This document shows positions 1 through 64,000 of a stretch of DNA of 64,000 bases, one piece after another. A program made the translations under genes and the position numbers. Under the pieces are notes generated by a model. The model was not told the DNA's origin, did not search any database, and worked only from the letters and a program-made list of their open reading frames with translations. Position 1 is the first letter of the stretch. Every line of letters starts with the position of its first letter. Source of the stretch: Caldibacillus thermoamylovorans (GTDB lineage: Bacteria; Bacillota; Bacilli; Bacillales; Caldibacillaceae); assembly GCF_000751775.1 (NCBI RefSeq), contig NZ_CCRF01000038.1, forward strand, positions 1-64,000, given 5' to 3'.

Positions 1-84
1 GGTCTTTTCGAGTTCTATTTCATCACACAGTTTGGATAAAAGCTGAGACGGTCCCACATGTAAGGTTAAAATTTGATCTGACAT
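1..84 (-). CDS. N-terminal end of an unidentified gene, cut by window edge
   Basis: An ATG at 82-84 opens a reading frame leftwards that is still open at base 1, giving 28 residues that begin MSDQILTLHVGPSQLL. It diverges from the sugar-acid operon beginning at 390, the usual position for that operon's regulator. The fragment is too short to identify a family, so a regulatory role is inference from position only. Confidence 0.4.
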   Translation of the reverse strand, partial: MSDQILTLHVGPSQLLSKLCDEIELEKT

Positions 85-166
85 GAAAATTCCCTCGTTT
101 TCTCCATAGTTTAGATAATCATTCAATTCTACAAAAAAGAGGAAAAATCCTTTAAAAAAATGAAAA

Positions 167-183
167 ATGTAAAAAATTTACAT
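167..183. promoter_or_regulatory. palindrome, possible operator
   Basis: A perfect inverted repeat ATGTAAA-AAA-TTTACAT lies between the divergent partial gene and the aldolase gene. Its symmetry and position fit a dimeric repressor site. The regulator is not identified. Confidence 0.35.
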
Positions 184-279
184 GCGGAATATGCGTTATA
201 AAAAAACCAAATGTTCATTTGTCCATTAAATATCATTTTTATTTGTTATTATATTCACAAAGTGTTCATAAAGAAATCG

Positions 280-319
280 TTTACTTTGTCATTACATTCA
301 TCTATGATATAAATCATAG
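280..319 (+). promoter_or_regulatory. predicted sigma-A promoter with overlapping palindromic operator
   Basis: TTTACT (280-285), a 17-bp spacer and TATGAT (303-308) form a reasonable sigma-A promoter for the aldolase operon. The palindrome CTATGAT-ATAA-ATCATAG (302-319) covers the -10 box, so a bound repressor would block polymerase. AGAAATCGTTTACT, over the -35 region, weakly resembles a CcpA cre site with about three mismatches. Confidence 0.5.
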
Positions 320-389
320 CAAGTAAGAAATAAGAACACGGTTTTATATTATAAAACAAATGGATTTTGGTTAATGGAGGGAAAATAAA

Positions 390-1307
390 TTGGAAGAACG
401 TAAAAGATTTAAAGGAGTAATTCCACCAGTATCGTCTTTGTTACTTGATGATGACAGTCTTGATAAAGATGGAATGAAAAAACACATTGATTTTTTAATT
501 GATTCAAAAGTTGACGGGCTCTTCTTCTTAGGATCTGGAGGAGAATTCGCCAATATGACAGAAAGCTTCAGAAAGGAAATAGCTGAATTTGTGATCTCTT
601 ATGTAAATAAACGGGTTCCCGTTTTAATTGGAACTGGTACACCAAGTACGAAAGAAACGATTTCATTAAGTCAGCATGCCAAAAAGGCAGGTGCAGATGG
701 CGTCATTATTATCAACCCTTATTATTACAAACTGAATGATACTGCCCTGTTTAGTCACTATGCAACGATTGCTGAGAAAGTTGATTTACCAATTATACTT
801 TATAACTTTCCGGGATGTACGGGACAAGACTTAACTCCCACGTTTTTACTTAAACTTGCTAAAACCTATCCAAATATTGTAGGTCTAAAAGATACTACTC
901 AAGAAATTGCTCATACAAGGGAAGTTATTCAAATTGTTAAATCAGAAGTTCCGTATTTTAGTGTTTTTTGTGGCTATGATGACCACTTTTTAAATACTTT
1001 ACTCAATGGTGGTGATGGATCAATTGGTTTAACAGCTAATTTTGCTCCTGAAGTTCAAGTAGGCCTATATCAAGCTTATCAACAAAACGATTTTATATCT
1101 GCTGCCAATTATCACCAAATCTTGGCTCAATTAGTTAGCTTGTATACATTAGACAGCCCTTTTTACAACTTGGCAAAAGATGGTTTGCGTTTCCGTGGGT
1201 TTGATATCTCAACCAAAGTTCTACCTCCTGCTACAGAATTAAGTGATGATAAGAAAGCTTATGTAAAAGATTTCTTGCAAAAAGTACTACCAAATTACTT
1301 TAAGTAA
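390..1307 (+). CDS. DHDPS-family aldolase, YagE/YjhH-like 2-keto-3-deoxy sugar acid aldolase
   Basis: This 305-residue protein belongs to the dihydrodipicolinate synthase/N-acetylneuraminate lyase family of Schiff-base TIM-barrel enzymes. The catalytic pair is visible as Tyr138 in LYNFPG and Lys167 in GLKDTT. The start is TTG, preceded by GGAGGG at 376-381 with 8-nt spacing. The next genes are an IlvD/Edd-family dehydratase and a GntP permease, the order of E. coli yjhH-yjhG-yjhF. That supports aldol cleavage of a 2-keto-3-deoxy acid, for example from D-xylonate, to pyruvate and an aldehyde, rather than lysine synthesis. The exact substrate is inferred from context. Confidence 0.85.
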   Translation: MEERKRFKGVIPPVSSLLLDDDSLDKDGMKKHIDFLIDSKVDGLFFLGSGGEFANMTESFRKEIAEFVISYVNKRVPVLIGTGTPSTKETISLSQHAKKAGADGVIIINPYYYKLNDTALFSHYATIAEKVDLPIILYNFPGCTGQDLTPTFLLKLAKTYPNIVGLKDTTQEIAHTREVIQIVKSEVPYFSVFCGYDDHFLNTLLNGGDGSIGLTANFAPEVQVGLYQAYQQNDFISAANYHQILAQLVSLYTLDSPFYNLAKDGLRFRGFDISTKVLPPATELSDDKKAYVKDFLQKVLPNYFK

Positions 1308-1347
1308 AAAAACAGAACTATTAATCTTTTAAATGGAAGGTGAAATT

Positions 1348-3324
1348 ATGTCAATTAAAGAAATTTACGGTGAAGCAAACGAATCTTTGTATGAAATCTA
1401 TACCCATAAAGAAGGGCCAAAAGGTAAATTACCTGTAACACCGGAGATTTTAAAAAATCGTCCGAGTGGTGATATTTTCGGAATGACCTTAAATGTAGGA
1501 ATGGGATGGAAACCTTCTGGGGTGTTGGGAAAACAAGTCTTAATGTTGAGTACTCTTGGCGGCATTCGTAAAGATGATGGAACACCAGTTGCTATGGGTC
1601 TACATACGGGGCACTTTGAAATTGGTGTTCAGATGGAAAAAGCGGCGGAATTTGTCAAATCCGTTGGTGGAGTACCTTATGCGGCCCACGTTACAGACCC
1701 ATGTGATGGTCGTACTCAAGGTACAACAGGAATGTTTGATTCTCTTCCTTATCGGAATGATGCTGCGATTGTTTTAAAACGGTTGTGGCGTTCACAACCT
1801 ACTACCGAAGCAGTCCTTGGTTTTGCTGCATGTGATAAAGGACTTCCAGCAATGATGATGGCATTAGCATCTATGCATGATATACCAACGGTTATCATTC
1901 CGGGAGGCTCCACTCTTTTAGCAACTAAAGGAGAAGATAACGGAACAGTTCAAACGATAGGCGCCCGGTATGCAAGAGGCGAATTAACACTTGAACAGGC
2001 AGCCATTGAAGGATGCCGCGCCTGTGCTTCGGCCGGGGGTGGTTGTCAATTCTTAGGTACAGCTGGTACTTCCCAAGTTATCTCAGAAGGATTAGGAATG
2101 GCGCTCCCTCATACAGCTTTGGCACCTTCTGGATCAGCAATTTGGTCAGAAATTGGAGCACAAGCAGCAAGAGCTGTTTTAGAACTTGAAGAAAAGGGCA
2201 TTACAACAAAGGATATCCTAACAGATAAAGCCATTGAAAATGCCATGGTCGTACATGCCGCATTCGGCGGTTCCACAAATCTATTATTGCATCTCCCGGC
2301 AATTGCACATGCAGCAGGATGTAAAATTCCTACTGTAGAAGATTGGGCAAGAATTAATAAGAAAGTTCCGCGCCTTGTAAGTGTACTCCCTGTTGGGCCT
2401 GTAAATCACCCAACATCCAGAGTATTCCTTGCCGGCGGTGTTCCTGAAGTCATGCTGCACTTACGGAAACTAGGCTTACTACATGAAGATGTAATGACAG
2501 TTACCGGTCATACATTGAAAGAAAACTTAGATTGGTGGGAAGCTTCTGAGCGTCGTAAAAAATGTCAAGAACGGTTAATTGAAATCGATAATATTCAAGT
2601 GGATGAAGTAATTATGAATCCGGAACAGGCCAAAAAACGTGGACTAACATCTACAATTACATTTCCTGTTGGAAACATTGCACCAGAAGGTTCTGTTGTA
2701 AAATCAACCGCAATTGACCCATCTGTAATTGATGATGATGGAGTATTTCGTCACACTGGTCAAGCAAAAGTCTTTACATCCGAAAAGGACGCGATTAAAG
2801 CGATTAAGGATGGGGATATTAAAGCAGGCGATATTATGGTTGTTGCTGGTGTAGGACCAATGGGAACCGGTATGGAAGAAACATACCAGTTAACTTCAGC
2901 TCTAAAACATTTATCCTTTGGTAAACATGTATCATTAATTACGGACGCACGATTTTCCGGTGTCTCAACGGGGGCATGTTTTGGCCATGTAGGACCTGAA
3001 GCCTTAGCAGGCGGACCACTTGGCAAAATTCAAAATGGGGATGTTATCGAAATTATTGTTGATTGCAATAACTTAGAAGGATCTATTAACTTCATTGGAA
3101 CGGAAGATAAACGGGTAACACCTGAAGAAGGAGCCAAAATATTAGCTGCTCGTGAATCTAATCCAAAGATGAAGTCTGATGCCGACCTTCCAGATGAAAC
3201 CCGTTTATGGGCTGCATTACAATCTATTAGTGGTGGTACTTGGAGAGGTTGTGTTTATGACATCGATAGAATCCTGGCAGTCATTGAAGCAGGCAAAAAA
3301 GCTTTAGCAAAAAAAAGAAATTAG
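1348..3324 (+). CDS. IlvD/Edd-family sugar-acid dehydratase, YjhG/YagF type
   Basis: The 658-residue product matches the long YjhG/YagF branch of the IlvD/Edd dehydratases (D-xylonate dehydratase in E. coli, about 655 residues). Candidate Fe-S cluster and metal-binding residues are Cys119 in DPCDGRTQG, Cys162 in ACDKGLP and Cys233 in GGGCQFLGTAGTS. I prefer the ATG at 1348, which has GGAAGGTG just upstream, over the ATG at 1333, which has no ribosome site. It would dehydrate an aldonic acid to the 2-keto-3-deoxy acid cleaved by the upstream aldolase. The gap to the aldolase gene is 40 bp, so co-transcription is likely. D-xylonate is the best guess for substrate. Confidence 0.88.
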   Translation: MSIKEIYGEANESLYEIYTHKEGPKGKLPVTPEILKNRPSGDIFGMTLNVGMGWKPSGVLGKQVLMLSTLGGIRKDDGTPVAMGLHTGHFEIGVQMEKAAEFVKSVGGVPYAAHVTDPCDGRTQGTTGMFDSLPYRNDAAIVLKRLWRSQPTTEAVLGFAACDKGLPAMMMALASMHDIPTVIIPGGSTLLATKGEDNGTVQTIGARYARGELTLEQAAIEGCRACASAGGGCQFLGTAGTSQVISEGLGMALPHTALAPSGSAIWSEIGAQAARAVLELEEKGITTKDILTDKAIENAMVVHAAFGGSTNLLLHLPAIAHAAGCKIPTVEDWARINKKVPRLVSVLPVGPVNHPTSRVFLAGGVPEVMLHLRKLGLLHEDVMTVTGHTLKENLDWWEASERRKKCQERLIEIDNIQVDEVIMNPEQAKKRGLTSTITFPVGNIAPEGSVVKSTAIDPSVIDDDGVFRHTGQAKVFTSEKDAIKAIKDGDIKAGDIMVVAGVGPMGTGMEETYQLTSALKHLSFGKHVSLITDARFSGVSTGACFGHVGPEALAGGPLGKIQNGDVIEIIVDCNNLEGSINFIGTEDKRVTPEEGAKILAARESNPKMKSDADLPDETRLWAALQSISGGTWRGCVYDIDRILAVIEAGKKALAKKRN

Positions 3325-3376
3325 TAAGAATTTAACAGCAATTAAACATCGAATAATAGAGCCATTGTATTTAAAG

Positions 3377-3414
3377 TATACGCTTCTCTATAAAATTTAT
3401 TAGAGAAGCGTATA
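3377..3414. other. intercistronic stem-loop
   Basis: A perfect 14-bp inverted repeat (3377-3390 with 3401-3414, 10-nt loop) sits between the dehydratase and permease genes. No T-run follows, so it is not a typical terminator. It may set mRNA processing or relative expression within the operon. Confidence 0.55.
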
Positions 3415-3458
3415 TAAACAAACCCAATACAATTTCATCATAAAATGGAGGCGATTAC

Positions 3459-4916
3459 ATGCCATTATTAACTGTTGCTTTAGGTGTCGTTTTATTGTTA
3501 GTTTTGATTTCTGTCCTTAAATTGAACACATTCGTATCCTTATTGATTACCGCTTTTGCTGTCTCAATGTTCTTAGGAATGCCTCTTGGAGACATTGTCA
3601 CATCGATACAAAATGGAATAGGGGCTACATTAAGTAGTATTGCCATTATTTTCGGTCTTGGTGCAATGTTGGGTAGAGTAGTAGCTGACGCAGGTGGTGC
3701 CCATCGGATTGCTATTACGTTAATTGATAAGTTTGGTAAAAAACAAATTCAGTGGGCTGTTGTGGTGGCTTCTTTTATTATTGGTATTGCCTTGTTCTTT
3801 GAAGTTGGACTTGTATTATTAATACCGATTATTTTTTCGATTGTTCGAGAATTAAAAGTTTCTCCAATGCATTTAGGGATTCCAATGTTAGCTGCTCTGT
3901 TGGCTACACATGGATTCTTGCCTCCGCATCCAGGACCTACTGTTATTGCGGGTCAGTATGGTGCTGATCTTGGTACTGTTTTACTTTATGGAATTATGTG
4001 TGCTATACCGGCTGTTTGGATAGGTGGACCACTTTTTACTAAACTATCTAAAAAAATTGTCCCTAATGCCTTTAATAAAACAGTTAACTTTACTGCTCAA
4101 GGTGATCAAAAAGAATTTAATATAGAAGATACACCAAAATTTGGAATTAGCTTAGTAACAGCAACATTTCCTGTTATTTTAATGATGTTCAAAACCATCG
4201 TTGATTTAATTATAGAAGTTATGGGACTGGGCGAAAATTTCTTAATTACTATTGTTGATTTTATTGGTACACCAGCTGTTGCGATGCTTCTTTCTCTTTT
4301 ATTAGCATTCTATACAATGGGCATCGCAAGAAAAATTTCAGTTAAGTCGGTAATGAATTCTTGTTCAGCTGCAGCTGCAGGTATTGGTATGATGCTATTA
4401 ATCATTGGTGGTGGCGGTGCCTTCAAACAAGTTTTAATTGATGGTGGCGTAGGTGACTATATTGCAAAACTATTCACCGACACCAATATTTCACCAATAA
4501 TTTTAGCATGGGTAGTAGCTGCAATCTTACGTATTGCTTTAGGTTCAGCAACTGTGGCAGCGATTTCAACTGCAGGATTAGTTATACCATTACTTGCTAC
4601 TTCAGATGTAAACTTAGCTTTAGTTACACTAGCAACAGGAGCAGGAAGCTCAATCGCTTCTCACGTAAACGATGCAGGTTTCTGGATGGTAAAAGAGTAT
4701 TTCGGATTAAGCCTGAAAGAAACATTTGGAACTTGGACATTACTTTCAACTGTTGTATCTGTTGTTGGTTTAGGAATGGTTTTATTATTGAATATATCGA
4801 TTGTTATTGGAGTAATAGTAATTGCCCTTGTTGCTGTAGTCGGAATATTTATTTTATTAAAACGATATAAGAATAATTATGAAAAAAGATCGAGTATAAA
4901 TAAAAATGTAAGCTAG
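3459..4916 (+). CDS. GntP-family gluconate/sugar-acid:H+ symporter
   Basis: A 485-residue, very hydrophobic protein with twelve or more membrane helices and GntP-family features such as GFLPPHPGPTVIAGQYGAD and GAGSSIASHVNDAGFWMVKEYF. The ATG has an AATGGAGG ribosome site. It closes the operon with an aldolase and a sugar-acid dehydratase, so it should import the aldonic acid that those enzymes degrade. GntP members take gluconate, idonate, fructuronate and related acids; xylonate or another aldonate is inferred from the neighbours. Confidence 0.88.
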   Translation: MPLLTVALGVVLLLVLISVLKLNTFVSLLITAFAVSMFLGMPLGDIVTSIQNGIGATLSSIAIIFGLGAMLGRVVADAGGAHRIAITLIDKFGKKQIQWAVVVASFIIGIALFFEVGLVLLIPIIFSIVRELKVSPMHLGIPMLAALLATHGFLPPHPGPTVIAGQYGADLGTVLLYGIMCAIPAVWIGGPLFTKLSKKIVPNAFNKTVNFTAQGDQKEFNIEDTPKFGISLVTATFPVILMMFKTIVDLIIEVMGLGENFLITIVDFIGTPAVAMLLSLLLAFYTMGIARKISVKSVMNSCSAAAAGIGMMLLIIGGGGAFKQVLIDGGVGDYIAKLFTDTNISPIILAWVVAAILRIALGSATVAAISTAGLVIPLLATSDVNLALVTLATGAGSSIASHVNDAGFWMVKEYFGLSLKETFGTWTLLSTVVSVVGLGMVLLLNISIVIGVIVIALVAVVGIFILLKRYKNNYEKRSSINKNVS

Positions 4917-4950
4917 AAAACAGCTTGGACTTGTCAAAAAAGTCTATTTA

Positions 4951-5003
4951 AAAAAGAGAAGTTGATACCGATTTTATTATATAAATAATTAACTTCTCTT
5001 TTT
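4951..5003 (+). terminator. Rho-independent terminator of the sugar-acid operon
   Basis: AAAAAGAGAAGTT (4951-4963) pairs perfectly with AACTTCTCTTTTT (4991-5003), leaving a T-rich 3' arm just after the permease stop. The loop is long (27 nt) and the stem AT-rich, so efficiency is uncertain. Confidence 0.65.
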
Positions 5004-5276
5004 GTATGAATACAAGTTTCCTCTACATCTTTAGTTATTTTATAATTTACTAGCGCCCATTTATTATTCTTGCTATCTTTTTGTATCAGTATATGACATG
5101 GTTGTTTTCACACTTTGCAGTCATGAGGAGTAATATTTATTTATTTCTGGTTGTATTGTGGAAGTAAGGCTTACCTAAATTTATAAAAATTCCTAGTTGA
5201 ATTTATCCACATTAATAGTCAATATGACCAGATTTGCTTATTTTTTCCCAACTTTGACAATTACAAAAAAAACAAA

Positions 5277-5386
5277 AGCTAAAAATGTAATTTAAGAATG
5301 TTTGCGAATAGGAAAAATGAGAATTGCAATTAGCTAAAAATGTAATTTAAGAATGTTTGCGAATAGGAAAAATGAGAATTGCAATT
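5277..5386. repeat. 55-bp perfect tandem duplication
   Basis: Two identical copies (5277-5331 and 5332-5386) lie head to tail. The second copy supplies the -35 element of the promoter at 5379-5407, so the duplication has changed the DNA immediately upstream of the ABC-F leader promoter. Confidence 0.95.
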
Positions 5387-5407
5387 TTCACAGCAATAGC
5401 ATATAAT
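5379..5407 (+). promoter_or_regulatory. sigma-A promoter for the ABC-F leader transcript
   Basis: TTGCAA (5379-5384), a 17-bp spacer and TATAAT (5402-5407) form a near-consensus promoter. Transcription would start near 5414, about 400 nt before the ABC-F start codon, giving a long leader. Confidence 0.75.
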
Positions 5408-5430
5408 AAGCTATATTCTTATGAACGGAG

Positions 5431-5589
5431 GTGAGAAAGGTGGAGAACACTGTTTTATTGCACAGCAACTTTTTGAAATTTTTATATTTTGCTCGTGCGA
5501 AATTTGCTGTTTTTTTTGCTAACGGGATCAGTCTGCCCTTTTTTAGCAAATTAAATAGCGAATGAAAACAGTGGAATCATCTTTCTCAC
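5431..5589 (+). ncRNA. structured 5' leader RNA enclosing an upstream ORF
   Basis: Three nested complementary pairs frame this segment: GTGAGAAAG (5431-5439) with CTTTCTCAC (5581-5589), CACTGTTTT (5448-5456) with AAAACAGTG (5565-5573), and AATTTGCT (5501-5508) with AGCAAATT (5545-5552). The ribosome site and start of the upstream ORF lie in the outer arm, so translation and folding must compete. This fits ribosome-mediated attenuation as known for ABC-F resistance genes such as vmlR and lmo0919. Confidence 0.6.
5440..5565 (+). CDS. leader peptide (upstream ORF) of the ABC-F gene
   Basis: A 41-codon ORF begins with GTG, preceded by GGAGGTGA (5427-5434) at 5-nt spacing, one of the strongest ribosome sites in the window. 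The peptide (VENTVLLHSNFLKFLYFARA and onward) is rich in Phe and Leu and resembles no family I recognise. It ends at 5565, inside the second arm of the leader hairpin. A drug-stalled ribosome here would disrupt the hairpin and could prevent termination at 5611-5640 or 5756-5794. A regulatory role is inferred from layout; the stalling drug is unknown. Confidence 0.5.
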   Translation: MENTVLLHSNFLKFLYFARAKFAVFFANGISLPFFSKLNSE

Positions 5590-5610
5590 ATATAAATTAA
5601 AATGAGGTAG

Positions 5611-5640
5611 GAGAAGGAGGGCTTTCATGCTCTCTTTTTT
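5611..5640 (+). terminator. first attenuator/terminator in the ABC-F leader
   Basis: The left arm ending GGAGGGC pairs with GCTCTCT across a 6-nt loop (TTTCAT), and the right arm runs directly into six T residues. It follows the upstream ORF and lies about 180 nt before the main start codon, as a premature terminator should. Confidence 0.65.
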
Positions 5641-5646
5641 AGGCTA

Positions 5647-5686
5647 ATAGAAAAGTTCAAACGCTTATCATTTTCAACTTTTCTAT
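5647..5686 (+). other. leader stem-loop between the two terminators
   Basis: An 11-bp perfect stem pairs ATAGAAAAGTT (5647-5657) with AACTTTTCTAT (5676-5686). It has no T-run, and is probably part of the attenuator folding pathway. Confidence 0.45.
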
Positions 5687-5745
5687 CGGATAAGAAAACT
5701 AGTTTCTGGTTTGATCCATCATCGATTAGCCGTTTAGCAAGTTTT

Positions 5746-5794
5746 TCCTATCTTTAAAAAGCCATAGGAGAATTGTATTCCTGTGGCTTTTTTT
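5746..5794 (+). terminator. second attenuator/terminator immediately before the ABC-F start
   Basis: AAAAAGCCATAGGA (5756-5769) pairs with TCCTGTGGCTTTTT (5779-5792) with one G-U pair, followed by T residues to 5794. The ABC-F ribosome site starts only 9 nt later. TCCTAT (5746-5751) is complementary to ATAGGA in the terminator's left arm (5764-5769), offering a competing anti-terminator hairpin. Confidence 0.75.
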
Positions 5795-5817
5795 CTGTTC
5801 ATAAGGAGGAATATTAT

Positions 5818-7452
5818 ATGATCATATGCAGTGTTAATCAAATTGGAAAAATGTATGGTGGAAATATTATTTTTGAAAACGTGTCATTTGAGATTAAACA
5901 AGGAGAAAAGGTTGGTTTAGTCGGTCGAAACGGGAGCGGGAAGACGACCTTATTTCAGCTATTGGCCGGTCGGGATACACCGGATTCCGGTATGATTTCT
6001 TGGAAAAAAGAAACGAAGATTAGCCTTCTCGAACAAATTCCTTCTGCCGATCCGAATCTTTCCGTAAACGATCTATTGAAACAAGCCTTCCACGATCTAA
6101 TCAAAGTGGAAGAAAAAATGAAACAACTTGAAAAAGAAATGAGTATAGTTTCGGATCAAAAACAGCTTGAAAAATTAATGGCAGAGTATGGTAATTTAAC
6201 GGATTACTTTTCATTACATGGTGGGTATGAAATAGATGCGTTGATTGAAAAGGTTGTCCATGGGTTAAATATCGCCCATCTTGTAGAGAAGCCTTTTAGC
6301 ATGCTAAGTGGAGGAGAAAAGACGAAAATTGGGTTGGCGGTAAATTTATTAAAACATCCGGATTTCCTGCTTCTCGATGAACCAACAAACCATTTAGATT
6401 TACAGGCAATTGAATGGCTGAGTGAGTTTCTGGAAAATTATCATGGCACGGTGGTAGTCATTTCGCATGATCGATATTTTCTTGATGAGGTCGTTGGGAA
6501 GATACTCGATTTAGAGGATGGCGAAATCAAAAGTTATCAAATGAATTTTTCAGGTTATATAAAAGAAAAACAGGCGGAATTATTACGGGAATTCCAAGCG
6601 TATGAAGAACAGCAAAAGAAAATAAAAAAAATGAAAGAAGCCATTAAACGGTTAAAAGAGTGGGCAAATGCGGCCAATCCGCCAAATGAAGGACTTCATA
6701 AACGGGCGAGGAATATGGAAAGAGCTCTGGAACGGATGGAAAAGCTGAAAAAGCCAAATGTGAATCCGAAGAAAATCAATTTAACCATAGAAGCGGCAAA
6801 TCGAAGTGGCAAGGAAGTCGTATCCCTTCACGAGGTTTCAAAAAAATTTGACAATCGAGTTTTATTTTCCAATATAAATATGCACATTTATTATCAGGAT
6901 CGGGTTGCCATCGTAGGAGAAAACGGCACAGGTAAATCAACATTGCTGAAAATGATCTTAGGTGAGGTAACACCTGATTTTGGTGAAGTGAAAGTTGGAA
7001 GTAGCGTAAAGATTGGTTATCTGTCCCAACATGTCTTTGCTGATACGAAGGAAGGTACCGTCATTGATGAATTTAGAAAGATTGTCAAAGTGACAGAAGG
7101 GGAAGCCCGTAACCTTTTATCTCGTTTCCTGTTCTTTGGCCCATCTGTATATAAAAAAATTGAGCAATTAAGCGGTGGTGAAAAAATGCGTCTTCGGTTA
7201 GCGCAATTGATGTATCAAGAGTTGAATTTCCTGATTTTAGATGAACCGACGAATCACTTAGATATAGAGTCTCGAGAAGTACTGGAAGAAGCATTGGAAG
7301 ATTTTTCCGGGACAATTCTGGCTGTTTCTCATGATCGCTACTTTCTTATTCCTTATTTTAATAGAGCAGCTAAAACTGTAAGAAACCTGTTTGAGACCAC
7401 TAAAAACATGGAAAAATATCAATCCGATTACTTTACGAACACTATACTTTGA
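5818..7452 (+). CDS. ABC-F family ATPase, probable ribosome-protection antibiotic resistance protein
   Basis: The 544-residue soluble protein has two ABC ATPase domains and no membrane segments. Domain 1 shows GRNGSGKTT, LSGGEKTKIGLA and LLLDEPTNHLD; domain 2 shows GENGTGKST, LSGGEKMRLRLA and FLILDEPTNHLD. A charged linker of about 80 residues between them fits the P-site tRNA interaction motif of ABC-F proteins. The start is ATG 5818 with AAGGAGG at 5803-5809; an upstream in-frame TTG (5773) lies inside the terminator hairpin and is rejected. The attenuator leader favours an antibiotic-resistance member (VmlR/CplR-like) over housekeeping EttA or Uup types. After the second H-loop (SHDRYFL) the C-terminus is short and does not resemble other ABC-F tails. 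Confidence 0.85.
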   Translation: MIICSVNQIGKMYGGNIIFENVSFEIKQGEKVGLVGRNGSGKTTLFQLLAGRDTPDSGMISWKKETKISLLEQIPSADPNLSVNDLLKQAFHDLIKVEEKMKQLEKEMSIVSDQKQLEKLMAEYGNLTDYFSLHGGYEIDALIEKVVHGLNIAHLVEKPFSMLSGGEKTKIGLAVNLLKHPDFLLLDEPTNHLDLQAIEWLSEFLENYHGTVVVISHDRYFLDEVVGKILDLEDGEIKSYQMNFSGYIKEKQAELLREFQAYEEQQKKIKKMKEAIKRLKEWANAANPPNEGLHKRARNMERALERMEKLKKPNVNPKKINLTIEAANRSGKEVVSLHEVSKKFDNRVLFSNINMHIYYQDRVAIVGENGTGKSTLLKMILGEVTPDFGEVKVGSSVKIGYLSQHVFADTKEGTVIDEFRKIVKVTEGEARNLLSRFLFFGPSVYKKIEQLSGGEKMRLRLAQLMYQELNFLILDEPTNHLDIESREVLEEALEDFSGTILAVSHDRYFLIPYFNRAAKTVRNLFETTKNMEKYQSDYFTNTIL

Positions 7453-7627
7453 TGGTTTCGTAGTTTATTCTACTATATATATGCAAGTCAATCTTACTCG
7501 GATCGTTTTTTTGTGTGCGCTCTTAACCTATTTCCAATGGAACCGCACAAAATTATTAAGCAATTATAAAGATTTCTTAATTCATTTTTACAGCGATTTA
7601 TAATTAAAAGTGAAAGAGGGATGTTTG

Positions 7628-8335
7628 ATGGGGAATAAAGAAAAAATTTTGATTGTTGAAGACGATGCTTCCATCGCTCGTATTGTGTGTGATCATTTAC
7701 GAAAGGAGGGCTACTTTGTTACTTGGGCATCTACCGGTAAAGAGGGGTGGGAAGATTTTAAAACAGATACGTATGATCTGGCACTTGTCGATATTATGTT
7801 ACCGGAAATGGATGGCTTTACCCTTTGCAAAACTATCCGACTGGAAAGTGATATTCCCATTTTAATTGTCAGTGCCAAAACCGAAAGCGACAGTAAAATT
7901 AGCGGGTTGGACTTAGGTGCCGATGACTATATTACAAAGCCATTCCGATTAGATGAATTAACTGCGAGAATTAGTTCACACTTACGTCGGTATCGTCGCT
8001 ATATGCAAACAGATGAGGCAAAAATTCATGAATACAATAACGGGCTGAAAATCGATTTCGACAACGAACTTGTTTATGTGAATGGCGAAACCGTCCAGCT
8101 AACCGCAAAGGAGCTTGAATTGTTATTTCTTTTAGCCAAAAATCCGTACCAAACATTTTCCAAATCAGAATTATATGAACATGTTTGGCAGCAGGAAGAT
8201 CTCAATGGAAATAACACGGTTACCGTTCATGTTAAGGGCTTAAGGACAAAACTCAAGGACGACGCAAAAACGGCAAAGTATATTCAAACGGTCTGGGGAG
8301 TAGGCTACCGCTTTATTGGAGAAATGAAACAATGA
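7628..8335 (+). CDS. OmpR-family response regulator
   Basis: A 235-residue regulator with an N-terminal receiver domain (acidic pocket EDD at 11-13, phosphoacceptor Asp55 in LVDIMLPEMDG, Lys104 in TKPF) and a C-terminal winged-helix domain ending in VWGVGYRFIGE. I choose ATG 7628, which has AGAGGG at 7615-7620, over upstream GTG 7610. Its stop overlaps the start of the kinase gene by 4 bp (ATGA), so the pair is translationally coupled. It lies 175 bp after the ABC-F gene and may belong to the same drug-response locus, but no target site is evident. Confidence 0.9.
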   Translation: MGNKEKILIVEDDASIARIVCDHLRKEGYFVTWASTGKEGWEDFKTDTYDLALVDIMLPEMDGFTLCKTIRLESDIPILIVSAKTESDSKISGLDLGADDYITKPFRLDELTARISSHLRRYRRYMQTDEAKIHEYNNGLKIDFDNELVYVNGETVQLTAKELELLFLLAKNPYQTFSKSELYEHVWQQEDLNGNNTVTVHVKGLRTKLKDDAKTAKYIQTVWGVGYRFIGEMKQ

Positions 8336-9807
8336 GACTGAAACCATGGTTAATGACCAGTTACTTAATTGTAATGATTTTGCCCATCATCGCTCTATAT
8401 TTTTTCTATATTAGTCTATCGCAGTTTGATGAGAAGCGTGATTTTGTCGAATATATGGAAATGAAGGAAAAAATTGACCAATTGGAACCGTTGCTGATGA
8501 ATCCATCCCTCTACAAAGCACAACCGATTGAAAATTATAAACAATTGCAAGAATTAACAGATTCGTCCATGAATATTAAGTTGTACCGCAAGGATGGATT
8601 AAAGCTATATTCTACGCTGGATCAGACTGGCGTCGAGATGTACACATTGAAACAACGGGATTCACTTTATCAAGATTTAAATACACTAAAAAAGGAACAC
8701 CGCACGTACACTTATAAACAGACCGTTTTTTCGGGTGATGATCTCATCGGGATTTACGAGGTGACGATTGCCCGAAATGATTGGCTTGAAGGTGTCAATC
8801 ACCGGACACTTATCTTAGCAAGTTTCCTATTTCTGTCTTTTGTTGTTATTTACTTCGGGGTAATTAATTTGTTAAATCGAAAATTAACTCGTCCACTTCT
8901 GTTATTAAGGGAGGAAATGAACGCTTTTGCCATTGGGAAAAAAGGACACAAAGAACTTCCTCGCTCCAATGACGAGATGGGTGACTTAATTTCGCATTTT
9001 GAGAAAATGAGAGAGCAAATCGAAACAACAAATAAGGAAGTAGAGAGACAACAACAGGAAAAGGAATATATTGTTGCCGCTCTTTCACACGATTTAAAGA
9101 CACCGTTGACCGCAATTCATGCATATTTTGAAGCGTTAAATGGACGACAAGACTTGACAGAACAAGAAAAAGAAGAGTATCGGGCGGTTATTTTTGAAAA
9201 ATTAAATTATATGAAAGAAATGATCAATGACTTAACTTTATTTACAACATTAAAGTCTGCGAAGAATAAGCTTGAATTTGTTGAAGTGGATGGCGCAGAG
9301 TTTTTTGAAATGCTTTTAGGAGGTTATGAAGGCCCTTGCCGTAAGCGGGAAATAAATCTTATCAGCGAACAAGCGGTTACAGGTAATTTTTTGCTCAATG
9401 TAAAGCAAATGGTTCGAGTTGTTGATAATTTAATGATGAATGCAATTCGCTACACGGAGAAAGGGAAAAATATTTGGCTTGCCGCAGTTTCCCAAACAAG
9501 TCCGCTTCCTGAATGGGTGTTTGCTCCCTTTGTTGAAGAATTAGAAGCTTGGCGAGAAAACGGGACAATTCTATTGATTCAAAATGAAGGAAAAGCTATT
9601 CCGGAAGATGATTTGGAGAAAGTATTTGAACCTTTCGTCCAAGTGGAAGCGGCAAGGGGACAAGGCGGTACATCAGGGCTCGGCTTAAGCATTGCAAAAA
9701 TGGCAATTGAACAACACGGAGGAAAAATAAAAATATGGTCACAAACAGGTTATGGAACGCTGGTTGCATGCTGGCTGCAGGGGATAAATTCCTCTTCTCA
9801 GGTATGA
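8332..9807 (+). CDS. membrane sensor histidine kinase
   Basis: A 491-residue kinase partnered with the preceding regulator. It has a membrane helix at about 7-29, an extracellular sensor of about 130 residues, a second helix at about 160-182, a HAMP linker, a HisKA domain with the phosphorylated His253 in LSHDLKTPLTA, and a HATPase domain with an N-box (NLMMNAIRYTEKG) and a GLGLSIAK box. The extracellular domain is medium-sized, so this is not a BceS-type intramembrane sensor. The signal is unknown. Confidence 0.9.
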   Translation: MRLKPWLMTSYLIVMILPIIALYFFYISLSQFDEKRDFVEYMEMKEKIDQLEPLLMNPSLYKAQPIENYKQLQELTDSSMNIKLYRKDGLKLYSTLDQTGVEMYTLKQRDSLYQDLNTLKKEHRTYTYKQTVFSGDDLIGIYEVTIARNDWLEGVNHRTLILASFLFLSFVVIYFGVINLLNRKLTRPLLLLREEMNAFAIGKKGHKELPRSNDEMGDLISHFEKMREQIETTNKEVERQQQEKEYIVAALSHDLKTPLTAIHAYFEALNGRQDLTEQEKEEYRAVIFEKLNYMKEMINDLTLFTTLKSAKNKLEFVEVDGAEFFEMLLGGYEGPCRKREINLISEQAVTGNFLLNVKQMVRVVDNLMMNAIRYTEKGKNIWLAAVSQTSPLPEWVFAPFVEELEAWRENGTILLIQNEGKAIPEDDLEKVFEPFVQVEAARGQGGTSGLGLSIAKMAIEQHGGKIKIWSQTGYGTLVACWLQGINSSSQV

Positions 9808-10044
9808 CAAGGGACGAGTTTTCCGGAAATGACCGGGGTTCAGTATTTTTTCCTGGGATAGCCGGATAAAGACCTAATAATAAAGGAGCCTGTTGAAAAA
9901 AGTTGGGTCAATTCAAGAAAAAATAAATCTTGTTATCCAACAATGACAAAGCGATTAACTCGCCACCTGTTGTTGTGAAAGAAGTCAAAAATTTTATTAT
10001 ATACAGGGACAATAAACCGGTCTCTTAAGAAAGGATGGAAGGTT
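9808..10044. other. intergenic region without recognised features
   Basis: This 237-bp gap separates the kinase gene from the lipoprotein gene. A GGATGGAAGG ribosome site at 10033-10042 serves the next gene. I see no clear terminator, promoter or repeat. Confidence 0.4.
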
Positions 10045-11121
10045 TTGAAAATAAAAGCAGTATTTACAAGTTCTTTAATCGCAATCGGAATCTTATCAGG
10101 ATGTTCAGGGGTGACGGGTGTGTCAACGGATGAAATCATTACGAAGGTGTTAGCAGCCGATCAAGATGAAAAAGCTTACTATGCGAAAGGTGAATTAAAG
10201 ATTTATGAAGATGACAAGCTTGAGGAAAGTTATACAACGGAAGAATATCACAGTGAAGATGGAAAAGCAAAAATAACAATGAAGGATACAAAGACCGGTG
10301 AAGAAGGTGTAACTGTTAATGACGGGAAATCAATTATTTCTTTTGATAAAAAACAAAATAAGGCAATGGTAATGGACGATGTGAGCTCACTTGACTTACC
10401 TAATCAAAGCCAAAAGGAGCAAGTGATTTCATTTTTGGAAACATTGAAAGATAGTCATAAGTATAAACTAATTGGTAAGGAAAAGGTCAATGGCTTTGAA
10501 ACACATCACATCAAACTGGAACCAAAGGAGAAAGACTCGATATTTGGCGAAATCGAAATTTGGATTGACCAAAAAACATGGTTCCCGGTCAAAAGCATAA
10601 ACATCGTGGGAAGCAGCCGTACAGAGTTCGCATATACAGAAGTCGACACATCAACAAAAATTTCAGATGATACGTTTACCTTATCTTTACCGGATAATGT
10701 TGAAATCGTTCATCTTAAAGACGAAATGAATCAAAGTAATGGAACAATTGAAGAAGCAGTAGAAAAGTTGGGTAGACCGTTTTTAGTACTAAATGAAGAA
10801 AACTTGACAATGGATAATGTTACAATTGATGAACTGAAGGGTGAAATCAACCGAACAGAAATCACCATCACCTATAACAAAGGCGATGGAATTCCACTGA
10901 TTTACTTGTCCGTTTTTCCAACCCCTGAGGAGAAAGAGTTGGCTATTTCGGACACGGGGTTGAAAATTCGCGGGCAAAACGCCGAATTCATGAAAGAAAT
11001 CAATTCTTATACTTGGGATGAAAATGGTCTCCGATACACATTAATTGTCGAAGGACCTGATTCATTATCTCAGGAAGATATAATGAAAATGACGGAAAGA
11101 ATGGTAATTAGTTCAAACTAA
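10045..11121 (+). CDS. LolA-like lipoprotein with DUF4367-type C-terminus
   Basis: The 358-residue product begins with a lipoprotein signal, KAVFTSSLIAIGILSGCSG, with lipobox LSGC, so it should be anchored outside the membrane. The middle resembles LolA/LppX-type beta folds (as in B. subtilis YdcC), and the last 100 residues resemble DUF4367 (TITYNKGDGIPLIYLSVFP). The start is TTG with GGATGGAAGG upstream. Proteins of this type are linked to sporulation or envelope stress. Its position after a two-component system hints at co-regulation, but a 237-bp gap separates them. Function is not established. Confidence 0.7.
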   Translation: MKIKAVFTSSLIAIGILSGCSGVTGVSTDEIITKVLAADQDEKAYYAKGELKIYEDDKLEESYTTEEYHSEDGKAKITMKDTKTGEEGVTVNDGKSIISFDKKQNKAMVMDDVSSLDLPNQSQKEQVISFLETLKDSHKYKLIGKEKVNGFETHHIKLEPKEKDSIFGEIEIWIDQKTWFPVKSINIVGSSRTEFAYTEVDTSTKISDDTFTLSLPDNVEIVHLKDEMNQSNGTIEEAVEKLGRPFLVLNEENLTMDNVTIDELKGEINRTEITITYNKGDGIPLIYLSVFPTPEEKELAISDTGLKIRGQNAEFMKEINSYTWDENGLRYTLIVEGPDSLSQEDIMKMTERMVISSN

Positions 11122-11153
11122 GGAGTTGCGAGTTTGAAGTAGGTGTTAAGTGA

Positions 11154-11258
11154 ATGAAATTGCTGACGGAAAGGCCGTTATTAGCAGCTTTTATCATATT
11201 CAGTACCTCAACAGTCTTATTCAATAAAAAGTTCTGGAAGGAAGTAAATTTTAAATGA
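11154..11258 (+). CDS. small membrane protein, 34 aa
   Basis: An ATG ORF encodes a 34-residue peptide with one hydrophobic stretch (LLAAFIIFSTSTVLF) and a basic C-terminus. AGGTG lies upstream. Its TGA overlaps the ATG of the next small ORF (ATGA), which suggests translational coupling and argues that the pair is or was coding. It matches no family I recognise. Confidence 0.35.
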   Translation: MKLLTERPLLAAFIIFSTSTVLFNKKFWKEVNFK

Positions 11259-11422
11259 GCATTCTTGCTTTAGCAACCATTCTTTTGTGGATTGCAGTAT
11301 TTTATGAACTAAATAAACCTTCAGAAAAGCAAAAAGAACGAAAAATTGTAGTTTAAATAATTTTAGGTTCTTTATCAACTTTAGTAATAACGATTTATCT
11401 TATTCAAAGGCTTTTTGTTTAA
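11255..11422 (+). pseudogene. two-helix small membrane protein interrupted by an in-frame stop
   Basis: The ATG at 11255 opens a 33-codon ORF (hydrophobic helix SILALATILLWIAVFY, then a charged stretch) ending in TAA at 11354-11356. The same frame then continues for 21 codons encoding a second hydrophobic helix (LGSLSTLVITIYLIQRLF) to a TAA at 11420-11422. A 55-residue helix-loop-helix protein broken by one nonsense codon explains this best. A functional 33-residue peptide is the alternative. Confidence 0.4.
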
Positions 11423-11447
11423 AAATTTTCCTTGTAACAGGGGTTGC

Positions 11448-11537
11448 TAGTTCAACAAGAATAGAAGAAGCGAACAACAATGATTTATACGGTTCACGGG
11501 AGTTTAGTTCAACAAGGATAAGGGAAGCCCGACTAAT
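11448..11537. repeat. imperfect direct repeat, 23 bp, 67-bp spacing
   Basis: TAGTTCAACAAGAATAGAAG (11448 onward) recurs as TAGTTCAACAAGGATAAGGG (11515 onward). It lies in the 240-bp non-coding stretch before the convergent zupT gene. A weak hairpin (AAGGGAAGCCC with GGGTTTCCTT) follows the second copy. Confidence 0.5.
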
Positions 11538-11663
11538 AGGGTTTCCTTTAAACCTTGTATTTTTTAACATTTAAATTAAACTGAGCCAAAAAAATAGGTT
11601 TTTGCTAGAGGGTTAAAAAATTTTATAGTACTAGATGGTTTATACCTGTCCCTATATAACTGT

Positions 11664-12443
11664 TTATTCACCCAATAACAATAATGAGATGGCCATGATG
11701 AGCATACCGAAAACAAAACCGTATATCGATATGTCACCTTCGTCATATTTTTTCGCTGTTGGTAAAAGTTCAGATATAGAAATAAATACCATCATCCCGG
11801 CAACAACGGCTAAAACAACACCAAGTACGGTTGTATTTAAAAAACGCATAAGAACCAGATAAGTTAATAAGGCACCCACAGGTTCAACTAAACCTGAAAA
11901 CAAGGCCCATAAAAATGATCGATATTTATTATCGGTGGCATAATAAATCGGAATCGCAACAGCAATCCCCTCAGGTATATTATGAATAAATACCGCGACA
12001 GCAATCGCAAACCCGATTGACGGTTCTTGGAGTGTGGACATGAATGTAGCGACTCCATCCGGGAAATTATGAATTGCCAGTGCAATGGCAGTGAATATAC
12101 CGATGCGCATTAACTCCGGATCTTTTGTATCCTTCGTTTTTACAGTCAACTTTTGTTCGGTTATTTTATCAAGTAGCCCAATAAAAATGATCCCGGAAAA
12201 ATAGCCGATAATGACTGCCATATAACCAAATTTGTCCCCGAAAACACCGGTTAAAGATTCCCTAGCCTCTGGGAAAATATCAGCCAAGGATACGAAAATC
12301 ATTACTCCCGCTGAAAGACCTAGGGAAAATGAAAGAAATTTTTTATTTGTTATTTTTGTAAATAGAACAAGTAAACCGCCAATTCCTGCTGCGAGCCCCG
12401 CGAATAAAGTTAAGATTAACGCTAGAACAACATCATTTGTCAT
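11664..12443 (-). CDS. zupT: ZIP-family metal importer ZupT
   Basis: A 259-residue membrane protein with about eight helices and the ZIP signature motifs HNFPDGVATF and HNIPEGIAVA, whose His, Asn and Glu/Asp residues form the metal path. It should import zinc and other divalent cations. The ATG is at 12443 with a weak GGGAAG ribosome site. It is transcribed alone, convergent with the small membrane ORFs. No Zur box was recognised upstream. Confidence 0.88.
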   Translation of the reverse strand: MTNDVVLALILTLFAGLAAGIGGLLVLFTKITNKKFLSFSLGLSAGVMIFVSLADIFPEARESLTGVFGDKFGYMAVIIGYFSGIIFIGLLDKITEQKLTVKTKDTKDPELMRIGIFTAIALAIHNFPDGVATFMSTLQEPSIGFAIAVAVFIHNIPEGIAVAIPIYYATDNKYRSFLWALFSGLVEPVGALLTYLVLMRFLNTTVLGVVLAVVAGMMVFISISELLPTAKKYDEGDISIYGFVFGMLIMAISLLLLGE

Positions 12444-12745
12444 ATTACCGCTTCCCTATATTTCTTAGCTTTTAAGGAACAAGCCCCTTACATTATTTCC
12501 CATTTCTTAACAAAAATTCATTATAGCATAAAAAGGAAGAAGCAACGAGTAACAAGCCCTAGTCTTTAATTCCCATTGACGAACGATAGTATTCCAACTT
12601 ACAAAACTACAAATAATTAAAAAAGTTTTGCGGAAAAGGTCATAGCTTGGAATGGAAAATGCTTAACAAGCCCTAGTTTTCGAAAAACAGACTGTAAAAG
12701 ATGAAGAAGCCTGTCCTATGAAGTGCAGGAGAACAGGCACTAAAA
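12444..12745. other. intergenic region between tatD and zupT, short direct repeat
   Basis: AACAAGCCCTAGT occurs at 12551-12563 and again at 12665-12677, 114 bp apart. GCCTGT (12710-12715) and ACAGGC (12733-12738) can pair with CCT/AGG inside and may be a weak tatD terminator. Nothing else was seen. Confidence 0.4.
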
Positions 12746-13537
12746 TCAAGGTAACTGAAAGAGCCGTTTTGCGTTTTCAGTTGAGTATTCAGCCACCTCT
12801 TCGGCTGAAACACCCATGTATTTGGCTATATCACCGGCAATATGCGGTAAGAAGGCCGGTTCATTTCGCCGGTTTTTCGGTTTGTTTTTCAAGTTTCTCG
12901 GAAGTAGATAGGGCGCATCGGTTTCGATCAATAAACGATCAAGCGGGATATACTTGACAGCCTCCTGTAATTCCTGCCCCCGTCTTTCATCACAAATCCA
13001 ACCCGTTATTCCAATGTAGAACCCCATCGAAATATATTTTTTCACTTCAGCAACACTGCCTGTAAAGCAATGAACCACTGCTTTTTCAGCTAAGTGTGCA
13101 TGATGAGCAAAAATTTCACAAAAACGGTTATGGGCATCTCTATCGTGTAAAAAAAGTGGCAGTTCGAGCTCGTCAGCCAAATCTAATTGCGCCTCAAAAC
13201 ATTGTTCCTGAATCGGTTGCGGCGAGAACATCCGGTTAAAATCAAGACCGCATTCACCAATCGCCACCACTTCTTTCCGCTCAGCTAAACGTCTTAACTC
13301 TCGAATCGAATCATGATGAAAGCTTTTGGCGTCATGAGGATGGATGCCTGCCGTAGCAAAAAGAATATTTGAGCATTCCTTAGCCAAATTTGCGGCTGCC
13401 TTACTGCTTTTCACATTGGAACCGGTTAGGATCATTTGACTGACTCCATTTTTCAACGCTCGTTCAACCACTTCTTCTCGGTCTTTTGCAAATTGTTTAT
13501 CAGTAAGGTTTAGTCCGATATCTATCAATTGTTGCAT
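12746..13537 (-). CDS. tatD: TatD-family metal-dependent deoxyribonuclease
   Basis: The 263-residue amidohydrolase-fold nuclease aligns end to end with E. coli TatD (GLDFNRMFS, HCFTGS, GITGWICDERRG, IETDAPYLLPR, NEPAFLPHI). Metal ligands are visible as His in AGIHPHD, Glu in IGECGLDF, His in HDRDAH, His in VHCFTG and Asp in ETDAP. Family members are 3'-5' exonucleases implicated in DNA repair and turnover. It is closer to TatD than to the YabD/YcfH branch usual in Bacillus. ATG 13537 has a GGAGG ribosome site. Confidence 0.88.
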   Translation of the reverse strand: MQQLIDIGLNLTDKQFAKDREEVVERALKNGVSQMILTGSNVKSSKAAANLAKECSNILFATAGIHPHDAKSFHHDSIRELRRLAERKEVVAIGECGLDFNRMFSPQPIQEQCFEAQLDLADELELPLFLHDRDAHNRFCEIFAHHAHLAEKAVVHCFTGSVAEVKKYISMGFYIGITGWICDERRGQELQEAVKYIPLDRLLIETDAPYLLPRNLKNKPKNRRNEPAFLPHIAGDIAKYMGVSAEEVAEYSTENAKRLFQLP

Positions 13538-13760
13538 GATAAATCCTCCAAATCCGTTTAATCATTAACTATTTTATCATATTTTGACAATGGCCCACTG
13601 TGTTCATACTTTAAAGCATTATCAAAGAGGTTTCATTTTAAATTAATTTAGTTCAAACATAGCATGAGCAGTTGTATAACTTGAATTTCCCACCCTAAAA
13701 ACCAATAAACAATTGGTTGCGCTGTTGTTTGCAGGAATCCCCACTTCAGGTTGATAATTC

Positions 13761-14348
13761 TTAAGTGGTGGGTACTTCAAATCCCTGCAATACAGAAGGT
13801 GCCCCTTTTTCACCAGCAAGGTCTCCCATACCGTACGCCATCAATTTACCTTCGTAAACCAATTGAAATGCTGCGGTATAAGGCAATTCATGTGGTTTGA
13901 TTAAGGATACATCTTTTGTAAAATCAATCACGTTACAATGCTTTAGAACCGATGCGACAAACTGTGAACAGAAGAATGCGTTTTTTCTTTCTATCGGTTT
14001 ATTGAACATCACGCCAAAAACCCCTAATAAGTTATAGCGATACAACTCCTTTTGTATTTCCAACTCTCGAATATAGCTTCTCATTTGATTTATCTGTGCA
14101 TCTGTTACCGTTAACGAATAAATCGCACAATTTGCCCGTCTGAACCAATCAGATAACATATCTTCCCGTACAAATCCGCACAAAAATGGGTTTCTTGGCT
14201 TTTTCCTGCCAAAACTATACACTGTTGCTAATTCTCCGTCAAAGGCAATCGAAGCATGATTATAGGGCTTTTTCGTATAGCATTTTATTAATCTTGAAAA
14301 CAAGGTTCCGGTATCGGTTAGTAACAGATAAATCTTTTTTTCTTCCAT
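13761..14348 (-). CDS. permuted papain-like amidase of the YiiX/YaeF (C92) superfamily
   Basis: The 195-residue protein has the circularly permuted NlpC/P60 arrangement: the catalytic His comes first (YNHASIAFD) and the Cys near the centre (AFFCSQFVASVL), followed by a conserved KPHELP. It has no signal peptide or membrane helix. It resembles B. subtilis YycO-type proteins. Members cleave amide or thioester bonds; the substrate here is unknown. The gene diverges from the two-component genes starting at 14590. A hairpin (CCCACTT with AAGTGGTGGG) overlaps its stop codon. Confidence 0.65.
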   Translation of the reverse strand: MEEKKIYLLLTDTGTLFSRLIKCYTKKPYNHASIAFDGELATVYSFGRKKPRNPFLCGFVREDMLSDWFRRANCAIYSLTVTDAQINQMRSYIRELEIQKELYRYNLLGVFGVMFNKPIERKNAFFCSQFVASVLKHCNVIDFTKDVSLIKPHELPYTAAFQLVYEGKLMAYGMGDLAGEKGAPSVLQGFEVPTT

Positions 14349-14425
14349 CTCTACTCCCCCTCGTATCGTATGTAAAGAATCCTTTTAAGAAGACTATAAA
14401 GTATAAAACTTAAGATAAGGTGAAT

Positions 14426-14537
14426 GAAAATCTTAAGAAAACCTTAATTTTAAATGGATATGACCGAATATATGCTATTTTTTTGTATAAAACAATAAGA
14501 AAATCTTAAGAAATCAATCCAATATTTGTTAAGATTT
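14426..14537. promoter_or_regulatory. repeated AAATCTTAAG motifs upstream of a two-component operon
   Basis: The 15-mer GAAAATCTTAAGAAA occurs at 14426-14440 and 14499-14513, and its core appears inverted as TTAAGATTT at 14529-14537. The last two form an inverted pair. They lie between the divergent amidase and response-regulator genes and are the likely binding sites of that regulator (autoregulation). Confidence 0.5.
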
Positions 14538-14589
14538 AATTGGTAAGATACATTTAGCGCGAAAGAGAAAACAGTAGGAGTGAACGTTC

Positions 14590-15276
14590 ATGAACATATT
14601 GGTTTGTGATGATGATAAAGAAATAGTCGATGCAATCGGGATTTATTTAGAAAATGAAGGCTACAAAATTTTCAAAGCTTTTAATGGAATCGAAGCAATT
14701 GAGATCATTGAGCAAAATGAAATCCATCTGATCATCATGGATATAATGATGCCGAAAATGGACGGGATTCAAGCAACGATGAAAATTCGCGAACAAAATA
14801 ATATTCCATTAATTATGCTGTCTGCGAAATCGGAGGATACGGATAAAATATTAGGATTAAATCTGGGCGCCGACGACTATATAACGAAGCCGTTTAATCC
14901 GCTTGAACTCATCGCGCGGGTTAAGGCAAACTTAAGAAGATATACGAAATTAGGGAGTCTTGAGACGAAAAACAATGTATATCAAAGCGGAGGCCTCGTG
15001 ATTGATGATGAAACGAAAACCATTACTGTTGATGGCGAAGAAGTCCATTTGACCCCGGTCCAGTATAAAATTTTGAAACTATTAACCGCAAATGCCGGGA
15101 GAGTTTTTTCGATAGAAGATATTTATGAAAAAGTCTGGAATGAACCGGCCTTTAATCCGGAAAATACCGTTGCCGTACATATTCGAAAAATCCGTGAGAA
15201 AATCGAAATTAATCCAAGAGAGCCAAAATATTTAAAAGTCGTATGGGGAGTTGGATATAAAGTTGAAAAAATATAG
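14590..15276 (+). CDS. OmpR-family response regulator, VanR-like
   Basis: A 228-residue regulator: receiver domain with CDDD at 6-9, phosphoacceptor Asp51 in IMDIMMPKMDG and Lys in TKPFNPLEL, then a winged-helix effector ending VVWGVGYKVEKI. GTAGGAG precedes the ATG. The kinase gene overlaps its end in a different frame. Repeated AAATCTTAAG motifs upstream suggest autoregulation. By receiver sequence it resembles the VanR/YkoG type; targets are unknown. Confidence 0.9.
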   Translation: MNILVCDDDKEIVDAIGIYLENEGYKIFKAFNGIEAIEIIEQNEIHLIIMDIMMPKMDGIQATMKIREQNNIPLIMLSAKSEDTDKILGLNLGADDYITKPFNPLELIARVKANLRRYTKLGSLETKNNVYQSGGLVIDDETKTITVDGEEVHLTPVQYKILKLLTANAGRVFSIEDIYEKVWNEPAFNPENTVAVHIRKIREKIEINPREPKYLKVVWGVGYKVEKI

Positions 15277-17317
15277 TCATTCAAAACTGACAAAATTCAT
15301 TGTTTTTATCATAATGATTGCCTTCTTTTCCGGAACGATAACAACGCTGGTGAAAATAATGACGATCCCTTTTAATAGTGTACTGCAAAAAAGTTATTTT
15401 GAAAGCGCCGCATACATTCAAGAGAGTCAGGGACTTATCAGCGACTTAACAAAATTAATGGGTGAATTTAAGAATGAAGAAAATATTTTAAATGGTGGAA
15501 CGATCAGTGAGGATGAGTTAAAGGATAAAGAAGAGGAGTTATACTTTCAATTTCAAAACTCTAAGAAATATAATCCTAAATTAAGTGAAGAGGAAAATTA
15601 TGAACAATTTAAAAAGGAATATGCCGACGAGATTGCTCACGAGAGGGATAAATTTATTCAAAGAGATTTAAGGGAATACCACCTTTTATTACAAAATATG
15701 GATGATTATGAAACACCGTTGTTTTATGCCAGTGATGGTACAAATGTATACACAAATACGACGATGAAAGAAAGACAGGAGTTCGAAACTTATCCTGCAT
15801 TTTTTATATTTGATCATTATGACCAAGAAATTTATCCAAAGGAAACGAGGGAAAATGATTATTTATATTGGATTACTGATCAAGTAAACGAGCTGGATCC
15901 GGAAAATACGGTTATTTATTTGGCGTTTCCGGATAAGTTTTTAAATACAAATATAAAGGAATGGAAGGAAAATAGTGCCCTTTCTGCAAAAAATTTATAT
16001 AAATTGACATACTTAGTGCCGGGATTTATCTTATCTTTTATCTATCTTGCTCTGGTGACCGGCAGAAAATCGTTTCGAGATCAAGAGGTTCACTTAAATG
16101 TAATTGATAAATTATATAATGATATAAACGTTCTGTTATGTGTCTCCTTGATTGCACTTTATACCGTATTATTAGATCTATTGTTTGAAATGAATAACAA
16201 AATGATTCTTCCCATAACGGTTTTGATTGCTGCGATTGGTTTCGTGCTTATTTTTTCACTTATTAAGCATGGGAAAAACAAAACACTCATTAAGCATACA
16301 TTGTTATATAATCTCATTAGTCAATTTGCTCATTTTATCGGAGACGTTTATCGAAACGGAAGCCTTGCCGTGAAAACCGTTTTGCTTGCTGTGGGCTACC
16401 CGCTTTTGGTTGCTTTAACATTTTTCATATTCCCGGTAACGCTAGGAGTTGCCGCATGGTTTGCATTGAAAAAAATTAAGTCCTTCAATGCAATTCAGGC
16501 AGGTGTTGAGGAAATTAAGGCCGGAAATCTTCAATATCACATTGATATAAAAGGACGAGGGGAATTTGCCAGGCTTGCAGAAAATATTAACAGCATTACT
16601 GATGGGTTGAGAAATGCAGTAGACAATGAGTTGAAGAGTGAACGGCTAAAAACAGAACTGATTACCAATGTTTCCCATGATATAAGGACGCCTTTAACTT
16701 CCATTATCACCTATGTGGATCTTTTGAAAAATGAAAAGGATCCAACAAAAATAGAAGAGTATGTTGGAGTATTGGATCAAAAATCAAAGAGATTGAAAGT
16801 ATTAACAGATAATTTATTTGAAGCAGCAAAGGCTTCCAGCGGCGATATTCCGGTCCATCTTGAAAAAATTGATATCATTTCATTAATTAACCAAGGTTTG
16901 GGGGAAGTGGGCGATAAAATTTTAGCAAGAAATTTGGAATTTAAGTTGAATTTTCCTGCAGATAAACTTTTTGTGACAGCAGATGGTCGGTTGTTGTGGA
17001 GATCAATCGAGAATGTATTATCGAATATCTTTAAATATGCCCTTGAAGGTTCCCGAGTCTATGTTGATATTGAGGATTTAGGTAATGATGTGCGGTTAGT
17101 TTTTAAAAATATATCCGCCTCAGAATTAAATATCTCAGCGGATGAACTAATGGAGCGGTTTAAACGAGGGGATGAATCCCGAACAAGCGAAGGAAGCGGA
17201 TTAGGATTGTCTATTGCCAAAAGCTTAATTGAAATCCAAAGAGGGAAATTTTCCATTCAAATTGATGGCGATTTATTTAAAGCGATCATTGTTTTACCTA
17301 AATATAGTCAGGAATGA
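15263..17317 (+). CDS. multi-pass sensor histidine kinase
   Basis: A 684-residue kinase with an unusual input region: one N-terminal helix (about 11-33), an extracellular domain of roughly 200 residues rich in acidic and Tyr residues, then four more helices (about 240-400), a HAMP-like segment, a HisKA domain (His472 in VSHDIRTPLTS) and a HATPase domain (GLGLSIAKSL). Starts at TTG 15263 or in-frame TTG 15251 are both possible; GGGGAG at 15245-15250 is too close to the latter, so I prefer 15263. The gene overlaps the regulator gene by 14 bp. The ligand is unknown. Confidence 0.85.
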   Translation: MKKYSHSKLTKFIVFIIMIAFFSGTITTLVKIMTIPFNSVLQKSYFESAAYIQESQGLISDLTKLMGEFKNEENILNGGTISEDELKDKEEELYFQFQNSKKYNPKLSEEENYEQFKKEYADEIAHERDKFIQRDLREYHLLLQNMDDYETPLFYASDGTNVYTNTTMKERQEFETYPAFFIFDHYDQEIYPKETRENDYLYWITDQVNELDPENTVIYLAFPDKFLNTNIKEWKENSALSAKNLYKLTYLVPGFILSFIYLALVTGRKSFRDQEVHLNVIDKLYNDINVLLCVSLIALYTVLLDLLFEMNNKMILPITVLIAAIGFVLIFSLIKHGKNKTLIKHTLLYNLISQFAHFIGDVYRNGSLAVKTVLLAVGYPLLVALTFFIFPVTLGVAAWFALKKIKSFNAIQAGVEEIKAGNLQYHIDIKGRGEFARLAENINSITDGLRNAVDNELKSERLKTELITNVSHDIRTPLTSIITYVDLLKNEKDPTKIEEYVGVLDQKSKRLKVLTDNLFEAAKASSGDIPVHLEKIDIISLINQGLGEVGDKILARNLEFKLNFPADKLFVTADGRLLWRSIENVLSNIFKYALEGSRVYVDIEDLGNDVRLVFKNISASELNISADELMERFKRGDESRTSEGSGLGLSIAKSLIEIQRGKFSIQIDGDLFKAIIVLPKYSQE

Positions 17318-17389
17318 TTATGGTGTTTTTACATCACTTTTACCGGTCATTCAGGACTCTAAAATAAAACACTGATTGGAGTTTTACAA

Positions 17390-17426
17390 AAGGGAAGGCA
17401 GTTGCAAAGAGGCAACACCTTCCCTT
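17390..17426 (+). terminator. strong hairpin terminator after the kinase gene
   Basis: AAGGGAAGG (17390-17398) pairs with CCTTCCCTT (17418-17426), and GTTGC with GCAAC inside. It lies between the convergent kinase and yjcZ-type genes. The T-tract is imperfect (ATTGTGATTTT). Confidence 0.75.
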
Positions 17427-17438
17427 ATTGTGATTTTA

Positions 17439-17517
17439 TAGGCTTTGTGGGAAACTTTTACCTACCCCAGCGGCTAATCGCCTGAGGTGAGGTACTTATT
17501 TTAATAACCAAAGCCTA
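17439..17517. other. inverted repeat and hairpin downstream of the YjcZ-type gene
   Basis: TAGGCTTTG (17439-17447) is complementary to CAAAGCCTA (17509-17517), which lies in the 3' end of the mini-gene. Between them CACCTCAGGCG and CGCTGGGGTAGG on the minus strand can form a GC-richer hairpin. This is the likely terminator region of the mini-gene. Confidence 0.45.
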
Positions 17518-17605
17518 CATAGTTTGTACCGACAATAATTAACAAAATGAACAGCACGACAATCAGTGCAAATCCTGCACCGTATCCGGATCCTCCACCA
17601 CTCAT
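17501..17605 (-). CDS. YjcZ-family sporulation mini-protein, 34 aa
   Basis: The ATG at 17605, preceded by GGAGGTGA, opens a 34-residue ORF: a Gly-rich start ([14 protein letters not shown]), a single hydrophobic helix ([12 protein letters not shown]) and the ending NYVGFGY. This pattern is that of the YjcZ family of tiny membrane proteins made during sporulation in Bacillaceae. It is transcribed alone. Confidence 0.88.
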
Positions 17606-17805
17606 CAAACATTCACCTCCCATATCATTTCACTAATAAAGTATGTCATCATTGGAAAAATGGAATGGACAAAATCCTAAAAAATGTAAATGTGCATTTG
17701 AGGGAATACTGATGACTCACTGTATGTAGTTTTATCTAATAAATGTTTTCTCAAATCATTTGGCAATTGTATTTTTGTTGAAGGGGCGAAAAAGTTCGGG
17801 AGGTA

Positions 17806-17938
17806 CAACAGTAAGGGGAAAAAATCAGCAGTGCACGTTTAGTATTCAATAGTAAAAGTGCAGAATTCAACAGTGCCCCCAGTTAATTCAACAGTAGAAC
17901 CCCGTAATTCAACAGTCCCCGACCTCCCATTTAACAGT
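17806..17938. repeat. array of seven degenerate repeats of about 21 bp
   Basis: The core CAACAGT, usually preceded by AATT, recurs at 17806, 17826 (CAGCAGT), 17847 (CAATAGT), 17868, 17889, 17910 and 17932 (TAACAGT), at intervals of 20, 21, 21, 21, 21 and 22 bp. Interval sequences vary. Two related copies 20 bp apart occur inverted at 59556-59580. The spacing equals two DNA helical turns. The array fills the 480-bp gap between the YjcZ-type gene and sbcD. Confidence 0.8.
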
Positions 17939-18088
17939 AAAATATGAGCGAGAAAGAAACATTTTGTATTTTGTTGTGAAACGTAACGTGGTATATTGAA
18001 AAGGACGAGAAGTAACGGTCATAAATAAAAAATGAAAGCAATGAACCTGTGATTCGAAAAAGCAAAAGGATGAAGGAGCGATTATTCC

Positions 18089-19291
18089 ATGAAATTTTTC
18101 CATACCGCAGACTGGCACTTAGGAAAACTTGTCCAAGGTGTGTACATGACCGAGGATCAACGGTATGTTTTGCAACAATTTATTGAAGCGATAGAAGAAG
18201 AGAAACCGGATGCAGTCGTTATTGCCGGTGATCTATATGACCGTGGAGTACCGCCAACGGAAGCTGTGAACTTACTGGATGAGGTACTGGAAACTATCGT
18301 TATCAAGCTAAAAACTCCGGTCTTGGCTGTTGCCGGGAACCACGATAGCCCGACACGCCTTCATTTCGGTAGTAACATTATGAAAGCGAATGGTTACCAT
18401 ATTGTCGGTCAACTATCTCAGACGTTTGAACCTGTCATCCTGAGAGATGAATATGGCGAGGTTCACTTTCATCTTGTACCTTATACGGATCCGAGTGTGG
18501 TTCGACATGTATTTTCAGATGATGAGATTCGCTCTCATAATGATGCGATGCGAAAAATTACTGAAGCCATTGAAAAAAATATGAATCCGGATGCGCGCCA
18601 TGTCTTTGTCGGACATGCCTTTGTAACTCCGCACGGGGAAGAACAAGAAAACACAAGTGATTCGGAACGCCCGCTTGCCATTGGTGGCTCGGAATATGTT
18701 GATGCCAACCATTTTAAAAACTTCCACTACACAGCGCTTGGCCACCTCCATCAAGCACATTTTGTCCTAGACGAAAAGATTCGTTATTCAGGTTCGCCGC
18801 TTAAATATTCGATTTCAGAGGAAAATCATAAAAAAGGGTTTTACATTGTGGAAATGGACGGACATGGTCAAGTAACAATAGAGAAAAAACTGTTGAAACC
18901 AATCCGTGACATGAGAACGGTCGAAGCCACGATGGATGACCTATTAAAACATCCAATTAATGAAGACTATGTGTTCGTCCGTCTACTCGATGAGACACCG
19001 GTTTTATCACCGATGGAAAAGGTTCGTTCCGTTTATCCAAATGCGATGCATGTTGAACGGAAAATTATTTTGCCAACGGATCGCCAAAGTGTAAAAACAG
19101 AAAGAGTCGCGCGTCATCAAATGGATGACTTGTCTTTATTCCGAGCGTTTTATCAAGAAGTGAAAGGGACAGAAGTAACAGAGGAAACGGAATTGCTTTT
19201 CAAGGAAGTTCTCAACGAAATATTACAAGAAAATCAAGAAGAATTAAAACGAACAGCGCAAGAAGTTGCGGCGTCAAAATCAATAGACTAA
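18089..19291 (+). CDS. sbcD: exonuclease SbcCD subunit D (Mre11-like nuclease)
   Basis: The 400-residue calcineurin-like phosphoesterase shows the Mre11/SbcD motifs HTADWHLGK, GDLYDRGVP, GNHDSP, GHAF and GHLH, which hold the two manganese ions. With SbcC it forms the complex that opens hairpins and processes DNA ends. AAGGAG precedes the ATG. The sbcC start follows after 15 bp, so the two are an operon. Confidence 0.95.
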   Translation: MKFFHTADWHLGKLVQGVYMTEDQRYVLQQFIEAIEEEKPDAVVIAGDLYDRGVPPTEAVNLLDEVLETIVIKLKTPVLAVAGNHDSPTRLHFGSNIMKANGYHIVGQLSQTFEPVILRDEYGEVHFHLVPYTDPSVVRHVFSDDEIRSHNDAMRKITEAIEKNMNPDARHVFVGHAFVTPHGEEQENTSDSERPLAIGGSEYVDANHFKNFHYTALGHLHQAHFVLDEKIRYSGSPLKYSISEENHKKGFYIVEMDGHGQVTIEKKLLKPIRDMRTVEATMDDLLKHPINEDYVFVRLLDETPVLSPMEKVRSVYPNAMHVERKIILPTDRQSVKTERVARHQMDDLSLFRAFYQEVKGTEVTEETELLFKEVLNEILQENQEELKRTAQEVAASKSID

Positions 19292-19306
19292 GAGGTGGAC
19301 AGGAAG

Positions 19307-22300
19307 ATGAGACCAATTAAACTGACCATGACCGCATTCGGACCATATAAAGATCGGGAAGTCATTGATTTTACCGAGCTGGATGAAAATCGAATATTTG
19401 TCATATCCGGTAATACGGGTGCCGGGAAAACAACGATCTTTGATGCCATTTGTTTTGTTCTATACGGAGCGGCCAGTGGGGAAGATCGCAGTGATGTAAA
19501 AGGACTGCGTAGTGACTTTGCCGATGATGATGTACATACTTCTGTTGAATTAGAATTTGAATTGCGTGGTCATTTATATCGAATCAAAAGGCAGCTCTCC
19601 CATGTGAAAAAAGGAAACAAAACAGCAACTGGCGAGGCTTACGAATTTTACGAAAAGATAGGAGAACAAGAGATTCCGTGTGTGGATCGGCAAATTGTTT
19701 CCGAGATTAATAAAAAGGTAGAAGAATTGGTCGGTTTAACGCGTGACCAATTTATTCAAATCGTCATGCTTCCACAAGGCGAGTTCCGGAAACTCCTGAC
19801 ATCACAAACGGAAAATAAAGAGGAAATACTCCGAAAAATTTTTAAAACCGAACGCTATACACTTATTAGCCAACGATTAAAAGAAAAGAAACAACAGGCA
19901 GAGGATGATTTTACTCGGGAAAAACAAACGCGTGACCGCTATTTTTCCGATATTCAAACTTTATTGCCGGCACGGGATGAATCAACTTTATTTGCAACTC
20001 TTGCACAAGAAAATTTTAATACCTACCAAGTTTTAGACGGCTTAGATGAAGAATCTGTTTATTATGAGAAGTCCATTGAAGCAAATAAACAAAACGAAAA
20101 ATTAGCTGAAGCAGCCTATCATAAAAAACTTGAAGAGTACCATAAGGCAGAAGGGATTAATGAGGAATTTAAAAATCTGGAAGAAAAAGAAAATCATCTT
20201 AAAGAAGAAAGAGCGAAAGAGCCAATTTTTAAAGAGAAGAAAGTTCAGTTGGAAAATGCAGAGCGGGCAGGAAAAATTGAAAGCTATGAAAACCAAGTGA
20301 ATGAATGGCGCAAAGATGAAAAGGAAAAGTCTGCTCGCTTTCAATTGATAGAAAAATCTTATCATCGTACCGTTCAAACTTTGCAAACCGCGGAAGCTTC
20401 ATATAAGGAACAGGAAAGTAAAAAGGCTGAGCGAGAAGAGATAAGGAAAAAGCTAGACGGTTATAAAGAGTTTTTACCTTTAGTCCAAGAGATCGACATG
20501 AAAAAACAAGAACTTATGGAACAACAAAAAAATGTTCAAAACCTGGCTAAAAATCGGGATTCTATTGTCAGCACAATTCAAGAGCAAAAAGAAAAGAAAC
20601 AGAAATTAAACAATCAAATTAAGGGGTTGGAGATTCGAGTAGATACATTACCGGATAAACAACAGAAGTTAATTGAACTACGGAATCAGGCAACCGTGTT
20701 ACAAGGTTATTTAAAACTACAACGAAAACAAGCAGAAATGGATAAAGATGTAAAGACGAAAGAGAATCAATATATCACAGCGAAACAAAAATACGAAACA
20801 ATGGAAGCCGCTTGGATCAATGGTCAAGCAATTATTCTCGCTTCCCATTTACATGATGGTGAAGCTTGTCCGGTTTGCGGAAGCACAGAACATCCGAATA
20901 AAGCAGGCGGTCATGTTGATGTACCAACAAAAGATGCGTTGGATGCTGCAAAAATTGAATTCAACCAAATTGATGGAGCCTATAGAGATAGTAAAGCAAA
21001 ATATAATACTTTGAAGGCAGAGCTTGAAGAAAAGGCAATTGAAGTTCGTCAGTTGGGCTTCCATGTTCAAAATGTTGAAGTAACTTATAAAAAAATGGTT
21101 GAAGATGGGAAAAAATTAAGTGCAGAAGTTGATTCATTGCAATCGGAAAAAGAAAAGTTGGCTCGTTTAAAGACACAACTTGAAAAATTGGAAGCAAACT
21201 TAAGTCGGATGGAAAAACAACAAGAATCTGTGACGGAAGACTACCAATTACACAATACTGCCTATCAAGCAAATAAAGCTGTCTATCAAGAACAATTAAA
21301 CCGGATTCCGGAAGATTTACGACAACTATCCGTCCTAAAGGCAAAAATCGCTGATACAGAAGCGATTCAAAAGACAATGGAACAAGCTTGGGAACAGGCA
21401 CAAAAACAAATACAATCAGCGAAAGAAGAAGTCGCCAAAGCAAAGGTAAACTTAGAAAATGCAAAACTCGCTTTGGATGAAAGCCGTAAGAAAAAAGAAA
21501 AAGCGGAACAACAATTTATTGAAATGTTGCATAAAGCCGGGTTTTCGAATGAAGAAACATATCGTCAGGAAAAAATGGCAGAAACAAGCCAAAAACAGTT
21601 AAAAGCGGAAATTGAATCTTATTATAACAATATTGCTTCGTTACAGCTTCTGGTGAAAGATTTGCATGAAACATTAAAAGATAAACATAAAGTTGATTTA
21701 AACGAGTTAAAAACCGAACTGGATCAATTAAAACAAGCCTTCGATCAGGCACAAGAACAGTTAAGACAATCAGAACAGTATTTACAGCATGTGAGAAAGT
21801 TGCAGAAAAACATTTTTGAAGCAAATGAGCGTGTGACAGAATTTGAAAGACGGAAAAACATTGTCGCAGATCTCTATGATGTGATTCGTGGACAAAATGA
21901 TAAAAAGATTTCTTTTGAGCGCTATTTACAAATTGAATTTCTGGAGCAAATTCTGATTGCTGCCAATGAACGGCTAAAGCGTTTATCAAATGGTCAATAT
22001 GTGTTACTTCGCAGTGAGCGGCAAGAAGCAAGAGGGAAACAAAGCGGCCTTGGACTCGATATATATGATTCCTACACGGGACAAACACGTGATGTAAAAA
22101 CATTATCCGGCGGTGAAAAGTTCAATGCGTCCTTGTCACTTGCTCTCGGTATGGCAGACGTGATTCAAAGCTACCAAGGCGGCGTGTCGATCGATACGAT
22201 GTTTATTGATGAGGGATTTGGTTCACTGGATGAGGAATCCTTAACAAAGGCCATTGATACATTAATCGACTTACAACAAACCGGTCGAATGATTGGGATT

Positions 22301-22399
22301 ATTTCCCATGTTCAAGAGCTGAAAAATGCAATCCCTGCGATCCTGGAAGTCAATAAAACGAAGGAAGGATACAGTAAAACACAGTTCGTTATTAAGTAG
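19307..22399 (+). CDS. sbcC: exonuclease SbcCD subunit C (Rad50-like ATPase)
   Basis: A 1030-residue SMC-like protein: N-terminal Walker A GNTGAGKTT, two long coiled coils joined by a zinc hook CPVCG (Cys521/Cys524), and a C-terminal signature LSGGEKFNASLSLALG with Walker B FIDEGFGSLDEE. It regulates SbcD nuclease action on DNA ends. I choose ATG 19307 with AGAGGTGG at 19291-19298, over in-frame GTG 19295. No clear terminator was found in the next 120 bp. Confidence 0.95.
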   Translation: MRPIKLTMTAFGPYKDREVIDFTELDENRIFVISGNTGAGKTTIFDAICFVLYGAASGEDRSDVKGLRSDFADDDVHTSVELEFELRGHLYRIKRQLSHVKKGNKTATGEAYEFYEKIGEQEIPCVDRQIVSEINKKVEELVGLTRDQFIQIVMLPQGEFRKLLTSQTENKEEILRKIFKTERYTLISQRLKEKKQQAEDDFTREKQTRDRYFSDIQTLLPARDESTLFATLAQENFNTYQVLDGLDEESVYYEKSIEANKQNEKLAEAAYHKKLEEYHKAEGINEEFKNLEEKENHLKEERAKEPIFKEKKVQLENAERAGKIESYENQVNEWRKDEKEKSARFQLIEKSYHRTVQTLQTAEASYKEQESKKAEREEIRKKLDGYKEFLPLVQEIDMKKQELMEQQKNVQNLAKNRDSIVSTIQEQKEKKQKLNNQIKGLEIRVDTLPDKQQKLIELRNQATVLQGYLKLQRKQAEMDKDVKTKENQYITAKQKYETMEAAWINGQAIILASHLHDGEACPVCGSTEHPNKAGGHVDVPTKDALDAAKIEFNQIDGAYRDSKAKYNTLKAELEEKAIEVRQLGFHVQNVEVTYKKMVEDGKKLSAEVDSLQSEKEKLARLKTQLEKLEANLSRMEKQQESVTEDYQLHNTAYQANKAVYQEQLNRIPEDLRQLSVLKAKIADTEAIQKTMEQAWEQAQKQIQSAKEEVAKAKVNLENAKLALDESRKKKEKAEQQFIEMLHKAGFSNEETYRQEKMAETSQKQLKAEIESYYNNIASLQLLVKDLHETLKDKHKVDLNELKTELDQLKQAFDQAQEQLRQSEQYLQHVRKLQKNIFEANERVTEFERRKNIVADLYDVIRGQNDKKISFERYLQIEFLEQILIAANERLKRLSNGQYVLLRSERQEARGKQSGLGLDIYDSYTGQTRDVKTLSGGEKFNASLSLALGMADVIQSYQGGVSIDTMFIDEGFGSLDEESLTKAIDTLIDLQQTGRMIGIISHVQELKNAIPAILEVNKTKEGYSKTQFVIK

Positions 22400-22523
22400 G
22401 ATTCAAAAAAAGACCAAAATATATTCGGAAAATTAACCATGCACAAACAAGTTTTACCTTTCAAATGAAGGTTTGCATTATTTTAAAGTTTTTTCCAAAT
22501 CTGGTTTTTATTTATAAGCAAAA

Positions 22524-22820
22524 CTAGTGTACAGTCCTGTTACCTAAAAACAACATTCTGCCTGTTTTTAAAAAGCAAAATGACCAACAAATAGCCCCGC
22601 CCTCTTCTGGACATAATAAAGGAGAGGAGGGGGATATATGAACTTTCTCTTTGTTATAATGGGAAAAATTCGCGCCCACTCCAATACCAACCTCAAGAAT
22701 GTTACCATAGGCCGAATTTATGATTTTCCTTCTCCTTGCAGCCATGTTTGGATTTTCCCGATTTTTTTCATACATCGTTACTTGCTTATCATACTTTTTA
22801 ATTAAGTTTTTTTGTTTCAT
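22524..22820 (-). pseudogene. truncated class I SAM-dependent methyltransferase
   Basis: ATG 22820 has a good ribosome site (GGAGGAAC) and starts like YdaC-type methyltransferases (KNLIKKYDKQ, then AARRRKIINSAYGNILEVGIGVGANFSHYN with the SAM-binding EVGIGVGAN). After about 58 residues the similarity stops and the rest looks like random sequence, rich in Cys and Pro, to a stop at 22524. The C-terminal two thirds of the domain is missing, so this is a remnant made by a deletion near 22640. Confidence 0.7.
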
Positions 22821-22963
22821 ATGTTCCTCCAAAATTAAACCCAAACAGCAGTTATTGATAGATTATACCAAAATATCAGAAATTTATTGGATATAATTAT
22901 TTTTAAAAATTTATGAATTACAGAGGAATATGATAGACCATGTTTAAATAGAAGCATTTTTAA

Positions 22964-23278
22964 TTAAGAGACAAGTTTTAAGCCAATAGTCGAACATAAA
23001 ATAATCGCAATAAACAGGACCCTTTTCCAATTTCTCGACTCTCCATAAATAAACATTCCGATTAAGGTACCAAAAACGACACCGATTCCTGTCCAAATGG
23101 CATAAGCTGTTCCCATTGGTAAAAATCGTAATGAATAACCTAAACATAGCAGACTACAACCAAATCCAAGAATTAATAAAACGATCGTTTGCCAATTTCT
23201 CGTTTTCTGCAATTGATTGATCATCGCCACACCAAATGCTTCAAATAAGCCTGCCAAAATTAATGAAAACCAAGCCAT
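22964..23278 (-). CDS. ykkD: SMR-family guanidinium exporter subunit YkkD
   Basis: A small multidrug resistance protein of about 104 residues with four membrane helices, matching B. subtilis YkkD (PMGTAYAIWTGIGVVFGTLIG, IILCSTIGLKLVS). It is the second gene after a guanidine-I riboswitch and pairs with YkkC as a heteromeric exporter. GTG 23281 or ATG 23278 could be the start; both follow AAGGAG and overlap the ykkC stop. The glutamate in helix 1 (AGLFEAFG) is the proton/substrate site of the family. Confidence 0.9.
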   Translation of the reverse strand: MAWFSLILAGLFEAFGVAMINQLQKTRNWQTIVLLILGFGCSLLCLGYSLRFLPMGTAYAIWTGIGVVFGTLIGMFIYGESRNWKRVLFIAIILCSTIGLKLVS

Positions 23279-23619
23279 CACATTTTTTCTCCTTCTTCAA
23301 CTTGATGATCTGTGACTAATTTCAAGCCAATTACGCCGATTAATAATAGGAATATTAATAAGATTTTTTCCCACCTAAATGGTTCACTAAAGAAAAGAAT
23401 CTCTGAAATCACCGTACCTACTGTTCCTAATCCGACAAAAACTGCGTAAACCGTCCCGGCAGGAAGAACTTGTGCAGCTGTGATCATTAGGTAATTGCTG
23501 AGAATTAGAGCCACTATTGTTCCTGTCCAAGTCCAAAAGCTATCAGCATGGGCTAAACCAATCACCCAAAATATTTCCAAAATAGCTGCTATAATGACTC
23601 GCATCCATTGTTGATTCAT
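23278..23619 (-). CDS. ykkC: SMR-family guanidinium exporter subunit YkkC
   Basis: A 113-residue four-helix SMR protein matching B. subtilis YkkC ([42 protein letters not shown]). The helix-1 Glu (ILEIFWVIG) is the conserved ion-coupling residue. The start is ATG 23619, 7 nt after GGAGGTG. It overlaps ykkD and lies directly behind a guanidine-I riboswitch, so it should be made only when guanidine accumulates. Confidence 0.92.
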
Positions 23620-23646
23620 CAAAACGCACCTCCAGTTTTGTGCTAC

Positions 23647-23693
23647 AAAAAAGCCCTGAGAGAAAACTATTGAATTCAGTTTCTCCCGGGCTT
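23647..23693 (-). terminator. terminator of the guanidine riboswitch
   Basis: On the minus strand AGCCCGGGAGAAACTG pairs with the complementary stretch ending TCTCTCAGGGCT, followed by six T residues. The 5' arm is shared with the aptamer's last helix, so ligand binding would prevent termination upstream of ykkC. Confidence 0.88.
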
Positions 23694-23770
23694 TTATCCC
23701 TCCGTGGCACAGCTATAGAACTGTGAGTTTTCTCTCGGACCGGACCAACATAATCATTGCGGAACCCTAG
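23685..23770 (-). promoter_or_regulatory. guanidine-I (ykkC) riboswitch aptamer
   Basis: Read on the minus strand the segment contains the conserved ykkC-RNA blocks CTAGGGTTCCGC, GGTCCGGTCCGAGAG and GCCACGGAGGGATAAAAGCC, in order and at normal spacing. It lies just upstream of an SMR exporter pair. This class binds guanidinium and turns on export. Confidence 0.95.
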
Positions 23771-23800
23771 AAAACAATTTTACCTATATACTTAAAAATT

Positions 23801-23828
23801 ATTATACATGAAATTGAAGCATATTCAA
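23801..23828 (-). promoter_or_regulatory. promoter of the riboswitch-ykkCD transcript
   Basis: On the minus strand TTGAAT (23828-23823), a 16-bp spacer and TATAAT (23806-23801) lie about 30 bp upstream of the aptamer. Confidence 0.6.
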
Positions 23829-24014
23829 GCGAAACTGGATTTCGTGAGTCCTTTTCATAAAATTCATCTTAGCTAAAACAACATAACAAATTTACGAATG
23901 AACATTGAAAGAATCTCGGGAAATAGGCAAACACACAATTCTTAGGTACAAGTTGATAGGGAGATGACTAAATGAATATGATGAAGTGAATGGAAAGGAA
24001 GAGGAGAGATGCTT

Positions 24015-24482
24015 ATGTATCAAAGTTACAGTCCCTACTATGAGTATAATGAAAATAGTCGAACTGAGTATTACCATCCAATGCTGTACTCGATGGCAGA
24101 CTATTTTCCGGCCGCCTATGATGAAAGACAATTTAATCTACCACCCTTTTTCCCGGGAGGAATTTTGGGACCACAGCAGGGTCCACCAAGCTTTTCGCCT
24201 CCAATCGGGCAACCTGGCGGAGGAGAACAGGGAGGCCCCCCAACTGGTGCACCTCCATCTTTTATCCCGACACAACAAGCGGGAGTATTTGCGGTAGATC
24301 CGGGTGGTATTCGTCGTTGCTTGTTTAGATACACCTATGTTTGGCTGAACAATGGTCAGCAATTCTGGTTTTATCCGATTTTTGTAGGTAGAAGATCAGT
24401 AGCAGGTTGGCGATGGATCGGGTTTACGTGGGTTTATTTTGGTATTGATTTGCGACAAATCCAATCTTTTACTTGCGTTTGA
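24015..24482 (+). CDS. Tyr/Pro/Gly-rich protein of unknown function with conserved C-terminus
   Basis: A 155-residue protein in three parts: a Tyr-rich N-terminus (YQSYSPYYEYNENSRTEYY), a central Pro-Gly-Gln stretch (PPFFPGG to PPSFIPTQ), and a C-terminal domain of about 60 residues rich in Trp and Phe (RRCLFRYTYVWLNNGQQFWF, GIDLRQIQSFTC). No signal peptide is seen. The composition resembles spore-coat or spore-surface proteins of Bacillaceae, but that is inference. The start is ATG 24015, 8 nt after GAGGAG, rather than ATG 24009. A strong terminator follows. Confidence 0.7.
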   Translation: MYQSYSPYYEYNENSRTEYYHPMLYSMADYFPAAYDERQFNLPPFFPGGILGPQQGPPSFSPPIGQPGGGEQGGPPTGAPPSFIPTQQAGVFAVDPGGIRRCLFRYTYVWLNNGQQFWFYPIFVGRRSVAGWRWIGFTWVYFGIDLRQIQSFTCV

Positions 24483-24505
24483 GAAAAATATGATTTTTCT
24501 TCAGC

Positions 24506-24545
24506 AAAAAGGTGCCATTCTGAAATAACGGATGGCACCCTTTTT
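24506..24545. terminator. bidirectional Rho-independent terminator
   Basis: AAAAAGGTGCCAT (24506-24518) pairs with ATGGCACC (24532-24539), followed by C and a T-run (24541-24545). Placed between convergent genes, it can serve both strands. Confidence 0.88.
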
Positions 24546-24576
24546 ACTTTATGTTCTTAAAGTATAAGATAAAGCT

Positions 24577-25440
24577 TTATCTGTAAATTTGGTTATAATG
24601 CTTTGGAATATTCGTGAACCATTTAACATAAATAAATCGAAACAAGACAATGGTTATAAGATGTAATATTGAAAAATAGAAGAGATTCCAATTTTCTGCT
24701 AGGAATAAAAGCTCTTTTTTTACTAAGAAATCATCTAGCAGCCATTTAAAAAATAACACTCCGGCAATCCAATACCATTTAAATTGAAACATTACCACAA
24801 ATGTAATGAGGAACATGAATAAAAAGATGATTAGAGCATTTAGAGCCAAGGTATTTCTATAGGGATCGGAAAACCATTCAACTGAATAAAGATGGGTAGA
24901 AAAAACGACTAACAACAAGAATTGAAGGGTGTTGGAATAAACAGAGATCGTCAAGTACATAGTAATATATCGCACGACTCTTGTCGGATTTTTGAGCTTT
25001 TCATACCAGAACTTTGCTAAATAAAAACAAATAGGTAGTAGTAAAAAAGTAATCCATGTCCTCCACCAATGATGATCATATAGTTCAAATTTTATGAATA
25101 ATTCCTCTATCCCTATAAATGATATGGTGGTGAGAATAATCATTACAAATGGATAATGAAAGGCAGCAATTACGCTGGCAGCTGTCGGTATGGCAAGTCC
25201 TTGTGAAACAATTGACCCAAGAGTGGAATCAAACCAAAAGGTCTTAATTAAATTTGGTTTATAATCATAGCCCTGGAAGATGATCAATATAAAATAGTCG
25301 ACAATATAGGCTAACCCGCTGATAAAAAAATAGGTTTGAACTAATCTTTTTTTCTCTTTATGTTTGATGATTGTAATGATAAAGACGATAAGGCTAATTC
25401 CTGATAATACGAAAAACCAAAAGTAATTGGGCGTATTCAC
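24577..25440 (-). CDS. CBO0543-like multi-pass membrane protein of unknown function
   Basis: A 287-residue, strongly hydrophobic protein with about eight membrane helices. It resembles the CBO0543 family of uncharacterised Firmicute membrane proteins by its aromatic helices and PTRVVRYI loop. The best start is GTG 25440, with AGGAGG at 25447-25452; the upstream ATG (25464) would put the ribosome site inside the coding region. Function unknown. Confidence 0.65.
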   Translation of the reverse strand: MNTPNYFWFFVLSGISLIVFIITIIKHKEKKRLVQTYFFISGLAYIVDYFILIIFQGYDYKPNLIKTFWFDSTLGSIVSQGLAIPTAASVIAAFHYPFVMIILTTISFIGIEELFIKFELYDHHWWRTWITFLLLPICFYLAKFWYEKLKNPTRVVRYITMYLTISVYSNTLQFLLLVVFSTHLYSVEWFSDPYRNTLALNALIIFLFMFLITFVVMFQFKWYWIAGVLFFKWLLDDFLVKKELLFLAENWNLFYFSILHLITIVLFRFIYVKWFTNIPKHYNQIYR

Positions 25441-25582
25441 GTCTAGCCTCCTATTGAATATCAAATATGGATGAATCTAACCAGTATTCTTAAGCAAATC
25501 GGAACTTTCCTAATTACTTATGCCACTTTCTGAGTAGATTATTGCAATATTTCTATTCTTTGTTATATGGGCAAAAAATATC

Positions 25583-25789
25583 CTAACAAAAAACAGGAAA
25601 AACCGATTTATCAACGTTAAAAAATAGATTAACATTCCAATTGACAAGGAAAATTGCCCTACCCAAATCACAAGAAAAACGAATGTATGAAAAGAACTGT
25701 TCTAATCTCGAACCAAAAGGACAATTTTTAGTCACAAAGAAATAGCCTGTCATCAGAAAATTCACAAATAACCCTACCCAAACAAACAG
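25583..25789 (-). pseudogene. possible fragment of a small membrane protein
   Basis: An open frame without a credible start or ribosome site encodes a helix (HLFVWVGLFVNFLMTGYFFV) and continues to a stop at 25583. It starts just after the peptidase gene's stop in another frame. It looks like a decayed membrane-protein gene, but chance coding cannot be excluded. Confidence 0.25.
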
Positions 25790-25805
25790 ATGAGGCTTGA
25801 TTCCT

Positions 25806-26528
25806 TTATTTTGTTATCACAATCGCTTGTTTTCCCATCTGCTCCCAAGCTTGGATAAAAGCTTGTCTGTCCACTTTTTGATTCTTCGTTCCATAAGGGT
25901 TGTTCAAATATAGATATTCTTGATCAAATCCGGTTATGACCACACTGTGTTCGCTGAAGGTGATCTGTATTTCCCCTTGTGGCGTGTCCCAAGTTTGGAA
26001 ATTATGTACTGGTTGAAATGTATTTGTTACAATTACCCAAACCGGCAACCCTTTTTGTAATTGCTTAATAACTTTTTCAAATGTTTCTCCTGTTAAATCT
26101 ATGACTTTTTTGCCGGCATATTGAACAGCTAACTGGTAAATCGGTTCGTGATATACAGCAAGCCCTGGTCCATCCTCCATATTGCCGACAAATCCGACAT
26201 TTGGATTTCCGTAAAGACCATCGTCATATTGAAGTGGCACCTTAGCTATTTTTTCAGCCAATTCATTTTTTGTCACTTCTATACCGTGATAATTTAGTAA
26301 CATGGCGAGACTTGTTACTTCACACCCATTGTATAGGCTGGGATGTTCCATTTGATTGATGAGTGGTACATCTATTTGAATTTTTTTAATGTCATCTGTG
26401 GCATTTTTTGTTGAGTCTTCCTGTGACTTGGCTAATAAGTTAATTTCTTCCGCAAAATCAAATTTTTGATTGAAAATATATATGAATACAATCAGGCAAG
26501 CAATTACCAAGATTCGCTTTTTTTTCAC
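25806..26528 (-). CDS. secreted C39-like cysteine peptidase, YvpB-like
   Basis: A 240-residue protein with an N-terminal hydrophobic signal or anchor (RILVIACLIVFIYIF) and a Peptidase_C39_2/BtrH-type domain. The catalytic Cys is in NGCEVTSLAMLLNYHG and the His in SEHSVVITGFD, with Asn in LNNPYG. It should act outside the membrane; the substrate is unknown. The start is GTG 26528 with a weak ribosome site. Confidence 0.75.
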   Translation of the reverse strand: MKKKRILVIACLIVFIYIFNQKFDFAEEINLLAKSQEDSTKNATDDIKKIQIDVPLINQMEHPSLYNGCEVTSLAMLLNYHGIEVTKNELAEKIAKVPLQYDDGLYGNPNVGFVGNMEDGPGLAVYHEPIYQLAVQYAGKKVIDLTGETFEKVIKQLQKGLPVWVIVTNTFQPVHNFQTWDTPQGEIQITFSEHSVVITGFDQEYLYLNNPYGTKNQKVDRQAFIQAWEQMGKQAIVITK

Positions 26529-26630
26529 CCAACTTCAACCTGCTTTCATCACAAATTTCCTTTATTTGTAAAGAGGGTTTTCGATCTAAGGATTTTTATT
26601 CCCTTAATGAGGATTCAAAATAATAAAAGT

Positions 26631-27683
26631 TTAAAGGATAATTTGATCCGAGCCTATCCGAGGGATAACATGTTTTACGACTTGTATGGCCTCATCAATA
26701 TTTTTTACATGTATTATTATTTTTTCCGAGTCAGGATATTGTGGCTCGATTTGTTTATAGCGTTTATCATAGTAATATTCCAAAAGTAACCGGACAGCTT
26801 GCTTATAATTTTCAGATTTAAGGTCTTGCTCAATTTGATTGGCAACCGGAGTGTGAATACGTGATTTTATTTTAAGAAAAGCGGCTAAACATTCCGATTG
26901 GTTATCCCATGGCCGATATTCTTCTAAAATTTCGTTGATTCGTTCTTCTATCGGTAATTCAATCATCAAAAAGTTACTTTTCCCTTTTAAATCCAATAAA
27001 AAATGCGGAAGGGTCACTTTGCCAACCCGACTACTCTCAGATTCAAACATAATAAATGGTGCATGTTGTAATTCCCTTAGTCGATGGACGAGCAAAGCAT
27101 CAAAGGTTTTCTGATTGTTGGGACGCTGACCGATATGGCCAAAAATTGATCCTTTATGATTCGCCATTCCTTCCAGATCAATCACTGGATAGCCTTCCTT
27201 TTGTAAAGTCTGTAAAATTTTCGTTTTCCCGGTTCCGGTTAAACCGCTAAGAACATAAGCAACAGGTGGTAATTGGATATTCTCCAGCTGTTCGATTACC
27301 CATTTTCGGTAAGCACGGATCCCTCCGTCCAATCTGTGGACATGAATATTCATTAAATCTAAAAGTGTTGCTGTTGTCCGACTCCGCATCCCGCCCCGCC
27401 AACAAAAGACCGTTTTTTCACCATTGATTGCCTTGAATTTCTTAATAAAATCAGGCAGTTTCGCCGAGATAATTTCCAAGCCGCGATCTCTTGCCGCTGT
27501 TTCACTGACTTGGTTGTAAATGGTACCGATTTCTGCCCGTTCTTCATTCGTAAAAAAAGGAATATTGATACTAGTCGGAATGGAGAAATTTTCAAACTCA
27601 ACGGGAGACCTGACGTCGATTAATGTCATCTGTTTATTTTCCATTAATGGGATTAATTCTGTGACCGTAATATTTGTAAACAT
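26631..27683 (-). CDS. mnmH: tRNA 2-selenouridine synthase MnmH (SelU)
   Basis: The 350-residue protein joins an N-terminal rhodanese domain (catalytic Cys94 in VFCWRGGMRSRT) to a P-loop domain (GLTGTGKT, 147-154). It geranylates and then selenates 2-thiouridine at the tRNA wobble position, using selenophosphate. The start is ATG 27683, 7 nt after GGAGGT. The selenophosphate synthetase gene selD lies directly upstream on the same strand and supplies its selenium donor. Confidence 0.93.
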   Translation of the reverse strand: MFTNITVTELIPLMENKQMTLIDVRSPVEFENFSIPTSINIPFFTNEERAEIGTIYNQVSETAARDRGLEIISAKLPDFIKKFKAINGEKTVFCWRGGMRSRTTATLLDLMNIHVHRLDGGIRAYRKWVIEQLENIQLPPVAYVLSGLTGTGKTKILQTLQKEGYPVIDLEGMANHKGSIFGHIGQRPNNQKTFDALLVHRLRELQHAPFIMFESESSRVGKVTLPHFLLDLKGKSNFLMIELPIEERINEILEEYRPWDNQSECLAAFLKIKSRIHTPVANQIEQDLKSENYKQAVRLLLEYYYDKRYKQIEPQYPDSEKIIIHVKNIDEAIQVVKHVIPRIGSDQIIL

Positions 27684-27868
27684 TCGCTTTACCTCCAAAA
27701 AGGACCCTTCTATCCACTACTGTTAGTGAGTTAAAAACTCAGCCCGTTTTATGTTTTGCTCTGCGGTTGTAACACTCTATACATTATTAGTGACATAAAA
27801 ATCTCCTCAATTTTTCCGATAACTGGAAAGGGGTTGTCCGTTATACGTTTGCATTGTAACTTTACAAT

Positions 27869-27895
27869 CAGTGGGGGATATTGATTCCTCCACTG
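27869..27895 (-). other. stem-loop between selD and mnmH
   Basis: CAGTGGGGGA (27869-27878) pairs with TCCTCCACTG (27886-27895) with one wobble pair. It lies just after the selD stop. No T-run follows on the minus strand, so partial termination or mRNA stabilisation is possible. Confidence 0.5.
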
Positions 27896-27909
27896 TTTGA
27901 AGTTGCATA

Positions 27910-28959
27910 TTATTCAACTATGACATGTCCAACAGGTTCTACACTCACTTCACCGATTGTGTTTGCTTCCAAACCGGCATTTTTAAGGTCCGTTAATAAT
28001 TGTTCTGCATCGTTTGCAGCTACACTCATCAATAAACCGCCGGAAGTAACGGCATCACATAATATATGGCGGTCGACTTGATCCATTGTATCGGGAAACG
28101 TAACCATATTTTGTACATGAGCGTAGTTATTTTTTGATCCTCCGGGAAGTACGCCTTGTTCCGCCAATTCACGGGCACCCTTAAGAATTGGAACTTGGTT
28201 TTTTCTAATTTTTAGACCAACTCTGCTTCCTTTAGCCATTTCAGTTGCATGACCCAACAGACCAAAACCTGTTACATCGGTACAAGCATGGACTTCATAC
28301 TTTTTCATCAATTCTGCAGCTGTTTTATTTAAAGTAGTCATAACTTTAGTAACCCGTGAAATTTGTTCATCATTGAGTAAATCTCGTTTAATCGCGGTCG
28401 TTAATATTCCAACGCCGATCGGTTTTGTTAAAATCAGTTTATCACCGGGAACAGCTCCTGCATTTGTTTTAACTTGATCCGGATGAATCAAACCGGTTAC
28501 AGCAAGACCGAATTTCGGTTCTTGGTCATCGATGGAGTGCCCACCAACCAACGTTACACCGGCTTCTTCCAGTTTTTCTTGGGCTCCTCGCAAAATTTCG
28601 GAGAGGATACTTTTGTCTAATTTACTAATTGGAAAGGCAACAATATTTAAAGCTGTTAAAGGTTTACCACCCATTGCATAAATATCACTAATTGCATTGG
28701 CAGCGGCGACTTGACCAAATGAATAAGGGTCATTAACGATCGGGGTAAAGAAATCCACCGTTTGCACAAGAGCGAGGTCATCGCTAATTTTATATACACC
28801 AGCATCATCACTTGTATCGAGACCGACAAGTAAATTGGGATCTTTTTTCGAAGGTGGCAATAATCGCAACACTTCTTCTAAATCACTTGGCCCAATCTTA
28901 CAACCGCAACCGCCTTTTGTCGTTAACGAAGTAAGTTTTATCGCATTCATTTCTTTCAT
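27910..28959 (-). CDS. selD: selenide, water dikinase (selenophosphate synthetase)
   Basis: A 349-residue ATP-dependent enzyme making selenophosphate from selenide. The catalytic Cys18 and Lys21 are in KGGCGCKIGP, and the AIRS-type motifs VDFFTPIVNDP, AMGGKPLTALNI and GGHSIDDQEPKFGLAVTG follow. The usual catalytic position is Cys, not selenocysteine. The start is ATG 28959 (GGAAGG upstream) rather than TTG 28977. With mnmH next in the operon and no selA/selB here, its local role is tRNA selenouridine formation. Confidence 0.95.
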   Translation of the reverse strand: MKEMNAIKLTSLTTKGGCGCKIGPSDLEEVLRLLPPSKKDPNLLVGLDTSDDAGVYKISDDLALVQTVDFFTPIVNDPYSFGQVAAANAISDIYAMGGKPLTALNIVAFPISKLDKSILSEILRGAQEKLEEAGVTLVGGHSIDDQEPKFGLAVTGLIHPDQVKTNAGAVPGDKLILTKPIGVGILTTAIKRDLLNDEQISRVTKVMTTLNKTAAELMKKYEVHACTDVTGFGLLGHATEMAKGSRVGLKIRKNQVPILKGARELAEQGVLPGGSKNNYAHVQNMVTFPDTMDQVDRHILCDAVTSGGLLMSVAANDAEQLLTDLKNAGLEANTIGEVSVEPVGHVIVE

Positions 28960-29232
28960 AACAATCCGACCTTCCAATAAATAATGAAATAAACACGCTT
29001 CTATTATACATCAATGTATCCGGATGATAAAAAGACTAATCAAAAGGAGGGGAATTATTTTATATCGATTAGGACAAGTTTGAGATAAAATGCTGATATT
29101 TATTTTTTTGAAATGAAGTGATGGGGACTAAAGATGCGTGAAATGGGACGGACGATTTCGCTGCATTGTTTTTGTATAATAATGAACCATTTGCAAACTC
29201 TATAAGTAGTTTCAAAAGGAAGGGGGAAAACG

Positions 29233-29415
29233 ATGGATCAAACTAGAATAAAGCAAATATTATCTTCTCCAAATGATGTAGAAGTTACATATAATGGAGT
29301 TTCTGTCTGGGTTGATGAATTGAATGAAGACGGAAGAACGGCCACCGTCCATCTGAGAGGTCCTTTGGAAGAACGGACAGTGGTGGAAATTCGTGAATTA
29401 AAAGAGGAATCGTAA
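29233..29415 (+). CDS. sspH: small acid-soluble spore protein, H type
   Basis: A 60-residue acidic protein with the SspH pattern: RIKQILSSPNDVEVTYNGVSVWVDEL, then HLRGPLEE and REL. GGAAGGGGG precedes the ATG. Minor SASPs of this type are made in the forespore, so a sporulation promoter is expected, but I could not place sigma-G boxes confidently. Confidence 0.9.
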   Translation: MDQTRIKQILSSPNDVEVTYNGVSVWVDELNEDGRTATVHLRGPLEERTVVEIRELKEES

Positions 29416-29577
29416 TATTTTCTTCATAATTTTTTTATTTTACATGGGAATGATTTTTGAGAAAAAGATTCTGAATGTTACTTTTGGAAAAAAAGTTGCC
29501 GACGGATCATTTTGTACTTTTGATTGTTATAAATTGAAGAAATGAAAATAATATATTTTTTAATGGAGGTTCATGAT

Positions 29578-30015
29578 ATGGCACGCAATTTAAATGAAAT
29601 TATGACATCAGATGTAGTAACGATTAAAGAATCACAAACGGTTCAAGAAGCCGCAGCATTAATGAGTGAGTATAATATTGGTTCACTGCCGGTCGTTAAT
29701 AACAACGGGGAGATTGTAGGGATCATTACAGATCGGGATATCACGCTTCGTACAACCGCACAGGGAGAACATCCACAAACACTTGTTTCAGAAGTGATGA
29801 CTGCACAACAAATTGTCAGTGGAACGCCAAATATGGATGTACATGAAGCAGCCGATTTGATGGCTAAGCATCAAATTCGCCGCTTACCTGTTGTAGAAAA
29901 CGGCCAAATCGTCGGAATGGTGGCCTTGGGTGATCTTGCCACAGAAAATATTTATGCAAATGAGGCCGGAGAAGCACTACAAAGTATTTCTACACCTTCT
30001 GCACCGCAACAGTAA
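29578..30015 (+). CDS. CBS-domain pair protein, YhcV-like
   Basis: A 145-residue protein made of two CBS domains (EIMTSDVVTIKESQTVQEAA and EVMTAQQIVSGTPNMDVHEA), each with the GI(I)TDRD or ALGDLA nucleotide-binding end. It aligns well with B. subtilis YhcV. Stand-alone CBS pairs bind adenine nucleotides as energy or stress sensors; the target is unknown. The start is ATG 29578, 8 nt after GGAGG. Confidence 0.85.
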   Translation: MARNLNEIMTSDVVTIKESQTVQEAAALMSEYNIGSLPVVNNNGEIVGIITDRDITLRTTAQGEHPQTLVSEVMTAQQIVSGTPNMDVHEAADLMAKHQIRRLPVVENGQIVGMVALGDLATENIYANEAGEALQSISTPSAPQQ

Positions 30016-30036
30016 AAAGAGAGTTAAGTCAAAGGG

Positions 30037-30070
30037 AAAAAGGGGCTAACTGAATAGCTCCTTTTCTTTT
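30037..30070 (+). terminator. terminator of the CBS-domain gene
   Basis: AAAAAGGGGCTA (30037-30048) pairs with TAGCTCCTTTT (30055-30065), and the T-rich tail continues to 30070. It is shared with the convergent permease gene. Confidence 0.75.
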
Positions 30071-30124
30071 GTGTTTGTTATCTGTAAAGACTACTATTTC
30101 GGTCCTGCGCTTTTGACTTCCCCT

Positions 30125-31540
30125 TTATGCGGCAGATTGCTTAGTTGGTACATTTTTTTGTTTACGGAGCAGTGGAAAGAAGAACATACCGCTTGCCAAT
30201 AAAATCATTCCAAAAAGAAATGTTTTTAAATCAGAGGTTCCGGCAAAAATGGCCCATGTTGAGTAAAGGGTGGCAAGACAGGCGATGATTCCATCCGACC
30301 ACCTGCCAAAATGATCCAAATATGTTTCCCCAGTCACAACTAATTTCAGTTGATATAAGGAGGAGATCAAATAAGGAACAAGAAAGGCAAGGGTAGCAAT
30401 ATAGATAACAAAATCAAAGGCGCTGGCCATCGAGTTTGAAATGGTTGAAAAAAGAAATACTTGGGTAAATGCGTTTGTCAGGATTAATGAAAAAACCGGC
30501 ATTCCTTTTTTATTCTCTTTTGCAAAGGCCGGAATAAAAATCCCTTGTTTTGCTGCTTGATAAGGAACTTCGGAGCTTAATAAAATCCATCCAATGGTCG
30601 AGCCGAGTAAGCTGATAATGCCCAGGCCGGATAGTAAATAAGCACCAATTGGACCTAAAACTATTTCCATCGCATCAACTAAAGGCTTTTCTGATTGCAC
30701 TAATTGATTTTGAGGAAGGATTCCCATTACTAATAAACTGATTCCGATATAAATAGCCAATGCCAACAAGAGACCGATTATTGTTGCCTTTTTAATATCT
30801 TGCTTTTTTTTCGCTCGTCCGGAAAATACGACGGCAGATTCAACCCCACAAAATGCCCATAACGTTGAAATTGCTGCGTGATAAACTTGGCCGCCTAAGC
30901 CAAGAGATAGACCTGTCTCCTCATATCTTGGGGCGTAAAGGGGCAATAAATTACTTTTTTCAAATGCAAATAAAGCAATAATGATAAACAGGAAGAACCC
31001 AATCACTTTTGCTGCGGTTGCAACAAAGTTCAGTTTTCCCGCACCATCCATTCCTTTTAAAATGATTATATGCAATCCCCATAAAAGGATTGAACAGACA
31101 AAAAATGTTAATAGATTTCCTGAATAAAGTGTGAATGGGCCAATTTCAACTATTACTAATTTACTATTCAATATTGGAAAGAATGTTGATAAATAGCTTG
31201 CAAAGGTTGTAATAATTGCTGCATTTCCGGCAAAATTTCCAATCCAATAACCCCATGAGGACATAAAACCGGATATAAGTGAGGTTTTTGAATTTTTCGG
31301 AAACAATTCCTTTGCGTAAATTTGCGGTCCTCCGTGTAACTCGGGCTTTCGTATCGCTAAATTTCCAACAACCAAAGCCAAGAACAAAACACCAAATCCG
31401 GTTACACCCCATCCGAGTAAAACACCTGCAGGGCTGGCGGCTTCCGAAAGTGTCCTTGGTAGCATAAAAATCCCCGAACCAACCATGTTTCCAACAACCA
31501 AAGCGGTTAAAATCCAGAAACTTATTTTATTTTCAGCCAT
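30125..31540 (-). CDS. APC-superfamily amino acid permease/antiporter, YvsH/ArcD-like
   Basis: A 471-residue protein with twelve predicted membrane helices and the APA-family start (FWILTALVVGNMVGSGIFMLPRTLSEAA) found in basic amino acid antiporters and in B. subtilis YvsH. Helix 6 carries ISTLWAFCGVESAVVFSGRAK, typical of this group. It probably moves lysine, arginine or ornithine. AAGGGAG precedes the ATG. A GAGTTT-GCG-AAACTC hairpin lies in its 5' region at 31615-31629. Confidence 0.82.
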   Translation of the reverse strand: MAENKISFWILTALVVGNMVGSGIFMLPRTLSEAASPAGVLLGWGVTGFGVLFLALVVGNLAIRKPELHGGPQIYAKELFPKNSKTSLISGFMSSWGYWIGNFAGNAAIITTFASYLSTFFPILNSKLVIVEIGPFTLYSGNLLTFFVCSILLWGLHIIILKGMDGAGKLNFVATAAKVIGFFLFIIIALFAFEKSNLLPLYAPRYEETGLSLGLGGQVYHAAISTLWAFCGVESAVVFSGRAKKKQDIKKATIIGLLLALAIYIGISLLVMGILPQNQLVQSEKPLVDAMEIVLGPIGAYLLSGLGIISLLGSTIGWILLSSEVPYQAAKQGIFIPAFAKENKKGMPVFSLILTNAFTQVFLFSTISNSMASAFDFVIYIATLAFLVPYLISSLYQLKLVVTGETYLDHFGRWSDGIIACLATLYSTWAIFAGTSDLKTFLFGMILLASGMFFFPLLRKQKNVPTKQSAA

Positions 31541-31842
31541 TAACGGCAGACTCCCTTCAAGTTAAAAACCTGTTTCTCTATGCAAAATCCCTAATAATCA
31601 TACAGAGTTTGCGAAACTCCGTCAATATAAAAATTTTTCCTGATTTAGAAGGATTTTTTTTACCTATGTCGAATTATTACTAAAAATGTCAGCTTAATGT
31701 CCCTCTCCAATAAAAGTGTGTAAGTTCATCCCCGTTTTTACAAGCACTGCTACAAATAAAATTTATTTAAAACTTCCATCATTCGTTTTTTAATACATGA
31801 AATTTTGTATAATAAAAATGAAAGGAACGAGTTAAGTTACGT
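31541..31842. other. divergent promoter region
   Basis: This 300-bp gap serves the permease (minus) and the Rpn-like gene (plus). TATAAT at 31808-31813 followed by AAAGGAACG is the likely promoter and weak ribosome site of the latter. The hairpin at 31615-31629 belongs to the permease leader. No riboswitch was recognised. Confidence 0.4.
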
Positions 31843-32718
31843 ATGGTTTATAAACTTCCGATTTTTTGGCTCAAACCAAAAAATGATTTTGTTTTTAAAT
31901 TCATTTTTGGTCGGGGCACGAAACAGTCAAATAAGTTACTATTGGCATTATTGAATGATGTTTTCAATGTACCAAAAGGACTGAGTTTAGGAACCGTAGA
32001 AATTACTAATCCATTAACGTTTCAAACAAACGTAACAGATCAGTATGCGATTTTGGATATTCGGGCAAAGGTCGCCGGTTTTGGCCATGTCAATCTTGAA
32101 ATGCAAAGAGTAAATCAAAGAAATATCGACAAAAGGTCATTGTACTACAGAGCAAAATTATTCGAGGAACAACTGGATAAAGGGAATGAATATCGTGACT
32201 TAAAAAAAGTGGTAACGATTAATTTTCTTGATTTTTCTCACTTTACGACGGATATGTATCATAGCTGTTACCGGTTAATGGAAAAGCGGACATTTGAGCC
32301 GTACCCGGATTTACTGCAACTCCATTTTATTGAAATGCCGAAGTTTGTCAGGCAAGACAAAGAAAATCTGATTCATCCGAATGACCGGATGGCAAAATGG
32401 ATACGCTTTTTAACAAATGAAGATGATGCGAGGTGGGAAGAGATGGCAAATCAAGACCCGATAATAGAAAATGCGGTAGATATGTTGCGCACAGTAAGTA
32501 TGGACAGGGAAGCGCGGATGTTGGCGGAAGCCCGTGAAAAGGCATTGAAGGACATAAATTCCATTCGTGGGGAAGGCATAGAAGAGGGCATAAAAAAAGG
32601 CAAACGGGAAGATGCGAAAATGATGTTGATGGAAGGTTTAGACCTTCATTTGATCATTAAGATTACAGGATTAACGGAATCTGAGGTTTTGGAATTAAAG
32701 GATGAGTTAAAAAGGTAA
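31843..32718 (+). CDS. Rpn-family PD-(D/E)XK recombination-promoting nuclease
   Basis: The 291-residue protein starts with the Rpn/PDDEXK_2 hallmark LKPKNDFVFKFIFG and carries the nuclease core ILDIRAK...HVNLEMQ (Asp, Glu, Gln), then a Tyr/Phe-rich middle and a Lys/Glu-rich tail with an IEEGIKKGKREDAK segment. Rpn proteins are DNA endonucleases that promote RecA-independent recombination and are often called transposases. It lies immediately upstream of the Wadjet genes, separated by a hairpin at 32772-32803, so it is probably a separate unit within the island. Confidence 0.8.
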   Translation: MVYKLPIFWLKPKNDFVFKFIFGRGTKQSNKLLLALLNDVFNVPKGLSLGTVEITNPLTFQTNVTDQYAILDIRAKVAGFGHVNLEMQRVNQRNIDKRSLYYRAKLFEEQLDKGNEYRDLKKVVTINFLDFSHFTTDMYHSCYRLMEKRTFEPYPDLLQLHFIEMPKFVRQDKENLIHPNDRMAKWIRFLTNEDDARWEEMANQDPIIENAVDMLRTVSMDREARMLAEAREKALKDINSIRGEGIEEGIKKGKREDAKMMLMEGLDLHLIIKITGLTESEVLELKDELKR

Positions 32719-32771
32719 TCCCAATGAGGTGAAACAGATGGCTGAATTAAGTCAGGAAGCCCGGATAAGGA

Positions 32772-32803
32772 GAGAACTCATAAATTCCTCTTTATGAGTT
32801 CTC
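32772..32803. terminator. perfect 13-bp hairpin between the Rpn gene and Wadjet
   Basis: GAGAACTCATAAA (32772-32784) pairs perfectly with TTTATGAGTTCTC (32791-32803) around a 6-nt loop. No immediate T-run follows (CTCATAAACTTTTT). A terminator is likely, which makes jetD the first gene of its own unit. Confidence 0.6.
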
Positions 32804-32935
32804 CTCATAAACTTTTTGGAATAGCATCCAAAACTTTCTATCTGAATATAGTCAGGTACGAATGACATTTCCGCAATCCCTTAGTAAAATAAAAGTACCT
32901 AAAGAAAAAGTTGTGAGTTTAAAGGAGTGCTAGGT

Positions 32936-33958
32936 TTGGAAGAATTAAAAAGAATCCTCTCTGTTTATCCGAAACGTATGATAGATTTAACCCGTTTAGA
33001 AGAATTGACAAAATCCTTCGTTCATACTTATGAGGAGTTTGCGGACGTCATTCTGCAATTGGAAAAGGACCAGATACTGGAAATGGTAAAATCCAAAGGA
33101 CGGACGGCACGGACTCCATCCCTCGCCTATCAGTACCGTATTCAAAAAAGTGTTTTGGCCTCAAGCCATCACCAAGAATTGCAAATATACCGGAATAAAT
33201 TGCATCCCGCCATACTACTTGATGAATACTTCCGGATTGATCCGGTCGTATGGAAACAAGACCTTCCCTTTATTGAAAAAATCGATCATTATTTAAAAGC
33301 GTTTGGTTTCCCCAATGAACCGGTTCCGGCACCTGAGCGTAGTTTTGAACTGGTACATGATGAAAAATGGATTGTCGAAAAGGGAGGAAAAGAAGTTTTA
33401 GAACGGATTGGTCTTTATGAACGGTTACAAATTATTCCGGTTTCAGAACCGTTAATGTTTGCGGTTAATCCGGGACAAATTCATAGAGAGAACCAATTCC
33501 ATCTTATTGTTGAAAATAAAACGACGTATCAAGGATTGTTGCCGGCCCTCGTGGATACCGAATTTTCAACCTTAATTTATGGTAGCGGCAAAGTAATTAT
33601 TAAAAGCATTGAACAATTTCCCGCTCAATATCCGGTCGAAGCCAATCATGAGTTTTTTTATTTTGGCGACCTTGACCGAGAAGGTGTGTCTATTTGGTAC
33701 TCGTTAACGAAGCGACAATCGGTAAAATTAGCATTGCCGTTTTACATTGCCTGTTTAGCCCAAGAACCGGTAAAAGGAAAAGGTTACCAATTAGAAAATC
33801 GAGAAGCATTACAAGCTTTTTTAACAAATTTTTCTAAACTCCATCAAGACAAAATTCAAAAATTATTACGACTGGGAACTTATTATCCGCAAGAAATACT
33901 AAAATCGAAACAATTGCAAGCGATTTGGAGGGAATCTGATTGGAAAGCCTTGATCTAA
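32936..33958 (+). CDS. jetD: Wadjet protein JetD (Toprim nuclease subunit)
   Basis: A 340-residue protein with an N-terminal winged-helix region and a C-terminal Toprim domain. The Toprim metal motif is FGDLDREGVSIW, with Asp245 and Asp247, and a conserved Glu lies upstream around SEPLMFAVN. In Wadjet systems JetD cuts the DNA extruded by the JetABC condensin, destroying small circular plasmids. I choose TTG 32936, 8 nt after AAAGGAG, over GTG 32927, which overlaps the ribosome site. It is first in the operon and overlaps jetA by 19 bp. Order D-A-B-C fits type II Wadjet as I recall it. Confidence 0.88.
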   Translation: MEELKRILSVYPKRMIDLTRLEELTKSFVHTYEEFADVILQLEKDQILEMVKSKGRTARTPSLAYQYRIQKSVLASSHHQELQIYRNKLHPAILLDEYFRIDPVVWKQDLPFIEKIDHYLKAFGFPNEPVPAPERSFELVHDEKWIVEKGGKEVLERIGLYERLQIIPVSEPLMFAVNPGQIHRENQFHLIVENKTTYQGLLPALVDTEFSTLIYGSGKVIIKSIEQFPAQYPVEANHEFFYFGDLDREGVSIWYSLTKRQSVKLALPFYIACLAQEPVKGKGYQLENREALQAFLTNFSKLHQDKIQKLLRLGTYYPQEILKSKQLQAIWRESDWKALI

Positions 33959-35460
33959 AAGAAATAACGACCGGTTACATGGAGCGGATGAGAAGGCTTG
34001 CCCTCTTTGACCCGTTATACGATTTGGAACGGAAACGGGAAGTTGACTTAGAAGGTAAAAACATTGATATGAAAGGCCTTGGTCTTTTAGCTTTACTATT
34101 TTTCTTTGAAAATAAACTGATTCGTGAATCAAAAACAGGTGTTAAGCAATTGGCGGCCTTTCTTAAAGAAATGACCCATCAAGTTTATATATTGCGTGAC
34201 GAGAAATATGAAGAGTATGCCCGGACCATCATTCAAACGTTCAGACCGACACATGGGAAAAAACGAAGCTATGAATATTTTGATTGGGAAAAAAAGGAAA
34301 CGGGTGTCATCGAATATTCAATACTAAAAGCAAACAATTTTGATGTGCAAACAAATGCACAGTATTATACATTGGATGACGACGGACTGGAACTGATTTT
34401 TGCCACAAAAGAGTTTTACAGCGAGTTTCAATTGTCAATCAATCAATTAATTTTACGAAAACAGCTGGAAAAGGGCGAGTTTAAAGGGGCCCTCAGACAA
34501 ATTAATGAAATGCGGATTGATGTGGAAACCCTTGAGGACCGCATGGAGAAATTAAAACATGAAATCCAGCGCAGCATAGTATCTGAGGAAACCTTTGAAC
34601 GTTACAAACAGCTTCTCGATGATATTTACGGCCGGCTCGAACGGGAAGACGAGGAATTTAAGGAGTTGCGTAATTTTGTCAAAGAAACAAGGGAACGGTT
34701 ATATGCCCAAGATGTCCATAAGAAAGAACGAAATGCGTACAATTATATTTTAAAAATTAACCGCGAACTGGAAGAAGTGCATTATGAGCATTCCCACTTA
34801 CTTGACCAGACTTTTCATTTAAAAAATACAACCTTAATGACAGCGCAGGAATCGCTTTATTATGCAGGCATGCAATCGTTCAATTTTGATCAGGATTTAG
34901 TGTCACGAGTCGTATCAGCACCACTGCCCATGGACGCAATGAAAGGGTTGCTTCATCCGTTTTTAAAAGTAGAGGAAAATCGGACATGGTCACCCCTTAC
35001 TGTTTTGGCGGAACAAAACCTGGTTGAGGAACGCGAGGAAAAAGTGGAATATCATTTCCTTGACGTAAACGATGACAATACCAATGATCCGTATCGTTTA
35101 TGGCTTACAAAAAAATACGGTGAATTAATGGAACTGTTTCTTCAATCCTATGAAAACAATGGTGTTCGAACATTATCCGGATTTTTTGCCTATTTGGAAA
35201 ATCAAGGGATGGAGGAGATCTATCAACAAAGATACTTTTACGACTTCTGGCTGATTTTGCACCAGCGTTCACCGGTTCATAACGGAAACGAGGATGAAAC
35301 AAGCGGCAAAACGGTGCTTGGTGAGGCACTGTCCAGCTTAAACGGACGGGTGTTAATAGTAACGGAAAGAAATATAATTATTCAAAAAGTCGACAGGTAT
35401 TCCATCCAGGATATGACATTTGAATTGGAGGGGACAGACGATGGACTATTCAGAGAGTAA
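33940..35460 (+). CDS. jetA: Wadjet protein JetA (kleisin-like, MukF analogue)
   Basis: A 506-residue, mostly helical protein with a winged-helix-like N-terminal third, a long charged coiled region (about 170-290) and a C-terminal helical/winged part. It matches the JetA (DUF5716-type) subunit of Wadjet, which bridges the JetC ATPase heads. The start is TTG 33940, 7 nt after GGAGGG. It overlaps jetD by 19 bp and jetB by 20 bp, which implies fixed stoichiometry by translational coupling. Confidence 0.82.
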   Translation: MESLDLKEITTGYMERMRRLALFDPLYDLERKREVDLEGKNIDMKGLGLLALLFFFENKLIRESKTGVKQLAAFLKEMTHQVYILRDEKYEEYARTIIQTFRPTHGKKRSYEYFDWEKKETGVIEYSILKANNFDVQTNAQYYTLDDDGLELIFATKEFYSEFQLSINQLILRKQLEKGEFKGALRQINEMRIDVETLEDRMEKLKHEIQRSIVSEETFERYKQLLDDIYGRLEREDEEFKELRNFVKETRERLYAQDVHKKERNAYNYILKINRELEEVHYEHSHLLDQTFHLKNTTLMTAQESLYYAGMQSFNFDQDLVSRVVSAPLPMDAMKGLLHPFLKVEENRTWSPLTVLAEQNLVEEREEKVEYHFLDVNDDNTNDPYRLWLTKKYGELMELFLQSYENNGVRTLSGFFAYLENQGMEEIYQQRYFYDFWLILHQRSPVHNGNEDETSGKTVLGEALSSLNGRVLIVTERNIIIQKVDRYSIQDMTFELEGTDDGLFRE

Positions 35461-36184
35461 AGTAATCCAAGCCTTTCAACTGTATACAAAATTGGCGCGA
35501 GACGGTGTACTTGGTGTTGATAGTGTCCAACTATACAATGCCGATGACGATATCCGCGCATTACTAGACCTATTTAGTTACGAAGTCGATTGTGTCATCA
35601 TTAAAACAAGTGAACAACTTTTCTTCGTACCAAAAACAAGGCTTTCTCCATTCCACGTATCCAATGATTGGATTAAGAAAAATTATTTACGGTCTGGCGC
35701 AACGAACGGAGACATTTATTTGCTCTATTTTTGTACATTAATCTTATTTGGCAGCTTTTATGACTCCTATCAAAGCCATGAGCCGACAAGACAATTTCTG
35801 TCATTGGAAGACTGGGTTCATTCTATCCAGGACCGCATCGACCAACTGAAGTCTCATGATATCGATGAGCTAAAAGAACTAGAAAAAGAGTTTTCTTATA
35901 ATTGGACGGTAATCATCGAGAAATGGGATGATATGGATGATATTAAGGAAACCGCCAAACGACAGTCCGGAAATACGATCAGTCGATTAAGCTTTATCGA
36001 CACGGTACGAAGATTTTTAAAAGACCAAGATTTAATCCAAGATATCGGTAATAATGAAGTGACTTTGACTGAAAAGGCGATGACCATTATTCAGCGGTTC
36101 TTTATGGAAGTCGAATTCAACAAAGGGATTTTTGAATTTATTTACGGTTTTGAAAAGGAGAATGAAGATGCCGGCTATCAGTAA
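35441..36184 (+). CDS. jetB: Wadjet protein JetB (KITE/MukE analogue)
   Basis: A 247-residue acidic protein between jetA and jetC, of the size expected for the winged-helix KITE subunit that binds the kleisin. The C-terminal third (TVRRFLKDQDLIQDIGNNEV, LTEKAMTIIQRFF) looks like a winged-helix domain. I choose ATG 35441 with GGAGGGG upstream. The assignment rests mainly on gene order and length; sequence recognition is weaker than for its neighbours. Confidence 0.78.
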   Translation: MDYSESKVIQAFQLYTKLARDGVLGVDSVQLYNADDDIRALLDLFSYEVDCVIIKTSEQLFFVPKTRLSPFHVSNDWIKKNYLRSGATNGDIYLLYFCTLILFGSFYDSYQSHEPTRQFLSLEDWVHSIQDRIDQLKSHDIDELKELEKEFSYNWTVIIEKWDDMDDIKETAKRQSGNTISRLSFIDTVRRFLKDQDLIQDIGNNEVTLTEKAMTIIQRFFMEVEFNKGIFEFIYGFEKENEDAGYQ

Positions 36185-39100
36185 AATCCGACTAACAAAT
36201 GTAGTGTATGAAGAGGGAAAGAAACGCTATAATGATGAACTGTTTTTCTTTGATGGGTACAATGGTGCAATTCTACTTGAAAACGGCGGCGGGAAAACGG
36301 TTTTTATTCAAACGGTCCTACAGGCGATCATTCCCCATACTGACTTGGCTGAAAGAAAAATAAAAAACACATTAGTTCTTGAAAACGCACCGGCCCATAT
36401 TGCGATTGAATGGTTAATTAATGAAAGACCGAGACGCTACGTCGTTACCGCGGTTACCCTGTTTACAACAAAAGACGGACTGGATTCATTGCGCTATGTG
36501 TATGAGTACGGAGCGGGTGACGCTCACAGTATAGAGGAAATGCCGTTTGTCAGGGAAGGGAAAAATGGAAAACGTCCGGCGGAAAAAGGAGAAATGCAAG
36601 ATTACTATAGCGGCATGCGGGACAGAAATTTTTTAGCAAGAACCTTCTCCACAATTAAAGAATATCGAAAATTCATTGAAGAACAGTACCATATTATTGC
36701 CGAAGAATGGGATAGCATTGTTAAAATCAATAGCTCAGAAGGCGGTGTAGAAGCTTTCTTTGATGATTGTAAAAGTACGAATCAATTATTCGACCGGCTG
36801 TTAATCCCAACAGTGGAAAACTCGATTGCCGGTCATGATCCGAAAATGTTTGCCGATATGTTTGAAAAGCGACATGAAAGCTTAAAACAATATAAAAAAT
36901 TAAAGGAAACGATTGAAGAAAATAAACGCATTCAAGCTGAGTTGGAAAAGTATGTGGCAACCTTTGAAAAGCTTCATATAGCAAAACTTGCATACGACAA
37001 GACAAAGCAGCGAGCAAAAGGCATTTGGGAAGAAATCCAGATGCAAAAAAGCAATATGAATGAAGAACACCATGGAATGATGCAAACATTAGCAGAGTGG
37101 CAATCAGCTTATGATCATTACCAAGTTAAAAAAGCTTCCTACCAAATCGCCATAGAAAAATCGAAATTTACGGCGCTGGAAAAAGAATATGAAGAAGTTT
37201 ATGCCAATTTTAGCCAAAGGGAAGAGGAGTTGGCCAATGTTAACAGGGACTATTATTCTTTAAAACTCGCCAAACTAAAATTGGAGTTAAAGAACTATCA
37301 AGACGAATTAACCATGATTGAAAAAGAAATCGAAAAGCTGGACCAAACAGAAGAATTGGAGGACCTTGAAATCCAGCTGGAGGAAGCAAAACGGTCATTG
37401 CTCGGCTACTTTGTTGAAACAATGGACGAGATTAAAAAAGAAATTTCTCAAGTTCAATACGAGTTGAACCCGATTCAGGAACAAATCGAAGTGATTCAAA
37501 AACAATTGGATGAAGCCGGGAAACTCGAATCGGAAAAACAAAAAGAAACAGCTGCGATTGAAAATCAGATTCGTACACGTCAAACGGATTTAGCAAAACT
37601 GGAACAATTGCTCCTTGCTAATCCGAAACAACAAAAGGTGGAAAGTGAATATAAACTTTGGCAAGACCGTTATCAATTTTTAGACGAAGAAGTCATCCGA
37701 TTAACCGGAGAATTAAAACAATTGGAACATGAGCAAAAAGAAATCAGCAAAATAATTGATGAACTGAAAACAGAACGGGAACAAGTGCAAAATTCTTTAA
37801 ACCTTATTGAGAATGACAGGGAAAGAATTGATTATGAACAGCGAATACTTATTGAAAAATTAAGTCTGCTCCGCCCCGGGTGGTCGTCTCTTGAGTCAAT
37901 TTATGATCTGGAAAAATCAATTTTCTCTCGACTTGAGGAGTCGATTGATATTTTATCAAAAGAGAAAAAAGAGTTGCTATATAAAGAACGGATTGCATAC
38001 CGATTGGTAGACGATTACGGCAAACAGCAACTGTTTTTCAGCGATTCCTATATTGATTCTCACATAAAATCGTGGAAAAACCAATTTGACTATCTTCTTA
38101 CCGGTGTCGAGTACTTACAAACCCTTGATGAACATGAATACGAGAAAAAGTGTTCCTATCCACTATGGTCACTTACACTCATCACAACGAATAAATCGAA
38201 ACCGGCCTTACAAGAAAAATTGCAGATGTCAGCTGAACAATTGCATTTTCCAATCCAAGTAATGACGTTGGAAGAAGCAGCTACAGTTGATATCATGACG
38301 GATGACGTTCATACATGGGTGATTCCGCTTCATTGGCAAAAAGGAATGAACGAAGAGGCTTTTGACCATTGGAAAACAGAAATCAAGGAGCGGGCAAAAG
38401 TGGCAACCGATACTCGGGAAGCAAAAGAACAAGAACTGAAAAAATGGGAGACAGGCTTAAGAGATTTCCAACAATTTATTACCATGTACCCGTTTGAAAA
38501 AGTCCAACTATTAGATGAATCCCGTTCCGAACATACTGGTAAAATTGATGAAATGTCAAGAAAAATCAAGAATGAAGAGGAAAAGAGTGCGATCTGCCAA
38601 GAAAAAGGAAAACAAATTACTGAAACGATTTCTGAATACAAAGAAGAAATGCAGGGATTGGAACGAAATTTGGAAAGGGCGATGGAATACTTCCAATACG
38701 TCCGTGAAATAGAAGAGGCGAAGAAAAAGGAAAAACAACTACTTGATGAATTGGAAAATATTCAAAGAAAGATGACCCGTTGGAACCGGCAGTTGACTGA
38801 TTATCAAATGCAGGAAAAATCACTGGTAGAACGAAAAAGGGATCTCGAGTCTAGTTTAAGATTCTATGAAAATCTTGATGAATATCGAGCTGTGCGTTCC
38901 TATAGTCCGATTTTTACCGGAGAAAGTAAACTGGCCATTCAAGAAAAAATGAACACGATTCAATTAAAATTGCAGAAAATCAGTAAAAGTTACGGAGAAT
39001 GGAAAGCAAGACGGGAGAATGCCATTCAAAATATCAACCGAGTCCAATTAGATATGGACGAACTTCGGAAAGAGCAATCACAACTCAATGAAGAGCAAGT

Positions 39101-40589
39101 TTTTCCGAGTGATGGCGAACAATTAATGGAAAACACACGCCGGCTAATGGTTCAATTAGCCAAAGAAGTTAAACGTTTAGACAAGATGAAAACAGAAAAA
39201 TTGGCGGCAAAAGAAGGGCAAAAAGGAAAATGGCAATTGACGATTGACCAGTTTCAACGGAATTATCCGGATGTGGAAATAGTCGAGTTTACTGAAGCCA
39301 CTCTCGATGAAGAAAAAGACCGGTTAGCACAAGAAAAACGGGATTTGGACGAAAAGAAACAATTTATTGACACGCAACTGAGCCGTATTCAAAAAGAAAT
39401 ACAATCGATTAATGAAGCTGAACGGGAAATGGACCGTTTTATTGAAAAACATCATTTTGACGCACCTAATATTGAAGCGACTCCTTTAAATGCCGATGAG
39501 AGAATGGCGTTTACCTATCACCGAAAACCGTCTGTTCAATCGATAATCCGTGAACTGGAGTCGGCCCGAGAAAATGTTGACGGGGAAAATAAAAATGTCG
39601 GAAACGGGAAACAAACGTTCAGACAGTTTTGCCAAACCATTTCCGACTTTAAGATGCGAAAAATGGCGGAAAACGGCGTCGATTTTAAAGATACGTATGA
39701 CGAATTACTCGAATTTCAGCGAAACATGGTCAAGCGAATTGAAATAGCAATAAATTATGCCAACGAAAGTATTCGCAAAGAAGATGCCGCTCTTCAGGCA
39801 TTTATCAACCAAATTCATACGCATTTAACAACCATTGTAGAAGAACTGCGGGAAATTCCAAGAAAAACAAAGGTCAAAGTAGGGGATGACTGGAAAACCA
39901 TTTATTCGTTCTCGATTCCGGAATGGGAAGAAGAGGAAGGAAAAAAACGAATCAGAGATTATATCGAATGGATCCTAACTCAATTAGAATCAGAACGCTA
40001 TGTCAAACCGGATGGCAGTCAAGATGATATGAAAATAAGAAAAGATATTGAAATGTGGTTACAATCGAAGCAACTCTTGCAAAACGTTATGAAGAATGAA
40101 GCAATGAAAGTAAGCTGCCGAAAAGTAACGAATGAAAACAAGGTAACGACAAGATCGTATTCATGGGAACAAAGTAATGTCTGGTCCGGCGGGGAAAAAT
40201 GGAGTAAAAATATGACATTATTTTTAGGGATTTTAAATTATGTAGCGGAAAAGAAAAAACAAAATCGCCCCAACACAAAACTTCATCGGGCCGTTATATT
40301 GGACAACCCGTTTGGTAAAGCTTCAAGCGATCACGTATTAAGTCCGGTCTTTTTTGTTGCCGAACAATTAGGTTTCCAAATCATTACGTTGACCGCCCAT
40401 GCAGAAGGGAAATTTTTACAAGATTACTTCCCGATTATCTACAGCTGCCGGTTAAGGGAATCGAACGATAATAACAAACAAGTGATGACGAAGGAGCAAT
40501 GGTTACACCGGGCATACTTCCAAGACCATGACCCGGTCGTCATCGAGCGACTCGGTCAAACAGAACAGTTGAGTTTGTTTGATATGTAG
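36168..40589 (+). CDS. jetC: Wadjet protein JetC (SMC-like ATPase, MukB analogue)
   Basis: A 1473-residue SMC-type motor. Walker A is LLENGGGKT (about 37-44), followed by about 1,200 residues of coiled coil with a central globular hinge (about 600-760). The ABC signature WSGGEKWS begins at residue 1339 and Walker B is AVILDNPFG with Asp1379. Asn1380 stands where most SMC proteins have the catalytic Glu. With JetA and JetB it forms a loop-extruding condensin that recognises plasmid DNA. The start is ATG 36168, 7 nt after AAGGAG, giving a 17-bp overlap with jetB. Confidence 0.9.
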   Translation: MPAISKIRLTNVVYEEGKKRYNDELFFFDGYNGAILLENGGGKTVFIQTVLQAIIPHTDLAERKIKNTLVLENAPAHIAIEWLINERPRRYVVTAVTLFTTKDGLDSLRYVYEYGAGDAHSIEEMPFVREGKNGKRPAEKGEMQDYYSGMRDRNFLARTFSTIKEYRKFIEEQYHIIAEEWDSIVKINSSEGGVEAFFDDCKSTNQLFDRLLIPTVENSIAGHDPKMFADMFEKRHESLKQYKKLKETIEENKRIQAELEKYVATFEKLHIAKLAYDKTKQRAKGIWEEIQMQKSNMNEEHHGMMQTLAEWQSAYDHYQVKKASYQIAIEKSKFTALEKEYEEVYANFSQREEELANVNRDYYSLKLAKLKLELKNYQDELTMIEKEIEKLDQTEELEDLEIQLEEAKRSLLGYFVETMDEIKKEISQVQYELNPIQEQIEVIQKQLDEAGKLESEKQKETAAIENQIRTRQTDLAKLEQLLLANPKQQKVESEYKLWQDRYQFLDEEVIRLTGELKQLEHEQKEISKIIDELKTEREQVQNSLNLIENDRERIDYEQRILIEKLSLLRPGWSSLESIYDLEKSIFSRLEESIDILSKEKKELLYKERIAYRLVDDYGKQQLFFSDSYIDSHIKSWKNQFDYLLTGVEYLQTLDEHEYEKKCSYPLWSLTLITTNKSKPALQEKLQMSAEQLHFPIQVMTLEEAATVDIMTDDVHTWVIPLHWQKGMNEEAFDHWKTEIKERAKVATDTREAKEQELKKWETGLRDFQQFITMYPFEKVQLLDESRSEHTGKIDEMSRKIKNEEEKSAICQEKGKQITETISEYKEEMQGLERNLERAMEYFQYVREIEEAKKKEKQLLDELENIQRKMTRWNRQLTDYQMQEKSLVERKRDLESSLRFYENLDEYRAVRSYSPIFTGESKLAIQEKMNTIQLKLQKISKSYGEWKARRENAIQNINRVQLDMDELRKEQSQLNEEQVFPSDGEQLMENTRRLMVQLAKEVKRLDKMKTEKLAAKEGQKGKWQLTIDQFQRNYPDVEIVEFTEATLDEEKDRLAQEKRDLDEKKQFIDTQLSRIQKEIQSINEAEREMDRFIEKHHFDAPNIEATPLNADERMAFTYHRKPSVQSIIRELESARENVDGENKNVGNGKQTFRQFCQTISDFKMRKMAENGVDFKDTYDELLEFQRNMVKRIEIAINYANESIRKEDAALQAFINQIHTHLTTIVEELREIPRKTKVKVGDDWKTIYSFSIPEWEEEEGKKRIRDYIEWILTQLESERYVKPDGSQDDMKIRKDIEMWLQSKQLLQNVMKNEAMKVSCRKVTNENKVTTRSYSWEQSNVWSGGEKWSKNMTLFLGILNYVAEKKKQNRPNTKLHRAVILDNPFGKASSDHVLSPVFFVAEQLGFQIITLTAHAEGKFLQDYFPIIYSCRLRESNDNNKQVMTKEQWLHRAYFQDHDPVVIERLGQTEQLSLFDM

Positions 40590-40972
40590 GGTGGATGCGA
40601 CCGATAAAGGACAACCCAAGCTAGGGTAGCGTTATTGGTTTATAGTTAAATATCTTTTGAGAACAACGTCAGGTATTCGTGTGATAAGGATGGAAGGGTT
40701 ATTGGTTATTATCTTTTGAGAACAACATTGAGAAAAATACTATCGGATTTGCTCTCTCTGATATGTACCTGTTTTATCCCGGCTTCTGTTTTGTGAAGTC
40801 GGGTCTTTATATGTTTGTTTGCCCCGGTAGTTGCATTTATCGAAGCGATCTTTGAAGGGCTGATAAGTGAGAACTGCGGAGTGGTAATGGAGGGACTGAA
40901 GTGAATATTGGACTTCCCTATTGGCATACGTATACTTAGAGAATGGAAATTTACTAATATGAGGGGGATTCC
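40590..40972. repeat. intergenic region with imperfect direct repeat and hairpin
   Basis: GTTATTGGTT plus ATCTTTTGAGAACAAC occurs at 40631-40667 and, shortened, at 40698-40726. CCCGGCTTC (40778-40786) pairs with GAAGTCGGG (40795-40803), followed by TCTTTAT, a possible terminator after jetC, though it lies 190 bp away. No gene was recognised. Confidence 0.5.
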
Positions 40973-43030
40973 ATGGGTGATTCAAAGAACTTCAAGAAGT
41001 TGAGTGGGAATCGTAAAACAGATCAACTCAATCAGTTCCGTGTTACCAATAAAGGAAAGAGGCTAACGTCTAATGAAGGGGTAAAGATCTCCAACAATGA
41101 ATATACATTAAAAGCAGGAGTTCGTGGTCCAAATTTAATGGAGGATATCCATTTCTTTGAAAAACAAATGCATTTCGACCATGAAAGGATACCTGAGCGA
41201 GTTGTACAGGCAAGAGGGTTTGGGGCGCATGGCGAGTTTGAATGTTATAAATCAATGCAGCAATATACAAAAGCTTGTTTTCTTCAAGAACGTGGGGCAA
41301 AGACGCCTGTTTTTGTCCGGTTTTCAAATTTGCAAGGAAATAAAGGGTCGAGTGATACAACACTAGGGCCACGTGGGTTTTCAACTAAGTTTTATACGGA
41401 AGATGGGAATTATGATTTACTAATGTTTTCGGTACCGGTCTTCATACTCCACGATGCCTATAAGTTTGCGGATGCGATTCATGCACTGAACCCAGAGCCC
41501 CATAATGATATCCCGCAAGCATCCTCTGCACATGATAATTTTTGGGATTTTGTTGTGAACAATCCGGAATCAACTCATTTCGTTATGTGGGCAATGTCAG
41601 ATCGAACGGCTCCAAGAAGTTGGCGAATGATGCAGGGGTTTAGTATAAATACATTTCGTTTTGTAAATGAAAGTGGGAAATCAACATATGTCAGATTTCA
41701 ATGGAAACCTGTCCTTGGTGTCCATTCTTTATTGTTAGATGAAGCACAAATCATTGCCGGTATTGATCCCGACTATCATCGCAGGGATTTGTGGGATGCG
41801 ATTGAATACGGCGCATTCCCTGAATATGAACTAGGTGTGCAGATACTTGAAGAAGGGGAATCGGCTGAATTTGATTTCGATATTTTAGATCCGACAAAGC
41901 TATGGCCGGAAGAGGTTGTCCCTGTAGGCGTTATTGGTAAAATGACTTTAAATCGGAATGTAGATAATTATTATTCAGAAGTAGAACAAGTGGCATTTAA
42001 TCCGGCCAATGTCATTCCGGGAATAGATTTTTCAGATGATCCGATTTTACAAGGAAGATTATTTGCCTATAGGGACACACAAATGCATCGACTGGGTAGC
42101 CCAAACTTTAATGAAATCCCGATTAATCGTTCGGTTTGCCCGGTTCATAATTATATGCAAGGGGGATATATGAAGCAATTCATTTCTGTTGACAGAGTAA
42201 ATTACCAGAAAAATTCTCTGGCCAATAATTTTCCAGTTCCATCTCATCCAAGCGAAGGCGGCTATACGCATTATCCGGAGAAGGTCGAGGGCTATAAAGT
42301 TAAAGCTGTCCCTGATTCATTTAAAGATTACTTTTCTCAGCCAAAAATTTTCTGGAATAGTTTATCGTTTATTGAAAAACAGCATTTGATTCAAGCACTT
42401 TGTTTTCAACTCAGTAAAGTTCAAAGTCACTCAATTCGTGAGAAAGCTATACAAATGCTTAGCCATGTGGATGCAGGAATGGCCACCATGATAGCTGATT
42501 ATGTAGGAGTCGAGCCACCAAGCGGAGGTAACCAAGTTTCAGTCACATCTTATTTCCCATCCTTAAGTATAGCAAATGCGACGAAATATCCAATAACGTT
42601 AAGAGTTGGCATTTTGATAGGTCATAATTTTGACGATGAAGAAGTAGGGGATATCATTCATGCACTCAAGAAACACGGCATCTTTATAGATTTTATTAGT
42701 GAAAAGCTGGGAACAATAACTGGAGTTGACGGAACAAAAATCACTGTCAGCCAAACTTTTTTAACAACAAACCCGAATTTATATGATGCACTTTATGTTG
42801 TTGGAGGAAGTTCGAAACGAGAAAAGAAATTCAACCAAGAGATGATGAATTTTTCCATGGAAGTATATAAACATTATAAACCAATCGGAGTTGCAACGAA
42901 TGCTGAGAAATATCTTCCGGTATCGGGAGAAAATAATTTATTGGGCGTTGTATTTGCTAAAAATAATCCGAACTTTAAAGATGAATTTATTACTGTCATT
43001 GCAGAGAGGCGATTTTGGGAACGGGTCTGA
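40973..43030 (+). CDS. large-subunit catalase homologue lacking distal catalytic residues
   Basis: The 685-residue protein has the KatE-type plan: catalase core (about 45-530) plus a C-terminal DJ-1/PfpI-like domain (about 560-685). Heme features are kept: proximal Tyr366 and Arg362 in GRLFAYRDTQMHRLG, and Ser118. The distal catalytic His is Gln79 (ERVVQARGFGAHG, normally VVHARG), and the NNTPVF motif with the distal Asn is replaced by MFSVPVF (152-153). True catalase activity is therefore doubtful. The ATG has a GAGGGGG ribosome site. It stands alone after the Wadjet operon. Confidence 0.85.
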   Translation: MGDSKNFKKLSGNRKTDQLNQFRVTNKGKRLTSNEGVKISNNEYTLKAGVRGPNLMEDIHFFEKQMHFDHERIPERVVQARGFGAHGEFECYKSMQQYTKACFLQERGAKTPVFVRFSNLQGNKGSSDTTLGPRGFSTKFYTEDGNYDLLMFSVPVFILHDAYKFADAIHALNPEPHNDIPQASSAHDNFWDFVVNNPESTHFVMWAMSDRTAPRSWRMMQGFSINTFRFVNESGKSTYVRFQWKPVLGVHSLLLDEAQIIAGIDPDYHRRDLWDAIEYGAFPEYELGVQILEEGESAEFDFDILDPTKLWPEEVVPVGVIGKMTLNRNVDNYYSEVEQVAFNPANVIPGIDFSDDPILQGRLFAYRDTQMHRLGSPNFNEIPINRSVCPVHNYMQGGYMKQFISVDRVNYQKNSLANNFPVPSHPSEGGYTHYPEKVEGYKVKAVPDSFKDYFSQPKIFWNSLSFIEKQHLIQALCFQLSKVQSHSIREKAIQMLSHVDAGMATMIADYVGVEPPSGGNQVSVTSYFPSLSIANATKYPITLRVGILIGHNFDDEEVGDIIHALKKHGIFIDFISEKLGTITGVDGTKITVSQTFLTTNPNLYDALYVVGGSSKREKKFNQEMMNFSMEVYKHYKPIGVATNAEKYLPVSGENNLLGVVFAKNNPNFKDEFITVIAERRFWERV

Positions 43031-43142
43031 CCCACGGTACAAGCTAGACCCGGCTAAAGGTGTCTGTCCCTTCGTACATGTAAATAGTTGAGGAAGACCG
43101 CACTTATAACTCCTGCGCTCATCAAAGTTCCTTAGCCACTTC

Positions 43143-43562
43143 TTACATGAAACAGTTGAGACAGACCCTATCTACAAGAGCTGCAGTAATGATCCCTACC
43201 GTATATCGAAACAAATCCACAACAAGAAATCCTTTCCCTAAAATTAATGAGCCCAGTACAGTCCCCCGAATCTGATTAACCCAAACTGCTTGATACAGTT
43301 GACTAAATTCGATAGTATAGCTAAACAAAAAACTAAGAATAATAGCTGTTAACCGGCTCCTTCCCACGAATAGGAACCGAAAACCGAAATACACCATCCC
43401 AGCCCAAATTGTATCCCCGGCATTTTCTGCAATAAATAATGGGAGCATCTGACTGTACTTCCTCGATGCTAGTCCTAATAAGATGGTAATCACCACAGCA
43501 ATCAAATAAGTGAATCGCGGGTGATGAGTAAAACGGTTCATAAACATTTGTTTTTTATGCAA
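43143..43562 (-). CDS. DUF2809 membrane protein
   Basis: A 139-residue protein with four membrane helices and DUF2809 signatures: LGLASRKY, LPLFIAENAGDTIWAGMVYF, IEFSQLYQAVWVNQIRGTVLGSLILGKGF and DLFRYTVG. The start is TTG 43562, 7 nt after GGGG; ATGs at 43547 and 43541 are alternatives. The family is broadly distributed and uncharacterised. Confidence 0.8.
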   Translation of the reverse strand: MHKKQMFMNRFTHHPRFTYLIAVVITILLGLASRKYSQMLPLFIAENAGDTIWAGMVYFGFRFLFVGRSRLTAIILSFLFSYTIEFSQLYQAVWVNQIRGTVLGSLILGKGFLVVDLFRYTVGIITAALVDRVCLNCFM

Positions 43563-43653
43563 TTTGATTCCCCTTCGATATTGAGATTCCCACTATGTAA
43601 AATTTACTAATCACCTTAATCCTTTGCCTGCTCCAGTCAGGCACCGTCGTATA

Positions 43654-43851
43654 CTAATTGCTTATAAAATTTTTCATCTGTCCAATATGATGTTGATCAT
43701 GCCAAATAAAATCGTTAACATATTGATGTATAGTAAATAGATTTCCGTCTGCATCTTCATGTGCTTTCATGAAATCTTCATCAGTAAATGATTTTAATAG
43801 ACTTAAAATTTCCCCGCGATATTGAATCGCCTCCAATGATAATTCCTTCAA
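43654..43851 (-). pseudogene. N-terminally truncated DinB-family fragment
   Basis: A 65-codon frame encodes the last third of a DinB/DfsB-type four-helix protein, with the metal-site motif FIWHDQHHIGQMKN near its end. Upstream the frame is closed by a TAA, the only starts are poor TTG codons, and there is no ribosome site. Full DinB proteins are about 150 residues, so this is a remnant. Confidence 0.65.
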
Positions 43852-43861
43852 ACAGCATTTT

Positions 43862-44317
43862 TAAATCGTTAATCCGTCTTTCTTTTTCTTTTGGCAACTT
43901 TACATAAACGCTACAGAGTATAATATTAACATAATCGTGATTCGAATTTTCAAAAATATTATATCATAACCAAACAAATGTTTCAATTAATTTCTGTTTA
44001 TGTAAATATTTACACCATAGCTTCTTAAATATAATTTTAATCTGTTTCATTTGAACAAAATATTGCATCTGTGAGTCAAAATATATATAAATTATGAAAT
44101 TTTGCTTAAGTTTTCATAAATGAATAATGAAATATGGCTTTAGTATTTGCCAAATTCAATTATAATGGAAGTAACAGATGTTTGGAAAAAAGTATGGAAC
44201 GACAACAAGAAAGTGATTACACTAATATTATATATAACAATTGTTTATTGTGATTTATTGGGAAATGTAAATGATGATCAAATAAAAATAATTGAATAAC
44301 TTTGTAGGGGTTTTAAA
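43862..44317. other. AT-rich intergenic region upstream of the helicase gene
   Basis: About 450 bp of unusually AT-rich sequence. It contains a 44-codon ATG frame (44165-44299; product starts MEVTDVWKKVWNDNKK and has one hydrophobic stretch) that ends 18 bp before the helicase start. That frame lacks a ribosome site and I do not call it a gene. No clear promoter or repeat. Confidence 0.35.
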
Positions 44318-47125
44318 ATGGAAACAGATAAACGGTTAATTGTAAATTCTAATAATGGCAATTTACTAAATGAATTAATCAAATCATTAAATGAGTGTGA
44401 ATCTTTCTATTTTAGTGTGGCCTTTATTAATTTCAGTGGTCTTCAGTTACTTTTAGATTCCTTAAAAGAAGCGGAGTATAGAGAGATAAAAGGAAAAATA
44501 ATTACTTCTACATATTTAAATTTCACCGAGGTCAAGGCGCTAGAGAAAATTCGTACCTTTAATAATATAGACTTAAAGGTATTTCATAATTTTGATGAAA
44601 AAGGGTTTCATACAAAAGTTTACATTTTTGAATATCAAGATACATTTAAAATAATCATTGGATCCGCAAATATTACGCAAAGTGCATTAAAAAGTAATAT
44701 TGAGTGGAATGTTGAAATTGTCTCCAAAAATGAATCGAATTTTATAAAAGAAGTTTTAAAAGAATATAACTATTTGTGGAAAATAAGTGAAGAAGCAACT
44801 GATGAATTTTTAAACGAATATCAAAACTTCCTAAAGACAATAAACAAGTCAAGGCCAATGTCTCAATTAACATTTGAAAGAAATTATATTGTTCCCAATC
44901 GAATGCAAAAAAGGGCGATTGAAAGCCTTGAGCGATTGAGAAATTATGGAGAATCGAAAGCGTTGGTTATTGCTGCGACTGGAACAGGAAAAACATATAT
45001 GTCAGCTTTTGATGTGAAAAATTATAAGCCTAAAAAACTACTATTTGTCGTTCATAGGGAAGAAATTTTAAAGAAAGCGCTGGAGACATTCAAATTTTTA
45101 TTACCCAATGAAAATATTACTTTTGGATTGTTAACAGGAAATACAAAAGACAAGAATGCTGATTATATTTTTTCAACGATTCAAACTCTTTCTAGATGTT
45201 ATCACGAATTTGGAAAAGAAGAGTTCGAATATATTATTTACGATGAGGCTCATCACACAACAAGTCCCAGTTATCAAATTGTTATGAATTATTTCATCCC
45301 AAAATTTATGCTAGGGATGACCGCAACACCTGAACGTAGTGACAATATGAATGTGTTTGAACTATTTAATAATAATGTGGCTATTGAAGTTCGATTACAT
45401 GAGGCTTTAGAAGAAAATTTAATTATCCCTTTCCATTATTTTGGAATTACAGATATTGAGGGGATAGATTTAAGTGATGTGGATATTGACGATATTGCCG
45501 AAATAACAAAGCGGTTAAATGTAAATAAACGGGTAGATTTCATTATTGAAAGAATGAATTTTTATAGTCATGATGGGGACAAACGAAAATGTTTAGGGTT
45601 TTGCGCAAGTATCGAACATGCAAAGTATATGGCTGATGAGTTTACTAAGCGAGGTTATCCTAGTGTCTATTTACATGGTGAACATTCCCCTGATGAAAGA
45701 ACTTATTTTATTAATCGATTAGAAGATGATAAGGATGAACTTCAAGTTATTTTTTCTGTAGATATTTTTAACGAAGGAGTGGACATTCCCTCAATTAATA
45801 CCGTCCTCATGTTACGGCCGACAAGTTCTCCTATTGTTTTTATTCAGCAGTTAGGTAGGGGATTAAGAAAGCATGAAAGTAAGTCATTTTTGACGGTTCT
45901 TGATTTTATTGGCAATCACTCAAAGGTTTTCTTAATTGCAATAGCTTTGAATGGAAGTCGTTATTACGATAAAGAAAGCTTAAAAGTGGCAGTGTCTACA
46001 GGATTTGCCAATATGCCGGGTGCAACTCATATTCAAATGGATGAAATATCGAAAGAACGCATTCTCGAACAAATTGATCGGGAAAATTTTAATTCATTAA
46101 AATATTTACGTGAGGAGTATTTTGAATTTAAAAAAATGAATCAAAGGAAAATTCCTTATCTTTTAATGGATTATTTAAAATATGATGGCGCACCCGATCC
46201 AGTAAAATTTATTAATCGAGAAAAGACCTATTTACACTTCCTTGCAAAAACTGAGAAGAAAGAAGGAATCAAAAAATTATTACTGAATGATGCCTTTGAA
46301 AGAACTTTAAAAGATTTGTCAGCAAGACTACCTTTAAAGCGAATCTATGAGTTGGTTATTCTTAAAATTTTGCTTGAGCAACATGAAATTACGATGAAAG
46401 AGGCAAAAAGCGAGATTTTAAAACACGTTGAAAAGGTTGATGACGATAGTATTCGCCATGCTTTTGAAGTGTTGAACCAGGATTATTGTGATAGAGGACA
46501 AATTAATCGGGGTGCCAAACTTCTTGAAATTAAAAATGGTAAAGTGTCAAGAACAGAAATGTTTTATCTTGTCCTTCAACATGACCAATATCGTAAATAT
46601 ATAAAAGATGTCATTCATTATGGCATATTTAGATATGAGAAGGAATTCAAACGGGATTATTATGGTGTACCTCATTTCAAATTATATGAACAATATCAAA
46701 TGATGGATGTCGCCCTTTTATCAAATTATCGCAAAGTACACAGTTCGTTTAGAGGATCCGGTCTCTTAACAAATGGAAATGAATATTTTCTTTTTATTGA
46801 TTTGCATAAAGAAGCTAATATTAAAGAAAGTATTAATTACAAAGATAAATTTATTGATAGGCGGTATTTTCAATGGCAAACCCCAAATAGCACGGCACAA
46901 TCTTCTGAAAGAGGGCAAAGTATTATTTTCAATCAAGTGCGGGGTATCCATCTTCATTTATTTGCTCGGAAATATCGGGAAATAGATGGAAAAACAGAAC
47001 CGTATATTTACATTGGTAAGGGGAATACGGTTCATTATGAAGGAGAAAAGCCAATTACAGTAAAACTTGAACTGGAGCATGAAATTCCTGCCAATCTATA
47101 TACTGAATTTACACAAATGGTATAG
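44318..47125 (+). CDS. PLD-nuclease/DEAH helicase/DUF3427 fusion protein
   Basis: The 935-residue protein has three parts. Residues 1-170 are a phospholipase D-like nuclease domain (FHTKVYIF with His98/Lys100, then GSANIT). Residues about 190-600 are an SF2 helicase (AATGTGKT at 219-226, YDEAHHTT with DEAH 309-312, GMTATPER, and motif VI QQLGRGLRK). The rest matches DUF3427 and ends with a domain like those in restriction-type helicases. ATG 44318 has TAGGGG upstream. It is single-copy, AT-rich and convergent with a NUDIX gene sharing the terminator. A defence or DNA-repair role is likely by domains and context; it is not a characterised system that I can name. Confidence 0.85.
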   Translation: METDKRLIVNSNNGNLLNELIKSLNECESFYFSVAFINFSGLQLLLDSLKEAEYREIKGKIITSTYLNFTEVKALEKIRTFNNIDLKVFHNFDEKGFHTKVYIFEYQDTFKIIIGSANITQSALKSNIEWNVEIVSKNESNFIKEVLKEYNYLWKISEEATDEFLNEYQNFLKTINKSRPMSQLTFERNYIVPNRMQKRAIESLERLRNYGESKALVIAATGTGKTYMSAFDVKNYKPKKLLFVVHREEILKKALETFKFLLPNENITFGLLTGNTKDKNADYIFSTIQTLSRCYHEFGKEEFEYIIYDEAHHTTSPSYQIVMNYFIPKFMLGMTATPERSDNMNVFELFNNNVAIEVRLHEALEENLIIPFHYFGITDIEGIDLSDVDIDDIAEITKRLNVNKRVDFIIERMNFYSHDGDKRKCLGFCASIEHAKYMADEFTKRGYPSVYLHGEHSPDERTYFINRLEDDKDELQVIFSVDIFNEGVDIPSINTVLMLRPTSSPIVFIQQLGRGLRKHESKSFLTVLDFIGNHSKVFLIAIALNGSRYYDKESLKVAVSTGFANMPGATHIQMDEISKERILEQIDRENFNSLKYLREEYFEFKKMNQRKIPYLLMDYLKYDGAPDPVKFINREKTYLHFLAKTEKKEGIKKLLLNDAFERTLKDLSARLPLKRIYELVILKILLEQHEITMKEAKSEILKHVEKVDDDSIRHAFEVLNQDYCDRGQINRGAKLLEIKNGKVSRTEMFYLVLQHDQYRKYIKDVIHYGIFRYEKEFKRDYYGVPHFKLYEQYQMMDVALLSNYRKVHSSFRGSGLLTNGNEYFLFIDLHKEANIKESINYKDKFIDRRYFQWQTPNSTAQSSERGQSIIFNQVRGIHLHLFARKYREIDGKTEPYIYIGKGNTVHYEGEKPITVKLELEHEIPANLYTEFTQMV

Positions 47126-47151
47126 TCTTCTCGTATTTGAGAAGACTACTT
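47123..47151. terminator. bidirectional terminator shared by helicase and NUDIX genes
   Basis: TAGTCTTCTC (47123-47132) pairs perfectly with GAGAAGACTA (47139-47148) around GTATTT, followed by CTTTT. The TAG stop codons of both convergent genes lie in the two arms, so both genes end inside one hairpin. Confidence 0.85.
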
Positions 47152-47541
47152 TTCATTCATTAATAATTTTACTGCTGGGATATCTGCGGGTGCCCAAACA
47201 AGTGAATTTAGATTTTCCTTTTTTAGCCAAATGAATTTTGAATGTTCAACTGGTACAGGATTTCCTTCAATAATTTTTGCCTTTATTGCAATTAAATGAA
47301 TAATAAAAGTTTCGTATTCATGAATGTTTTCATTATGAATATCAAAAGTCTCAATTTTACATTTAAATTCTTCTTCTATTTCTCGCTTTAGTGCCGTAAA
47401 AACATCCTCATCCGCTTCGACCTTGCCACCGGGAAATTCCCAATGATTTGAAATTGACATTTTCGGTGACCTTAATGCACAAAGAATCTCACCTTGGTCA
47501 TTTTCTATAACGCCTGCAACTACTTTAATTTTCTTTTTCAT
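47146..47541 (-). CDS. MutT-like NUDIX (deoxy)nucleoside triphosphate pyrophosphohydrolase
   Basis: A 131-residue NUDIX enzyme: start KKKIKVVAGVIENDQGEILCA, then the NUDIX box GGKVEADEDVFTALKREIEEEF (G-x5-E-x7-RE-x2-EE pattern). It hydrolyses nucleotide diphosphate-linked compounds, most likely (deoxy)NTPs. The start is ATG 47541 with GAGGAG upstream. The stop shares a terminator hairpin with the PLD-helicase gene. MutT-like genes next to DUF3427 helicases recur in Firmicutes as far as I recall, so a functional link is plausible but not proven. Confidence 0.85.
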   Translation of the reverse strand: MKKKIKVVAGVIENDQGEILCALRSPKMSISNHWEFPGGKVEADEDVFTALKREIEEEFKCKIETFDIHNENIHEYETFIIHLIAIKAKIIEGNPVPVEHSKFIWLKKENLNSLVWAPADIPAVKLLMNEK

Positions 47542-47953
47542 AATAAATCTCCTCATAAAAAACTAGATATATTTATTATAATATACTCTTAGTTTCGTAC
47601 CTAAAAATATTTGTGGTTAAAAATAAAAATAGCAATAAAAAAGCCGCATAAACACTGATTATTTGTTATGATTAGAGTACTAATCCAATGTTATGATTAG
47701 AGTACTAATCCAAAATAAACTAAAGGATATGTTTTATACAGGAAATAAGTAAGGAGATTTCAAACTCATGAGGTTTCCAATTATAGGGAGGCCATGTAAA
47801 TTTTCAAATTCCGCTTCCTTTGCCACAAGGAGGGCTTTCCAAAATTATATGTTAATCGGAGGAAATCGACAAATAATATGAAAAATAAACGGACAAGGCC
47901 TATTTTCCTTATCCCGAAAATAATTATAAAGTTAAGAAAAGCAGGTGATATTC
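47542..47953. other. intergenic region with tandem duplication
   Basis: The region between the divergent NUDIX and ABC transporter genes holds the 25-bp duplication at 47664-47713. A 37-codon frame at 47768-47881 has AAGGAG upstream, but its product has no protein-like pattern. No riboswitch or terminator was seen. Confidence 0.4.
47664..47713. repeat. 25-bp perfect tandem duplication
   Basis: TGTTATGATTAGAGTACTAA plus TCCAA occurs twice head to tail (47664-47688 and 47689-47713), upstream of the ABC transporter operon. It may be a duplicated regulator site or simple slippage. Confidence 0.92.
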
Positions 47954-48730
47954 ATGAGTGAGGAAGTCTTATCAATTCGTAATTTGCGTAAAAATTTTGG
48001 AGAGAAGGAAGTTTTGAAAGGGGTGGATCTGCACGTTTACCGTGGGCAAATTATCGGATATATCGGTCCAAACGGTGCGGGGAAGAGTACGACGGTCAAG
48101 ATTTTGCTCGGTTTGGAAGGGGATTATTCCGGGGAAATAAAAATATTTGGCCGTGATATTTCTAATGGTGATATTAGCTATAAGAAAAAAATTGGGTATG
48201 TACCCGAGATGGCCGATGTTTATGATAATTTAACAGGTTATGAGTATTTAACATTTGTTGGCGAGCTATATGGGCTAAACCATGACTTAGTCGAATATAA
48301 GGCCAAAGGATTAATGGATCTGTTTGGCATTGGCGAGGTTTTTCATACGAGAATTGCTTCCTACTCAAAAGGGATGAGGCAAAAGCTGCTGATTATTTCA
48401 AGCCTTCTTCATAATCCGGAGCTGCTTTTTTTGGATGAACCGATTAACGGGTTAGATGCGAATAGTGTTATGGTCTTTAAGGAAATATTGGCTGAACTGG
48501 CTGCACAGGGAAAAACGATTTTTTATTCATCTCATATTATGGATGTCGTTGAAAAAATCAGCAGTCGTATTGTTTTGCTGAATGACGGACAGATTGTTGC
48601 AGATGGATCTTTTGCCGAGTTACAAAAGAAACAGGGCGGAACACTGGAAGAAATTTTCAATCAATTAACCGGGTTTCATAACCATGAAGAAATTGGAAGA
48701 AGATTCGTTTCGCTCGTTCAAGAGGTGTAA
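47954..48730 (+). CDS. ABC transporter ATP-binding protein
   Basis: A 258-residue ATPase with Walker A GPNGAGKST, Q-loop, signature YSKGMRQKL, Walker B LLFLDEPINGLD and H-loop SSHIMDVVE. The DrrA/NatA-like organisation fits an exporter. The start is ATG 47954 (AGGTG upstream) rather than GTG 47945. The permease gene begins 2 bp after its stop, so they form a two-gene transporter operon. The substrate is unknown. Confidence 0.9.
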   Translation: MSEEVLSIRNLRKNFGEKEVLKGVDLHVYRGQIIGYIGPNGAGKSTTVKILLGLEGDYSGEIKIFGRDISNGDISYKKKIGYVPEMADVYDNLTGYEYLTFVGELYGLNHDLVEYKAKGLMDLFGIGEVFHTRIASYSKGMRQKLLIISSLLHNPELLFLDEPINGLDANSVMVFKEILAELAAQGKTIFYSSHIMDVVEKISSRIVLLNDGQIVADGSFAELQKKQGGTLEEIFNQLTGFHNHEEIGRRFVSLVQEV

Positions 48731-48732
48731 TA

Positions 48733-50388
48733 ATGGAGACGAGAGATTTTAAAAGATTAAAAGTGTTGGACAAGTTGCAATGGTTTTTTGACCGCATGGG
48801 TGTTAATTATTCGGTAATGAGGAAAATTTTACAAGTGAAGATGATTATGGATGAGCGTAGAGTCCCAACGATCTTCAACCAAAATAAGAAAAAAGACGGG
48901 ACCGTGAAAAAAGAAAGCAATGGATTCATCAAATCGTTATGGGTCTACTTATTGATGAGTTTATTTTTGCTGCCGTTTATTTTTTTAGGCGGGAATTATT
49001 TATTTCAAATGAGTTTGATTTTCGGGATCATCATGTTTATGGTGATGACGACGATGGTATCGGATTTTTCAACGGTGCTTTTGGATATTCGCGATAAAAA
49101 TATTTTATACACAAGACCAATTGACCGAAAAACAATTAATATGGCGAAAAATGTTCATGTTATGTTTTATTTGCTGTTATTAACTGCTGCACTTGTCGGG
49201 ATTCCGGTGCTGGCCGGTTTATTTCGGCACGGCGCGATCTTTTTCCTTATTACTGTAATTGAATTAATTTTACTAAATATGTTTATTGTTGTCATCACGG
49301 CGCTGATCTATATGGCAATTTTAAAGTTTTTCGACGGTGAGAAACTAAAGGATATAATTAACTATGTACAAATAATACTTTCGCTCTCGATTATGGTTGG
49401 CTATCAAGTTGTTGTGCGTTCATTTGAGCTTGTTAATCTTGATATTGTTTTTATTCCAAAATGGTGGCATCTTTTTATTCCGCCAATCTGGTTTGCAGCA
49501 CCTTATGAAATGTTTTTAAATCACGTGTTCAGTCCGACAATGGTTGTTCTCAGTGTTTTTGCTGTACTGATCCCAATTGCTTCCTTTCTCCTTTATCTTC
49601 GGTTGATACCTTCATTTGAAAAAAGCTTGGAAAAACTGTCAGCACTTCAAGCGCAAAAAGAAAAGAAACGAGGAAAAATTGGAGAAAGTTTGCTGAAACT
49701 GATTTGCCGAGACCAAACGGAACGCGCGTCTTTTTGCTTTGCCGGCATCATGATGAAAACGGAACGCGATTTTAAGTTAAGAGTCTACCCATCGCTTGGG
49801 TTTTCAATTGTTATTCCATTTATCCTATTTTTTAACCAAATCGCCTCGCAACCTTTTGCCGAAACAGCTGCAAGCAACTTGTATCTTTCCATCTATTTTG
49901 CAATGATTGTCATTCCGTCTGTTGTACTAATGCTAAGTTTTTCCGGCAAATATAAAGGAGCCTGGATTTTTCAAGTGATTCCAGTCCAAAATATGGAAAT
50001 GATCATTAGCGGGACATTAAAGGCGTTTCTGGTCAGGTTGTACGTTCCTATCTATGTCCTGTTAAGCGTGATTTTTGCCGCTATATTTGGCGTTCGTATT
50101 ATACCGGATTTGGTCATTGTCTTTTTAACATCGTGTCTGTACACCTTAATTTGCTTTTTGTTCAGAAAAATTACCATGCCGTTTTCTGAACCATTTGAGG
50201 CAGCGAAAGAAAGTGATTCTTGGTATATTTTTGGCCTCATGCTCCTCATTTTACCGTTCTTTGGTTTGCATTATTTAAGCTTATATCTTCCGTTTGGAAA
50301 ATATTTATATATGATTGTCTTGGCGGTGGCCCTCATTTTTGGGGGGAGATGGGCGATAGGCTTGAAGTTGAAAAATGTCCGTGTGTAA
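48733..50388 (+). CDS. ABC transporter permease of unknown substrate
   Basis: A 551-residue membrane protein with about twelve predicted helices in two blocks (about 70-310 and 355-545), separated by a basic cytoplasmic stretch (QKEKKRGKIGES). It starts with a charged cytoplasmic tail. It is the only permease for the adjacent ATPase, so the transporter is probably a dimer of each. The substrate cannot be read from sequence; antimicrobial or lipid export would be typical. Confidence 0.82.
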   Translation: METRDFKRLKVLDKLQWFFDRMGVNYSVMRKILQVKMIMDERRVPTIFNQNKKKDGTVKKESNGFIKSLWVYLLMSLFLLPFIFLGGNYLFQMSLIFGIIMFMVMTTMVSDFSTVLLDIRDKNILYTRPIDRKTINMAKNVHVMFYLLLLTAALVGIPVLAGLFRHGAIFFLITVIELILLNMFIVVITALIYMAILKFFDGEKLKDIINYVQIILSLSIMVGYQVVVRSFELVNLDIVFIPKWWHLFIPPIWFAAPYEMFLNHVFSPTMVVLSVFAVLIPIASFLLYLRLIPSFEKSLEKLSALQAQKEKKRGKIGESLLKLICRDQTERASFCFAGIMMKTERDFKLRVYPSLGFSIVIPFILFFNQIASQPFAETAASNLYLSIYFAMIVIPSVVLMLSFSGKYKGAWIFQVIPVQNMEMIISGTLKAFLVRLYVPIYVLLSVIFAAIFGVRIIPDLVIVFLTSCLYTLICFLFRKITMPFSEPFEAAKESDSWYIFGLMLLILPFFGLHYLSLYLPFGKYLYMIVLAVALIFGGRWAIGLKLKNVRV

Positions 50389-50451
50389 TCATGTATTTAT
50401 TTGTGGAAAATATAAGGTTGATAAAAGCTAGTTCACTTAACTAAAAGATTT

Positions 50452-50489
50452 GGAGGGTCTGTCATCCAAATTTGAAGTAGAGACCCTCC
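50452..50489. terminator. hairpin between permease and amidase genes
   Basis: GGAGGGTCT (50452-50460) pairs perfectly with AGACCCTCC (50481-50489) across a 20-nt loop. It sits between convergent genes and probably terminates both; no strong T-run is present. Confidence 0.6.
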
Positions 50490-50499
50490 CCGGGGTGTT

Positions 50500-51990
50500 T
50501 CAAAGCAACGGATTCCCTTTCATCCCTATCCATAGTTCAGACTGTTCTATTTGTGCGGCAAGTTGTAGGAGCCAGTCTTCTTTTCCTTTTGGCGCCATGA
50601 ACTGGACACCGAGGGGAAGTCCGCCAGCAGTTAAATGAACCGGAACACTCATTGCCGGTTGACCGGTTAGATTCGCCAGTTGAGTGAACGGGGTGTAAGT
50701 AAGACTGGCTTCGAACATATCATAGACAAGTTTTTGCTGTTCGACCTTAGTCAGCTCACCAACTTTCATTAGTTCGGCAATTTCTTTTTCTGTCTGGGTG
50801 AGTTCGCCTACTTTCGGTGCTGCGCTTGCTGTGGCAGGGGTTAAATAAAGATCATATGTACGATGAAACTCAGCCATTTGTGCTGCGGCCACATCCCATT
50901 CATCAAGGCTTCTAGTATAATCAGCTGCAGTCACCGATTTTCCTGCGACGGTCAAAACCCAGGCAACAATTTCCATATCCCCCACAGTAATTGGCCTTCC
51001 GAGTGCCTCCTCGATTGACGCTACCATTCCGGCCATTTCACCACAATTCATGATGTAATAATTTTTTATTAAGCGGATTCCATCAACATTATTTGCTTTT
51101 TCTTCTACTTCATAACCTTGTTCTTCCAGCCATTTGATAGTTTTATTCACGGCTAGACGTGCCTCCTCACTGACAGGGGTTCCAACAGGTGACTCCGTTG
51201 TGAACGCAATCCGGAATTTTCTCTTTTCCGGCTTTTCAACAACGTCCTTAAACTTGCCGGGGAATAACGGTGTTTGGTAGGCTGCTTCCGGTTGTACTGT
51301 TTGCAAAAGATCTAGAAGGGCAGCACTATCTCGAACAGATTTTGTTAAGGCAAAATCAATCGAGGCCCCTTGCCATTGCCGGCCGACACCGGGTCCAACC
51401 GGAGTTCTTCCCCTTGTCGGTTTTAAACCGAATAGTCCTGTAAAGGAAGCGGGAATCCGAATTGAACCGCCGCCATCACTTGCGCCGGCAATCGGAACAA
51501 TCCCTGAAGCGATACTGGCAGCCGAACCACCACTCGATCCTCCTGGAGAATATTCGGTATTCCATGGATTCCGTGTTGGACCGTGGACTTCCGGTTCGGT
51601 AATATTTTTTAAACCAAATTCCGGCGTGTTTGTATGACCGATAAAAAGGAACCCGGCTTTCCGGAGCCGTGCAACAAAATTGGAGTCGCGTTTGGCGATA
51701 TTATCAAGAAACAGTTTGGAACCGGATGTTAACGGCTCACCTTTAACAGCTTGAGATATATCTTTTAACACAATCGGAACCCCGGCAAATTCTTGCTCGC
51801 CAATCCGGAGTTCAGCTATTTCTTGAAATACTTTTTCTTTCCGTGTACGAATGACCGCGTTTAGCGTTGGATTAACTTCCTCTAACCGTTTAAAGGCGGC
51901 TTCAACTAATTCTTTAGGTGATACTTCCTTTCGTTTCACCAATTGGGCAAGACCAATCCCGTCCAAAGCCATATATTCATGCTTGTCCAT
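50500..51990 (-). CDS. amidase signature family hydrolase
   Basis: The 496-residue protein carries the amidase-signature Ser-Ser-Lys triad: Lys in VLKDISQ, Ser in GGSSGGSAASIASG, and Ser in DGGGSIRIPASF. It is GatA-like in fold, but stands alone without gatB or gatC, so it is a catabolic or general amidase rather than the tRNA amidotransferase subunit. The start is ATG 51990 with GGGGGA upstream. The natural amide is unknown. Confidence 0.88.
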   Translation of the reverse strand: MDKHEYMALDGIGLAQLVKRKEVSPKELVEAAFKRLEEVNPTLNAVIRTRKEKVFQEIAELRIGEQEFAGVPIVLKDISQAVKGEPLTSGSKLFLDNIAKRDSNFVARLRKAGFLFIGHTNTPEFGLKNITEPEVHGPTRNPWNTEYSPGGSSGGSAASIASGIVPIAGASDGGGSIRIPASFTGLFGLKPTRGRTPVGPGVGRQWQGASIDFALTKSVRDSAALLDLLQTVQPEAAYQTPLFPGKFKDVVEKPEKRKFRIAFTTESPVGTPVSEEARLAVNKTIKWLEEQGYEVEEKANNVDGIRLIKNYYIMNCGEMAGMVASIEEALGRPITVGDMEIVAWVLTVAGKSVTAADYTRSLDEWDVAAAQMAEFHRTYDLYLTPATASAAPKVGELTQTEKEIAELMKVGELTKVEQQKLVYDMFEASLTYTPFTQLANLTGQPAMSVPVHLTAGGLPLGVQFMAPKGKEDWLLQLAAQIEQSELWIGMKGNPLL

Positions 51991-52516
51991 ATATTTTTCC
52001 CCCATCTTGCATTTTTGAAAAATCTTTCCAGTTCAATTGTAAGGGAAATGCATTACTTTTTAAAGGAAGGTGAATTTGCATATAAATGAAAACTCAATCA
52101 AAGCAAATTTTAGAGAAATTATTTGTCCCTCTCTGGCTTATGTTCCCAATGAAAACGAACACTTGCCTGACTAATATGAAATCGCCCGATAATCAAGCAA
52201 TTCACACCTTCTACTGTTATTTAAAGTTTTTATTCTACCTTAACGGTTAAACAAATTTATGGGAAAAGTGAAACCAACTTACATTTAATCCGTATTTTCG
52301 TTATATATACATAAACAATGACTTTTATAAAGGGAGAGGATAAAATTATTTAAAACTTTTAAATTAGTTAGCTTCCGATGAACCGTATTTTTCCTTAAAA
52401 AATATCAACTAATAAGGTTATATTATATTGTGCGGACCGAGTTTTAAACGAACGATCAGACGATTTGGAAGAACAATGTGAAGAACGATAATACGACAAC
52501 AGAAGGGATAGTATAA
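51991..52516. other. intergenic region without recognised features
   Basis: About 520 bp between the divergent amidase and YrvL-like genes. AT-rich near-consensus -10 boxes (for example TATATT near 52423) lie upstream of the plus-strand gene. I recognise no RNA gene, repeat or riboswitch. Confidence 0.35.
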
Positions 52517-52972
52517 ATGAATAAACATAAAGAAAACGACTCTTTTTCTGATTTGAAGCCTTTTGAAAAGATTTTAGTTATTGTATCATTGATCCTTCTT
52601 GTAGTCTTGGCACTTTCCTTTATAATTGGAATTTTCTTTTTTGGCTTTGCCGGACTATTTCACATCTTTGGCGTTCATTATGAATCGATTCAGTCACTAA
52701 TTCTTTTTGCAGTTGTATATTTTATAGTCGCTCTTATTCTAGATTTCCTATCGATTCTGCTTTTTGGTTTACTATCAACATATATAACAAACAAATTTAA
52801 TTTATTTGTTACCCGGATGATTTTGGACTGTCTCTTTTCCTGGATTGCTCTCCATACAGTAGATGATGTAATGGAATCGATAACCATTCCACTAATGACT
52901 GAAATTGTTGTTGTGATTGTATTCTTTATTATTGAAGAAGCATTTGAAAATAAAAAAGACAAAAAGGAATAA
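52517..52972 (+). CDS. YrvL-like small membrane protein
   Basis: A 151-residue protein with a hydrophilic N-terminal tail and four membrane helices, ending in a charged tail (EEAFENKKDKKE). Topology and length resemble the YrvL family, membrane regulators of the YvrI sigma-factor system in B. subtilis. The match is by pattern only. AGAAGGGA precedes the ATG. Confidence 0.5.
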   Translation: MNKHKENDSFSDLKPFEKILVIVSLILLVVLALSFIIGIFFFGFAGLFHIFGVHYESIQSLILFAVVYFIVALILDFLSILLFGLLSTYITNKFNLFVTRMILDCLFSWIALHTVDDVMESITIPLMTEIVVVIVFFIIEEAFENKKDKKE

Positions 52973-53065
52973 TAAAATAAAATTTACTTTTTTCCTAGAT
53001 GATTGTGTTACTATATTTATTGACTTTTGATTTTTACATAATGTAGGAAGAAAAGGAGAAGTTCC

Positions 53066-53656
53066 ATGAAGACAAAGTCGATTCAACTCAATCATTTTCA
53101 ACAAATGCTCTCTCAATTTATGGAAAAGCACCGTATTAAAGATTTAGTTAACGATTTTGATTTCCACCATGAAGCAAAGGTGTATCTTGGCAGCGGTCAG
53201 ATGTTTAATGATTTTGGCCGACTAGGATTAGAATTGCTGGCGGATTTGTGTGAAGCGGTTCACTTAGATTATTATTTGCCGCAACATAATGATGAGATTA
53301 ACAAAAAAGATGCAAATCATTTAATTACGAATGCGATGATTGCAGACGGTGATAATCAGCAACTAGAACAATGCCAATTTATGTTAAGTCATTTTACTAT
53401 TCCGGAAGATAGCGGACTTAGTGCCGAGTGTGGTCGGTTTGCTTATATGCGGAAGGCCAATCCGGAAAAATATTGGGCCAGTGTGGCGATATTGGACGAT
53501 ATTCGCAGTTTAACAATTCCGAATCCGGAACAAAAAGGGATAGAAAACCAAGCAATTTATATGAATTCCTATACAGCCGGATTACCTGATTATATAGGTG
53601 AAACTTTATATGACTGTTTTCAATTTTTCTTTAAAAGTTATAAAGAACATAAATGA
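53066..53656 (+). CDS. nucleoside 2-deoxyribosyltransferase
   Basis: The 196-residue protein has the family features KVYLGSGQMFNDFGRLGLEL at the N-terminus, YLPQHNDEINKKDA, and the nucleophile region IPEDSGLSAECGRFAYM with the catalytic Glu. It should exchange bases between 2'-deoxyribonucleosides. Ribosome site AAAGGAGAAG precedes the ATG. It is a single-gene unit, about 95 bp after the YrvL-like gene. Confidence 0.8.
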   Translation: MKTKSIQLNHFQQMLSQFMEKHRIKDLVNDFDFHHEAKVYLGSGQMFNDFGRLGLELLADLCEAVHLDYYLPQHNDEINKKDANHLITNAMIADGDNQQLEQCQFMLSHFTIPEDSGLSAECGRFAYMRKANPEKYWASVAILDDIRSLTIPNPEQKGIENQAIYMNSYTAGLPDYIGETLYDCFQFFFKSYKEHK

Positions 53657-53737
53657 TTGACTTATAAGGATAGTTTAACGACCTGAATTAAAAATAATCA
53701 GTACATACCAAAATCATCTAATTTGAATAGCAAATTT

Positions 53738-53928
53738 GTTCCATAGAGCCGTTCTATGAGACAGTTCAGCCCCAATTTCCGACGATTTTGTCCCATAGAA
53801 TGTGATTCGGTCAATCCTATGGGACATTTCGATTTGTATTTCTTCTAATTTTGTTCCATAGAGCCGTTCTATGGGACATTTTTACATATTTTTCCACTCG
53901 AAATGTTCCATAGAGCTGTTTTGTTAGA
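53738..53928. repeat. four tandem palindromic repeats
   Basis: The motif GTTCCATAGA...TCTATGGGAC occurs at 53738-53762, 53790-53824, 53853-53877 and 53904-53928, with starts 52, 63 and 51 bp apart. Each unit can fold into a hairpin of about 10 bp with a short loop; units 1 and 3 share the loop GCCGT. They fill the space between the deoxyribosyltransferase gene and the pst operon. Confidence 0.85.
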
Positions 53929-54081
53929 CATTCTGTTCTTCCAAATCTTGTGTGATATTATCAGGGGATTTTCTTGGGTAACTAATCATCAAGACATAAT
54001 TTAAAATACTTTATCGATCCGGACAGTTCCGGGGATATTATTGCCGATAGCTGTTCACTCCAAACAAATCTATTAATAAAA

Positions 54082-54120
54082 TTTACAAAACCTTTACATT
54101 CACTTAATAGCTCATTTACA
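54082..54120 (+). promoter_or_regulatory. Pho box (PhoP binding repeats) of the pst operon
   Basis: TTTACA at 54082, 54093 and 54115, with a degenerate TTAATA at 54104, gives four direct repeats phased at 11 bp. This matches PhoP boxes (TT[A/T/C]ACA repeats about 11 bp apart) of Bacillus, upstream of pstS. A short inverted repeat ATTCTCT/AGAGAAT (54131-54151) follows in the promoter/5' region. Confidence 0.75.
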
Positions 54121-54194
54121 AAACATAATTATTCTCTAAATTAGAGAGAATATAAATGAGCATTGTGCAATTTGTGCATCTTGGGGGTTTTCAA

Positions 54195-55031
54195 ATGATA
54201 GATAAAAGAAAAGGAATGGTTCTTATTACCCTAGTTTTAACAATTATATTATTCGCTTGTGGAAAAAATGAAGAAAAATCAGGAACAACAAATGGAAATG
54301 CTGCTACAATTTCCATTTCCGGTTCTACTTCAGTCGGACCACTAGCAGAGAAATTAGCTGAAAAATATAAAGAGAAGAACAATGTAAATATAGAAATTAA
54401 CCAGATTGGCTCATCTGCAGGAATTACCAATGCCGTAAATGGTGTTTCGGAAATCGGTATGTCTTCCCGCGATTTAAAGGAGGAAGAGAAGGCGAGTTTA
54501 CAGGAAACGGTGATTGCTTATGACGGAATTGTTGTTGTCACCCATCCAAGTAATCATGTTAAAAATTTAACAATAACACAAGTAAAGGATATTTTTACAG
54601 GAAAAATTACCAACTGGAAAGAGGTTGGAGGAGATGATCTGGAAATTGTTGTTGTTTCCCGTGAAGATGGCTCAGGCTCCCGTGACGCTTTCCAAGAAAT
54701 TGTCGGTTATTCATCCGGAGAATTGGTCAGAAATTCCATTATTGCCAGCGGAAACGGAAATATTAAAACAACCGTTGCAACAAACAAACATGCAGTTGGA
54801 TTTATTTCGTTTGAATATATTGATGAATCGATAAACACAGTAAGTATTAATGGTGTCGAGGCAACAGCAGAAAATGTTCTCCGGCAAAAATACAGTCTGT
54901 CCCGTCCATTTTTATTTGTTCATAAAGAGGAAAATCTTTCCGATGAAGGGAAAAAATTTATCGATTTTATATTAAGCTCGGAAGGTCAAAAAATTGTTAG
55001 GGAAACAGGAGCGATCCCTGTAAAAATGTAA
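54195..55031 (+). CDS. pstS: phosphate ABC transporter substrate-binding lipoprotein PstS
   Basis: A 278-residue PBP-type protein with a lipoprotein signal (lipobox LFAC) and the phosphate-binding motifs SGSTSVGPLAEKLA, SSRDL, SREDGSGSRDAF and VATNKHAVGF. The start is ATG 54195, 7 nt after GGGGG; ATG 54156 would add a non-signal extension. It is the first gene of pstSCAB-phoU, behind a Pho box. Confidence 0.95.
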   Translation: MIDKRKGMVLITLVLTIILFACGKNEEKSGTTNGNAATISISGSTSVGPLAEKLAEKYKEKNNVNIEINQIGSSAGITNAVNGVSEIGMSSRDLKEEEKASLQETVIAYDGIVVVTHPSNHVKNLTITQVKDIFTGKITNWKEVGGDDLEIVVVSREDGSGSRDAFQEIVGYSSGELVRNSIIASGNGNIKTTVATNKHAVGFISFEYIDESINTVSINGVEATAENVLRQKYSLSRPFLFVHKEENLSDEGKKFIDFILSSEGQKIVRETGAIPVKM

Positions 55032-55079
55032 CCAAAAGATAAAGCAACATTCGTACTAGCAACCACGGAGGAGTAAACA

Positions 55080-55979
55080 ATGTCAACCTTACCTGTAAAA
55101 AGAGAAAAATCAAATAAAAGAAAGTATTTTATGGAGAAACTATCAGGGAAAGTTTTCCTGTTTTGTGCACTTCTTTCTGTTATTAGCCTTTTACTTATTA
55201 TTGGATTTGTGTTTTTTAAAGGGTCCAAGCCGTTTATTGGGGAAGGATATAGTATCGTTGATTTTTTGTTCGGCAACGATTGGGTTCCAAGTGAAAATCA
55301 ATTTGGCATTTTTCCTATGATCGTTGCTTCCATTTACGCTACAATTGGTGCCCTTATCATTGGGGTTCCGGTCGGTTTATTTACCGCGATTTTTTTGGCA
55401 GAGATTGCTCCGAAAAGTATCGCAAAAATAATTTCGCCGGCAGTACAACTGTTGGCGGGTATTCCATCTGTTTTATACGGCGTTTTTGGGCTGGCCGTTA
55501 TCGTTCCTTTTTTGCAAAATCAGCTCGGTTTAATAAAAGGACAGAGTTTAATCGCCGTTATTCTCGTTTTAGCCATCATGATGTTGCCGACCGTTGTTAC
55601 TGTTGCGGAAACAGCTATCCGGGCTGTTCCAAAATCATACCGGGAAGGTTCATTGGCTTTAGGTGCTTCCCAGATTGGGACAATTTTTAAAGTTGTTGTA
55701 CCATCAGCAAAATCAGGTATTATGACGGCCGTTGTTTTAGGAATGGGAAGAGCAATTGGTGAGACAATGGCAGTAATTTTAGTGGCTGGAAACAGTTTGA
55801 TTATCCCAACCAGCTTGACTGACAGTATCCGGCCTTTAACAACGAATATCGCATTAGAAATGGGTTATGCCTTTGGGACCCATCAAGAAATGTTGTTTGC
55901 CACCGGGATCGTCTTATTCTCCTTTATTTTATTATTAAATTTTGTGCTGGCAAGAATCAGTTCGAAAGGTGGTAATTAA
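55080..55979 (+). CDS. pstC: phosphate ABC transporter permease PstC
   Basis: A 299-residue inner-membrane permease with six helices and the EAA-like loop [23 protein letters not shown]. It forms the phosphate channel with PstA. CGGAGGAG precedes the ATG; pstA starts 2 bp after its stop. Confidence 0.95.
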   Translation: MSTLPVKREKSNKRKYFMEKLSGKVFLFCALLSVISLLLIIGFVFFKGSKPFIGEGYSIVDFLFGNDWVPSENQFGIFPMIVASIYATIGALIIGVPVGLFTAIFLAEIAPKSIAKIISPAVQLLAGIPSVLYGVFGLAVIVPFLQNQLGLIKGQSLIAVILVLAIMMLPTVVTVAETAIRAVPKSYREGSLALGASQIGTIFKVVVPSAKSGIMTAVVLGMGRAIGETMAVILVAGNSLIIPTSLTDSIRPLTTNIALEMGYAFGTHQEMLFATGIVLFSFILLLNFVLARISSKGGN

Positions 55980-55981
55980 GT

Positions 55982-56806
55982 TTGAGAAAGCTTAAGGATC
56001 TTATTTTACTGGGGCTATTATGGTTTGCCGCTTTCCTTACAGTTGCAGTACTCGTAACCATTGTTGGCTTTATTTTTTACAAAGGAATTGGACTTATCAG
56101 CTTTGATTTTATTTTTGGTGATTATTCCCCATCAGGCGGGGGTGGAATTTGGCCAATGGTGGTGACAACGATATACACAATTGTCATTTCCTTACTTATC
56201 GCGACCCCGATTGGCATACTCGCAGCTGTTTATTTGCAAGAATATGCCAAACAAGGAAGAATGGTCAGAATCATTCGTTTTGCGACCGAGAGCTTAACTG
56301 GAATTCCATCAATTATATATGGTTTGTTTGGGGCGGTGTTTTTTGTAACGACTTTAAAATTAGGAATGTCCATTATTGCAGCGTCCCTGACATTAACCAT
56401 AATTATTTTACCGGTCATTATCCGAACGACAGAAGAATCGTTAAAGACGGTGCCGCAAAGCTATCGGGAAGGTTCGTTGGCTTTAGGAACAACAAAACTG
56501 CAAACTTTATATAAAGTAATTTTGCCGAGTGCCATGCCGGGAATTTTATCTGGAATTATTCTTTCCATGGGACGGATAATCGGTGAATCTGCCGCCATCT
56601 TTTTAACAGCTGGAACGGTAGCTGCCATGCCGGAAAGTATTTTTTCATCAGCACGGACGCTTACTGTCCATTCATATTTAGTCACACAAGAAGCCGGAGA
56701 TATTGAGCTCGCAGCAGCAATTGGCATTATTCTTATTGCGATTATTTTAATACTTAATTTTTCCGCCACATGGATCTCAAAAAAATTGAATAAAGCCGAT
56801 TATTAA
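55982..56806 (+). CDS. pstA: phosphate ABC transporter permease PstA
   Basis: A 274-residue six-helix permease with the loop [23 protein letters not shown] that contacts PstB. The start is TTG 55982 with AAAGGTGG upstream. It is the second permease subunit of the operon. Confidence 0.95.
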
Positions 56807-56822
56807 AAAAGGAGACTGGGGT

Positions 56823-57644
56823 ATGTATACAACAATACTGGAACCAAAAATGGTAAAAGATGAAAAGTCAACCGTAACAGAAACACCTGAAACGAAAACA
56901 AAAATTCATGTAGAGAATTTGAATTTATTTTATGGTGAAAAACAGGCTCTTTTTGATGTATCAATTGATATTAAAGAAAAAGAAGTAACGGCATTAATCG
57001 GTCCATCCGGATGCGGGAAGTCAACGTTTTTGCGAACGTTAAACCGGATGAATGACTTGATTGAAGGAGTAAAAATTAGCGGCAAAATTATTATTGATGA
57101 TGAAAACATATATGAATCCAATGATGTTATTAAATTGCGCACGAAGGTTGGTATGGTCTTTCAAAAGCCGAATCTGTTTCCAATGAGTATTTATGATAAT
57201 GTCGCGTATGGTCCACGAATGCAAGGGATTAAAAATAAGGCTATTTTAAATGAAATAGTTGAAAACAGTCTTCGTGGTGCAGCGATTTGGGATGAGGTAC
57301 AGGATCGGTTAAAATCTTCCGCTCTTGGACTTTCGGGTGGTCAGCAACAAAGAGTTTGTATTGCCCGGGCAATCGCGATGAAGCCGGATGTGATTTTAAT
57401 GGATGAACCAACCTCCGCGTTAGATCCGATTTCAACTTTGAAGATTGAAGAATTGATCGCGGCAATGAAAAAGGACTATACGATTGTCATTGTAACGCAC
57501 AACATGCAACAGGCGGCACGGGTATCGGATAAAACAGCCTTCTTCTTAAACGGTGAGATTATCGAATTTGATGAAACAAGCAAAATCTTTTCCATGCCAA
57601 GTGACCAAAGAACAGAAGATTATGTAACTGGTCGTTTTGGATGA
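56823..57644 (+). CDS. pstB: phosphate ABC transporter ATPase PstB
   Basis: A 273-residue ATPase: Walker [10 protein letters not shown], PstB-specific [10 protein letters not shown] and [19 protein letters not shown], signature [14 protein letters not shown], Walker [26 protein letters not shown] precedes the ATG. It has an N-terminal extension of about 25 residues before the ABC domain. Confidence 0.95.
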
Positions 57645-57740
57645 TCCTGTCTTACAGCGTGAGAACGTGTCTCGTGAGCAAAACAGCCGCAAAATTAGAG
57701 GGCATTGAAAAAGGGCAAAAAAGAATCGAGGAGGTTTCAA

Positions 57741-58400
57741 ATGGTTGTTCGGGAAAGTTTTGATAGTAGTTTACAGGAACTGCAAGAAAAAATGATGGAG
57801 ATGGGGGAACTGACAGGCACGTTAATAGAAAAGTCATTTATTGCGCTTCAAAATCAAGATATTGAGCTGGCTTTAAGGGTGATTGAAGATGATGATGAGA
57901 TTGATGATATGCAAAATGAAATTGACCAATTGGCGATATGGTTAATTGTTAAAGAGCAACCGGTGGCCAGAGATATACGAAAGATTATCGGCGCGATAAA
58001 AATTCTTACAGATGTAGAACGTGTTGCTGACTTTGGGGTGAATATTGCAAAGTCAACCATCCAGATCGGAAATGTTCATTCGCTCATTCATTTAACAGAT
58101 CTTGAATCTATGAAGAATAGATGTATCAGCATGTTGGAGAAATCGTTACAAGCGTTTTTTGAGGAAAATATCAGCCTTGCCAAAGAAGTAGGGGATATGG
58201 ATGATCAAATTGACGACCTTAGTGATGCCAATTATAAAAAACTTAGCGCTTATTTAAGTGAACATCCTGAAGAAACAAACCAGCTTGTGCAATTAATCCT
58301 GGTTAACCGCCACCTTGAGAGAACGGCTGATCATATTACGAACATTGCTGAAAGTGCTGCTTATTTAATAAAAGGGAAGAAGTATGATTTAAATCCATAA
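57741..58400 (+). CDS. phoU: phosphate signalling protein PhoU
   Basis: A 219-residue helical protein of two three-helix repeats with the metal-site pattern EDDDEIDDMQNEID and VERVADFGVNIAK / HLERTADHITNIAE. It links PstSCAB activity to the phosphate two-component response. The start is ATG 57741 with GAGGAGG upstream; the longer frame from 57705 lacks a ribosome site. It closes the operon before a strong terminator. Confidence 0.95.
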   Translation: MVVRESFDSSLQELQEKMMEMGELTGTLIEKSFIALQNQDIELALRVIEDDDEIDDMQNEIDQLAIWLIVKEQPVARDIRKIIGAIKILTDVERVADFGVNIAKSTIQIGNVHSLIHLTDLESMKNRCISMLEKSLQAFFEENISLAKEVGDMDDQIDDLSDANYKKLSAYLSEHPEETNQLVQLILVNRHLERTADHITNIAESAAYLIKGKKYDLNP

Positions 58401-58448
58401 CTTGAATTGAGGACGGTTACAGCGGTATCTATAGTATCTCAAGAATTG

Positions 58449-58483
58449 GTCCCTTATTGTTTTTAATGAAAACAATAAGGGAC
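58449..58483. terminator. bidirectional terminator of the pst operon and TerC gene
   Basis: GTCCCTTATTGTTTT (58449-58463) pairs perfectly with AAAACAATAAGGGAC (58469-58483). It lies between convergent phoU and the TerC gene. Confidence 0.85.
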
Positions 58484-58491
58484 ATTAACTT

Positions 58492-59283
58492 TTATATACT
58501 ATGTTTCTCTTTTTTCGTTATATTGGCAGTTGTTTCATTATGGAATGGAGTTTCTTTTTGTTTTGATCCCGAATAAAACCAACCGCCGACAGCAAGCGAA
58601 ATCATGACAACCCAGAAAATCGAGTTCCAAATTGGTCCTTCAACAAATGAATGAGGAATGAGATGAACCGCATCATGGGCTAATGTATGAACCGCCAATT
58701 TGACACCGACCCATCCGACAATTAACATCGCTGCTGATTCCAGACTGGGACGATCGGTCAGTAATCTGATAAATAAAGCTGATGCAAACCGAATAATGAT
58801 TAGACCGGCAAGTGCACCCAATACGATGACAATAAATTGCGCTGTATCTATTCCACCAATATGACCGAAACTTGTCGCTGGAAGGGCAATTACTAATGCA
58901 ACGGCCGCCAAAATAGAGTCAATGGCAAATGCGATATCAGCAAAAGCGATTTGAGTGACAACACCTTTGAAGCTCTTTTCTTTTACCTTTTTCTCCTTAT
59001 GGTCATTTTTGATAAAATGTTTAATTGCTAAAAAAATCAAGTAGGCTGCACCAGCTGCTTGGACTTGCCATACATTAAATAAAAATGAAATGATAAAAAT
59101 TGCACCAATCCGGAAAGCAAATGCGAATGCTAAACCGATATTTAGAGCTTTTTTCTGTTGCTCTTTAGGTAGACTTTTTGCCATTACTGCTAATACTAGA
59201 GCATTATCAGCTGATAACAAGCCTTCCAATACTACTAATATTAATACAACTGAGCCATACTGTAAAAACAGTGATAAATCCAT
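58492..59283 (-). CDS. TerC-family membrane protein, predicted Mn2+ exporter
   Basis: A 263-residue protein with seven or more membrane helices and the TerC metal motifs EGLLSADNALVLAVMAKSLP and FADIAFAIDSILAAVAL. B. subtilis homologues (YceF, YkoY) export manganese, loading secreted metalloenzymes. Here the gene lies behind a yybP-ykoY Mn2+ riboswitch, which strongly supports manganese efflux. CTTGGAGG precedes the ATG. Confidence 0.9.
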   Translation of the reverse strand: MDLSLFLQYGSVVLILVVLEGLLSADNALVLAVMAKSLPKEQQKKALNIGLAFAFAFRIGAIFIISFLFNVWQVQAAGAAYLIFLAIKHFIKNDHKEKKVKEKSFKGVVTQIAFADIAFAIDSILAAVALVIALPATSFGHIGGIDTAQFIVIVLGALAGLIIIRFASALFIRLLTDRPSLESAAMLIVGWVGVKLAVHTLAHDAVHLIPHSFVEGPIWNSIFWVVMISLAVGGWFYSGSKQKETPFHNETTANITKKEKHSI

Positions 59284-59319
59284 TTTCTACCTCCAAGTGA
59301 TTTAATTATGATAAACGAA

Positions 59320-59364
59320 CAAGACCTTTGAATTATGAGTAAATTTCATAATTCAAAGGTCTTG
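59320..59364 (-). terminator. terminator of the manganese riboswitch
   Basis: A perfect 19-bp stem (59346-59364 with 59320-59338) with a 7-nt loop follows the aptamer and precedes TerC. Its 5' arm (AAGACCTTTGAATTATGA) includes the aptamer's closing strand GACCTTT, so Mn2+ binding and termination exclude each other. The tail (TTCGTTTATC) is only moderately T-rich. Confidence 0.85.
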
Positions 59365-59446
59365 TTAACAACGCAAGGTTGCCAATAAAACCGATGGGGT
59401 CCACCCATGTAATGACGGCTTTATTGTAAAAACTACTCCCCTTTGA
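59355..59446 (-). promoter_or_regulatory. yybP-ykoY manganese riboswitch aptamer
   Basis: On the minus strand the conserved blocks appear in order: CAAAGGGGAGTAG at the 5' side, GCCGTC and ATCGG in the stems, TTGGCAACCTTGCG, and the 3' closing AAGACCTTTG. It is followed by a terminator and a TerC-family gene, the classic target of this riboswitch. Confidence 0.93.
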
Positions 59447-59555
59447 TTTTAGGTAAAAGACTATATCAAAAACTATAACAAATTTACCGGATGAAATTCA
59501 ATACTTTTTTATAATTTTTTATGAGTTAACACGATTTATATAGTGTAAAAGACTT

Positions 59556-59580
59556 GTTGAATTATAGAAAAAACTGTTGA
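59556..59580. repeat. two inverted copies of the 21-bp repeat motif
   Basis: GTTGAA preceded by CT recurs at 59556 and 59576, 20 bp apart. Read on the minus strand this gives TTCAACAG-type cores like those of the array at 17806-17938. Confidence 0.5.
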
Positions 59581-60048
59581 ACTTCAGAACTTTCAAGTTA
59601 AAAATTCTCCAATCACTTTTGCTTATAAATAATTAGGGTTGATTTTTCCCTCCTGTTGAAGGCCCCTTATTTTACTGCCGAATTTTTTCGCCTGATTACT
59701 AAACTTAAGAAAGCCGAATTCCTGTCGGCTCTTTGTATAATTTTTATATCTCATGGTAAATATGGTAAAAGTAAATCTTGCGTTAATTTTCCCATAACTT
59801 TTTTCGGTGCTAATCATTCCCCTATTTTTATGCGGTCATTTTTCCTATCCCTTTTTAACTACCAAAAACAAATCAAAACAAGAATATTTATATATTTCCA
59901 AAATATTATATTGCAAAATAATAATTTTTCCATATAATTAGAATTAAGATATATAAAACTATTATTCATAAAAATGCTAATTACATATTAAATTAGTAAT
60001 AATACCTGTAATATAATCAGTCAATTTTTTGAACTAGAGGTGATGTCA

Positions 60049-60072
60049 ATGGGTGAATCGTATCTTTTCTAA
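60049..60072 (+). CDS. possible 7-aa leader peptide
   Basis: AGAGGTGA (60036-60043), 5 nt before an ATG, precedes the mini-ORF MGESYLF. TATAAT lies 32 bp upstream. A hairpin with T-rich tail follows at 60094-60134. The arrangement resembles a leader peptide with attenuator, but a chance ORF is possible. Confidence 0.3.
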   Translation: MGESYLF

Positions 60073-60093
60073 AGAAGGCGCCCGGAACCGGAC

Positions 60094-60134
60094 AATAAGG
60101 CTAATCCAAGTTTTCCACCTTATTTTTAAACTTT
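60094..60134 (+). terminator. possible attenuator hairpin before the app operon
   Basis: AATAAGG (60094-60100) pairs with CCTTATT (60118-60124), followed by a T-rich stretch with six T. It lies 280 bp before appD, after the 7-codon ORF. Confidence 0.4.
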
Positions 60135-60408
60135 TTTATTCTATAAGAAAATCACCCGGATCATGCAATAAGACTTGTCAAAGTATGGATGTTATTTTTT
60201 CACTCTTCAGATAGTAAATACAACCGAACGTTTACTTTCTTAAACGACCATTGATGCATAGTTCACCGAAAAACTTTATCGGCTGTAACAAAAACTTTCC
60301 TTGTGCACTTACTTAAATCTTAAATTTCCAACTAATTGGCATCCTTGCCAGAAATTTATACTTTAAAAAAAATAACTGAATCATCATTCAAAAAGATAGA
60401 GGTGTATT

Positions 60409-61437
60409 ATGAGCAAATTAACCCATGCATCTAAAAAAGCACCATTATTAGAGGTTAATCATTTAGAAACAGCCTTCAAAATTGATCGTGAATATTATAA
60501 TGCCGTAGATAACGTATCATTTACCGTCAAGCCTCGCCAAGTAGTCGGAATTGTTGGTGAATCCGGATGTGGAAAAAGTGTGTTGTCACTATCGGTAATG
60601 AGGCTTCTTCCAAAAGGAATTAGTGAAATTCGCAGCGGCGAAATATTATTTGACGGTAAAGATCTGGTGAAAATGTCAGAGAATGAGATTAATAATATTC
60701 GCGGAAAAGACATTGCAATGATTTTCCAAGAACCGATGACCTCATTAAATCCCGTATTTACCATTGGTTATCAATTACAAGAAGTATTGTTAAATCATAT
60801 GGAAATTTCCAAAAAGGAAGCAAGACAGAAATCAATTGAATTGTTGAAAGGTGTAGGAATCTCCCGCCCGGATAAAATTGTTGACGAATATCCGCATCAA
60901 TTATCAGGGGGCATGAGGCAACGAGTCATGATCGCGATGGCGATTGCATGTCAACCTAAGCTCCTCATTGCAGATGAACCTACGACTGCACTTGATGTAA
61001 CCGTACAAGCCCAAATTCTCGAATTACTGAAAGAAATTCAAAGTGCAAATGACATGGCGATTATTCTAATTACCCATGATTTAGGCGTTGTTGCAGAAAT
61101 GTGTGATGATGTTATCGTCATGTACGCCGGTAAGATTGTTGAGAGAACCGATGTGGATACTTTATTCTACAATCCGAAACACCCATATACGAAGCTATTA
61201 ATGGGCGCAATTCCAAAAATGGATGAAGATAGAGAAGTACTTGAGTCTATTAAAGGAATCGTACCTTCGTTGAAAAATATGCCAAAGGTTGGTTGTAAAT
61301 TTGCTGCGCGCTGTCCACATGCGATGCCGGAGTGCTCATTTGTCACTCCACAATTGGCTGAAACTGAACAAGGACATGAGGTAGCTTGTTTACTATATGA
61401 AACGAGCAGGCCTAAGGAGGGGATGAACGTACAATGA
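60409..61437 (+). CDS. appD: oligopeptide ABC transporter ATPase AppD/OppD
   Basis: A 342-residue ATPase with Walker A GESGCGKSVLS, signature LSGGMRQRVMIA, Walker B LLIADEPTTALD and the C-terminal oligopeptide (oligo_HPY) extension with CKFAARCPHAMPEC. AGAGGTG precedes the ATG. Gene order D-F-A matches B. subtilis appDFABC rather than oppABCDF. The appF start overlaps its stop by 4 bp. Confidence 0.9.
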   Translation: MSKLTHASKKAPLLEVNHLETAFKIDREYYNAVDNVSFTVKPRQVVGIVGESGCGKSVLSLSVMRLLPKGISEIRSGEILFDGKDLVKMSENEINNIRGKDIAMIFQEPMTSLNPVFTIGYQLQEVLLNHMEISKKEARQKSIELLKGVGISRPDKIVDEYPHQLSGGMRQRVMIAMAIACQPKLLIADEPTTALDVTVQAQILELLKEIQSANDMAIILITHDLGVVAEMCDDVIVMYAGKIVERTDVDTLFYNPKHPYTKLLMGAIPKMDEDREVLESIKGIVPSLKNMPKVGCKFAARCPHAMPECSFVTPQLAETEQGHEVACLLYETSRPKEGMNVQ

Positions 61438-62450
61438 ATAACGCACAACCAAAACTTACGACCATAAACAGTAATAAAAATCGTTTTAAAACTCTCTTAG
61501 AAGTTAAAAATTTAAAAACTTATTACCCTGTAAAAGGCGGATTTTTCAGAAGGACGGTTGCCAATGTCAAAGCGGTGGATGATGTTTCTTTTGAAATAAA
61601 AAAAGGGGAGACTTTAGGATTAGTAGGTGAGTCAGGCTGTGGTAAATCTACAACGGGCAGAACGATCCTGCGCCTCATCAATCCGACAGACGGGCAAATT
61701 ATATTTGACGGTAAAGATATAACAAATATACAAGGCAGGGCATTGCGTGAAGCAAGAAAAGATTTCCAAATGGTATTCCAAGATCCTTACGCTTCCCTCA
61801 ATCCAATGCAAATGATTGGTGACATTGTTTCTGAACCCTTAAAAAACTTTGGTAAGTCAAACAAAAAAGCATTAAAAGAAGAAGTTATGGACCTGTTAAA
61901 TCGGGTCGGACTTCCGGAAGATGCCTATGAAAAATATGCGCATGAGTTTTCCGGGGGTCAGCGTCAACGGATCGGAATTGCCCGGGCATTAGCGCTGAAA
62001 CCTAAATTAATTGTCGCCGATGAGCCGGTTTCTGCGCTGGACGTTTCTGTACAATCCCAAGTATTAAACTTATTAAAAGAATTACAGAAAGATTTTGGCT
62101 TAACATATTTGTTTATCGCTCACGACTTAAGTGTCGTCAAACATATGAGTGATCGGATTGGCGTTATGTATCTTGGAAACATCGTGGAGATTGCTGACCG
62201 TAATTCGATTTACAATGAACCGCTGCATCCGTACACACAAGCCTTAATATCGGCCATTCCTGAACCTGACCCAAGAAAAAGCAAAGAACGCATCGTTTTA
62301 AAAGGTGACGTTCCAAGTCCGGTTAACCCGCCATCCGGTTGTCCATTCCATACGAGATGTCCGATGGCAAAAGAAGAGTGTTCAATAGCTAAACCGACTT
62401 TAAAGGAGGTGAGGCCGGGGCATCAAGTAGCATGTATTCTTTACAATTAG
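61434..62450 (+). CDS. appF: oligopeptide ABC transporter ATPase AppF/OppF
   Basis: A 338-residue ATPase, partner of AppD: Walker A GESGCGKSTTGR, FQDPYASLNPMQM, signature FSGGQRQRIGIARA, Walker B LIVADEPVSALD, and CPFHTRCPMAKEEC in the oligopeptide extension. Its ATG overlaps the appD stop (ATGA) and has AAGGAGGGG upstream. Confidence 0.9.
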   Translation: MNNAQPKLTTINSNKNRFKTLLEVKNLKTYYPVKGGFFRRTVANVKAVDDVSFEIKKGETLGLVGESGCGKSTTGRTILRLINPTDGQIIFDGKDITNIQGRALREARKDFQMVFQDPYASLNPMQMIGDIVSEPLKNFGKSNKKALKEEVMDLLNRVGLPEDAYEKYAHEFSGGQRQRIGIARALALKPKLIVADEPVSALDVSVQSQVLNLLKELQKDFGLTYLFIAHDLSVVKHMSDRIGVMYLGNIVEIADRNSIYNEPLHPYTQALISAIPEPDPRKSKERIVLKGDVPSPVNPPSGCPFHTRCPMAKEECSIAKPTLKEVRPGHQVACILYN

Positions 62451-62480
62451 CAAAAGCAAAAATTATTAAGGGGGAGAAAA

Positions 62481-64000
62481 ATGAAAAAATCATTTCTAAA
62501 GCTAACAGCGCTAATGCTTGTTCTTTCGCTTGCATTAGCTGCGTGTGGCGGCGGGGACAAAAAGACAAGTAAATCTAGTGACGGAGGCAACAAATCAGGA
62601 TCGCAAGACGGAGGCACTTTAACGTATGCGATGGAAGCTGAATTTAAAGGTATATTAGATGTCAACTTCTATGATAGTCAATCTGACAGTGAAATTTTAA
62701 CTTTCAATACAGATCCATTGATTACATTTGATGAAAATATTAAAGCACAACCGAATATTGCTAAATGGGAAACGAAAGATAACAAAGTATTTAAGTTTAC
62801 TTTCGAAAAAGGTGTTAAATGGCACAATGGTGATGAGTTAGTTGTCGACGACTGGATTTTTGCACTTGAAACAATTGCTTCGATTGGCCCGGATCATCAA
62901 CGTTGGTCCAATGTTAACACGATTGAAGGTGCAAAAGAATTTAACGAAGGAAAAGCAGATTCCATTTCCGGTTTGAAAAAAATTAATGACTATGAAATTG
63001 AAATTACTTTCGACAAAGCTCGAGCAAATAACTTAGAAAATATTTGGCAATATCCATTGAATAGAAAACATTTTGCTGACCTAAAAGGCAATAAAAATAT
63101 TGATGATTGGTTGGCGTCTGACCAAGTACGCGTTAACCCGATTGGAACCGGTCCGTTCAAAATCCAAAAAGTCATTCCGGGTGAGTCTGTAGAGTTAGTT
63201 CGTTTCAACGACTATTGGAAAGGAAAACCGAAACTTGATAAAGTTGTGGTAAAAGTGATCGACGGTTCATTAATCGTTGGTGAGCTTGAAAACGGCGGCG
63301 TGGATATGAGTGCCTTCCACCCATCATTACTCCCGGAAATTCAAAAATTAAAAAACGTGAAAATAGAAGAAGTTCCGGGTCTTTCTTACTACTATATCGG
63401 ATTCAAATTGGGCACATTTAAAGACGGTAAAGTTGTAATGGATAAAGACAAATATGCAAACAAACAATTACGTCAAGCATTATTATATGCAATCGACCGT
63501 GAAGAGTGGGTAAAAGAATTCTTTAGCGGATTAGGTAATCCGGTCAATCGTCCAATGCCGTCAGCACATTGGATTGCTGCAGATAACAGTGAATTACCGG
63601 TCAACTACACTTATGATCCGGAAAAAGCAAAACAATTGCTGGATGAAGCCGGGTATAAAGATGTGGATGGAGACGGCTTCCGTGAAGATCCAAACGGGAA
63701 AAAGTTTGAAATCAATTTTGCTCATTATGATACCGGCAACCCGACATATGAGGCCCGTGCCAAAGCCATTACGCAATATTGGGAAGAAGTTGGAATTAAA
63801 TCGAAGTTAACAATGACAGAAGTAAACCTCTACTACGATCAAATTGAAAAAGACCATGAAACAATGGAAGCATTCTATGGCGGATGGGGTACAGGTGCTG
63901 ACCCGGATCCGTGGGCACTATGGGGTGACGATACAGTTTGGAACTATCCTCGTTGGGTCAATGAAGAAGCAAACGAGTTGTTGAAACAAGCTGTGGATGT
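62481..64000 (+). CDS. appA: oligopeptide-binding lipoprotein AppA/OppA, cut by window end
   Basis: ATG 62481 (GGGGGAG upstream) opens a frame still open at 64000, 506 residues so far. It has a lipoprotein signal (lipobox LAAC followed by GGG) and the SBP_bac_5 fold markers NIAKWETKDNKVFKFTFEKG, NPIGTGPFKI, RQALLYAIDREEWVKEFF and YDPEKAKQLLDEAGY. It captures peptides outside the cell for AppDF and the expected AppBC permeases beyond the window. Confidence 0.92.
   Translation, partial: MKKSFLKLTALMLVLSLALAACGGGDKKTSKSSDGGNKSGSQDGGTLTYAMEAEFKGILDVNFYDSQSDSEILTFNTDPLITFDENIKAQPNIAKWETKDNKVFKFTFEKGVKWHNGDELVVDDWIFALETIASIGPDHQRWSNVNTIEGAKEFNEGKADSISGLKKINDYEIEITFDKARANNLENIWQYPLNRKHFADLKGNKNIDDWLASDQVRVNPIGTGPFKIQKVIPGESVELVRFNDYWKGKPKLDKVVVKVIDGSLIVGELENGGVDMSAFHPSLLPEIQKLKNVKIEEVPGLSYYYIGFKLGTFKDGKVVMDKDKYANKQLRQALLYAIDREEWVKEFFSGLGNPVNRPMPSAHWIAADNSELPVNYTYDPEKAKQLLDEAGYKDVDGDGFREDPNGKKFEINFAHYDTGNPTYEARAKAITQYWEEVGIKSKLTMTEVNLYYDQIEKDHETMEAFYGGWGTGADPDPWALWGDDTVWNYPRWVNEEANELLKQAVD

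What the first reader, a model, noticed from the sequence alone, without database searches (positions are those of the whole stretch)
44318..47541. PLD-DEAH-DUF3427 helicase convergent with a MutT-like NUDIX hydrolase: candidate two-gene defence or repair module
A 935-residue nuclease-helicase fusion ends in the same hairpin as a NUDIX gene on the other strand; the two stop codons lie in opposite arms. The pair sits 4 kb from Wadjet in an AT-rich stretch with gene fragments. Convergent genes sharing one terminator may also be linked by antisense read-through. I do not know a named system with this exact pair; the fusion somewhat resembles helicase-PLD defence proteins such as Mokosh type II.
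Basis: partly seen in the sequence, partly recalled or inferred. Interest (0 to 1): 0.65.

Follow-up and report, generated by a model that had tools for sequence, protein, structure and literature searches.

The report
Methyl-DNA restriction enzyme with nucleotide-cleansing partner
The big gene is a relative of SauUSI, a bacterial enzyme that cuts DNA carrying methylated cytosine, and its small neighbour is a nucleotide-destroying enzyme that accompanies such cutters in most of the species examined, probably to keep the same methylated building block out of the cell's own DNA.

Summary
In detail: a 935-aa PLD-DEAH-DUF3427 protein and a 131-aa NUDIX protein converge on one hairpin, with a stop codon in each arm.
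The helicase is not Mokosh-like. It is a full-length homologue of the solved Type IV restriction enzyme SauUSI. A model of its DUF3427 domain matches SauUSI and then methylcytosine-reading SRA domains.
The pair is real. In 398 Bacillota genomes 14 of 16 SauUSI-type genes have this NUDIX family within 160 bp, against none of 41 related PLD-helicases without DUF3427 in their own right. Among 80 named species loci 65 have it within 600 bp, in three layouts, across Bacillota, Bacteroidota, Spirochaetota and archaea.
The same NUDIX family also lies beside, or is fused to, McrA-like HNH nucleases (six fusions).
Sequence and fold place the NUDIX with E. coli NudG/Orf135 and mycobacterial MutT2 (solved with 5-methyl-dCTP), not 8-oxo-dGTP MutT; the NudG-type Asp is invariant in 57 of 57. 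The S. aureus SauUSI neighbour is PDB 5X1X, deposited as 'MutT'.
Best explanation: the NUDIX destroys C5-methylated dCTP, keeping host DNA free of the mark that SauUSI cuts. Linkage is shown; substrate and purpose are inferred. One figure legend mentions the adjacency in Streptococcus; I found no proposed mechanism.

The parts
44318..47125 (+). SauUSI-type, predicted 5-methylcytosine-dependent (Type IV) restriction enzyme, 935 aa
   Evidence: PADLOC mREase_IV PDLC03658 1.7e-167; PDB 7clg SauUSI 5.1e-165 over aa 6-902
44387..44779 (+). PLD-family nuclease domain (aa 24-154); H98, K100, S116, N118, E129 invariant in 15 diverse homologues
   Evidence: Pfam PF13091; alignment A1
44891..45871 (+). 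SF2 translocase core (ResIII aa 192-340 with ATGTGKT and DEAH; Helicase_C aa 418-518 and QQLGRGLRK)
   Evidence: Pfam; invariant columns
46328..47113 (+). DUF3427, SRA-like modified-cytosine reader (aa 671-932)
   Evidence: Pfam 1.6e-65; AlphaFold model pLDDT 92.9; Foldseek best hits 7clg SauUSI, then SUVH5/6 SRA with methylated DNA, MspJI, LpnPI
47146..47541 (-). NudG-type NUDIX hydrolase, 131 aa, the SauUSI-linked lineage (PADLOC PDC-S07)
   Evidence: PDC-S07 2.6e-47; NudG PRK10546 9e-24; 5X1X 2.4e-27, 2RRK 6.5e-15; Foldseek 3gwy, 2rrk, 5zro; tree
47362..47430 (-). Nudix box (aa 38-60), catalytic residues intact
   Evidence: G38 G39 K40 E45 R53 E54 E57 E58 invariant in 57 SauUSI-linked NUDIX proteins
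47182..47184 (-). Asp120 in WAPAD, equivalent of NudG Asp118 (MutT-like 7syc has Asn here)
   Evidence: Invariant in 57 of 57; aligned to LAPADIP of 2RRK and PPANEP of 7syc
47123..47148 (.). Hairpin shared by the two 3' ends, one stop codon in each arm
   Evidence: the same sequence or a different hairpin in other convergent pairs

Best explanation
The pair is a modified-cytosine exclusion module. The large protein is a SauUSI-type Type IV restriction enzyme: its SRA-like DUF3427 domain reads 5-methyl- or 5-hydroxymethyl-cytosine in incoming DNA, the SF2 motor moves on ATP, and the PLD domain cuts. The small protein is a NudG/MutT2-type NUDIX hydrolase that breaks C5-modified dCTP (above all 5-methyl-dCTP) down to the monophosphate. 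Degrading methylated foreign DNA, including DNA the enzyme itself has cut, releases 5-methyl-dCMP; if this is rephosphorylated, polymerases insert it into the host chromosome and so mark it as foreign. The NUDIX closes that route and protects the host from its own restriction enzyme. Shown here: identity of both families, and conserved, layout-independent linkage that follows the reader domain. Inferred: substrate of this NUDIX, and self-protection as its purpose.
For: Helicase = SauUSI homologue. Linkage: 14 of 16 SauUSI-type genes within 160 bp of the NUDIX against 0 of 41 PLD-helicases without DUF3427 in their own right (one shares a SauUSI pair's NUDIX), Fisher 1.6e-11; chance expectation about 1e-39. 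65 of 80 species loci within 600 bp, 33 convergent, 17 upstream and 15 downstream co-directional, none divergent; 5 of the 15 misses are contig ends. Also on prophage contigs (L113, L117) and plasmids. The NUDIX also pairs with, or is fused to, an unrelated nuclease of the 5mC-specific McrA kind (6 fusions; 6 of 9 full-length HNH genes within 150 bp). Substrate class: NudG above MutT among named sequence relatives; top folds include CTP pyrophosphohydrolase 3gwy, Orf135 2rrk and MutT2 with 5-methyl-dCTP 5zro; Asp120 invariant 57/57. [quoted passage not shown] 5-methyl-dCTP is incorporated like dCTP and its source may be degraded methylated DNA (PMC5389931, PMC10742078). SauUSI acts on m5C and hm5C and works as a single polypeptide in E. 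coli (PMC3874153), so the NUDIX is not needed for cutting. The window's genome has no C5-cytosine methyltransferase.
Against: No substrate was measured. NudG relatives also take dCTP and CTP, so specificity for the methylated form is not given by homology. It is unproven here that Bacillus kinases rephosphorylate 5-methyl-dCMP; the cited paper names phage kinases for this step. Ten of 80 species loci, and one genome of 398 (G174), have SauUSI with no NUDIX nearby and no contig end to blame. E. coli has McrA and McrBC and an unlinked NudG. Lack of C5-methyltransferases in SauUSI genomes is only a trend (2 of 17 against 100 of 381, one-sided p=0.14). The Asp motif also occurs in most unlinked NudG-type NUDIX proteins, so it marks the class, not the partnership.
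Confidence: 0.45

Rival explanations
1. Second defence arm: the NUDIX destroys 5-hydroxymethyl- or 5-methyl-dCTP made by phages that replace cytosine, starving their replication; SauUSI cuts whatever modified DNA is still made.
For: Same substrate class; PADLOC lists the NUDIX family itself as a defence candidate (PDC-S07); phage kinases for 5-methyl-dCMP and 5-hydroxymethyl-dCMP are known (PMC10742078); SauUSI restricts hm5C DNA.
Against: Most pairs are chromosomal in diverse hosts with no evidence that cytosine-replacing phages are common there; 5-methyl-dCTP would be a main substrate only for rare phages.
Confidence: 0.25
2. Generic housekeeping: a MutT/NudG gene that travels with restriction genes and only limits mutation (8-oxo-dGTP, 5-hydroxy-dCTP) during stress or DNA degradation.
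For: NUDIX proteins are common; the family has many unlinked members next to ordinary genes; neighbouring MutT proteins were annotated as DNA repair in Streptococcus (PMC7641849).
Against: Linkage follows the DUF3427 reader and not the helicase, recurs with an unrelated methyl-directed nuclease and as fusions, and a dedicated NUDIX branch holds 83 of the 86 SauUSI-linked proteins.
Confidence: 0.15
3. Regulatory or physical partner: the NUDIX binds or senses modified nucleotides to switch SauUSI on or off.
For: Tight linkage and gene fusions to HNH nucleases.
Against: Catalytic Nudix box invariant in 57 of 57; SauUSI alone is active in vitro and in E. coli.
Confidence: 0.1
4. Mokosh-like or DNA-repair helicase with a chance neighbour.
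For: Helicase and PLD parts resemble many SF2 proteins.
Against: No Mokosh model hit; RadD and other repair models far below their cut-offs; SauUSI matches full length; adjacency far beyond chance.
Confidence: 0.02

Closest known systems
SauUSI (S. [quoted passage not shown]
   Same: Same length class and order PLD - DEAH motor - DUF3427/SRA-like reader; invariant nuclease and motor residues; S. aureus also has the NUDIX, 89 bp upstream of the matched SauUSI stretch
   Different: About 40% identical (41% over the matched stretch of an S. aureus record); the window gene belongs to a Bacillaceae/Clostridia branch mostly convergent with its NUDIX, whereas in S. aureus the NUDIX lies upstream in the same direction; activity of the window protein untested
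E. coli NudG/Orf135 (2RRK) and M. smegmatis MutT2 (5ZRO, with 5-methyl-dCTP)
   Same: Fold and Nudix box; Asp in the APAD motif of NudG; substrate class by homology
   Different: These are not linked to a restriction enzyme as far as I know; the SauUSI-linked NUDIX proteins form their own branch
PDB 5X1X, S. aureus 'MutT'
   Same: Letter-for-letter the SauUSI neighbour in S. aureus over 129 residues; 46% identical to the window protein in the structural alignment
   Different: Deposited as a mismatch-repair MutT, with no link to SauUSI in its title
McrA-like HNH nucleases (6GHC EcoKMcrA, 5ZMM ScoMcrA)
   Same: Homologous HNH domain; neighbours or fusion partners of the same NUDIX family; N-terminal half aligns weakly with DUF3427
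   Different: Different nuclease and no motor; found in other genomes, not in the window
PADLOC PDC-S07
   Same: The NUDIX matches this candidate at 2.6e-47
   Different: The PADLOC entry as searched gives no description, partner or mechanism for it
Mokosh type II
   Same: Helicase plus PLD in one protein (from memory)
   Different: No Mokosh model hit

Membership tests
SauUSI-type Type IV restriction enzyme | Full-length homology with PLD, SF2 motor and DUF3427 in this order | tested here: met
SauUSI-type Type IV restriction enzyme | Conserved catalytic residues of PLD (H, K, S, N, E) and ATPase (GTGKT, DEAH) | tested here: met
   invariant columns of A1
SauUSI-type Type IV restriction enzyme | C-terminal SRA-like reader fold | tested here: met
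   model and Foldseek
SauUSI-type Type IV restriction enzyme | Cleaves m5C or hm5C DNA with ATP; no cognate methyltransferase | not testable with these tools
   Activity not testable; host has no PF00145 gene
NudG/Orf135-type pyrimidine triphosphate pyrophosphatase | Intact Nudix box | tested here: met
NudG/Orf135-type pyrimidine triphosphate pyrophosphatase | Asp in place of the MutT Asn in the base pocket | tested here: met
   (functional role of Asp118 is from memory)
NudG/Orf135-type pyrimidine triphosphate pyrophosphatase | Passes the curated NCBI cut-off for NudG (156 bits) | tested here: not met
   83.8 bits: related to, but not a member of, the NudG equivalog
NudG/Orf135-type pyrimidine triphosphate pyrophosphatase | Hydrolyses 5-methyl-dCTP | not testable with these tools
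   needs an enzyme assay
MutT (8-oxo-dGTPase) | Asn in the base pocket; passes the MutT cut-off (97.9 bits, TIGR00586) | tested here: not met
   Asp120; 72.3 bits
Mokosh | Match to Mokosh models | tested here: not met
   no hit at E<=0.001
PADLOC PDC-S07 | Match to model PDLC04899 over its full length | tested here: met
   2.6e-47, positions 3-131 of 135

The most novel reading that the evidence does not exclude
Methylcytosine-directed restriction in prokaryotes has a dedicated nucleotide-pool partner: a NUDIX enzyme that removes 5-methyl-dCTP so that DNA broken down by the restriction enzyme cannot re-mark the host genome. This would be a form of self/non-self maintenance acting on precursors instead of on DNA, shared by SauUSI, McrA-like and fused nucleases.
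Probability: 0.4. Interest if true: 0.85.

Novelty: new variant of a known kind. Interest (0 to 1): 0.63.

Why it matters
Type IV enzymes have no cognate methyltransferase, and they are safe only if host DNA stays unmodified. How a cell that degrades methylated DNA stops the released 5-methyl-dCMP from returning to its own genome seems not to have been asked in the papers found. A conserved, dedicated 5-methyl-dCTP hydrolase would answer it. It would also give a function to a solved 'MutT' structure (5X1X) and to a PADLOC candidate, bear on SauUSI as a barrier to gene transfer in S. aureus, and make a second activity part of Type IV systems.

Tried and rejected
Mokosh and repair-helicase readings: no model support. 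Antisense coupling through the shared hairpin: about half of close pairs are co-directional. An RNA element: no Rfam match in 40000-50000. Mutual exclusion of SauUSI and C5-methyltransferases: only a trend, p=0.14. Unlinked PDC-S07 genes as members of other defence systems: apart from the HNH nucleases, a GmrSD gene and a few single cases, neighbours are mixed. A replacement hydrolase where the NUDIX is missing: one MazG-like gene about 2 kb from a NUDIX-less SauUSI (L061) and one next to a complete pair on a Lactiplantibacillus plasmid (L255); too few to count.
Full report
**Checking the observation.** The 935-codon gene (44318-47125, +) and the NUDIX gene (47146-47541, -) are as described. 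Pfam finds PLDc_2, ResIII, Helicase_C and DUF3427 in the first, and NUDIX in the second. The hairpin 47123-47148 folds far better than shuffled sequence on either strand and holds a stop codon in each arm. It is conserved as sequence among Bacillaceae, and other hairpins replace it in more distant convergent pairs. It has a T-rich tail only on the + strand.

**What the large protein is.** It matches PADLOC's methyl-directed Type IV model over its whole length (1.7e-167) and the crystal structure of SauUSI, 7clg (5e-165, aa 6-902). Nuclease residues H98, K100, S116, N118 and E129, the GTGKT motif, the D, E and H of DEAH and most of the QQLGRGLRK motif are invariant in 15 divergent homologues. 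A model of its DUF3427 domain (mean pLDDT 92.9) matches SauUSI first, then SUVH5/SUVH6 SRA domains with methylated DNA, and the modification-dependent enzymes MspJI and LpnPI. SauUSI itself cuts m5C and hm5C DNA, needs ATP and two sites, and works as a single polypeptide (PMC3874153). No Mokosh model is hit.

**What the small protein is.** It matches PADLOC candidate PDC-S07 (2.6e-47). Among enzymes characterised by name, NudG scores above MutT, and both stay below NCBI's cut-offs, so it is a relative and not a formal member of either. The base-pocket motif is WAPADIP, as LAPADIP in NudG/Orf135; a MutT-like structure (7syc) has PPANEP. In 57 SauUSI-linked NUDIX proteins the catalytic Nudix residues and this Asp (D120) never change. 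The predicted fold (pLDDT 94.3) is closest to a putative CTP pyrophosphohydrolase (3gwy), with Orf135 (2rrk) and MutT2 bound to 5-methyl-dCTP (5zro) among the top five. [quoted passage not shown] The NUDIX next to SauUSI on an S. aureus record is identical over 129 residues to PDB 5X1X, deposited as MutT.

**The linkage is real and follows the reader domain.** In 398 Bacillota genomes I compared helicase, NUDIX and DUF3427 places (joined). SauUSI-type genes: 14 of 16 have the NUDIX within 160 bp; in a fifteenth (G248) a NUDIX of the same branch lies 14 kb away. Longer proteins (about 900-1140 aa, most with a weaker DUF3427 match): 7 of 33 within 3 kb. PLD-helicases of about 670-880 aa, of which the representatives tested lack DUF3427: 1 of 41, and that one lies beside a SauUSI pair and shares its NUDIX. 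Scoring that case as none, Fisher p is 1.6e-11; the chance of 14 of 16 by random placement is about 1e-39 under generous assumptions. An independent search from the helicase alone gave 80 species loci: 65 have the NUDIX within 600 bp, 33 convergent, 17 upstream and 15 downstream in the same direction, none divergent; 5 of the 15 misses are contig ends and two more have it at 1.3-1.7 kb. Hosts span Bacillota, Bacteroidota, Spirochaetota, Methanobrevibacter and Bathyarchaeota. Pairs also sit on prophage contigs (L113, L117) and plasmids. Re-formation in three layouts argues for function and against inheritance of one gene order.

**The same NUDIX family joins a second kind of methyl-directed nuclease.** Reading the surroundings of 60 high-scoring NUDIX genes not linked to SauUSI showed about 270-aa proteins with a C-terminal HNH domain directly beside some of them. 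These match E. coli McrA (6ghc, 6.3e-26) and ScoMcrA (5zmm) in the HNH part. Six of nine full-length members lie within 150 bp of the NUDIX. In six genomes the two are one open reading frame, reader-HNH-NUDIX, 412-488 aa; two of these have a degenerate HNH by eye. The N-terminal half of the HNH protein aligns weakly with DUF3427 (probability 83, E=8.7e-6 for the single comparison), so a common SRA-like reader is likely but not proven.

**History.** In a tree of 171 NUDIX domains, 83 of 86 SauUSI-linked ones share a supported branch (98/97) with 8 unlinked ones, one of which in fact lies 1.7 kb from a SauUSI gene; the fusions form one branch; HNH neighbours are scattered (at least 6 changes). 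The alignment is short, so deep forks are unsure. I read this as one old, dedicated partnership with SauUSI and several later recruitments elsewhere.

**How it most likely works.** Shown: who the two families are, and that they are linked. Following from known relatives: SauUSI-type enzymes cut C5-modified DNA; NudG/MutT2-type enzymes hydrolyse 5-methyl-dCTP; polymerases accept 5-methyl-dCTP as dCTP, and its cellular source may be degraded methylated DNA (PMC10742078). Inferred: the NUDIX removes 5-methyl-dCTP (or the hydroxymethyl form) and so prevents the host genome from acquiring the mark its own enzyme cuts. The window's genome has no C5-methyltransferase and no second NUDIX close to this family (next hit 60 bits against 160). 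The main rival with the same chemistry is a second defence arm against cytosine-replacing phages.

**Comparison with what is known.** The adjacency has been seen: a figure legend in PMC7641849 notes MutT homologues beside SauUSI homologues in Streptococcus. Searches for SauUSI, Type IV restriction, McrA or DUF3427 together with NUDIX or MutT found no proposal of a link; the library lacks most subscription papers and all preprints, so this is not proof of novelty. The restriction enzyme is a new member of a known family; the two-activity module, with its HNH variants and fusions, is what is new.

**Verdict.** Observation confirmed; module supported; Mokosh reading rejected. Best mechanism about 45% likely as a whole; C5-modified dCTP as substrate about 70%; functional linkage above 90%.

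Noticed in passing
window 47664-47713: Two perfect tandem copies of a 25-bp unit (TGTTATGATTAGAGTACTAATCCAA) holding an inverted repeat GATTAG/CTAATC, between the NUDIX start and an ABC transporter gene; looks like an operator.
   Followed up: no
window 32927-40589: Complete Wadjet-like set in the order JetD, JetA, JetB, JetC, best matching PADLOC's JetA3-D3 models (the JetC ORF runs to 1474 aa).
   Followed up: partly
L223, L224, L225, L234, L235, L236: Single proteins with a reader-like N-terminus, McrA-like HNH and NUDIX; in L234 and L235 the HNH motif looks degenerate, as if only reader and NUDIX remained.
   Followed up: partly
L255:2496-7891: Lactiplantibacillus plantarum plasmid with NUDIX, SauUSI homologue, a MazG-like pyrophosphohydrolase and a DNA/RNA helicase gene in a row: two nucleotide hydrolases beside one restriction enzyme.
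   Followed up: partly
L061:10342-11278: Arcobacter SauUSI homologue without NUDIX; about 2 kb downstream a MazG-like gene overlaps an ORF that looks like a nucleoside 2-deoxyribosyltransferase: possible replacement of the NUDIX.
   Followed up: partly
L167:1619-4662: NUDIX, McrA-like HNH and a Schlafen-type helicase (PADLOC PDC-S41) in one tight same-strand row.
   Followed up: no
L153:3527-6032: NUDIX between a truncated McrA-like gene (reader part) and a GmrSD-type gene (PADLOC Orf5/HEC-06).
   Followed up: no
L149 (G359): NUDIX of the SauUSI branch in a genome without any SauUSI hit, with two C5-methyltransferase genes about 17 kb away on the same contig.
   Followed up: no
PDB 5X1X: A solved 'MutT' from MRSA is identical to the SauUSI neighbour; its name (mismatch repair MutT) is probably misleading.
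   Followed up: yes
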